A DNA stretch of 33,557 bases, from positions 1-33,557 of IMG/VR virus record IMGVR_UViG_3300024262_000135. One strand, given 5' to 3'. Below the pieces are notes generated by a model, which saw only the letters and a program-made list of their open reading frames with translations, was not told the DNA's origin and did not search any database. Position numbers and translations under genes: made by a program. This document shows, piece by piece, positions 1 to 33,557 of the stretch (position 1 is the first letter of the stretch; the number at the start of each line of letters is the position of its first letter). This stretch comes from a virus.

Positions 1-438
1 AAGCAAGGGGCAACAAACAATAATGGTAATAATGGTGATAAGGGTGAAGAATGTAAAACAACACCTATTGCTCGGAGCGATTCTGGCGAATCGTCCTCGC
101 ACAACATCCCCGATGATTTGAAAGGTCTTGAACTTTACGAAGCGGATAAGAAATTATGTGCGGCGTGGCCCACGTTCAAGAAGGCGCAGGAGTTGGCCTG
201 CCCTGGGATTAATGTCGTAGCAGTAACCCGCAGGCTGCACGCTTGGGAGGTGAGCAACCCCAAAAAACGCAAGAAAAACAGGACGCGATTCTTGAGCAAC
301 AACTTTGCCAGAGAGCAGGACAGGCCGAGCAGAACGCAAGGAGAAGGATATGATAACACAAAACAGCGTAGGGGAGAAGTCGGGCGAGTGCCAACCCCAC
401 CCGGAGCGCGCTTCCGAGAGTCTGAAAAAATTGCGTGA
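1..438 (+). CDS. C-terminal part of a phage replication-initiation-like protein (5' truncated)
   Basis: Frame 1 is open from the first base to a TAA at 436-438, so the start lies outside the window. The visible 145 residues begin with a low-complexity Asn/Gly/Ser stretch. A conserved-looking block follows (about residues 38-95): a helix with LYEADKKLCAAWPTF, a PGINV turn, a helix with HAWEVSNPKKRKK, then RFLSNNFA. This pattern resembles the C-terminal region of phage replisome-organiser proteins, which precede DnaC-type loaders. The next gene is DnaC-like, which supports a replication role. The last 30 codons overlap that gene. The N-terminal DNA-binding domain is not visible, so the exact family cannot be named. 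Confidence 0.55.
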   Translation, partial: KQGATNNNGNNGDKGEECKTTPIARSDSGESSSHNIPDDLKGLELYEADKKLCAAWPTFKKAQELACPGINVVAVTRRLHAWEVSNPKKRKKNRTRFLSNNFAREQDRPSRTQGEGYDNTKQRRGEVGRVPTPPGARFRESEKIA

Positions 439-1108
439 GGCGAATATCGCATCGGCGATTGTACACTGGCGCAACGAATATGGGCGGAGCGATGCGCCAG
501 GACAACTTGAAGGCAGGATTAAAGCCTTCGGTGAAAGGACGCTCGGAGAGCAGGTTGCGGGGCTGCCGCCGCGATACACCAAGTGGCGACTTGGCGATTA
601 CCCCGAGACATGGCAGAAGCGCGCGGCTGACTTTCTGAGCAACAGGCATTGCTGGTCGCTATATCTGCACGGTCACGTCGGGACGCACAAGACGAGTTTT
701 GCGGTAGCCGTGTTTGTGGTCTGGCGGCAGTCGTTGCCGTGGAATATAAAAGACTCGTTCTTTCTTCAGCCCGCAGAAGGGCTGTTCCTGCCGCCCTATG
801 AGGTAGCGGCCGTCCTGCGGGACTTTGAGTATGGCAGGCACGCGATTGGAAAGTGGCAGGAAGCCGACCTGCTGGTGCTGGACGACCTGGGCGCAAGCCG
901 TAACACGCCGCATGTCACGGAGCAATTGCTGTATCTGTTGGAAAAGCGGTATGACTACAATCGGAAGACGATTCTGACAAGCAACTTCAACCTCGCACAA
1001 CTGGCCGAACACCTCGACCGGCGCGTGTCGTCGCGCTTGCAGGAGGGCATGTTGCTGGACTTGGGCGAGACGGATTCGAGGGCGGCGGATGAAAGGAGAA
1101 GGCGATGA
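350..1108 (+). CDS. DnaC/IstB-like AAA+ ATPase, probable helicase loader
   Basis: This 252-residue protein should act with the upstream initiator to load the replicative helicase. The ATG at 350 follows AAGGAGAAGG, and is preferred over a TTG at 305. The Walker A position is GHVGTHKT (residues 108-115). Walker B is DLLVLDD (173-179). The sensor-1-like TILTSNF is at 207-213, and RRVSSRL (224-230) resembles the arginine-finger region of DnaC/IstB ATPases. The odd feature is a histidine in place of the last glycine of the P-loop (normally GxxxxGK[ST]), with the lysine and threonine kept. The N-terminal 95 residues probably contact the initiator or helicase. The stop overlaps the next start as ATGA, so the two genes are likely translationally coupled. 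Confidence 0.8.
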   Translation: MITQNSVGEKSGECQPHPERASESLKKLREANIASAIVHWRNEYGRSDAPGQLEGRIKAFGERTLGEQVAGLPPRYTKWRLGDYPETWQKRAADFLSNRHCWSLYLHGHVGTHKTSFAVAVFVVWRQSLPWNIKDSFFLQPAEGLFLPPYEVAAVLRDFEYGRHAIGKWQEADLLVLDDLGASRNTPHVTEQLLYLLEKRYDYNRKTILTSNFNLAQLAEHLDRRVSSRLQEGMLLDLGETDSRAADERRRR

Positions 1109-1431
1109 GTGATAAGACATGCGGGACGTGCAGGTGGTACGGCGAGGAATATCTTATCGAATGCCAGAAGCAAAGCATGTCCGTAAATCCCGATGATACG
1201 CCGGAGCAGCACGATTGCGACCACTACCAGCCCTACCCGCCGCCCGAGACGGCGCGGTATCGGGCTGACAGCGCGATGCTCGACTGGATTGAGGCCAACT
1301 GCTACGTGGCGATACCGGGGCCGAAGGAAGTGGCGTGCGACCATCAAGGCGGCGTCGAGGATAAGCCCCTGCGCCCGAAAATCATAGCGGCGATGGAGAA
1401 AGGAGCGAGCGGTGATATTTGTGGGTTGTGA
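1105..1431 (+). CDS. Small cysteine-rich protein (CxxC module), unknown function
   Basis: A 108-residue protein whose ATG overlaps the previous stop (ATGA) and has GGAGAAGG upstream. It opens with CGTCRWYG (C6, C9), then a third Cys and a Cys-Asp-His pair (CDHYQP). This may be a small metal-binding module. It resembles the proteins at 5298-5510 and 30050-30418, which share a C-x2-C-x-[YHW]-[WY] opening and a later Cys before an aromatic residue. The second half carries no motif I recognise. Its 3' end overlaps the resolvase gene by 20 bases. Metal binding is inferred from cysteine spacing only. Confidence 0.7.
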   Translation: MSDKTCGTCRWYGEEYLIECQKQSMSVNPDDTPEQHDCDHYQPYPPPETARYRADSAMLDWIEANCYVAIPGPKEVACDHQGGVEDKPLRPKIIAAMEKGASGDICGL

Positions 1432-1903
1432 CCCTGGGCTGGACGGGGGGATTGCTATTCAATGCGAGGACGGCGATAAGGACAAGTGGTGGGATATGGT
1501 TAAGCCAATGCCAACGACAAGCGTGGGCAAGAAGCGCGAAATTGACGAACAGGCGATTATCGAATTCCTGGACTTTGACCACGTTGATGAGATTCTTGTC
1601 ACCATCGAGAAAGTCCATGCCATGCCGAAGCAGGGCGTGACCTCAATGTTCAACTTTGGCCTCGGCTATGGCCTACTACGAGGTATTTGCTCCGGCCTGG
1701 GCATACCGTATCAACTCGTGACCCCGCAGGCGTGGAAGAAGGTGATGCTCGCGGGATACGCGAAGGGCAGCGAGTATCAGGTTGCAAGCCACCTGTGGCC
1801 CGACGTGGATTTTAGGGCGACGGCGCGTTGCCGGAAGGCGCACAGCGGAAAGGTTGACGCGGCCCTGATATGCGAGTTTGGACGCAGGAAAGGCGGTGCG
1901 TGA
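1412..1903 (+). CDS. RuvC-like Holliday-junction resolvase
   Basis: A 163-residue protein that should cut four-way junctions in replicating or concatemeric phage DNA before packaging. The RNase H-fold acidic residues are visible. GCDPGLDGG (5-13) gives D7, VTIEKVHAMP (63-72) gives E66, and HSGKVDAALI (144-153) gives H144 and D149. The loop MPKQGVTSMFNFG between motifs matches RuvC-family proteins found in phages. The GTG start at 1412 has AAAGGAG about seven bases upstream. Length is close to bacterial RuvC (about 170 residues). It sits after the helicase-loader genes and before the HNH gene. Confidence 0.85.
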   Translation: MIFVGCDPGLDGGIAIQCEDGDKDKWWDMVKPMPTTSVGKKREIDEQAIIEFLDFDHVDEILVTIEKVHAMPKQGVTSMFNFGLGYGLLRGICSGLGIPYQLVTPQAWKKVMLAGYAKGSEYQVASHLWPDVDFRATARCRKAHSGKVDAALICEFGRRKGGA

Positions 1904-1906
1904 GGC

Positions 1907-2443
1907 ATGATAAGGGGCAGTAAGCATTCCGAAGAAACCAAACGCAAAATAGGGCTTGCGAATAAGGGCCGCAAGCACTCTGCTCGCTCAAGGCGAAACA
2001 TGAGCCTCGCGCATAAAGGTCAAATCCCCTGGAGTAAGGGCAAAAAGCCGTCTGTGGAAACAAGGCGCAAAATAAGCCTGGCAAGAAAAGGATATAAAAT
2101 GTCTCTTGCCGCAAGGCAAAGAATGAGTATTGCGCATAAGGGCCACAAGCATTGGAACTGGCTTGGCGGCATTTCCCGCGCCCCATATGCTTGGGCTTTC
2201 AACAAGGAACTCAAGGCAGAGGTTCGACGCAGAGACGGGCAGAGGTGTCAACTTTGCGGCGTGCCGCAGGCCGAGTGCCGTAGGCTTCTGGACGTGCACC
2301 ATGTTGACTATCGCAAGAAAAACTCCGACCCCGTGAATCTCACTACCCTTTGTGCCTCTTGTAATAGCAGGGTAAATGTAAATAGGGCATACTGGACAGC
2401 GTATTTTCAAGCACTCGCAATTAAGAGGGGAGGTTTGGCGTGA
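1907..2443 (+). CDS. Homing-type HNH endonuclease with NUMOD3-like repeats
   Basis: The N-terminal half (residues 6-79) holds four imperfect repeats of a unit like ETRRKISLARKG. This is the NUMOD3 type of DNA-binding repeat found in homing endonucleases. The C-terminal half is an HNH nuclease of the zinc-bound type: C114 and C117 (CQLC), HH131-132 (LDVHHVDY), then C149 and C152 (LCASCN) and N-R. It is a free-standing gene with no intron halves visible beside it. Its A+T content looks higher than its neighbours, which fits recent acquisition. Its last segment, from DPVNL onward, is closely matched by the C-terminus of the exonuclease at 32462-33526. Confidence 0.85.
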   Translation: MIRGSKHSEETKRKIGLANKGRKHSARSRRNMSLAHKGQIPWSKGKKPSVETRRKISLARKGYKMSLAARQRMSIAHKGHKHWNWLGGISRAPYAWAFNKELKAEVRRRDGQRCQLCGVPQAECRRLLDVHHVDYRKKNSDPVNLTTLCASCNSRVNVNRAYWTAYFQALAIKRGGLA

Positions 2444-2622
2444 AAAAGGCAAAAGTAAAGGCGCAGGCGATGAGCGTGGAGAAGTTTGCCGAACTTCTGC
2501 TTAGTTACGGTTTGTTATGCAAGAGTGGCAGTCCCGTTTCCAAAGAGCGCGCCGCCTGCGCTACAGCAATGATGAACGCCTACTGCGCGGCCCTTGAGGC
2601 GGCGGAAGGGGGAGAAAAATGA
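2440..2622 (+). CDS. Small hypothetical protein (60 aa)
   Basis: The GTG start overlaps the HNH stop (GTGA). The product is lysine-rich at its N-terminus and then mostly helical by appearance (MSVEKFAELLLSYGLL, then an Ala-rich helix with three cysteines). I recognise no family. It is followed by another ATGA overlap, so it belongs to a coupled chain of small genes from 2440 to 2879. Confidence 0.55.
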   Translation: MKKAKVKAQAMSVEKFAELLLSYGLLCKSGSPVSKERAACATAMMNAYCAALEAAEGGEK

Positions 2623-2879
2623 AGGTAACATTTCCGAGAAGGAAAAACTTACGGATGCTGAAAGGCGCGGAGGGCCTGCTCTTTGTGGTCATTTGCCAAT
2701 ATAGGTGTGGCGGATGGGGGTTTGCATCGTTTTGGGGACTGCCCTACGCCGCACGGGAGTACAAGGCCGCTTGCCAAATGAGGAATGCAATCGCTGAAGA
2801 TATACAGACCCGCCGGGACAGGGGAATCCCATCCTTTTGGACGCGCGAGAGGTTCGCCATTTGCAAAATACAGTTGTGA
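2619..2879 (+). CDS. Small hypothetical protein (86 aa)
   Basis: The ATG overlaps the previous stop, with GGGGGAG upstream. The sequence is basic at its start and aromatic in the middle (CGGWGFASFWGLPYAA), and its second half looks helical. No family is recognised. Coupling to the previous gene and a good ribosome site support real expression. Confidence 0.55.
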   Translation: MKVTFPRRKNLRMLKGAEGLLFVVICQYRCGGWGFASFWGLPYAAREYKAACQMRNAIAEDIQTRRDRGIPSFWTRERFAICKIQL

Positions 2880-2893
2880 GGAGGAAGGCGAAA

Positions 2894-3022
2894 ATGAAAC
2901 TTCGCGTGATGCTTGACTGGCTGTGGTGGATTGTCCAAGTTATCTGGCTTGTGCTGACGTTGCTGGCGATGGTGGCGGTTCGCGGCGTCGTCAAGGGGGC
3001 AAGGCGGCTGAGCGGAAACTGA
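2894..3022 (+). CDS. Very small single-pass membrane protein (42 aa)
   Basis: The ATG at 2894 is preceded by GAGGAGGAAGG. Alternative upstream starts would overlap the previous gene and lack a ribosome site. Residues 6-30 form one hydrophobic helix (WLWWIVQVIWLVLTLLAMVAV). It is flanked by a short basic N-terminus and a basic tail (KGARRLSGN). It could be a small membrane effector or a holin-like peptide, but it lies far from the lysis genes, so I give no function. Confidence 0.5.
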   Translation: MKLRVMLDWLWWIVQVIWLVLTLLAMVAVRGVVKGARRLSGN

Positions 3023-3041
3023 TTTGGAGGCCGTGGGATAA

Positions 3042-3233
3042 ATGAAACACCCAGAACCCATAGACCCATTGCTGTGTGTCAAGGAAGTTGCCCGCATTCT
3101 TGGCCTCAGCCGCCGCCTCGTAAGAGAACTCCTTCACACCAACCAAATCAAGCACTACCAAATCGGCCATCGCCTCCGCGTCCGGCCCGAGGACCTTGAC
3201 AAGTTTATCGCGCAGTCTCAAAAGAAGGATTAA
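3042..3233 (+). CDS. Excisionase/MerR-like helix-turn-helix DNA-binding protein
   Basis: A 63-residue protein with GGAGG upstream of its ATG. It fits the small winged-HTH excisionase-like family: LLCVKEVARILGLSRRLV (an AlphaL-type HTH opening), a second helix ELLHTNQI, then the beta-wing YQIGHRLRVRPEDLDKFI. Family members act as excisionases or as small transcription regulators. No integrase is visible in the window, so a regulator role is at least as likely. It is the last gene before the 370-base non-coding gap, whose repeats are possible binding sites (inference). Confidence 0.75.
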   Translation: MKHPEPIDPLLCVKEVARILGLSRRLVRELLHTNQIKHYQIGHRLRVRPEDLDKFIAQSQKKD

Positions 3234-3403
3234 TGCCGCAGCGGAACTCCCGCAGAACCGCCCCAGGCTTGCTCGGATTGCGCAGGACGCACGCGGCGGG
3301 ACGCAGGGGTGAAATATCACCTGAAAACGATTTGCGTCAATCCTGAGCCATCCTCGTGCTTTTTCCGGTTCAGACATACTCGCGCATCGTAGTGTGCCGG
3401 TGA

Positions 3404-3457
3404 TGCGGAAAAAATGCGGAAAGTAGCGGACATTTGCGGAAAGTAGTGTCTATTTGC
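3404..3457 (+). repeat. Short direct repeats, TGCGGAAAGTAG-type
   Basis: TGCGGAAA occurs at 3404, 3415 and 3434. The last two copies extend to TGCGGAAAGTAG, start 19 bases apart and are each followed by a TTTGCG-like start of a next unit. Spacing of about two helical turns is typical of protein-binding sites such as iterons or operators. The excisionase-like protein just upstream is one candidate binder (inference). Confidence 0.5.
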
Positions 3458-3565
3458 GCCCTGCCGACAATTTTCCTCTCGACATGTCGCCCGTCCTGGA
3501 CGATGTTAAACCCTGTGCATTACGTATCTGAGCCGTAAAACATTCCAGTATTGCTGTTGTAGTAG

Positions 3566-3574
3566 TGTTGTAAT
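3566..3574 (+). promoter_or_regulatory. Possible extended -10 promoter for the packaging operon
   Basis: TGTTGTAAT contains an extended -10 TG followed by TGTAAT (five of six matches to TATAAT). No good -35 is visible at 16-18 bases upstream. Transcription would begin near 3581, about 24 bases before the TTG start at 3605. Weak call. Confidence 0.3.
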
Positions 3575-3604
3575 GCTGTGCATACCAGTAAAGGAGCGCG
3601 GGCT

Positions 3605-3835
3605 TTGAGAGATTACGGTATCAGCCTTTGGCAACGATTCAAATACGCCGTCCGTAGCCGCGGCCTCAAAGAACACCTGCATGTATTTCGGACCGACGTC
3701 CAAAATCTGCGAACGCAGTGCGATGCAATCTGTGAAGCATATCACGCCGCCGAGAAAGAACGTGCGGCGATGAAAAAGATAATCGTTCGGCTTTGCGACG
3801 TGCTGAAGATTGAACCCGAGCAAGTGCAAAAGTAA
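3605..3835 (+). CDS. Small hypothetical protein (76 aa) with helical C-terminus
   Basis: The TTG at 3605 is chosen because AAAGGAG ends eight bases upstream. The longer frame from 3578 would place that ribosome site inside the gene. The product is basic at its N-terminus and looks helical after residue 20, with a possible coiled coil (EAYHAAEKERAAMKKII). It is the first gene of the packaging block, before the small-terminase-like gene. No family recognised. Confidence 0.6.
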   Translation: MRDYGISLWQRFKYAVRSRGLKEHLHVFRTDVQNLRTQCDAICEAYHAAEKERAAMKKIIVRLCDVLKIEPEQVQK

Positions 3836-3858
3836 TTTGGCATTGGAGTATGCTTATC

Positions 3859-4194
3859 ATGGGCAAGCCTGGTAAAGCAAATCCTGCAAACCTGAAACGT
3901 CCGGGCGGCCGTCCCAAAGGTTCGACAAATAAATACGGCAAAACCGTGCGGGACCAATTCCTTCTGGCATTTGAAGAACTCGGCGGCCTAAAGGCGTTGG
4001 TGAAGTGGGCGAGGTCGTCGCTGGTCCGCCGGTTGGAATTCTACAAACTTCTTGTGCACATCCTGCCCAAAACTGTGGAGGCAAGCGTTGAGCACACCTG
4101 GAATATCGAAGGTCTGGACTTCGGAGGGCATAGTGAACCCGAGGAAGTCTCAAAATTCTGCCAGTCTTACAGCAGCAGATTTTCTGAAAATTGA
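3859..4194 (+). CDS. terS: Probable small terminase subunit (TerS-like)
   Basis: A 111-residue protein immediately upstream of the large terminase. The N-terminus PGGRPKGSTNKYGKTVRDQF and the following FEELGGLKALVKWA and EFYKLLVHILPK match a family of short phage proteins found before large terminases. TerS subunits recognise the packaging site and regulate the motor. The ATG at 3859 is preferred over one at 3850, which lies only one base from the GGAG. The C-terminal 20 codons overlap the terminase ATPase gene in another frame. Confidence 0.65.
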   Translation: MGKPGKANPANLKRPGGRPKGSTNKYGKTVRDQFLLAFEELGGLKALVKWARSSLVRRLEFYKLLVHILPKTVEASVEHTWNIEGLDFGGHSEPEEVSKFCQSYSSRFSEN

Positions 4195-4813
4195 GCAGGA
4201 CGAGACCTGGCAGAACTACGAACGCACGCGGGTGCGCGTTGACCCCTGGTATTGGCTGACGAATTACTGCTGGACGCTTGACGAGCACGACCCTGAACGC
4301 CCGTTCAAACGATTTCCCAACCGACCGTATCTGCGGGAATTGTGCGCTTTGTGGTTTGAGCAGCCGTTGCTGGCGGTGAGCAAAAGTCGGCAGATGATGG
4401 CGACATGGTTATTCGCACTGTTGTATCTTGGCGACTGTCAATTCAGGCGTGGCCGGCTGAACTTCTTTCAGAGCAAAAAAGAGGAGGATGCTGCGGCGAT
4501 TCTTGATCGCGTTGAGGGTGCGTGGAAACGCCAGCCGCCGTGGATTCGCGTGCCGATGCACCGGACGCGGGGGCCGCACGTTATGAAATTCGCAGAGAAC
4601 GACAGCCGCTTGTGGGCGATTCCCCAGGGCGAGGACATGATACGTTCGCACACGGCAAGCGGGGTTCTGATGGACGAGGTTGCTTTTCAGGACCAGGCGG
4701 AAGGTGCATATTCGGCGGCGCAGCCGTCAATCGAGGGCGGCGGTCGCATGACGTTGCTGTCAAGTGCAAACCCCGGATGGTTTTGTGAGGGGCTTTTGGG
4801 AAATGCAGCGTAA
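4133..4813 (+). CDS. terL: Large terminase, ATPase-domain fragment
   Basis: A 226-residue protein with the packaging-motor ATPase domain only. The Walker A-like segment is KSRQMMAT (84-91), a deviant form used by many phage terminases. Walker B is GVLMDE (177-182), and the coupling motif LLSSANPG is at 208-215. The adenine-binding region lies near PFKRFPNRPYLREL. The reading frame stops six residues after WFCEG, where a normal TerL would continue into the nuclease. That nuclease is encoded separately at 5485-6450. The GTG at 4133 follows GGAGGG by five bases, and the TTG at 4052 would overlap TerS far more. With the second part the total is 547 residues, a normal TerL size. Confidence 0.85.
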   Translation: MNPRKSQNSASLTAADFLKIEQDETWQNYERTRVRVDPWYWLTNYCWTLDEHDPERPFKRFPNRPYLRELCALWFEQPLLAVSKSRQMMATWLFALLYLGDCQFRRGRLNFFQSKKEEDAAAILDRVEGAWKRQPPWIRVPMHRTRGPHVMKFAENDSRLWAIPQGEDMIRSHTASGVLMDEVAFQDQAEGAYSAAQPSIEGGGRMTLLSSANPGWFCEGLLGNAA

Positions 4814-4834
4814 ACCGAAAGGAGAGAAAAACTG

Positions 4835-5083
4835 ATGGCAAAGGCAAAGAAAGCAGTCGTAAAAAGCGCGGACAGTATGGCGGAGGTTGTTTTCAGCAAG
4901 GATGAAATGTCGGAACTCCAGCGCGACCGTGATACGATAGCCGCCGGTGGCTTGCCACACGCGGCCCGGCCCATCGTGCTGAAACTGATTGACGTGGCTG
5001 ACGCTGTGGATGCGGCAGACGGGAACGAAGCGCCCGGCGGGCATTTGAAGCAGTCGCTGGTTGGCCCGGGCTTGCCCGAATAA
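4835..5083 (+). CDS. Small hypothetical protein inserted between the terminase halves
   Basis: An 82-residue protein with AAAGGAG ten bases before its ATG. It begins with a Lys/Ala-rich stretch (MAKAKKAVVKS), has an acidic helix (FSKDEMSELQRDRDTI), and ends with a Gly/Pro-rich tail. It has no visible nuclease, intein or maturase motif, so it does not explain how the terminase was split. Its TAA overlaps the next ATG (TAATG), so the three genes of the inserted cassette form one coupled unit. Confidence 0.6.
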   Translation: MAKAKKAVVKSADSMAEVVFSKDEMSELQRDRDTIAAGGLPHAARPIVLKLIDVADAVDAADGNEAPGGHLKQSLVGPGLPE

Positions 5084-5298
5084 TGCCGACCTACGATTAT
5101 CGCTGCGCCGATTGCGGGCATGAGTTTGAGCGGTTCGAGGCGATAACTGCCAAGCCGCTCAGAACCTGCCCGCTATGCGAGGGAAAGGTGAAACGGCTCA
5201 TCGGTGCGGGCGGGGCCGTCATATTTCGCGGGAACGGGTTTTACTGCAATGATTATCCGAAGCAGCGGCGAGAACCTGAAAAAAAGGAGAGTGAATAA
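5083..5298 (+). CDS. FmdB-type zinc-ribbon protein
   Basis: A 71-residue protein opening with MPTYDYRCADCGHEFE, followed by LRTCPLCEGKVKRLIG. This is the typical two-knuckle (CxxC...CxxC) zinc ribbon of the FmdB putative regulatory family, including the usual GGAVIFRGNGFY extension. Family members are small and poorly understood, and phages often carry them near packaging or structural genes. It starts on the stop of the previous gene (TAATG) and ends on the start of the next, inside the cassette that separates the two terminase genes. Confidence 0.8.
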   Translation: MPTYDYRCADCGHEFERFEAITAKPLRTCPLCEGKVKRLIGAGGAVIFRGNGFYCNDYPKQRREPEKKESE

Positions 5299-5510
5299 TG
5301 TCTCATCAATCATGTGCGAATTGCATGTATTACTGGCCGGAGCCGAAAGCATGTCGGCGGCACGCGCCGCAGGCGATAGTCGTGCCGGTGCCTGCCAACA
5401 TCGTGGCTGCGCCGATGAATGCTTTGATACTGTGGCCGCCGTCGCGGGACGACCGGTGGTGTGGCGAATGGAAGGCGAGAGTTGATGTCGCAGCCGCAAC
5501 AGAAAATTGA
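5298..5510 (+). CDS. Small cysteine-rich protein (CxxCxYW...WCGEWK family)
   Basis: A 70-residue protein: SCANCMYYWPEPKACRRHAP at the start and DDRWCGEWK near the end. The four cysteines suggest one metal-binding module. A similar arrangement appears at 30050-30418 (CNDCEHWDG...NDWCSDWK) and more loosely at 1105-1431. It starts on the previous stop and overlaps the terminase nuclease gene by 26 bases, so translation may be coupled to it. Function unknown. Confidence 0.75.
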   Translation: MSHQSCANCMYYWPEPKACRRHAPQAIVVPVPANIVAAPMNALILWPPSRDDRWCGEWKARVDVAAATEN

Positions 5511-6450
5511 GAAGGCCAACAGCGGGTTGCGTGTCGAGCGCTTGAAAAGCGGCTTTGTTCACGTGCGCCTTCACTACTCGGCGGACCCGAGGAAGGACGC
5601 CGATTGGGTTGCGATGCAGTCGGCAAAGGTCGGCGGGGTGAATTCGTGGAAATGGCGCAAAGAGCAGGAAATAGACTGGAACGTTGCCGCCGGTCAGCGA
5701 ATATGGCCGATGCTCGACGAGGCTGTCCACGTGCAGGCGTGGCCGGGGGAGCAGTATCTGAATCCGGCCTGGACGCTGTGGCGTTCGATCGACCACGGCA
5801 TTCGTCACCCGTGCTGCTGTGCGTTTGTCGCGGTGAATGCCGAGCACACGCTTTACGTATGGGACGAGTATTACAAGACCGATTCGGTGATTGTGGAGAA
5901 TTGCCAGAACATTATCGACCGGCACAAGGGCATCGAGTTTGCAGGGAACGTTATAGACCCGTCGACGCGGCAGCGTCTTGCGGACAAGCCGTCAAGCATC
6001 TTGGAGGAATACGCGAGGCATGGGCTGGTGAGTGTGCCGGCGGATAACTCGGCAGCGGGGTATGACGCGGTGGCCCGGGGGTTGCTTTCAACCCTTGCGC
6101 GGTGGAGCATTGACAAGAACGCGGTGCACCCGAAACTTGGCGAGGCGAAGGTGAGCCGTCAAGCATTGTTCGAGTTGGCGAAGGCCCCGGCGTTATTGTT
6201 TCATCCGCGCTGCACTCGGATATTCCGCGAGATGCAGAACCTTCGGTTCAGGGACAGGCGGGGCGACCCTGCGCAACATGCGGAGCCGGAGAAGGCGGTG
6301 GACGTGGCCGACGAGGGGCCGGATGTCGTGCGATACGCGCGGCAAAGCCGCGTGGTAACATTCGTCCGTCCGAAGCCAAAGGTGGATGTGTTTGACGTGA
6401 TGGAACAACTCCAGAAACGCGGCAAGACGTTGAACAGGATAACGGGATAA
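5485..6450 (+). CDS. terL: Large terminase, nuclease-domain fragment
   Basis: A 321-residue protein that reads as the C-terminal half of a phage large terminase. FVHVRLHYSADPRKD (24-38) and WRKEQEIDW (57-65) are the usual linker after the ATPase. The RNase H-like nuclease follows: RSIDHG (D103), NVIDPS (D158), and DVADEGPDVVRYA with D280 at the typical third acidic site. The ATG at 5485 has GGAAGG nine bases upstream, giving it its own translation start. It must work with the ATPase fragment at 4133-4813 to package DNA. No catalytic position looks lost, so both halves may be functional as two subunits. Confidence 0.85.
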   Translation: MSQPQQKIEKANSGLRVERLKSGFVHVRLHYSADPRKDADWVAMQSAKVGGVNSWKWRKEQEIDWNVAAGQRIWPMLDEAVHVQAWPGEQYLNPAWTLWRSIDHGIRHPCCCAFVAVNAEHTLYVWDEYYKTDSVIVENCQNIIDRHKGIEFAGNVIDPSTRQRLADKPSSILEEYARHGLVSVPADNSAAGYDAVARGLLSTLARWSIDKNAVHPKLGEAKVSRQALFELAKAPALLFHPRCTRIFREMQNLRFRDRRGDPAQHAEPEKAVDVADEGPDVVRYARQSRVVTFVRPKPKVDVFDVMEQLQKRGKTLNRITG

Positions 6451-6454
6451 CATA

Positions 6455-8548
6455 ATGGCAAAAACGTGGGAGCGGGTTAAGAAAAGAGTTCTCGGGATTG
6501 GGGGGATTCTCGGTGCCGCCGAGGACAATGAAACCCTACGCGAGCAGCAGGGCTTGATTCGCTTTTGGCTGAAACTGGTGAACCAGCATCAACGTTTGCC
6601 GGTGGCGGCGTGGCAAGAGGCGCAAGACCAGTATGACGCAAGCGGCGATTTCGAGAAGAAGTCGAACTGGCCGCGCTTGCCGGTGTGGAAAGATTCACGC
6701 GATACCGAGATGGCTTACATCGACCAGATACCGCCCGACATCGGCGTAAGCCCGCACCCGGCACGGCAGGACGATGAGGAAGCCCGCGCGGCCGCGGCAT
6801 GTGACGAAGCCCTGCTTGCATACATCCAGAAAGAGCAGTGCTTTGCGAAACAGTTCAGCATGGCGTTATTGAGCGCGGAGATTAAGAATAACGGCTATGT
6901 GGTGCACATCTGGGATTCGCGCAAGTGGTTGCCGGACATCCGATACGTTGACAATACGCAGGTTGCGTGGGACCCGGATTGCGGGCCGCAGACCAAGCAT
7001 GCCGGTTGGTGTGCGTGGGTCGAGTGGGTATCGCCGTATGAGGTGAGCAAGTGGCGCGCGACGAAGGACGTTGCGCTTAAGGAGCTCCAACGGGTGGCGC
7101 AGGAGGCACCGGCCCCGAAAGCCGGTGACGAGCGCGACCGCACGCCGGAGGAGCAAAGGACGTTCAAAAAATGCAAACTGTGGCACATATTCGCACGGGG
7201 CCAGGCCGCTCTGTACGAAACCGAGCCGTCGGGCGAGGGCACGGAACCGCCGACTCCGAGGCGCGCATCGGCAGACGAGGGCGAGCCAAAGCGCTACCTC
7301 GAAATTGTGGAAGGCCCGGGGACAGGCCCCGGCATTCTCATCCGTGACGATAATGAGTGGCCGTTTGTGCTCGATTATGACGAGTGGCCGATTACGATGC
7401 TCACCTTCAATCAATCTCTCCAGAACATCTACGGGACGGGGGATTACCGTTATCAATATCGCATGGGCGAATTGTTGCGTGGCGTGGTGGCCGATTGGGA
7501 CCGGCGGCTTGCCCTGAAGGCATACCTGAAGTTTCTCGGGCGTCGCGGCGTGAAGATAGACCCCGTGAAGATAAACGCCTTCTTCAACAGCCCGAATGTC
7601 GAGTTGCTCGAGGAGATGCTTGACGAGGAAGGGCGGCCGTTAATTGCCGCGTTTGACCTGGGGGACGTCTCGGCAGACCTCGTGCAGGCCATTGGCGTGG
7701 CAAAGCAGATGTATGAAGAAACCACGACCCAGGCCGACCTCAAGCGGCTGCCGGACCCTGGGGCGTTCAAGACGGCTTTTCAAGCGCAGCAGGCGGGTGA
7801 GGCGGCACATGCCAAGCCTAATCGCCGATTGCGAACCTATGAAACGTTTCTCGTCAAAGCCATGAACAAGACGTTGCAGATAGCCCACCAGAAACTGGAA
7901 CCGCTGACGCAAATCAAACGGCCGATATATGCCGAAGAAGTCTTGCGTGACGAAGCGGGCGAACCGGTGCTTGACGACCTCGGCCAGATGGTCATACAGC
8001 CGACGCTTGACGCGGATGGCAATCGCGTAATCATGGATTACGAGCCGCCGGTAAGCGTGTCCTATGAACGTGCGAGAATCGAACGGGAGGCCGACCCGGA
8101 GATTAAGATTTTACGCTTCGGCGTCGATGCAATAGTGGGGGCGGAAAAGGCGGCGACGTGGCAGCAGATGAGTCCCGAGGAAATCCGGGCCTCGGTTTTC
8201 GTCTATCTCGAACACGGCGGCACGCAGCGTCAGGCGAAAATGCAGAAGGCGTCGGCGCTGGAGCAACTAATGACAAGCCTGATGCCGTTTTATTTGCAGA
8301 TAGGTCGCCCCGACCTCGTTGCCAATCTCGTCAAGCGGATAATGGAGTTGCTGCAGATTCAGAATATCGACGAACTTGTGCCGGAGGGAACAGAACTTGA
8401 GCAGCAGCAAAACGCTCCTGGACCTGGAGGCCCCGTTGGAAACGAGCCGCAAGGCCCTGGAGATGTTCAGGGCGCACAAGGCCCCGGGGGGCCGGACGTC
8501 GGACAACGACCCGCGGTTGAAGGTAGCGGACAAGGCGTTCTCCGATAG
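6455..8548 (+). CDS. Portal protein
   Basis: A 697-residue protein directly after the terminase, close in length to P22-type portals (about 725). It has the portal layout: a helical N-terminus, a segment like KQFSMALLSAEIKNNGYVVHIWD that leads into the wing region, and a long stem/clip region around YQYRMGELLRGVVADWDRRL. The portal forms the ring through which DNA enters and leaves the capsid. The last 50 residues are Gly/Pro/Gln-rich (LEQQQNAPGPGGP onward). That DNA also encodes, in another frame, the start of the next gene. No strong ribosome site is visible; the ATG lies two codons after the terminase stop. Confidence 0.8.
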   Translation: MAKTWERVKKRVLGIGGILGAAEDNETLREQQGLIRFWLKLVNQHQRLPVAAWQEAQDQYDASGDFEKKSNWPRLPVWKDSRDTEMAYIDQIPPDIGVSPHPARQDDEEARAAAACDEALLAYIQKEQCFAKQFSMALLSAEIKNNGYVVHIWDSRKWLPDIRYVDNTQVAWDPDCGPQTKHAGWCAWVEWVSPYEVSKWRATKDVALKELQRVAQEAPAPKAGDERDRTPEEQRTFKKCKLWHIFARGQAALYETEPSGEGTEPPTPRRASADEGEPKRYLEIVEGPGTGPGILIRDDNEWPFVLDYDEWPITMLTFNQSLQNIYGTGDYRYQYRMGELLRGVVADWDRRLALKAYLKFLGRRGVKIDPVKINAFFNSPNVELLEEMLDEEGRPLIAAFDLGDVSADLVQAIGVAKQMYEETTTQADLKRLPDPGAFKTAFQAQQAGEAAHAKPNRRLRTYETFLVKAMNKTLQIAHQKLEPLTQIKRPIYAEEVLRDEAGEPVLDDLGQMVIQPTLDADGNRVIMDYEPPVSVSYERARIEREADPEIKILRFGVDAIVGAEKAATWQQMSPEEIRASVFVYLEHGGTQRQAKMQKASALEQLMTSLMPFYLQIGRPDLVANLVKRIMELLQIQNIDELVPEGTELEQQQNAPGPGGPVGNEPQGPGDVQGAQGPGGPDVGQRPAVEGSGQGVLR

Positions 8549-8726
8549 CCCGCCTACGACGCGCGAGGAGATGAACGCGCGGCTCAAGGCCGACGGGTGC
8601 AGTTGGATGAGTCCTTACGACGCGCGAAACATGCCGCGTGAGGTTTTGCCGGGCAGCGCGGCAGATAAGACGCGAAAGATTATGAACAGAGTGAAGGGAA
8701 AAAATCATGCCCGTCTCACAGGTTAA
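8397..8726 (+). CDS. Hypothetical protein overlapping the portal tail out of frame (109 aa)
   Basis: The TTG at 8397 is chosen because GGAGGG ends eight bases upstream. The frame overlaps the last 152 bases of the portal. The non-overlapping part contains DKAFSDSPPTTREEMNARLKADG and SWMSPYDARNMPREVLPG, which look like a folded, conserved stretch. A later start at ATG 8463 would shorten the overlap but has a poorly spaced site. I do not recognise the family. Confidence 0.6.
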   Translation: MSSSKTLLDLEAPLETSRKALEMFRAHKAPGGRTSDNDPRLKVADKAFSDSPPTTREEMNARLKADGCSWMSPYDARNMPREVLPGSAADKTRKIMNRVKGKNHARLTG

Positions 8727-8895
8727 AGCATTGGCGAAAAAGTATGGCCTGAAGGTCGAGACGGTCGAGCGTTACTGGGACGAGGCAACCGCCGACAAAG
8801 GCAGCAAGGGTTATGGGTGGGTGTATAATACTGTTCAGAACAGGTGCCGCAACAAGCGCAAATCCATCGAGGCGAAAGCCATCGGGAAGGAATAA
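8707..8895 (+). CDS. Small hypothetical phage protein (62 aa)
   Basis: The ATG at 8707 overlaps the previous gene by 20 bases, with GAAGGG upstream. The sequence runs VKALAKKYGLKVETVERYWDEA, then GYGWVYNTVQNRCRNK. Similar short proteins of the form KK[HY]G...VE..W..A occur between portal and scaffold genes in phages (from memory), but their role is not known to me. Confidence 0.6.
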   Translation: MPVSQVKALAKKYGLKVETVERYWDEATADKGSKGYGWVYNTVQNRCRNKRKSIEAKAIGKE

Positions 8896-8898
8896 ATC

Positions 8899-9099
8899 AT
8901 GCCGCAGGCAGGCGACGTGGTGACTTTAATAGACCTCGACGGAAGGCCGACGGGTCATTTTCGGGTGCAACACGCATCCCATCGGAAACTGGCCTTGCGG
9001 GTGATTACGGCAACGGCGTTTGGAGAAGCGGCTGCGGAAAAAATGAAGCAAGAGCAAGGGCACTACTTGAAGATTGCGAATTCACCGGCAATCCGGTAA
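8899..9099 (+). CDS. Small hypothetical protein, beta-rich (66 aa)
   Basis: The ATG at 8899 has GGAAGGAAT upstream. The product starts MPQAGDVVTLIDLDGRPTG and looks like a small beta-rich fold. It sits between the small gene at 8707 and the scaffold gene. A competing frame over the same bases (from 8844) has no ribosome site here, and I treat it as the upstream open part of the scaffold frame. Confidence 0.5.
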   Translation: MPQAGDVVTLIDLDGRPTGHFRVQHASHRKLALRVITATAFGEAAAEKMKQEQGHYLKIANSPAIR

Positions 9100-9134
9100 T
9101 AACGCCGGACGGTTCAGATAAGGGAGTAGGGAAA

Positions 9135-10157
9135 ATGAAGAAGTCCTTTTGGAATCGGCTTTGCGTTGCCGCAACCCGATTGCACCGTGACGAGACGGGG
9201 CAGTTGGGCGGCGATGCGGATGCCGAAGGCCAGGCTGGGGAACCCGGGCGTGCCCCCGAGGGCCAACCTGATGGAGAGGGCGTGCTGGTGCCGGACATGC
9301 AAAGCATTGTTCAGCAAGCGTTAGAAGCGGACGGGGAAGCGGAACCAGGACCAGAGCCGGAACCGGCCAGAGATGAGCCGGCGGCTTACAATCCCCTGGA
9401 TATTTACCCCGACAGCCGCTTTGGAAATGTCCAAACGCCGGAAGAACACGTCAAAAAATTGGGGCAAAGTTACGAGAATCTCGAACGAAGCTTTCACGAA
9501 CGGGACGAGGAAGTGGGCCGTCTGCGGGCGATAGCGGAGCAATTTGAGCAGCTCAAATCTGCGCGCCCCGCCGGACAACCGGCCCCGGATGTTGAACCCG
9601 AGAGGTGGACGGAGGAGGAAGTTGCAGACTTATTGGCAAGTTCTCCAATGCAGGTATTCAACGATTTTGGCACACAGCTCGAAAAGCGTTTTAACACGAT
9701 GTTAGAGCAACGCTTCGGGCCGGTCAACGAGCAGTTGGGCACACTGGCAAACCAGCCGGCGGAGATAGAATCCCGCATGGCCTGGCAGGGATTATGCCAG
9801 AGGTATCCCGATGCCCCGAAGTTCGCAAAAGAGATGATTGCGACACGGGACGAAGTCGGGATGTGTCCTTTCGAGGACCACCTGAGATACCTGCGGGAGA
9901 TAAAACGCGCCGAGCCGGAACTCGCGCCGCTTGTGGCGGAGTTTCTGTCGATAACGGATAGTGCCGGTAATCACAAATTCACATTCGAGCGTGCGAGGCA
10001 TCTTGCAGAGTCCGAGCGCGCGAGATCGGCACGACCCGCACCGACAAAGCCCGGCGGCCCAATGTCCACGTCCACGCAACCTCGCGGCGGCGATGCCGTC
10101 CTCAACGTCCAGCACTCCGATGTTCGTAGAGCAGTTGAAGATACGGCGGGTCTGTAA
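9135..10157 (+). CDS. Probable capsid scaffolding protein
   Basis: A 340-residue, strongly acidic, low-complexity protein immediately before the major capsid gene, which is the usual scaffold position. Residues about 15-100 are Gly/Glu/Pro-rich. Residues about 100-142 look like a coiled coil (HVKKLGQSYENLERSFHERD then EEVGRLRAIAEQFEQL). The C-terminal part is basic (RARHLAESERARSARPAP), as in scaffolds that bind the capsid shell through a basic end. The ATG at 9135 follows AAGGGAG. The frame is open upstream to 8844, but that region overlaps two other genes. Assignment rests on position and composition. Confidence 0.65.
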   Translation: MKKSFWNRLCVAATRLHRDETGQLGGDADAEGQAGEPGRAPEGQPDGEGVLVPDMQSIVQQALEADGEAEPGPEPEPARDEPAAYNPLDIYPDSRFGNVQTPEEHVKKLGQSYENLERSFHERDEEVGRLRAIAEQFEQLKSARPAGQPAPDVEPERWTEEEVADLLASSPMQVFNDFGTQLEKRFNTMLEQRFGPVNEQLGTLANQPAEIESRMAWQGLCQRYPDAPKFAKEMIATRDEVGMCPFEDHLRYLREIKRAEPELAPLVAEFLSITDSAGNHKFTFERARHLAESERARSARPAPTKPGGPMSTSTQPRGGDAVLNVQHSDVRRAVEDTAGL

Positions 10158-10193
10158 GGCAGCCCCGTTGTATGGACATAGGAGACAAATATC

Positions 10194-11246
10194 ATGGGCA
10201 TGCTTGATACGAGACGCGGTAAGGCTATGCGCTTTGCCTGCGAAAAAGCAATAGCGAACGGCGTGAGCAACATCAATCCGCTGTTCTGGAAGATGGTCGA
10301 AAAATGGAAAAACGTGCGCTACGGCGCAGGCGGGTCAACGTATGACTGGCTCATCAGGAAGGCGTTGCCAACGGCGACTACTCGCGTAGGCCGGCCGCTG
10401 GAGACACGCACGTTTGCAGAACGCGACGCAAAGGACAAGCCAAGCGTGGCCTGGCACAGCACCGAGGCGACGGCGGCAATCAACGAGGGCGACTACCAGC
10501 AGAACCGAGCCAACGAGACGAAACTTTACAACATGTTCGCAGACGAGGCCGAAGATGCTCAGGCTGCCATCTACGTTGCGCTGTCGCTTGGCATGTGGGC
10601 GCCGAACGAGACGAGCCAGCCGGGTGGCCTCTCGCTTGTCGCAGACCCCGAAGGCGGCACCCTTACGTCGTCTTACGCGGGCCTGTCGCGAGTGTTGGCG
10701 ACGAACCCGCATTGGAGTCCGCCGGACAATGACTACGGCGCGCTGACCATTGCGGCCAACGCGATGGAGATAATCACCAACTGCGCAGGCGACGTCACGA
10801 AAAGCGCGAAGGCCTCCGGGCAGGGCGCGGTAGTGCGGCCCGACTTCGCGGCATTCTCCAAAGCCTCGTGGGACCAACTCCAGGTGTGGATTGCGACAAA
10901 GACGACCTGGCTTGCCAATGCAGGTGGCCCCAAGAACGACGCGATGTTCGAGGCGGGTTTCCCGAACGTGCGTATCTACGGGTGCGACTGTTTCTGGGAC
11001 GACGACTTCGGCGGCGCGACGGGTTACCTTGACGGCGCGGCGGCGGAGGAATTCGTAGTTGGCTCGTCGAAGATGATTACCCTGGCGACCACGCACACGA
11101 AGGCCGAAGGTCTGGTGACCTCGGTAGTGAGCGAGGGCGACTCGGGGCCGCTGGCGGCGTTGCTTGCCGGCTCGGTTGCCGTATTCAAGGCGTACTGGAC
11201 GTTGAAGTTTACCAGCCCGATATTCTTCACCTGCGCCTACACATAA
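10194..11246 (+). CDS. Probable major capsid protein
   Basis: A 350-residue protein with AGGAGA upstream, directly after the scaffold-like gene and followed by a hairpin, as expected for a highly expressed capsid gene. The sequence is Ala/Gly/Thr-rich with balanced beta content. It includes motifs such as FWKMVEKWKNVRYGAGG and the late MFEAGFPNVRIYGCDCFWDDDF, which resembles the P-domain region in HK97-fold capsid proteins. I could not align it to a named family by eye, so the call rests mainly on gene order, size and composition. Confidence 0.7.
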   Translation: MGMLDTRRGKAMRFACEKAIANGVSNINPLFWKMVEKWKNVRYGAGGSTYDWLIRKALPTATTRVGRPLETRTFAERDAKDKPSVAWHSTEATAAINEGDYQQNRANETKLYNMFADEAEDAQAAIYVALSLGMWAPNETSQPGGLSLVADPEGGTLTSSYAGLSRVLATNPHWSPPDNDYGALTIAANAMEIITNCAGDVTKSAKASGQGAVVRPDFAAFSKASWDQLQVWIATKTTWLANAGGPKNDAMFEAGFPNVRIYGCDCFWDDDFGGATGYLDGAAAEEFVVGSSKMITLATTHTKAEGLVTSVVSEGDSGPLAALLAGSVAVFKAYWTLKFTSPIFFTCAYT

Positions 11247-11265
11247 AATCGCTGTTCCCGTGCCT

Positions 11266-11300
11266 GGGGAGTCGGGTTTGCTCCTTTCTCCCGGCTCCCC
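11266..11300 (+). promoter_or_regulatory. Stable hairpin after the capsid gene
   Basis: GGGGAGTCGGG (11266-11276) pairs with CCCGGCTCCCC (11290-11300) over 11 base pairs with one G-U, closing a 13-base loop. No T run follows, so it is not a standard intrinsic terminator. It may stabilise capsid mRNA or partly stop transcription. Confidence 0.5.
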
Positions 11301-11343
11301 GCAGGTGCGGTTTCGGCAAAAGGAAACGAAGGAGGAAAAAACG

Positions 11344-11913
11344 ATGAAACTTTTAAGTTTGACTCAGTTTAACGAGTTCACGTCCACCAAGGATTTCGAC
11401 ATCGGCATGATTGCCATGACGTTTCATGGGACGGCGCTTCTCAACAGTGCACAGGGCTTGCCGCTTTTTGGCATGTATGTGCAGGGGAGCGACGGCACGG
11501 CGGCGGCGGGGGTCACTGTGGGGGCAACGGTCTATCCCGTGCTTTCAACAGGCGTGTGGACCGGCGTCGTCAACAATGACGAGAGCGATGCTTTGGGGCA
11601 GGAAACGGGAATCGGCCCGTTAGCGAACACGACTGCCCTGACAACGACCACGGCGGATTACTTCGGCTTCGTCCAGACGGGCGGCCTCGGCTTTTCTGCC
11701 CAAACGCTCCTGACAACCGACAGTGCGGCGGGTCACTGGATTTACGGGGCCACCACGAACGGCTTGATTTCCAGCGTTCTTGGCAACTTGACGACTCAGG
11801 GGTGTCCCACCGGCGCATGGGGCTTGACCTACCTGGCAAGCACCGCGCTGGCACAGGCTGCACGGACGTATATGGTGAGTTCGCAGTTGTTCAACTTGCC
11901 GCTGACAATCTGA
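11344..11913 (+). CDS. Probable structural protein, capsid-decoration candidate
   Basis: A 189-residue protein with a very strong site (GAAGGAGGAAAAAACG) before its ATG. It is Thr/Gly/Ala-rich and beta-rich by appearance (LTTTTADYFGFVQTGG, GVTVGATVYPVLS). Strong translation and its place right after the capsid gene suggest an abundant virion protein such as a head decoration protein. Known decoration proteins are often of this size, but I see no family-defining motif. Confidence 0.55.
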   Translation: MKLLSLTQFNEFTSTKDFDIGMIAMTFHGTALLNSAQGLPLFGMYVQGSDGTAAAGVTVGATVYPVLSTGVWTGVVNNDESDALGQETGIGPLANTTALTTTTADYFGFVQTGGLGFSAQTLLTTDSAAGHWIYGATTNGLISSVLGNLTTQGCPTGAWGLTYLASTALAQAARTYMVSSQLFNLPLTI

Positions 11914-11929
11914 CGGATGTATGGCATGT

Positions 11930-11980
11930 GGGGGGAGCCTCGCCCTTAGCCCCCCCCGGGGTGCAGCGAACACTCCCCCC
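11930..11980 (+). other. G/C-run hairpin between structural genes
   Basis: GGGGGGAG (11930-11937) pairs perfectly with CTCCCCCC (11973-11980). The 35-base loop contains eight C followed by four G, which can form its own small hairpin. There is no T run. Long G and C runs also make this place prone to sequencing indels. Confidence 0.4.
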
Positions 11981-12002
11981 GCGGCCTTTAGGAGAGTGCA
12001 CA

Positions 12003-12269
12003 ATGCGAAAGCATGGCGGGCTTGCAGAAATCTTGCGCACCAAGCAGTTTCCCGGCGTCAAGACCGATACGCGGTTTCAGGCTGAGACTGCAAACGAGAT
12101 TTTCCCCGGCATGAAACCCGGGCAGTTTGAAAGTCGGCAGCAATTCAAGCGACACATGGATCGCCCGGACGTGAAGCGATATTTTCACGCGCCGTTTTGG
12201 AAAACCACGCGCAAGAGCATCAAGCAGATACGCCGCGTGCTAAAGGGCGAGGAAAAAGCGACAACTTAA
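12003..12269 (+). CDS. Small basic hypothetical protein (88 aa)
   Basis: The ATG has TAGGAGAG nine bases upstream. The product is rich in Lys/Arg with segments such as SRQQFKRHMDRPDVKRYFHA and KTTRKSIKQIRRVLKG. It could bind nucleic acid or be a virion component. It lies between the decoration candidate and the adaptor-like gene. No family recognised. Confidence 0.55.
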   Translation: MRKHGGLAEILRTKQFPGVKTDTRFQAETANEIFPGMKPGQFESRQQFKRHMDRPDVKRYFHAPFWKTTRKSIKQIRRVLKGEEKATT

Positions 12270-12294
12270 CTCTTTTGCGGGAGAACAAGAGATT

Positions 12295-13173
12295 ATGGCA
12301 ATCTCCCTTCAAAATCTTGAAGATTATTGCAAGCGCAGCGGGTGGAACGACACCAGCGCGCCGGGCCTGGAGGAATTAGTCAACTTTATCAACGATACGC
12401 TCCAGATTTTAGGCGGCATGCGCAACTGGCCGTTTTATCAGAAGAACGGGCGAGTGTCGCTTACCGCCGCATACACCACCGGCACGGCAGCCATTACGCA
12501 GAACACCACGGCGGTAGTCGGCACGACTACGGCTTTTACGCAGGCGATGGTTGGGCAATTCATGCAAATCGGCTCCGATGTGCGTGTGTATGAAATCGCA
12601 AGCGTTACCGATGGCACGCACCTGACGTTGGCTGAAAGTTTCCTCGGCACGACTGAAACCGTCGGCGCGATTTCCATTCGCTACCAGCGATATGCCACCC
12701 CGTCGGACATGGCCCGTTGCGGCATCATCGAGCATCGCACTGCCGGAAAACTGACGGAGATTCTTTGGGAACTGTGGCAGCGCAAGACCATTGACGCACC
12801 GAGCGTAAGCACCCACCCGACCTACGTTGCAGTCACGCCGGATTACTTTTACTTCACCCCCGGCGTTAGCGCCGCCGAGCAGGTATGGTTCTGGTATATC
12901 CAGCGTCCGGCGATTTTGTCGGCGAACATGACGGCCTGCGACTGGCCGGAGAGGTTGAGGTATTTGCTGAACGCCGCGTTGAAGGAACGGCTTGCCTCGG
13001 CCGACCGTGACGCGGGGGCCACCGCGCTTTACGGCACGCGCTTCGAGGTGCTTGCAAACCGCGCATGGATGGCAAGCCACCCAAGCGTGGTGCCGCAGCA
13101 GGTGGGGGCGCAAACAGGCGCGATTGACTGGATGGATAACCTGAGAGGGAAGATTGCAATAACCCCGCCGTAA
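12295..13173 (+). CDS. Head-to-tail adaptor-like protein
   Basis: A 292-residue protein with GCGGGAGA upstream. The N-terminus (LEDYCKRSGWND, then LEELVNFINDTLQILGG) is a pair of helices like those opening podovirus adaptors of the P22 gp4/T7 gp11 kind. A beta-rich insert (about residues 50-130) and a helical C-terminal part (RLRYLLNAALKERLASADRD) follow. Such adaptors bind the portal after packaging and carry the tail. The next gene, a beta-propeller-like tail protein, fits this order. Called by position and outline. Confidence 0.5.
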   Translation: MAISLQNLEDYCKRSGWNDTSAPGLEELVNFINDTLQILGGMRNWPFYQKNGRVSLTAAYTTGTAAITQNTTAVVGTTTAFTQAMVGQFMQIGSDVRVYEIASVTDGTHLTLAESFLGTTETVGAISIRYQRYATPSDMARCGIIEHRTAGKLTEILWELWQRKTIDAPSVSTHPTYVAVTPDYFYFTPGVSAAEQVWFWYIQRPAILSANMTACDWPERLRYLLNAALKERLASADRDAGATALYGTRFEVLANRAWMASHPSVVPQQVGAQTGAIDWMDNLRGKIAITPP

Positions 13174-13186
13174 GGGAAAGGATGAT

Positions 13187-15148
13187 ATGCCGCAGGCACA
13201 AGCGCAGACAACGGCTTTTCTCGGGCTGAACACGAGGACCAGTCCCGCATCGATGGCCTGGCAGGAGGGTCTGGCGGACAATGCGATGAACCGCCGACTC
13301 GATATGAGCGGCATGTTTCGCCGACGGCCCGGGTTCTCTCGATATGGCTCCCTGCCGCAAACGACAGCGGGGTCGAAAATACTCAACGGCTGGCAGTTTC
13401 ACTGCGATTCGCAGAACAAGGACTACCTCATCATCCATTGTGCCGATCAGAAACTCTACTCCGCCCAACTGCCAAACGACAACACCTTCGCGCCAATAGC
13501 CAACGCGACGGCAGCGAGTGCAACGGAGGCGGGAACCGGCTTTGTGTATAACGACCAGTTTTATTATTATGACACGGGCATTGCCTACCAATGGAAAGGC
13601 ACCGGCATTGCAAACACGCCGGGACTTGCTGCCCCTGTTGCCGCAGCAATACCTGCCGAAGATGCCCTGGTTTCCAGTCGCATGCGCAAAGGGCGGCGGT
13701 GGTATATCCAGACTGCGTGGGATGCAACCCGAAACGTTGAAAGCCTCCCAAGCCCGGTGCCGGCGGCCGTAACGGAACTTGCCACATCGTTTGACCGAAA
13801 AGTAACTATTACCAATGCAGGGGCAGCAAAAAACCGCTATTACCGGACGCTGCGCACGGACGACAGCCGCAACATTTACAATTCCGAAAGCCTGTTTTAT
13901 TTCGTCGGCGAGGACGACACTACCGGATATATTGACTTTCGCAATGACGAAGAAATCATGCACCAACGCCTTAATTGCCGTGGCGGACAGCCCAAAAAGT
14001 GCAAGTATGCTATGATGCACCGAGGCCGTGCCTTTTACGGTTTCTATACTACTGCACCGGGTGGCAAGACGGACATCGCCCTCGACCGCCTCATCGAGTG
14101 GAGCAGCGCGGGGAGACCCGAGGAAGTCGCGCGGGAATACAGCATCACTTACGGCGCGGAGATAATCGAGCAGATGCCCGAATTGGTGCCTGGTCTTTTC
14201 ATGGAATCGCGGATATGGGTGCCGGAGAATGTCGGCGGCACATTGACGGGCCTCGCCTCGTGGGGACGCAACCTGTTCTGGTTCACGCAGCACGCGGCGG
14301 GTATCCTTGAAGGAGAAATCGAGCCGTTTAGACAGTTGGTGCTTTCGCACCAGGTCGGGGCATGCGCGCACCGGACGTTGCAGACCTGCGGCGATTGGGG
14401 ATTTTTCGGCGCCTCGCAAAACGGCGTGTGGCGATGGCGCGGCGAGGGCTTCGAGGAACTCGGCCGTTTGGAAATCGACATCACCGACAGCGCGAAATGC
14501 ACGGCACTTAACCCCGCGCAACTGTCCAACTCCTTTGGCCTGTGGGTGCCCGAGCTCCAGGAGTATTGGTGGATTGCGGCGGCGGCCGGAAGCACGGACC
14601 GCACCCGCGCGATAGTCTATCAGGTCGATCGCGGCATCTTCACCGGCCCTTATGACTTCGAGCTTGGCGTCGGGATTGAGTTCACCGGCGGGCTTACGGT
14701 TGTCCTCGACGATGTTGACCCCGTAACGATACTGTTCACCTCCGACGGCTATGTGGTGAAACTTGACGATACGGTAATGACGGATTACAACGCGACGGCG
14801 GCCAACGACTTCACGACAACGGCGCGCTACTGGTTCGGCGGCAACTCGCCCATGTCGGTCAAGAAAGACCACCTGTTCGAGATATGCTATAACTCGATAA
14901 CCCCCGACAAGAAGGTGCGCCACGTGGCGCGGGCCGGGAAATTCGCCATTGCCGGGCATCTTCAGTACGACACGCATCACGAACTGCAAAGCACGGATGA
15001 GCAATATCCGATTGCAAGGGTGCCGCTTGTGGAAAGCGGCCGGTATGCAATGCTCGAAATACGCGAACCGGCGGGGTGCGATGCGCCGATAACGAGCATC
15101 ACATGGAAACGAGAGGAAGTGCCGTGGGACGAGAAGGGCGTGAGGTAA
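13187..15148 (+). CDS. Large tail protein, beta-propeller or nozzle type
   Basis: A 653-residue, almost wholly beta-rich protein after the adaptor-like gene. Repeated short strands with Gly-Trp/Phe turns look like blades (GDWGFFGASQNGVWRWRGEG, GLASWGRNLFWFTQ, TILFTSDGYVVKLDD). It starts FLGLNTRTSPASMAWQEG, an N-terminus I associate with podovirus tail proteins of the P22 gp10 / tubular-protein-B position. It would form the tail hub or nozzle. A long open frame on the opposite strand over this gene is a codon-bias shadow. Confidence 0.55.
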   Translation: MPQAQAQTTAFLGLNTRTSPASMAWQEGLADNAMNRRLDMSGMFRRRPGFSRYGSLPQTTAGSKILNGWQFHCDSQNKDYLIIHCADQKLYSAQLPNDNTFAPIANATAASATEAGTGFVYNDQFYYYDTGIAYQWKGTGIANTPGLAAPVAAAIPAEDALVSSRMRKGRRWYIQTAWDATRNVESLPSPVPAAVTELATSFDRKVTITNAGAAKNRYYRTLRTDDSRNIYNSESLFYFVGEDDTTGYIDFRNDEEIMHQRLNCRGGQPKKCKYAMMHRGRAFYGFYTTAPGGKTDIALDRLIEWSSAGRPEEVAREYSITYGAEIIEQMPELVPGLFMESRIWVPENVGGTLTGLASWGRNLFWFTQHAAGILEGEIEPFRQLVLSHQVGACAHRTLQTCGDWGFFGASQNGVWRWRGEGFEELGRLEIDITDSAKCTALNPAQLSNSFGLWVPELQEYWWIAAAAGSTDRTRAIVYQVDRGIFTGPYDFELGVGIEFTGGLTVVLDDVDPVTILFTSDGYVVKLDDTVMTDYNATAANDFTTTARYWFGGNSPMSVKKDHLFEICYNSITPDKKVRHVARAGKFAIAGHLQYDTHHELQSTDEQYPIARVPLVESGRYAMLEIREPAGCDAPITSITWKREEVPWDEKGVR

Positions 15149-15585
15149 AACGCGGATATTTTGCAACGCTGATAAGCGGCGGGCCGCGAGTCGGAACCGT
15201 CAGCCCCGTGTTTGACTACACGCCCGGCATAGCCCTTACGCGCGAGTCCTTTGACGAAGTGCCGCCGCGCAACGTGGCCAACAAGACTACCAGCAGCGTT
15301 ATCACCGACATTACCGAATCTCCAGGCAAGAAGCCCACGGGAGAGTCGGGCAGTTATCAATTTTCCGACGACTCACCGGTTGAGGTCAAATGCACGGTAG
15401 CCGCAGCTCCCGGCGACGCTGTAACAATGTCAAGATACAACCACGTGCATCCGCATGGTAGTGCCGCAGCGGTTGCCAACACTTACGATATACGGGTTGA
15501 GGAAATCGGCGGCGGCGGAGCCAAGCTGCGGTTGACAACCGATTCCTGCGGCCATGTTGTCAATTTTGAAAAGAACCCGGCATAA
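15124..15585 (+). CDS. Hypothetical structural protein (153 aa)
   Basis: The GTG at 15124 has GAGAGGAAG five bases upstream and overlaps the tail-protein gene by 25 bases. An ATG at 15103 is possible but leaves the ribosome site inside the gene. The sequence has many Thr/Ser/Val residues, with MSRYNHVHPHGSAAA and a Gly-rich EEIGGGGAKLRL, suggesting a beta-rich virion protein. No family recognised. Confidence 0.6.
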   Translation: MGREGREVKRGYFATLISGGPRVGTVSPVFDYTPGIALTRESFDEVPPRNVANKTTSSVITDITESPGKKPTGESGSYQFSDDSPVEVKCTVAAAPGDAVTMSRYNHVHPHGSAAAVANTYDIRVEEIGGGGAKLRLTTDSCGHVVNFEKNPA

Positions 15586-15591
15586 GGTGAC

Positions 15592-16515
15592 ATGATGGTT
15601 CAGTGGACAAGAGACGAATTTATGGCCAAGTCGGTGCCCGAATTTACCTGTACCTGCAATGCCTGTCTCGAAAGATTCAGTTATTCGAACATCAACGGGC
15701 AAGTTCAATGCAAGTGCGGGTCACAGGATTGCACTGTGCCCTTTGAGTGGGAAACAGTTATCAACGGTTCAACGCGATTTCCGTTTGCCAGGCCGATACA
15801 CAACCGGGCGACCAGTGCAGAACGCAAGGCCCAGGTTATTGCTCAACTTGCGCTGCCCGTAACGATGAAAAGCCTGGAAGTGTCGGCGGCGGCCATATCA
15901 ATGTCTGAGTTTTTCGAGCGTTCATTCTGGATAGAAAACATCGCTCCCTGGTATCTGGCGAATGCCGATGCAATGTGGGAACTTCAGAAAGCCGTGCTGG
16001 CGCAGTATGGCTTGCAGGAGAATGAGAACCTGCCGCGCAAGGATGGTCTCACCGATACGGCATATACCGAGGCAATTATTGAGCTGGCGTATTTCGTGAC
16101 AATCTCAAATTGCGTGGAACTCATTGAGGTTGCCCGGAAACTGGCATACCACGATTGGGAAGGGCACATTTCATCGCCGACAGTGGGGCAGTGGCTTAAG
16201 AGTTACGTTAGATACGTCACGCCGCGAGGTTGCGAACCAGACCCCGAAATTGTATTGGGCTATCCGGCGAAACGTCAAATCACGGCCGGTTCAGTCATTG
16301 AAACTTATAAATCCTTGCAGGGAATTTCAAGCAGAATTGAAGTGCTCGATGATGGCAAGACGGTAATGGCCTGGCCGAAGCGTGGCGGGAAACTTCTCGG
16401 CGATGGGCAGGATTGGCGGGGAATGAGCGACAGGTTCTCAGGAGGCTTGGCTTACGGCATTACCGAAGCGGTCCGGGCAAAGCGGCACCCTTTGGCGGCA
16501 CCAGGGCAACGATGA
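15592..16515 (+). CDS. Hypothetical protein with N-terminal zinc-ribbon-like cysteines (307 aa)
   Basis: Residues 20-47 hold C20, C22, C25, C40, C42 and C47, a probable metal site (CTCNAC, then CKCGSQDC). The rest is helical with many aromatic residues (FFERSFWIENIAPWYLANAD, ELAYFVTISNCVELIEV). The 3' end has DRFSGGLAYGITEAV. The ATG at 15592 lies very close to AAGGTGA, so the second ATG at 15595 may be used. The role is unknown. It lies in a run of virion and tail genes. Confidence 0.55.
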   Translation: MMVQWTRDEFMAKSVPEFTCTCNACLERFSYSNINGQVQCKCGSQDCTVPFEWETVINGSTRFPFARPIHNRATSAERKAQVIAQLALPVTMKSLEVSAAAISMSEFFERSFWIENIAPWYLANADAMWELQKAVLAQYGLQENENLPRKDGLTDTAYTEAIIELAYFVTISNCVELIEVARKLAYHDWEGHISSPTVGQWLKSYVRYVTPRGCEPDPEIVLGYPAKRQITAGSVIETYKSLQGISSRIEVLDDGKTVMAWPKRGGKLLGDGQDWRGMSDRFSGGLAYGITEAVRAKRHPLAAPGQR

Positions 16516-16658
16516 AAGCAAAATGCGAATGCGGAAGTGTGGAAGAAAACCGGAGGCTTGCCTATATGGACACCGACGACGCGGAATGTTTCGGATGCCC
16601 GGTATGCGGCAAGATTGCCCTTAGAGGCAAGAAGCACAGGAGAACACTATGCCTATAA
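16512..16658 (+). CDS. Tiny zinc-ribbon protein (48 aa)
   Basis: The ATG overlaps the previous stop (ATGA). The product begins MKAKCECGSVEEN and has CFGCPVCGK near residue 31, giving CxC and CxxCxxC knuckles that can hold one zinc. It is among several small cysteine-rich genes in this phage. It ends 10 bases inside the next gene. Confidence 0.55.
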   Translation: MKAKCECGSVEENRRLAYMDTDDAECFGCPVCGKIALRGKKHRRTLCL

Positions 16659-17134
16659 CGCAAAAGCCGTTTCAAATCACGCCGATACCGACTATTCGCC
16701 TGGGCAATCGTCCCATAAAACAAGGGATGAGCATGGCGTATCAGACGTTGGCCGATGCGCAGGCCGCGCAGAAGGCGAGTTTGGCTGAACGGCAGGCGAA
16801 AGTCAACGCCGCTATGAGCCAGCAGCACCGGCTGCGTTACGGGGCGCAGGTGGGGCCGCAATACGGCTCGCGTCTCGGCTACGGCCAGCAGCAGCAGATG
16901 GCGGGCATGGGCTACGGCGGCCGGCAAATCTCCAGCGCGCGCGTGCTCTCGCCCGGCGTGTTCGTTAAGCCGCCGGAGCGATACGGCGGCACAATGTATT
17001 TCAAGCCGAAGGCCGGAATAAACAGCATCGGCGGCCGCTGGCGGCCACGCAAGCCGTTTGCAACGCAAGACATATACGGCAGTCGCTTGCCGACCTATCA
17101 GATGCCCGGGTATAACCGAAAGAGGTCTTGGTGA
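16649..17134 (+). CDS. Gln/Gly/Tyr-rich virion-associated candidate (161 aa)
   Basis: The ATG at 16649 follows CAGGAGA. The middle is rich in Gln, Gly, Tyr and Arg (YGSRLGYGQQQQMAGMGYGG). It is basic and without predicted hydrophobic segments, resembling disordered internal virion proteins. A helical patch (ADAQAAQKASLAERQAKV) lies at about residues 36-55. It is grouped with the next two large genes as possible ejected proteins (inference). Confidence 0.55.
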   Translation: MPITQKPFQITPIPTIRLGNRPIKQGMSMAYQTLADAQAAQKASLAERQAKVNAAMSQQHRLRYGAQVGPQYGSRLGYGQQQQMAGMGYGGRQISSARVLSPGVFVKPPERYGGTMYFKPKAGINSIGGRWRPRKPFATQDIYGSRLPTYQMPGYNRKRSW

Positions 17135-17159
17135 TTCAGTTTTTTCAGGAGGATAAAAT

Positions 17160-18458
17160 ATGCCAGCCTTCAGGCGAACCGCGGATTTGAACCCATATCC
17201 GGCGGCGGATAAAAAGAAACGAAAGAACGACCTCGCGTGGTTGGGACAGGGGCCGTATGCCCGCGGAGCAGGGGCAGCCAACGTGCCGATAGAGGGCGAT
17301 CCTAACTTTATGGGGCCGCTTCAGATTGTCAACCGGCCCGAAGATGCGCCGGGCTACGCGCGGAGGCAGGCGGAACTGGCGGCCATTGCCGGGAGCCGCG
17401 CCCAAAGCCAGGCGGCACACCAACAGACGATGGCCCGTATCGCCGCCAGCGGTGCCCGTTCAACCGCCGAACACGAACGCAAAATGCGCATCGGCGATTA
17501 CCCGTTTATGACGCCCGAGGAGCAGCAGAACATCCTCGCAAATCAAAGCACGCGCCTCGAACAATGGCCCTTCTTGAGCGGCCAGGAACGAATCGACGCA
17601 ACGCTTGCACAGCCGGATGAACCCAAAATTGAACCGGGGCGATGGTCGGATGTAAAGGATTTTGACCCTGCCATGCTGCAAAACGACTTCCAGCAGGAAG
17701 TTCAGCGGCAGGGCCTGAACACGACCGACCGCGAACTTGAGAGTTACCGCAAGTGGCGCAACATCGGTGGCTCTCATGTCGAGTGGTTCAACAAGTTTGT
17801 AGGCCGCAAGCATGCCGAGGGTCTCGCCAAAGCGCGAGTCGCAATTCTCGAAAACGCGGTCAAGGCGGCGGCGGCAGGCGAGAAGATAACCCCGGCAATG
17901 GAGAAATATATCCTGACCGGCGAATACGGCGGCGGCGAAGGCACGTTTGGAAAGCCCACCGGGAAACTGACAACGGCTGATGTAACGGAAACCGTGCTTG
18001 ATGAGTATGGAAATGTGGTTCAACGAGGCCAGCCCGGTCCCGAGGATTGGCAGCAAAAAGACCTGCGGTATGACGTGAGGAAAGAAGTTGAGACAAGCAA
18101 TTGGACGGGCAAGGACGGCGTAACGATTTTCGGCAGCGTGCCGGTTGACCCAAAAATAGCAGGCAGGTATTACGAGAAGGACGGCAAGGTCTATGAGTCG
18201 ATTGACTGGGCCCTTGACAATGAAATCGGCCGCCTTGCCACGCAAGAGGAATTGGATGCGCGATACCAAGTAATGTTGGGAAGCCTTGAGCGACCCCAAG
18301 GCGGTGCGGGTATGCAAATGCCCGGCGCGCAGCAAGGCAACGTTGGCGAAACGCAAAATGCCGCACGCGCGAAAGCGATTTACCTGCTTCAGCAAAGGGC
18401 GCGAAAAGGCGACGCAAAGGCGCAGCAAGCCCTGAAGCAACGAGGAATGACCTGGTAA
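17160..18458 (+). CDS. Probable internal virion or ejection protein (432 aa)
   Basis: It has a strong AGGAGG site. The N-terminus is basic and Pro/Ala-rich. Residues about 60-115 are Ala/Gln/Arg-rich helices (YARRQAELAAIAGSRAQSQA). The middle holds WFNKFVGRKHAEGLAKARV, and the C-terminus ends in a helical AKAIYLLQQRARKGDAKAQQ. The arrangement of long helices, Gln/Ala-rich parts and a position just before the giant gene is typical of podovirus internal proteins, but no motif proves it. Confidence 0.5.
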   Translation: MPAFRRTADLNPYPAADKKKRKNDLAWLGQGPYARGAGAANVPIEGDPNFMGPLQIVNRPEDAPGYARRQAELAAIAGSRAQSQAAHQQTMARIAASGARSTAEHERKMRIGDYPFMTPEEQQNILANQSTRLEQWPFLSGQERIDATLAQPDEPKIEPGRWSDVKDFDPAMLQNDFQQEVQRQGLNTTDRELESYRKWRNIGGSHVEWFNKFVGRKHAEGLAKARVAILENAVKAAAAGEKITPAMEKYILTGEYGGGEGTFGKPTGKLTTADVTETVLDEYGNVVQRGQPGPEDWQQKDLRYDVRKEVETSNWTGKDGVTIFGSVPVDPKIAGRYYEKDGKVYESIDWALDNEIGRLATQEELDARYQVMLGSLERPQGGAGMQMPGAQQGNVGETQNAARAKAIYLLQQRARKGDAKAQQALKQRGMTW

Positions 18459-18464
18459 GAGAAA

Positions 18465-21400
18465 ATGCCGACAACGGAAGAACTTATAGCGACATTGGGT
18501 TGGAACAAGGCGGAAGCCGAGCCGAGCACGGATGAGTTAATCCGGCAACTCGGAGGCGGTGCGCCTACGGACAATCTAAGCAAGGGAGAACCTATCTCCG
18601 ACAGGAGCACCGATGAACTGATACGGCAACTCGGATGGGGCGCTGAGAGGCCGTCAGGGGGCCTTGGCGCACAAATAGGTCTTGGGATACCAAAAGAGGG
18701 GCAAACGGCGGCTGAGCGGCCACCCGTAAGCCCAACGGGCCTCCGGCAAGGTGCGCCTGGGGTGCAAGCAGCCGATTATGGCATTGCACCGGAAAAGTCC
18801 CTTGCCGACCTGATGATTGAGAACGCGCCGGAGCGAGCGAGAATACAGCAACTGGGCGTTGAAGCATTGGGCGGGGAATACAAACCGCTCGAACCGCTCA
18901 CGGATGAAGAGCATATCGCCAGCGTTAAAAAACTCCTTCGATTCGAGGGATACGAGCAAGGCACGGGCGGTTTTCTCAGAACGCCGCGCGATGCAGACCC
19001 GAAGGGCTATCGTCGCCTCTACCCGCCCGAACTCGGCGACATCCAAGACACGATGAAGCGGTTTCCTGAGCAGTTTAGCCACGACGAGAAGGTGCGGGCC
19101 GAGCGATACCGCAGGCGAGAAGCCGGTTTGCTGAAAACAATGGGAGAGGAAGCCGTTTTTACTTTCGGGTCGATGGCAAGCCTCTTTGGTTTGGGCGAGC
19201 GGTTTATACCGGGTCTGAAAGAACACCTGGATTTGCGCAGCGAAGCCCAGTTAAGCCCCTGGGAACTGCGCGCCGCCGGACGGAGTATTCTTAAAGGCGG
19301 GGCGGAGATGGCGGCTGTTGGCTATCTTTTCAAGGGATTGCAATATGCCTCGCCCATTGCCAACAAGGTTATTCAGGCGACGCCGGGCCTTCGCAGGATT
19401 GGCCCCGCCGTTGGCAAGGCCATCGACTATGTAACGCTTGCTAAAAAAAGCCCCGTTGTTGCCAACGTCGTCAAGGGCGTGATGCGTGAAGCGTCGCGCG
19501 GGGTAGTTGTTGGGGCAGAGGTGGCTACGCTCAAGACTATCGGCTATGACCTTTCAACCGACGAGGCGTTGGAAACGTTCAAGAGTGATATGTTTTGGTT
19601 TGGAACCATTGGCGCGGTTTATGGGGCGGCGCGCGAGATTGACATACTGCGCTACAGCAACAAGGTGAGCAAGGCACTTCTGGCCGGTGCCGAAAAAAAC
19701 CTTGCCTATAAGGGTGGGGAGGCTTTCCGCCAAAGATGGGCAAACCTTAAAATCCGTTTGCGCGAGGCGCACAACTTGCCGAAAGGTTCGTCTGAGCGCG
19801 TGAGACTTGCCAGAGAAGCACTGGCCGAATACAGGGCATCGTCGTCGAGTCCACGCGAGCAAGAACTTGCCAGCAATCTTTTGAAGGCCCACCAGAGCGG
19901 GAGTCAAGCAAAGATAGACGCTGCCGCGCGGGCAATGAATAAATATCAGTCGAGGTTGCAATCGTCCCTCTTGAGTCCGAAGGAACTTGTCGAAAGCAGA
20001 GCCGCGCTCAAGGCGCAGAAGCAGGAGATATACAGGCAGATACGCGCAGCGACAGACGAACTAAAGGGCAACCTACGCGAAGCCAAGAAGTTAGACCCAA
20101 CGCGGAAACTTAACGCCGAACAGGAGGCTGCGCGGATATTCTTCGGCAAGAAAATCCCGGCCATTGTCGAGCACATTCAAAAGACCGGCGGCACAACTCC
20201 AACACAACGAGCAGTTGACGCCGCCGTTGCCGAAGCGGCGGTTAGGCCGAGTACGCAGCCGCCGACGCAACCTGCGCCAACCACGCCGACCGTTCCGGGT
20301 GCACCGGCGCGCGTCGGCCAGCCGCCACTTGTTGCCCCCTCCGTGCCGCCCGTTCCGGCTGAAGCCCCTGCCCCGCCGAAGCGCACACTTGCCGAGACAT
20401 ATCCGCCGCTCACGCCGCCGGAGGCCCAGATACCCCCAGAGGCCGCGCCGCGCCAGCAGGCTCCTGCGGCTCCAGAAGTGCCCCCGCCCCAAAAAAACAT
20501 GACGCTTGCTGCGCGAGAAATACAACTCGAAGGAGACAGCGACAAGCCGTTATATTATCGTCCTGTTGTTGCTGGCAGAAAGATATACCTCTTTCGCGGC
20601 CTTCAGACTGGCGGCGGAACCGAAGAAGCCGCCTCGCCCCTGCGAGCCATTGTAAGGTGGTTCTCCCAATCTCCGCGCACAGCCGAGAATTATGCCAATC
20701 AGGAGGTTCGCGTTGATTACGAAAAAGAAGAAGTTGTTGCGCCAGAGACGGGCTATGCACCACGGGTTATTGAGGTTGAGCATACGCCGCGCAAAGTGCT
20801 GGACTTGACGACGCAGGCGTGGCCGGAATGGTTGCGCGAACCGATGAAGCAAGACGGCATAGAGCGTTTTTGGCAAAGGGCGCAATCGCCAAGAGAGGGC
20901 GTTGAGACCGTGCCGCTTGGCCCGCTTCACAAGGCCCAACATTTCTGGGAAGCCATTAAGAAACGCGGCTATGACACGATTGTTTTCCGCGATTATTCTA
21001 CTGTGGGGATTGACAACAGCGTCGTGGTGTTGGGCAAGCCCAACGTTGTGGCACGTTACAATGTGAGCACAAACCTGCCAGAGTCTGCTCAAGGGCGTTC
21101 CGAGTGGGTTAAGCCCCCCGCCCCCGCGCCGAAGCCGCTCGCCGAGAAGCCTCCCGAAGTCCTCGCCGACTACCCCGAACTGGCGAAGGAAACGAAACCT
21201 GCGGGGTTAAGCCCCACAGGTTTGCCCGAACCTACGGGGTTGCCACCAGAGGCAGCCAAGCCCGCGCCGAAGGCCGCCGAGAAGCCAACGGCTACCTCGG
21301 CACAAGCAACCCCGACATTCGACAAGGTATCTCGGATTACAAGTGGAGACCTATATGTTCTCCGCATCCGCCGCCGACACCCAACATTGGGAACCTTTAG

Positions 21401-24400
21401 CGAAGAATATCAGGTTGTCGGTGCGGAGAAGGCGCGCAGCCAGCGGCTTTACCTGCAAGGTCGCTATAAACCGCGTTCAGGCGATGTCTTTCGGCTTGAA
21501 ACTGGTAAGATGCCAGAATATCAGCCGAAAGTGAGCGGACCAGATTTGCTTGCAGAATTAAAGAAGAAAGAACACCGGTTTCTTGCTGCCACATTCGTCC
21601 CGCCAGCGGCCGAGAAGCCCGCCCCCGCGCCGAAGGCAGAAGCCCCCGCGCGGCCCAAGGATTTACTTGGCCAGGACATCGGCAAGGAGAAGCAAGCCGA
21701 CCTTCTGGCCGGCAAGGCTGGCCGTGGCGTCGAGGCAATCTGGCAAACGATAAACGGCGTTGATTACATTCTGCCGAGCGAGAACTTTGCCACACGCGCC
21801 GATGGCACGGGCCTGCTTATTCCAAAGCACGATGTCGAAGCATTGAAGGCCGACGCGCTCGAAGCAAAGCCGCCTGCGGAAGTGAGCGAGGTTGCCGAGG
21901 AAGCCCTGCCCGAGCCGACCGGCGACTTCATGGAGGGGCTTGTCGAGCCGCCCGCGGTGAAGCCGAAACTCGGGGGGCTGGCGGGGGTGCGCATTGCCGC
22001 AAGAAGCGAAGTGGCGGTGTTGTCCCAACTTTCCGCAATGGGCAAAAACGCAACGCCAACTGAAAAGAGACTCGGCAGGCAAATCCGCGACGCCCGCCGG
22101 CTCGCCAACCGTATCAAGAAACAACTCCAGGACGACCCCACTATAAAACAGGCAATCGAAATGCGGGAAAGCACGACTCCGCTGTTGGACTATCTCGGCA
22201 AGACGCGAATAACTTACCGCCCGACGGTAAGGGACAAGACGATGTCCTGGAAGGTAAAGGTTGTTCCAAGCACGATGGGCGATGAGATTACGGAGATGAT
22301 TGCGGGCAAGCCCCTTTCTGTGCGAAAACACTTCAAGCGAATCGGCGTGAGCAAACCGGGCCAGCCGGTCAAGCGCAACGACGTTGACGAGATACTTGAC
22401 AATGCGCAGAGGGCCGGGATTGTGCCGGATGATATGACGGACAGCGAGTTTCTTGAGCAGATAATCGCCGAGGCACAGGGCGAGTTCGGCGGGGATATTG
22501 AAAGCCTTGTCGAGGCAGGGGTTGACCTGGAAAAGCAGATGTATGGTGACCAGGAAGGTGTTGGCGATGAACTCCTTGCCCTTGAGCGGCGATACAATCA
22601 GGCCCTTACCGTGATTGATGAAAACACCGCCAAACTTGCCGAGATATGGCAGGCGGAACCCGCCGAGGCCAAACTGCCGGAAAGCACGGTCGAGAAGGCG
22701 ATGGCTGCGGAAAAGGCCAAAATCGAACAAGAGATGGAAAAGATGAAGGCGGGTTTGTCCAACCAGCAAAGCGTCAACTTTGAGAAGTATCGCGCATTGC
22801 TCAAGCAGGAAAGCGACCTTGCGGCAAAGCAAAGCGAGTTGGCACGGTTGCAGAAAAAGGCGCAGGAAAAGGTCGAACGCAAACGCGCGCGGCTTGCGAA
22901 AATTGAAGGCCAAAGACCGCCGGAAGGTGTGCGGGCCACCAAACAACAGATGGCAACAGCACACATCACCGCCAGTCGGCTTAATCTGATTTCGGCAAAG
23001 GGCAAGCCGACGCAGGGATACCGGCGCCTCGCCAAAGGCATGACGGGGCAGACCTCGATGAAGATGATGACAAAAGAGGATGCCGCCGAGTTTATCGAAG
23101 CGTTGGAAAAACTTCAGCGCGACGACAAGATGGGAATATCGCCCCCGCGAAAGCCCGGTGAGCCGCCGACGATTGCAATGGGCAGCGAGATAATACCCGC
23201 CGACTTCCTTAACGAATACAGATATGCCCTCGGCGTGCGACATCCCGACATTGCCAAGTGGCTAATGTTGCCGGTGATGCGCAGCATTATGCCCAAGGGC
23301 CTGGGCCTGCGTCTCATCGGCATGGAAAAGTATATGGCGGGTCTCAAGACGGGCAAGGAATTGTCGATGATTGAAGCCCCGCAGTTGCGCGGCTTCGTTC
23401 GGCGGCTGATAAAGGCGGTGAACAAGGCGGGGCAAACCTCGCTTAAAGAACGGGTCTTGGCGCGGGTTCTCAATCGCCCGACAAAAGCCGTGGCTGCCAT
23501 GCGCGACCTGCTCGATGCCTACAAAAATCCGCCCGACTTCCTCAGTGATGAGGACAAGCGGCTGTTCGGCGAGTTTCGGGCAATGACGGAAAGCCTTCTG
23601 GCCCGCGAAAACGCGGGACGCAAGGCGGCGGGGCTTCCGCCGATTCCGCACGTTGAATCTTACATAACCCACCTTGTTGACGTATCGGCCAAGCAAACGG
23701 TGGAGGACCGGCACCCGTTTCCCGAAGAATTGAGTTACATTCTTAGCGAGCAGACGTTGAAAAGCCTGTCGAAAAAGCCCTTCAATCCAACGGCGCTGGA
23801 ACGCACAATCAAGGAGGAGATAACCGAGGTTTTCAGCCGCGATCTTGCGGCGGCAATGAATATGCTGATACACGCGGCAATGAAGGACATCCACATCACC
23901 CCGCAGATTGCGAGGTTCCGGGGATTCAAGAAACTCCTGGAGCCGCTGCTGCCGGAGCAGCATCGCAAAATGGTCGAGGCATTCGTCAAATATGACATTC
24001 TTGGCAGGCCACTTGAATTCGACAAGGCCATAAACACGGTGCTTGGCCCGGGGCGTGATTTCATTAACGACATACTGAAGCCGCTCCGTCGGCGCGTGGG
24101 GCAACCGGCGGCGGCCCTTACCCAACCGCTGCGAAAGGGTGCGATTCTCGGCGGCCTGGCGTTGCGGCCAAAGCCGGTTGAGCGCAACTGGCTCCAGCGA
24201 TTTCTTGTGCTCAACATCACCGGTCCCGGCGCGTTTATCAAGGCGTTTGTCAAGCCGCTGCCCCCGGGCGTGAAGGAGCAGTTAAAGACCACGATTTTCT
24301 ATAAACTCTCGACGCGAATGGCGGAGGACATTGCCGAGGCCAGCGGGGTTGTGGGTAAAATCTCGCGCTTGCCGATGAAGCCTTACCAGTTGTCTCACGC

Positions 24401-25211
24401 GGGTGCGGGGCGGTTTCTGTCGAACGTGGATTTCTCGCTTGCCGCCGGTTACTGGAGGGCGGTTGCGAGAATGGAGTGGTGCCAAAGCGCAAAGGGGCAG
24501 GCTGCCATCAAAGCGGCGGCCGAGAAACTACATGCGAAAAATCCCAAGCTTTCCGTCGAGTGGCTCACGAAGCGCATGACCACGACGGAGGCCGACCTGA
24601 TAGACGAGGCGGTGAATGTGGCGCGTGCGACACAGTGGGGCTATTACCTTACCGAAATGCCCTATGTTTTTCGCGGGCAATCGCGCAGGGCCCTTCTCGT
24701 ATTCCAGAGTTGGTGGATGAACTACCTCGGCAATCACGTGCCGGAGGCGATGATACGCGCCTTCGCGGGCAAGACCAGCACGGGGAAACTAATCCCCTGG
24801 CACCATCGGTTTGATTTTCTAAAAGGCACGTTGATAATTGTGGCATTGACGGAAAGTCTGCGGCGCGCCTTTGGATGGGATTACGGGCGGTTTTACAATC
24901 CATGGGGCGCGTTGAAGTCCAGTTTCGGAATATCGCCTGCCGGGCAGTTTCTGCTTGGCATGTGGTTTTACCTTTTTGGCCGTTCGAACTATGATAAGGG
25001 ACACGGGGAATGGCTGATGAAGCGCAGTTTCAGCATCCAGTTCCCGTATGGCCTGGCGATAAAGGAATGGCACGCCTATATGAAGGGCGAGACAACGCTG
25101 GAGGAACTTCTGTTTTATATGGATGAGGACTACTGGAAAGAGAAAAAAGCAAGAGAAGCGCCCGCGCCCAAACCCGCGCCAAGCCGTCGGCGGCGAGTGC
25201 GTAGCCGATAA
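18465..25211 (+). CDS. Giant polyvalent-type protein with ADP-ribosyltransferase-like segment
   Basis: A 2248-residue protein. Three copies of a [TS]-[DE]-ELI-x-x-LG motif lie at residues 4-13, 22-31 and 49-58. Hydrophobic stretches appear near 235-300. Pro/Ala-rich linkers occur at about 580-680, 885-945 and 1045-1065. Residues about 695-870 look ADP-ribosyltransferase-like: YLFRG at 708-712, WFSQSP at 732-737, then GYDTIVFRDYSTVGIDNS starting at 835, as seen in phage polyvalent proteins. Residues about 1387-1480 form a coiled coil. The C-terminal 500 residues include VFQSWWMNYLGN and hydrophobic FLLGMWFYLFG, and the protein ends in a basic tail. Phages may inject such proteins with their DNA to protect it or act on the host. 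ADP-ribosyltransferase activity is unproven. Confidence 0.7.
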   Translation: MPTTEELIATLGWNKAEAEPSTDELIRQLGGGAPTDNLSKGEPISDRSTDELIRQLGWGAERPSGGLGAQIGLGIPKEGQTAAERPPVSPTGLRQGAPGVQAADYGIAPEKSLADLMIENAPERARIQQLGVEALGGEYKPLEPLTDEEHIASVKKLLRFEGYEQGTGGFLRTPRDADPKGYRRLYPPELGDIQDTMKRFPEQFSHDEKVRAERYRRREAGLLKTMGEEAVFTFGSMASLFGLGERFIPGLKEHLDLRSEAQLSPWELRAAGRSILKGGAEMAAVGYLFKGLQYASPIANKVIQATPGLRRIGPAVGKAIDYVTLAKKSPVVANVVKGVMREASRGVVVGAEVATLKTIGYDLSTDEALETFKSDMFWFGTIGAVYGAAREIDILRYSNKVSKALLAGAEKNLAYKGGEAFRQRWANLKIRLREAHNLPKGSSERVRLAREALAEYRASSSSPREQELASNLLKAHQSGSQAKIDAAARAMNKYQSRLQSSLLSPKELVESRAALKAQKQEIYRQIRAATDELKGNLREAKKLDPTRKLNAEQEAARIFFGKKIPAIVEHIQKTGGTTPTQRAVDAAVAEAAVRPSTQPPTQPAPTTPTVPGAPARVGQPPLVAPSVPPVPAEAPAPPKRTLAETYPPLTPPEAQIPPEAAPRQQAPAAPEVPPPQKNMTLAAREIQLEGDSDKPLYYRPVVAGRKIYLFRGLQTGGGTEEAASPLRAIVRWFSQSPRTAENYANQEVRVDYEKEEVVAPETGYAPRVIEVEHTPRKVLDLTTQAWPEWLREPMKQDGIERFWQRAQSPREGVETVPLGPLHKAQHFWEAIKKRGYDTIVFRDYSTVGIDNSVVVLGKPNVVARYNVSTNLPESAQGRSEWVKPPAPAPKPLAEKPPEVLADYPELAKETKPAGLSPTGLPEPTGLPPEAAKPAPKAAEKPTATSAQATPTFDKVSRITSGDLYVLRIRRRHPTLGTFSEEYQVVGAEKARSQRLYLQGRYKPRSGDVFRLETGKMPEYQPKVSGPDLLAELKKKEHRFLAATFVPPAAEKPAPAPKAEAPARPKDLLGQDIGKEKQADLLAGKAGRGVEAIWQTINGVDYILPSENFATRADGTGLLIPKHDVEALKADALEAKPPAEVSEVAEEALPEPTGDFMEGLVEPPAVKPKLGGLAGVRIAARSEVAVLSQLSAMGKNATPTEKRLGRQIRDARRLANRIKKQLQDDPTIKQAIEMRESTTPLLDYLGKTRITYRPTVRDKTMSWKVKVVPSTMGDEITEMIAGKPLSVRKHFKRIGVSKPGQPVKRNDVDEILDNAQRAGIVPDDMTDSEFLEQIIAEAQGEFGGDIESLVEAGVDLEKQMYGDQEGVGDELLALERRYNQALTVIDENTAKLAEIWQAEPAEAKLPESTVEKAMAAEKAKIEQEMEKMKAGLSNQQSVNFEKYRALLKQESDLAAKQSELARLQKKAQEKVERKRARLAKIEGQRPPEGVRATKQQMATAHITASRLNLISAKGKPTQGYRRLAKGMTGQTSMKMMTKEDAAEFIEALEKLQRDDKMGISPPRKPGEPPTIAMGSEIIPADFLNEYRYALGVRHPDIAKWLMLPVMRSIMPKGLGLRLIGMEKYMAGLKTGKELSMIEAPQLRGFVRRLIKAVNKAGQTSLKERVLARVLNRPTKAVAAMRDLLDAYKNPPDFLSDEDKRLFGEFRAMTESLLARENAGRKAAGLPPIPHVESYITHLVDVSAKQTVEDRHPFPEELSYILSEQTLKSLSKKPFNPTALERTIKEEITEVFSRDLAAAMNMLIHAAMKDIHITPQIARFRGFKKLLEPLLPEQHRKMVEAFVKYDILGRPLEFDKAINTVLGPGRDFINDILKPLRRRVGQPAAALTQPLRKGAILGGLALRPKPVERNWLQRFLVLNITGPGAFIKAFVKPLPPGVKEQLKTTIFYKLSTRMAEDIAEASGVVGKISRLPMKPYQLSHAGAGRFLSNVDFSLAAGYWRAVARMEWCQSAKGQAAIKAAAEKLHAKNPKLSVEWLTKRMTTTEADLIDEAVNVARATQWGYYLTEMPYVFRGQSRRALLVFQSWWMNYLGNHVPEAMIRAFAGKTSTGKLIPWHHRFDFLKGTLIIVALTESLRRAFGWDYGRFYNPWGALKSSFGISPAGQFLLGMWFYLFGRSNYDKGHGEWLMKRSFSIQFPYGLAIKEWHAYMKGETTLEELLFYMDEDYWKEKKAREAPAPKPAPSRRRRVRSR

Positions 25212-25243
25212 GGAACGTCAAACCATTTTAAGGAGAATAGGTG

Positions 25244-25597
25244 ATGAGAGTTTTACAGGTAGCGGAATCGGACGTCAATCTGGTTTTTCTTGCCCCGATT
25301 GCAATTAACTTTGCCGCAGGTGCAAGGACGGCGATTCATGCGCTGGTCGCGGGCATGTTCTTGCGCCTTCACGGCATTGTAGTCATAGCGAACGCGGCGG
25401 GGACGATCGTATTTGAGAGCGACGCGGTTGCCATATCGGGCGTTATCCCGATTGCGGCAAACGGGGGGTTTGTTATCCCGTTTAATCCAGACCCGCGCGG
25501 ATGCCTTGTAACTGCGGCGGCAGGCGAGGCGTTGAATATCACGACGGTTACCTGCACGCTGGACGGCTACGCGATTGTGTCGCAGGCCACAATTTAA
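25244..25597 (+). CDS. Small hydrophobic/beta-rich protein (117 aa)
   Basis: AAGGAG ends eight bases before ATG 25244; a GTG at 25241 is the alternative. The chain is Ala/Val/Ile-rich with alternating patterns (LHGIVVIANAAGTIVFES, GFVIPFNPDPRG), more like beta strands than membrane helices. It may be a virion or fibre-associated protein given its neighbours. No family recognised. Confidence 0.55.
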   Translation: MRVLQVAESDVNLVFLAPIAINFAAGARTAIHALVAGMFLRLHGIVVIANAAGTIVFESDAVAISGVIPIAANGGFVIPFNPDPRGCLVTAAAGEALNITTVTCTLDGYAIVSQATI

Positions 25598-25609
25598 GGG
25601 GAATATCGA

Positions 25610-25858
25610 ATGGCACAACTCATAACGGACAAGCAGACTCCGGCGACTCCGGCAAGCCCTGAATACATGTGCGCAATCGTGCCGGTTGGCCAGACCGTCG
25701 AGGTCGCGATTATCGTTGGCGGCAAAGAGGTCGGGCGGCTCGGGCCGTGGACGGGCAAGGTGAAGATTGGCAGGAATGCCGTTGCGCAGGTGCGATTGCG
25801 CGTAGTCGAGGACTCGGAAACGAGCGACTTCACGGTTGCGGCAGTTGCAATATCCTAA
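25610..25858 (+). CDS. Small beta-rich protein (82 aa)
   Basis: The ATG has AAGGGGAAT upstream. The product has a beta-sandwich-like pattern (VGQTVEVAIIVGGKEVGRLG, KVKIGRNAVAQVRLRV). It is adjacent to the fibre-like gene and of similar style to the gene before it, so it may be a small accessory structural protein. Function not recognised. Confidence 0.55.
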   Translation: MAQLITDKQTPATPASPEYMCAIVPVGQTVEVAIIVGGKEVGRLGPWTGKVKIGRNAVAQVRLRVVEDSETSDFTVAAVAIS

Positions 25859-25871
25859 AGGAGTATAAATC

Positions 25872-27221
25872 ATGGCAGATAAATATGCCTTGACGGGCTT
25901 GTGGTCTGATGTTGCCGGTCTTGCATGGTCGCTCTCCAATGGCGGAGCCCCCGGTGCGGCTAAACCAGCGGGCGGCGAGAAAGTGTATTTCACATCTAAC
26001 AGCGGCGACATGGTGTTGGATGAGGACAGCAACGCCCTTGCCTCTCTTAATATGACAGGATACGCCGACACGCTTACGGATGACGGCCATGCGTGGGTAA
26101 TTGACGTGGACGGCCTGGCGGTTCTCAACGGCACAATCAACCTCGCTACGCCCGGTAGCGGCATCAATGTGGCGGGAGACATTCAAGTTCGTCCTGTTAC
26201 ATCCTTCTTGGCGGGCCTTTTGACAGGAGATTCTGCGGCGGGGGCCCAAACAATAAGAACGTATGACAATCAGATTCCCGCGTTCACCCTGAACAATGGA
26301 GCGGCAACCGGTTTTAACGAGATTGGTAATGTAACTGTGGCAGGCAACATCCAGATTCTAACGAGCAAATTCACATCCGGGAAAAAATGGACGCAGACCG
26401 GCAGCGGGACTTTGGCAAACGGGGCCGCGGGAGGGGCAGCATTTGCTAATTTGCAAGTGGCAGCGGCGGGATTTACCTGCACGTTTACTGGACATGTCTA
26501 TACAAAGAAGTTCAGCCACGGCGCAGGAACGGTGGATGGCGGCGGTATTGTCGGCGGTCTTTGGTTGCGAATACGTCCAGTGGCGAATGACTTCTTCGAG
26601 ACGTTAGCCACGCCGGCGGGTTTTGCGTTACTTAGTGTGATGATTGAACCGCAAACAGGAGTAGGCAATCTTACAAATAACAAACCGGTTAATTTGTTGA
26701 CAACGGGCCTTCTGATTACAGCGTTCGATAACAACCAGACAGTTACGCAGAGTCGGGCACTCACTTGTGCGAGTTTGTTGGTGCGGGCTGCGGCACCGGG
26801 GAAAACGGGGATATTTATTATGGGCGGCGGCGCTCCGCTTACAACGCCACAGGTCTTTTTTGGATACGCGGCGGCGGCGACATTTCTTGGCAAAATATCT
26901 CTCGGCGCAGGCATTCATCGTTTGGGGCCGGTGGCAAAGGCATTAGCCACGGCCGACCCCGGGCATGCGCTTGATTTTGATTCCTGCTACATCGAGGCGA
27001 CTGGCCTGATAGACCTGACCGACATCACGCCGACCAACGTGGCTGCGCATATCGAATGCGGAGCGGCCGGCAGCGTTGACAACATGCCTGCGGCGGGCCT
27101 TACGGAAAAGGTTCATGCTTACGGAGTGAGTCCTGATGGCGGGAGCAACAGCGCGGCGAACATTGACTTCAACGCACACGCGCCGCCGGGGTCGCTTGTG
27201 CTCGCTGGCGCGGGAATATAA
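25872..27221 (+). CDS. Fibre- or tailspike-like protein (449 aa)
   Basis: AAAGGAGT precedes the ATG. The protein is Gly/Ala/Asn/Thr-rich and made of short strands with recurrent hydrophobic-small patterns (VLNGTINLATPGSG, VTVAGNIQILTSKF, GTVDGGGIVGGLW). This suggests a beta-helix or stacked-strand fibre, as in receptor-binding proteins. Its place after the ejection proteins and before lysis genes fits. The C-terminal part (SLGAGIHRLGPVAKALATAD onward) may be a separate domain. No enzymatic motif is seen. Confidence 0.55.
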   Translation: MADKYALTGLWSDVAGLAWSLSNGGAPGAAKPAGGEKVYFTSNSGDMVLDEDSNALASLNMTGYADTLTDDGHAWVIDVDGLAVLNGTINLATPGSGINVAGDIQVRPVTSFLAGLLTGDSAAGAQTIRTYDNQIPAFTLNNGAATGFNEIGNVTVAGNIQILTSKFTSGKKWTQTGSGTLANGAAGGAAFANLQVAAAGFTCTFTGHVYTKKFSHGAGTVDGGGIVGGLWLRIRPVANDFFETLATPAGFALLSVMIEPQTGVGNLTNNKPVNLLTTGLLITAFDNNQTVTQSRALTCASLLVRAAAPGKTGIFIMGGGAPLTTPQVFFGYAAAATFLGKISLGAGIHRLGPVAKALATADPGHALDFDSCYIEATGLIDLTDITPTNVAAHIECGAAGSVDNMPAAGLTEKVHAYGVSPDGGSNSAANIDFNAHAPPGSLVLAGAGI

Positions 27222-27242
27222 CAACAGAGGGAGATTTTGCCA

Positions 27243-27506
27243 ATGAACATCGAAAACGTGGTCTCCGCATTTATCGTGCTTTGTTTCGGGAGCTTCCTTG
27301 CCGGACTCGGCTATTGCGTCAAGAAAATACTCTCGCATGATGCCTCGCTTGAGGCCGTGCACGCCGACATTGAGAACATGAAAATCCAGGCGACGCAGCG
27401 GGAGCGCATGGCGGAGGAGAACAACCGCACGCTGCGGCTGGTTCACAGAATGGTCGTAAAAATCGCGGCAAAAAATGGCATAGAAATCGAGGAAGGAGGA
27501 AACTGA
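27243..27506 (+). CDS. Single-pass membrane protein with coiled coil, holin candidate (87 aa)
   Basis: The ATG at 27243 has GGGAG nine bases upstream; a TTG at 27237 is possible but too near. Residues about 6-28 form a hydrophobic helix (FIVLCFGSFLAGLGYCVKKIL). A charged helical region with coiled-coil character follows (ADIENMKIQATQRERMAEEN). Small proteins of this design lie in phage lysis cassettes as holins or spanin-like parts. The two lipoproteins and a transglycosylase downstream make a lysis role likely, but which role is unclear. Confidence 0.55.
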   Translation: MNIENVVSAFIVLCFGSFLAGLGYCVKKILSHDASLEAVHADIENMKIQATQRERMAEENNRTLRLVHRMVVKIAAKNGIEIEEGGN

Positions 27507-27508
27507 TT

Positions 27509-27901
27509 ATGAGAAAAGTAGCGATGTTGTTTCTGGTGGGGATTGTGTTTGTGGGCGGCTGCCAAAGTGCGTTTAAGGAAAATCGCATAGCGGCAAACCT
27601 GCGGCTGGCTACCGAAGTGCGCCTTTGCGCGACGGAGGCACGCGCGCCTACCGCCGAGGTTGTTGCGCTTGCCGACACCGTAACGCTTCAGGAAAGCATT
27701 GCGGCAAAACAGGACGCTCTGCTTGAAGACGCGCTGGTCAAGGCCAACGCGCCGATTGCGGACATCCTTGCGGACGCGCAGGCGGAGATGGAAAAAAATC
27801 AAACTTTCAACGACATTGTGGCCAAGTTGCCGCCGGGCATCATCCCGATGGCGTTCGACGTGCTCAAAGTGGTAATCGGGATTGCGTTGATGGGACTCTA
27901 A
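27509..27901 (+). CDS. Lipoprotein (130 aa), lysis-region
   Basis: AAGGAGG precedes the ATG. A clear lipoprotein signal is present: a basic start, then MLFLVGIVFVGGC with the acylated Cys at residue 18. The mature part is Ala-rich and helical. It ends with a short hydrophobic segment (FDVLKVVIGIALMGL), so it may touch or cross a membrane at both ends. It could be an outer-membrane spanin-like protein, though it is longer than most. Confidence 0.6.
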   Translation: MRKVAMLFLVGIVFVGGCQSAFKENRIAANLRLATEVRLCATEARAPTAEVVALADTVTLQESIAAKQDALLEDALVKANAPIADILADAQAEMEKNQTFNDIVAKLPPGIIPMAFDVLKVVIGIALMGL

Positions 27902-28338
27902 TGACAGACCGCAGGGCATTTTGGGTTTGCGCATCACTGACTGCGCTTCTTGCGGCGCAGGTGGCGGCAAGCCTTGTAATTCTTTTGCTTGCCGGTTGCG
28001 CGACCGACCCGGCCCTTGTCGAGCGAATAGGGAAAATCGAGGCGGCGCTGGCCGACGTCAAACTCTCGGCCGAGACCGTCGAGGGCGACATGGCTGCGGT
28101 GAAGGTCGGCGGCTCCGGCTTCTATCTTGCCGTTGGGCTTGCCCTCGTTCTCGCCGCCGGTCTGGGCCTCGTATATCTTCGCCTGAAGTTCTACCGTGGC
28201 ACGACGCTTGCCACGACCTCGGCGATAAAGCAATGGGGCACGACCGGAATAGCCAAATCGGTGCGGAACAACGCGCTTGCTCTCGGCGTTCAGAAGGGCC
28301 TGTCGAAGTTCCTGACCAAGCGGGACTTGAGGGTGTAA
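27901..28338 (+). CDS. Second lipoprotein with internal membrane helix (145 aa)
   Basis: It starts on the stop of the previous gene (TAATG). A long hydrophobic signal ends in the lipobox LLAGC, Cys at residue 33. A short coiled-coil-like part follows (IGKIEAALADVKLSAETVEG), then a hydrophobic helix (FYLAVGLALVLAAGLGLVYL) and a basic C-terminus. A lipid anchor plus a transmembrane helix is unusual. It could bridge membranes during lysis (inference). It is the last gene before the 600-base non-coding region. Confidence 0.6.
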   Translation: MTDRRAFWVCASLTALLAAQVAASLVILLLAGCATDPALVERIGKIEAALADVKLSAETVEGDMAAVKVGGSGFYLAVGLALVLAAGLGLVYLRLKFYRGTTLATTSAIKQWGTTGIAKSVRNNALALGVQKGLSKFLTKRDLRV

Positions 28339-28351
28339 GCCGATTTTTCGC

Positions 28352-28380
28352 TTGACTTCTGCTCCAGCGGTGTCTATAAT
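28352..28380 (+). promoter_or_regulatory. Consensus sigma70-type promoter
   Basis: TTGACT at 28352-28357 and TATAAT at 28375-28380 are separated by exactly 17 bases. This is the best promoter visible in the window. It lies just after the second lipoprotein gene and points into a non-coding region, with transcription expected to begin near 28387. Confidence 0.8.
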
Positions 28381-28386
28381 TAGGAT

Positions 28387-28723
28387 GGAAAGCGCAACTC
28401 GGTCGGCATCAAGGCATGAACCGATACCGCGAAACTCATGCAGTGTGAGGTGCAGGTGGAAAAGGACATGACAAGGACGACGCCGACCGGCTTGCATAAG
28501 GTGACCGGCGCGTGTCTGGGCGAAACGCACTAAAAGCCCCGCCAGCAATAGACCACGAACTACTAACAAGCGCTCACTGAGAACACACGGCGGACAGCGC
28601 ACTTATTAAAAGACATATATGTGCGTATAAACTTGTTTTGCCTTCATTCGGCACCATCACACGGTGTTTTTTGCGGTGTGACTTAGGGTCGGTTCCGAGA
28701 TGCCCGGGACCGGCCCGCTTTTT
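28387..28723 (+). ncRNA. Candidate structured non-coding RNA, about 337 nt
   Basis: It is bounded by a consensus promoter and a strong terminator and contains no frame with a ribosome site on the + strand. Several pairings are visible. CGGTCGG (28400-28406) can pair with CCGATACCG (28421-28429) as a bulged hairpin. Alternatively CGGTCGGC (28400-28407) pairs perfectly with GCCGACCG (28482-28489), so the two structures compete. CGCCG/CGGCG flank 28481-28510, GGGC/GCCC lie at 28518-28539, and GCGCT/AGCGC at 28570-28600. ACATATATGT (28613-28622) is a perfect palindrome. I could not match it to tmRNA, RNase P RNA, 6S or SRP RNA by eye. The exact ends are inferred. Confidence 0.6.
28686..28723 (+). 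terminator. Intrinsic terminator
   Basis: GGGTCGGTTCC (28686-28696) pairs with GGGACCGGCCC (28706-28716) over 11 base pairs with two G-U pairs and a 9-base loop. GC and then TTTTT (28719-28723) follow. It ends the RNA started at 28352. Confidence 0.85.
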
Positions 28724-28941
28724 GACTCCCGCCGTTAGAACATCTGCCGAACAAGCGCCTAATGGACACTTGGTTTTTGGGACGCATCCGCGACCGTTTC
28801 CAACTCTCGGCCATTCGGCCATATACATCATACAGACGATTTTCATCCCGCCATACCACATATTGATAATTCTGCGATTTCGGGATTTTTGAGTGGACTT
28901 TTGCCGCCGAATCGCTGATAATTCATATGGAGGGTCGGAAC
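28724..28941 (+). other. Non-coding stretch between terminator and transglycosylase
   Basis: No supported gene on either strand. It appears lower in GC than its surroundings. CGGCCAT occurs twice (28808-28814 and 28816-28822) and can form a GGCC/GGCC hairpin. A possible promoter lies at 28894-28922, just before the transglycosylase. Confidence 0.5.
28894..28922 (+). promoter_or_regulatory. Possible promoter for the transglycosylase
   Basis: TGGACT (28894-28899, four of six matches to TTGACA), a 17-base spacer and GATAAT (28917-28922, five of six matches to TATAAT). Because an intrinsic terminator lies upstream, the next gene needs a promoter of its own or readthrough. The transcript would start about 13 bases before the ATG at 28942 and would still include the GGAGGG site, though only just. 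Confidence 0.4.
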
Positions 28942-29808
28942 ATGGTTCAAGCAGGAAATCCAGAATACAAAAACTGGCCGGGCGTTGCGGCGATTCACGT
29001 CAATGCGTGTTTCGGTCCTCCGACATACCGCGCGCCCGGCTTGAAATTGCTGAAATCTCTTGTCGTTGCAAGTATCGTGTTTGGCGTATGGGGATGCGGG
29101 TTCGCCGGTTATGTGTCTCTCCGCGAATCCGCGATAGAAGGGCCTGGGATAATCCGTGTGGATAACGCCGGACCCAGGCCCACAGCGATTCAATCGGGCC
29201 TCGGCGCCTTTGACCGTGCGAAGGAGCCTCACGCGAGCCGAGGGAACTGTGGCCGAGGCCCGTTGATTCAGAAGGGGGAAGTAAAATGGCAGGCACGAAA
29301 ATCAAATGCGCGTCCGCCGATTGCAGCCTCAACGCCGGGGGCTTCTGCGTGTATGACACCGCCATCATCGGCCGCGGCGGACGTTGTGCGCGCCATCTGC
29401 GGACAACGGAGATTAGCATATATCTCCCTCACAGAGATTACCATCGCTGTCATTCAGGTGGAAAGCGGCGGGAACCCGGGCGCGAAATCCAAAAAAGGCG
29501 CGCGAGGTCTCATGCAAATAATGCCTCGAACCTGGGCTGATTTGACGGATGAGCCGTTTTCCCGTGCCGATGAGCCGGAGTTGAACATCGAGATTGGGAC
29601 AATGTATCTGGTCTGGATCGAAAAGACTCTCGCCGGATGGATGGGCAGGCCGCCGAGTATCGAGCAAATCCTTGCCGCTTACAACGGCGGAATAGGGCGA
29701 TTGCGAAACGGCGGATACGCAATCGAGCGTATGCCGCGCGAGTCGAGAGAGTATGTGCTCGATGTGATGGGGGCGAGGAACTTTGGGGAGGACAAAAAAT
29801 GTCAGTAA
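28942..29808 (+). CDS. Membrane-anchored lytic transglycosylase (SLT fold)
   Basis: A 288-residue enzyme that should cleave peptidoglycan at the glycan strand. Residues about 36-58 form a membrane helix (LLKSLVVASIVFGVWGCGFA). A long Pro/Ala/Ser linker follows to about residue 150. The SLT domain runs from about 155 to 275 and contains the catalytic glutamate E174 in VIQVESGGNPGAKS, then GARGLMQIMPRTW and ILAAYNGG. ATG 28942 with GGAGGG seven bases upstream is preferred over ATG 28927. It may act in lysis or during entry. A second gene is nested in another frame in the linker-to-domain region (29286-29540). Confidence 0.85.
   Translation: MVQAGNPEYKNWPGVAAIHVNACFGPPTYRAPGLKLLKSLVVASIVFGVWGCGFAGYVSLRESAIEGPGIIRVDNAGPRPTAIQSGLGAFDRAKEPHASRGNCGRGPLIQKGEVKWQARKSNARPPIAASTPGASACMTPPSSAAADVVRAICGQRRLAYISLTEITIAVIQVESGGNPGAKSKKGARGLMQIMPRTWADLTDEPFSRADEPELNIEIGTMYLVWIEKTLAGWMGRPPSIEQILAAYNGGIGRLRNGGYAIERMPRESREYVLDVMGARNFGEDKKCQ
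29286..29540 (+). CDS. Nested cysteine-rich small protein, DUF1540-like, out of frame in the transglycosylase
   Basis: An 84-residue frame with an excellent site (AAGGGGG nine bases before the ATG). It opens with IKCASADCSLN, continues AGGFCVYD and then GRGGRCARH. The C-x4-C...C...C layout resembles the DUF1540 type and the second half of the protein at 30050-30418 (KCNVAECALASAGYCLVHG). That match argues that at least residues 1-40 are a real gene or a relic of one. Residues beyond 45 look like ordinary shadow of the SLT domain. It lies within a coding gene in another frame, so it may be a functional nested gene or a trace of a fused ancestor. Confidence 0.5.
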   Translation: MAGTKIKCASADCSLNAGGFCVYDTAIIGRGGRCARHLRTTEISIYLPHRDYHRCHSGGKRREPGREIQKRRARSHANNASNLG

Positions 29809-30002
29809 AGTATGAGAGTTACGTTCAAGGAATCCGCGAAACGGCCCAGGAAATTGGGGACACTGTTCCGCTCGCCTGTAAATTGGTGCCCCAGGTGGCC
29901 GAGCAGTTTCTTGACACCCAAGAATATATGCGCGGCCAAGTGTGCGCAATTATTGAACATTTGCGAAATGTTAAAATAGCGAAGGCCGAGGATTGCGCCT
30001 AA
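29799..30002 (+). CDS. Small hypothetical protein (67 aa)
   Basis: The ATG has GGGGAGG seven bases upstream and overlaps the transglycosylase end by 10 bases. The sequence looks helical with two cysteines (ESYVQGIRETAQEIGD, then QFLDTQEYMRGQVCAIIEHL). No family recognised. It begins the run of small accessory genes from 29799 to 31372. Confidence 0.55.
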   Translation: MSVKYESYVQGIRETAQEIGDTVPLACKLVPQVAEQFLDTQEYMRGQVCAIIEHLRNVKIAKAEDCA

Positions 30003-30049
30003 CGCACGCGGGGCGCGGCCCTGGTGCGATTGGGCAAGGAAAAAGGGGA

Positions 30050-30418
30050 ATGATGATGGAGCGTTCATGCAACGATTGTGAGCATTGGGACGGGACCGAG
30101 ACGGCGGGGGCAGGTAATTGCCACAGGTATCCGCCCACACCATTTGATGAGGGATTCTTTAATCCGATATTTCAGCGGCACCAAATTTCTTGGGAATTTC
30201 CAAACACGCGCCCAAACGACTGGTGCTCTGACTGGAAAAAAATGAGAAATAACCAGAAATGTAATGTGGCCGAATGTGCGTTGGCGTCGGCAGGTTATTG
30301 CCTCGTCCACGGCGAACCGAATGAGGTTGTGCCGGATGACAAGGGCAAGTGTCCGGCGTACGAGCCGATGCCCGACCTATCGGGCTTGCCTAACGCGGAA
30401 ACGGAAGGGCGCGAGTGA
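30050..30418 (+). CDS. Two-module cysteine-rich protein (122 aa)
   Basis: Module one reads SCNDCEHWDG, GNCHRYPP and NDWCSDWKK, the same plan as the protein at 5298-5510. Module two reads QKCNVAECALASAGYCLVHG and KGKCPAYEP, the same plan as the nested gene at 29286. Each module has about four cysteines and may hold a metal. So this protein joins two modules that elsewhere in the phage occur alone. Three ATGs at 30050, 30053 and 30056 follow AAAGGGG, and the exact start is uncertain. Function unknown. Confidence 0.75.
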   Translation: MMMERSCNDCEHWDGTETAGAGNCHRYPPTPFDEGFFNPIFQRHQISWEFPNTRPNDWCSDWKKMRNNQKCNVAECALASAGYCLVHGEPNEVVPDDKGKCPAYEPMPDLSGLPNAETEGRE

Positions 30419-30675
30419 TGGCAAAGAATGTCAGGGAAATTGTGGTGGGGTGGCTGATGGAACATAAGTATGACGGGTTGTTCGCGGGCAACGAGGACTG
30501 TGCTTGCGAGATTTCTGACCTGATGCCCTGTGATGGGGATATGTATTGGGTTTGTGGTTGTGAGCCAGGGTACAAGTTGCCCTGTGATGGCGAGTGCGAC
30601 CAGGCTGGCTATGAGCATTTTCACATCGGGGCAAAAGACGCAAGGGCGGAAAGGAGCGAGAGTGATGGGCTATAA
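30418..30675 (+). CDS. Cysteine-rich hypothetical protein (85 aa)
   Basis: The ATG at 30418 overlaps the previous stop (TGATG). The motif CACEISDLMPCDGD and then CGCEPGYKLPCDGECD recurs in small phage proteins as far as I recall, and its cysteines probably bind metal. The N-terminus (REIVVGWLMEHKYDGLF) looks helical. It is another cysteine-rich member of the accessory region. Confidence 0.65.
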   Translation: MAKNVREIVVGWLMEHKYDGLFAGNEDCACEISDLMPCDGDMYWVCGCEPGYKLPCDGECDQAGYEHFHIGAKDARAERSESDGL

Positions 30676-30916
30676 CATGGATGGAAATACGTTCAGGTTG
30701 CCGTTGGTTGTCAAGGACCGGCAGGAGGTTCTTGATTTGATAAGCGACCTGAGAAACGCGCTCAAGCGGTCTGAGCGTAGCGGCGGGGCCTATGGCGTGT
30801 ATCGCAAGAATGAGGAAGGGATGGTCGTCTTTGCGGTCGAGATTCACGTGCCGCCGCGGCAATCAAGGAAAGGAGCAACGGAGAAATGGCTGAGGCATAT
30901 TCAATCCGATTTGTAA
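30665..30916 (+). CDS. Small hypothetical protein (83 aa)
   Basis: AAGGAG ends eight bases before ATG 30665, which overlaps the previous gene by 11 bases. The sequence has VVKDRQEVLDLISDLRNALK, a helix, followed by a beta-rich part (GMVVFAVEIHV). It ends with a basic helical tail overlapping the next gene. No family recognised. Confidence 0.55.
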   Translation: MGYNMDGNTFRLPLVVKDRQEVLDLISDLRNALKRSERSGGAYGVYRKNEEGMVVFAVEIHVPPRQSRKGATEKWLRHIQSDL

Positions 30917-31191
30917 CCCCGGCCCGGCTGGTCGGACGGGCTGACCAGGGCGTTGAGGTTGAGGGGACGCTTAAACTATCCGAGCATGTCCAGGTCTTTT
31001 TCTCTCATTGCTGGACAGCGGAAAAAACCCGCGATGTAGCAAGGGCGGTGTTTAAGGCCGTTATTCTCGATGCGCTGAAGGAAGCGGATGTGGCGCTGTG
31101 GAGCGATTTTGTAAGCATTGACAACTTTGACGAGGATGGCGTGGACTTCAGCGTGCGGCTGGAGCCGGAGGAATTAGTCGGTGCAGAATAA
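30886..31191 (+). CDS. Hypothetical protein, acidic (101 aa)
   Basis: The ATG at 30886 lies 31 bases inside the previous gene, with AAAGGAG and ACGGAG upstream. It has beta-rich ends (RLVGRADQGVEVEGTLKL; DGVDFSVRLEPEEL) around a helix (DVARAVFKAVILDALKEAD). No family recognised. Confidence 0.55.
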   Translation: MAEAYSIRFVTPARLVGRADQGVEVEGTLKLSEHVQVFFSHCWTAEKTRDVARAVFKAVILDALKEADVALWSDFVSIDNFDEDGVDFSVRLEPEELVGAE

Positions 31192-31204
31192 ACAGGAGGC
31201 GGAA

Positions 31205-31372
31205 ATGAACAGGGAAATCGGTATCAACGCGGCGGAGCGTTATCTGCAAGAAGTCGAGCAGGAGCGCAAGGCGCACAGCGAGTGGTGGTGGTGCAGATTT
31301 TTGCCGGTTGCGTATTTTGTGGCGACCGCCGTTGCGATTGCCATCTTGTGTATGCTGTGGAAGTTGGATTGA
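31205..31372 (+). CDS. Small membrane protein (55 aa)
   Basis: AGGAGG lies five bases before ATG 31205; the GTG at 31181 is less likely because it would contain that site. The N-terminal half is a charged helix (RYLQEVEQERKAHSEWWWC). Residues about 32-52 form one hydrophobic helix (LPVAYFVATAVAIAILCMLW). Function unknown. Confidence 0.6.
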   Translation: MNREIGINAAERYLQEVEQERKAHSEWWWCRFLPVAYFVATAVAIAILCMLWKLD

Positions 31373-31400
31373 AAATAGGCTTTAACGAAAGGAGCGAGTT

Positions 31401-32357
31401 ATGAACAATGAACGAGAAAATGGCGGGACTGCGGAAATCGTCCCCGTAGAGCGTCCCGAAATGGAAATGAGCGGGTTGGTTGTGCACGACGACCCCCATG
31501 CAGAAATCGTGCGTATGGAGGCGGCGGCGGACCTCGCCCCGAGATACGCGGCGGCCATACGCACATTGCTGTTGGCGCATACCTTTGCCGACGACTGGAG
31601 CGTGTGGGACGACAAGATTTGTCTCTCCAGCGCGGGGGCCGAGCGGGTCGGCCGGCAATTCGGCTACCAGGTGTTCAATGTGGCGAGCCGCAAAGAGTCC
31701 TTCACAGACGACCTCGGCAAAGGCTATCGCTACATCTACGAGGGGCAGGCCGCTCTCGGCGGACGTATCGTATGGGCGCGGGGTTCGTTTTCGACGCGGG
31801 ACAAACTCCTCGGTTACAAGGGCGGGGCATACCGGCCTCTTGAGGACATCAACGAGCAGCACATCGCGTCGGCGGCGTTGCACATCTTTCGCGGCAATGC
31901 GCTGAAGGCGCTTCTTGGTTTGCGCGGCCTGCCGCTGGCGGATTGGAAAGAAATGAAGCAACGTGCAGGCATCAAGGGCGAGCCGAAAGCCGTGCCTGTT
32001 GGCAAGGGCGCGCAGGGCGGCACGGCGAAAGCCGACACGGAGAAGCAGCAGAAACTTGCCGCCATCTGCTATCTGTTCGTGGATGCCGGTCTGACCATCA
32101 ACTACGATGAGGCCACAAAGGACTGCGAGACGATTCCCGCATTTGACGATGACTCGCCGCGAGAAAAGCAGGCGGCGGCGGTATGTGTTGCCCTTTCAAG
32201 TTTTGTGAACGACAAGGGCAATCTTATCAAGGGCAAGGCGTGGGCGGACCTTCGCGGCAAGTGGCTGAACTCGACTCTTGGCCGCGCGCGCCTGCTGGCC
32301 GACAAGGACCTGCCCGCGGAGCCGGCGGAGCAGGAGGAACATTTGTTGGGCGAGTAG
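31401..32357 (+). CDS. Candidate recombination/annealing protein next to exonuclease (318 aa)
   Basis: AAAGGAG precedes the ATG. The core (residues 45-190) has WSVWDDKICLSSAGAERVGR, YIYEGQAALGGRIVWARG and HIASAALHIFRGNALKALLG. Phage proteins of this kind often lie directly before a Cas4/RecB-type exonuclease, the pairing used by recombination modules such as annealase plus exonuclease. The C-terminal part is charged and Ala/Lys-rich. I do not see a definite RecT, Erf or Rad52 motif, so function rests on context. Confidence 0.4.
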   Translation: MNNERENGGTAEIVPVERPEMEMSGLVVHDDPHAEIVRMEAAADLAPRYAAAIRTLLLAHTFADDWSVWDDKICLSSAGAERVGRQFGYQVFNVASRKESFTDDLGKGYRYIYEGQAALGGRIVWARGSFSTRDKLLGYKGGAYRPLEDINEQHIASAALHIFRGNALKALLGLRGLPLADWKEMKQRAGIKGEPKAVPVGKGAQGGTAKADTEKQQKLAAICYLFVDAGLTINYDEATKDCETIPAFDDDSPREKQAAAVCVALSSFVNDKGNLIKGKAWADLRGKWLNSTLGRARLLADKDLPAEPAEQEEHLLGE

Positions 32358-32366
32358 TTATCCCAA

Positions 32367-32431
32367 ATCCCCTTGCGGGTCAGGCGGGGGGATGGCATCC
32401 TGCGCCGCGGGTGCGTGACCTGCGGCGCGGG
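32367..32431 (+). promoter_or_regulatory. Two GC-rich hairpins before the exonuclease gene
   Basis: ATCCCC (32367-32372) pairs with GGGGAT (32388-32393). The second is far stronger: 14 bases at 32399-32412 pair with 32418-32431 with two wobble pairs, closing the five-base loop GCGTG. No T run follows, so this is not a plain terminator. It lies about 30 bases upstream of the exonuclease start and may affect mRNA stability or translation. Confidence 0.5.
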
Positions 32432-32461
32432 TGCCGAATAGCAGAGAAAGGAGCGTGTAAG

Positions 32462-33526
32462 ATGTTGTTTCCCGATATTCAAGAGGCCCTCGACGTCTAC
32501 CTCGAAAAGCAGAAAGACGTGTATCCCTGCCGCGTGAATCGGATTAGTCAGATAGGCCACGAATGCGAGCGGTTCCTCTACTACTCTCGCCACAACTGGA
32601 AGGACCAGGTGCCGCCGAATAACCGATTGCAGGGGGCATTCAGTACAGGTAACATTCTGGAGCCGGTAATCGAGCGGATTATCTCGGAGGTTGGGGCCTC
32701 CGCCGTTCCCGCGTTTCGCATCGTCGGTGCGCAGACTCCGACCGATGACAGGCTGTTAAACAACTTTCAGATTTCAGGCAGCATCGACGGCTTTCTACAG
32801 GTCAAGGGCCACCAAGACTGGTTCACCGCCGGCGTTGTTGACATCAAGACAAGCAGTCCAAACGTCTTTGCAACGCTTGACGGCGTGGAAAGCCTGTCGC
32901 GCTACGCCTGGACGAAGCGATACATCGCGCAGTTAACGCTCTACGCACTGGCGCACAATCAGGAACACTGCGTCTTGCTCTTTGTAAACAAGAGCAATCT
33001 GTATGACATGAAACTCATCGGCTGGCAGTTGGACATGGGCTTTGCCGAAAGTCTGTTGCAGAAGGCGAAGCGGGTCAACGAGGCCCTGGAGAAAGACGAG
33101 CCGCCGGAGAAAGTCAACGACCCGAACATCTGCAAGGGCTGTCAATTCGAGCACATCTGCATCCCCGAGTTCACCGTTGGCGACGGCGTGGCTATCTCGA
33201 CCGACGAGGATCTTGAGGCGTTGTTGATTCGGCGGGAAGAACTCAGCGAGACGAGCAAGGAAGCCCGGGCCGTTGACCGACAAATCGACAAAAAACTTGA
33301 GGCATACGGACACAAGCAACTGGTCGCGGGGGATTTTATTATTTTGTGGAAATCGGGGGTGCGGCACATCAAAGCAGCGGACGCGCACAAAGTGGAGACT
33401 TGGTCAAAGAAAATTATCAAGACCCTGCCCGACCCAGTGAACTTGATTGCCTTGTGCCGCTCGTGTAATGCCCGGGTAAACACAAACAGAGCACATTGGA
33501 CACGATATTTTTCAGCTAAGGAGTGA
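32462..33526 (+). CDS. Cas4/RecB-like PD-(D/E)XK exonuclease with HNH-derived C-terminus
   Basis: A 354-residue nuclease. The core carries D109 (SGSIDG), then VVDIKT with D127 and K129, and the YIAQLTLYALAH helix with Q157. C35 (GHECERFLYY) and the cluster C224, C227, C233 (CKGCQFEHIC) match the iron-sulphur site of Cas4/AddB-type nucleases. It probably resects or processes phage DNA ends with the upstream candidate annealing protein. The start at ATG 32462 has AAAGGAG eight bases upstream. Residues 324-350 match residues 141-167 of the HNH protein at 1907-2443 with 20 of 27 identical. The first CxxC and the HH are absent here, so this tail is an inactive HNH remnant, apparently joined onto the nuclease. 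Confidence 0.75.
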   Translation: MLFPDIQEALDVYLEKQKDVYPCRVNRISQIGHECERFLYYSRHNWKDQVPPNNRLQGAFSTGNILEPVIERIISEVGASAVPAFRIVGAQTPTDDRLLNNFQISGSIDGFLQVKGHQDWFTAGVVDIKTSSPNVFATLDGVESLSRYAWTKRYIAQLTLYALAHNQEHCVLLFVNKSNLYDMKLIGWQLDMGFAESLLQKAKRVNEALEKDEPPEKVNDPNICKGCQFEHICIPEFTVGDGVAISTDEDLEALLIRREELSETSKEARAVDRQIDKKLEAYGHKQLVAGDFIILWKSGVRHIKAADAHKVETWSKKIIKTLPDPVNLIALCRSCNARVNTNRAHWTRYFSAKE

Positions 33527-33532
33527 GCGGGG

Positions 33533-33557
33533 ATGCCATTCAAAAGATATACGTTAG
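33533..33557 (+). CDS. Start of the next gene (truncated by window end)
   Basis: AAGGAG (33518-33523) lies nine bases before an ATG at 33533. Only eight codons are visible, reading MPFKRYTL, so no function can be given. The ribosome site and short gap fit continuation of the operon. Confidence 0.5.

Follow-up and report, generated by a model that had tools for sequence, protein, structure and literature searches.

The region at positions 28352 to 28723 of virus record IMGVR_UViG_3300024262_000135 probably represents a new phage sRNA gene of no known family, and a structured product is plausible. An autonomous transcription unit at this location is well supported by the sequence signals, and the strongest support is for the combination of a promoter with a terminator. 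The finding amounts to a solid gene call and does not demonstrate a new mechanism. The whole record of 33,557 bases is referred to below as the window. The genes of the phage are read from the plus strand and include a helicase loader, a RuvC-type resolvase, a terminase, structural genes and a 2,248-residue protein, followed by a membrane/lipoprotein cluster (27237 to 28338, assigned by sequence only), then an SLT transglycosylase and, last, a recombination pair that ends in a Cas4-type exonuclease. The candidate RNA unit occupies part of the 603 nt that separate a membrane-protein gene from the SLT-transglycosylase gene (Table 1).

Table 1. Coordinates of the candidate RNA gene, its predicted helices and the neighboring lysis gene
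Feature	Position	Strand	Details
Promoter 1	28352-28380	+	-35 TTGACT, 17-nt spacer, -10 TATAAT; 11/12 match to sigma-70-type consensus
Stand-alone transcript (predicted)	28387-28723	+	About 336 nt, framed by promoter 1 and terminator
Helix B (early)	28394-28495	+	28394-28410 with 28479-28495; 15/17 pairs; predicted fold
Arm A (late, long-range)	28424-28679	+	28424-28475 with 28632-28679; about 41 irregular pairs; predicted fold
Possible micro-ORF	28456-28533	+	GTG start, 25 codons (VEKDMTRTTPTGLHKVTGACLGETH), to TAA 28533
Helix C	28502-28596	+	28502-28528 with 28570-28596; weaker, partners partly re-used in other folds
Helix D	28597-28626	+	28597-28606 with 28617-28626; 9 pairs; kept in every full-RNA fold computed
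Intrinsic terminator	28686-28723	+	12-pair stem (9 G-C) 28686-28716, 7-nt loop, then GCTTTTT; -22.5 kcal/mol
Promoter 2	28884-28931	+	TGGACT-N17-GATAAT, diverged copy of promoter 1 block; 30/48 identical, ungapped
SLT-domain transglycosylase gene	28942-29808	+	Pfam SLT 6e-21; PHROG endolysin 1.5e-20

Transcription signals and the lysis gene downstream

A preliminary description of this DNA had proposed a TTGACT-N17-TATAAT promoter and an 11-bp hairpin terminator with TTTTT, together defining a transcription unit of about 337 nt. The promoter was present as described, and it was the sole site in the window, on both strands, to match at least 11 of the 12 consensus bases, compared with a mean of 0.1 such sites per shuffled window. 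From the promoter spacing, the RNA is predicted to start near 28387. The hairpin and its TTTTT tail were also located, although the stem has 12 pairs and not 11, and this was the best T5-tailed hairpin of the window, equaled once and never surpassed in 25 shuffles. The two signals frame an RNA of about 336 nt, in keeping with the proposed length. Units consisting of a promoter followed by a terminator within 120 to 500 nt, with little same-strand ORF cover, were identified by scanning, and a unit as good as that at 28352 to 28723 was found in none of the 40 shuffled windows. Two units were identified in a total of 466,846 bases of phage DNA, made up of the window and about 433 kb from other phages, and the second was weaker. 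This second unit is located on the minus strand of locus L004 (2278 to 1904), has a weaker hairpin and lacks a same-strand ORF, and may be an sRNA gene of another phage. Of the three copies of GACCGGC listed earlier, those at 28485 and 28503 are in place, but the third begins at 28708, not 28709, and is merely part of the terminator stem.

The statement that promoter 1 is the only consensus promoter in the window is correct at a threshold of at least 11 of 12 matches, but a related block precedes the transglycosylase gene. Both promoter blocks follow the pattern GATTTTTnnnTKGACTTYTGC ... ATAATTnnnATGGA, with 28342 to 28389 and 28884 to 28931 remaining in register through the -35 and -10 and into the bases beyond. 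The latter block is the best match in the window to the promoter 1 block besides that block itself, and no more than 28 identities were reached in 200 shuffles. Promoter 2 lies approximately a dozen bases upstream of the GGAGG (at 28930) and ATG 28942 of the transglycosylase gene, for which ATG 28927 is an alternative start. As a related block is found before each, the RNA and the transglycosylase appear to be two successive units under related promoters, and the shared block suggests that both may be under common control. The prediction that the RNA ends before the transglycosylase, without run-on, gains support from promoter 2.

Using the promoter-block pattern as a query, 25 loci were identified in IMG/VR, of which approximately four (L004, L005, L011 and L012), as judged by eye, had a -10-like sequence at the right distance. 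Because so few of the 25 loci show a -10, TTGACTTTTGC is probably an ordinary extended -35 and not a phage-specific signature; in a few cases in other phages, TTGACTTTTGC is followed by a -10-like sequence, which fits an ordinary host-type promoter. A third TTGACTCCCGC was identified at 28722 to 28732, just past the terminator, which resembles the -35 blocks and is without a -10 at the usual distance. Within the long transglycosylase ORF, the first approximately 165 residues had no family match, and thus the true start of the gene may be further in. The transglycosylase gene also overlaps, in a different frame, with an 84-codon ORF (29286 to 29540) that has a Shine-Dalgarno sequence of the GGGGGA type.

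Predicted fold and alternative helices

Folding of the single sequence gave moderate evidence for a structured RNA. The full RNA with its terminator had a fold z of -3.41 and -3.85 against shuffles in two runs and, when compared by strand, of -3.9 on the plus strand and -1.7 on the minus strand; the terminator contributes part of the full-RNA value. Without the terminator, z was -2.11 on the plus strand and -0.5 on the minus strand, and for 28424 to 28683 the corresponding values were -3.01 and -0.9. Among the background stretches sampled, the lowest fold z (-4.05) was that of the minus strand of 9601 to 9900, which sits in an ORF region with atypical codon use (8899 to 10157 scores -0.10).

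Arm A, which the preliminary description did not mention, is the largest predicted helix; within it, 28443-28453/28650-28661 form a run of 11 Watson-Crick pairs interrupted by one bulge. The layout of a switching RNA had been proposed for the interior, on the grounds that 28400-28407 could pair with 28482-28489 or fold locally with 28421-28429. The first of these pairings is real and extends to the 15 of 17 pairs of helix B. A local alternative also exists, but its partner lies at about 28414 to 28423. The switching layout itself was recovered in the predictions as two crossing, base-disjoint helices, with the minimum-energy fold swapping between them as the transcript grows. Helices A and B dominate the predicted structure and are its strongest feature; as they cross, a nested fold can include only one of the two. 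When the growing transcript was folded, B was part of the minimum-energy fold from about 28496 to 28650 and was replaced by A from 28664 on, that is, after approximately 275 nt, with 27 pairs and then 40 to 41. Forcing part of B into the full RNA cost approximately 6 kcal/mol (-117.8 versus -123.6). We infer that a pseudoknot containing complete A and B is unlikely, as 13 nt (28411 to 28423) would have to span approximately 40 pairs.

Both helices at this strength were found in none of 800 shuffles, but 16 of 434 real stretches of the same genome had two helices this strong (crossing in one case), so that the shuffle comparison overstates their rarity relative to real stretches. A single helix of the strength of arm A was present in 27% of the window stretches of equal length. 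Given the 16 real stretches that also have two such helices, refolding from B to A is a reasonable prediction, not a demonstration.

Known families, coding potential and possible roles

Using the Rfam 15 covariance models, no matches were identified in the whole window. A relaxed Rfam search of 28300 to 28760 returned one chance-level hit, to AsdA (E 5.5, with 13 bits where the cut-off is 52), and neither tmRNA nor tRNA was found with ARAGORN. The Rfam comparison suggested in the preliminary description thus yielded no family at or above its gathering score, and the earlier opinion that the RNA is not tmRNA, RNase P, 6S or SRP RNA agrees with both searches. The known Rfam RNAs considered, including tmRNA, 6S, RNase P, SRP, GOLLD, ROOL and group I/II introns, were rejected as none matched in the window; without an Rfam match, the RNA is not a curated known RNA. 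Relatives of the RNA were not found in phages and plasmids using the "distant" setting of blastn, nor were its exact 18- to 20-mers in IMG/VR and GTDB. Exact-word scans detect close relatives only and near-identical records may be missing from the collections; the lack of a match there is no proof that the RNA is unique.

The explanation that we favor, to which we assign about an even chance, is an independent, trans-acting phage sRNA gene that is co-expressed with the lysis enzyme and acts on host or late phage expression via pairing or protein binding. From what was computed (both signals, the copied promoter, the missing Rfam match and the predicted alternative folds) we infer a course of events in which transcription, actual refolding, action in trans, the stage of expression and the mode of action are all conditional. 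RNA polymerase with a sigma-70-like factor would start at promoter 1 and stop at the hairpin-plus-T terminator, and the resulting RNA would be mainly noncoding and act in trans. At the 5' end, helix B would form first in the nascent RNA; after emergence of the 3' arm (28632 to 28679), arm A would be more stable, B would be lost and the start of the 25-codon frame would become buried. The most likely role of the RNA would be to tune host or late phage expression through base pairing or protein binding. With the promoter block copied in front of the transglycosylase gene, the RNA and the lysis enzyme probably share a stage of expression.

The coding potential of the region bears on a different reading, in which the unit is a small mRNA for a peptide of 21 to 27 residues (from GTG 28456, GTG 28450 or ATG 28468 to TAA 28533), either alone or as a dual-function RNA. 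It had been stated that the unit encodes no credible protein, which fits the longer frames on both strands, as their codon scores were below 0 (nearly all genes here score about +0.1 to +0.5) and no protein-family traces were found in them. The statement does not extend to the 25-codon frame, which has a Shine-Dalgarno sequence (GAGGTG at 28447 to 28452, 3 nt upstream of GTG 28456) and phage-like codons: its codon score ranks at the 50th percentile among the genes of the phage and in the top 3.4% of open noncoding stretches, and was equaled by 8 of 500 shuffles. With only 25 codons these statistics are weak, and the frame was chosen after looking, so that its coding signal is suggestive only. 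Moreover, both the Shine-Dalgarno sequence and the start are buried in the 11-pair helix of arm A in the predicted final fold, and a small mRNA would leave a trailer of 150 nt unexplained. We regard this reading as rather unlikely.

A leader or attenuator of the transglycosylase gene, in which a switching fold chooses between the terminator and read-through into the downstream gene, would make use of the predicted alternative folds and of a terminator placed before the gene on its own strand, with no gene of good codon use in 28724 to 28941. However, the terminator hairpin was intact in every complete fold computed and its arms are left unused by A and B, which leaves no anti-terminator, and beyond the terminator the transglycosylase gene is equipped with a promoter block and a Shine-Dalgarno sequence of its own. 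A terminator-based riboswitch or attenuator was rejected on these grounds, and the broader reading has a low probability. Little more probable is that the sRNA is of the antisense type and acts by blocking a phage gene start, for instance that of the transglycosylase. Lysis genes have been proposed as targets of phage antisense RNAs (PAK_P4as15; PMC12197685). The RNA was scored by duplex energy against 34 phage gene starts with 100 shuffles each. Pairing with the transglycosylase start was no better than for shuffles (z +0.28, with 61 of 100 as good), and antisense action on this gene was rejected. The best predicted phage target was the gene at 11260 (z -3.35, reached by 0 of 100 shuffles), followed by a doubtful start at 4052 (z -3.0), but both are weak, a z of -3.35 being about what 34 tests could give. 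Finally, the region could be a gene in decay or a site that acts at the DNA level (an origin or a packaging signal), with the promoter and terminator as unrelated neighbors. The 603-nt gap is without a homologue and its signals are at the sequence level only, but such a promoter-terminator pair is rare, no GC-skew turn was found near 28.3 kb, and the longer frames have poor codon scores and no family traces; we consider this very improbable.

Intergenic phage sRNAs with their own promoter and terminator include lambda OOP, lambda PreS/LPR1, P22 sar and VP882 VpdS (reviewed in PMC12197685). Like these, the candidate is a short phage gene with its own signals that encodes no large protein and lies between protein genes; the group as given there ranges from 50 to 225 nt (PMC12197685), whereas the candidate is approximately 336 nt with strong long-range pairing predicted. 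PAK_P4as15, proposed to act as an antisense RNA on the endolysin of Pseudomonas phage PAK_P4 (PMC12197685), is likewise a phage RNA tied to a lysis gene, but the candidate is located upstream on the same strand and its pairing with the transglycosylase start does not exceed that of shuffles. GOLLD and ROOL are large ornate RNAs that are often phage linked (PMC12286853). The candidate resembles them as a stand-alone RNA in phage-related DNA with no known function, its structure being a predicted one, and differs in that it matches no Rfam model. GOLLD is approximately 800 nt, and the candidate is well below both GOLLD and ROOL in size. As in kinetic or refolding RNA switches, a 5' helix would form first and a long-range helix later (predicted here from one sequence), but the candidate is without a ligand or an expression platform.

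As phage sRNAs are already a known kind (PMC12197685), the candidate would be a further member, with a small chance of being a new structured class. The latter, to which we give a slim probability, would be an RNA of approximately 336 nt that refolds during transcription or forms a pseudoknot of A and B, is co-expressed with the lysis enzyme via the duplicated promoter, and times or regulates late infection. If transcribed, the candidate would be a large stand-alone addition to the small number of phage sRNAs known, from a phage lineage with structural proteins that had no match in the libraries searched. The shared promoter block ties it to the lysis enzyme, and RNA control at the lysis stage would thus be directly testable.

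The phage and its other genes

The phage is an orphan except for its recombination genes. The nearest named record was that of podovirus MW202801 (Manatee Spring), with the recombination pair at approximately 31 to 33% identity and one small gene in common. The proteins encoded at 6455 to 8548, 10194 to 11246 and 13187 to 15148 had no matches in PHROGs, Pfam or, using tblastn, known phages. Relatives in IMG/VR were not found for five neighboring or structural proteins (that at 25872 to 27221, the transglycosylase, the exonuclease, the 697-aa post-terminase protein and the capsid-like protein of 10194 to 11246), and the capsid-like protein was also not found in GTDB genomes. Alignment of the annealing-type protein led to 16 phage loci, which had only recombination genes and a few small genes in common; the RNA was absent from these records and from MW202801, the best hits being chance words of 14 to 17 nt. 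The annealing-type protein and the Cas4-type exonuclease form the recombination pair at 31401 to 33526, which, as seen in loci L030 to L045, is common to many unrelated uncultured phages at 25 to 35% identity.

The large terminase is apparently split in two, the ATPase-type half being at 4052 to 4813 (PHROG terminase, 1.7e-10) and the other terminase-type half at 5461 to 6450 (PHROG, 4.8e-8). Three small ORFs lie between them, one of which encodes an FmdB-type zinc ribbon (Pfam Zn_ribbon_8, 1.8e-16). This arrangement (4052 to 6450) could be either a two-gene terminase or the result of an inserted cassette. The largest stretch outside the listed genes, 2880 to 4051 (1,172 nt), holds small ORFs only.
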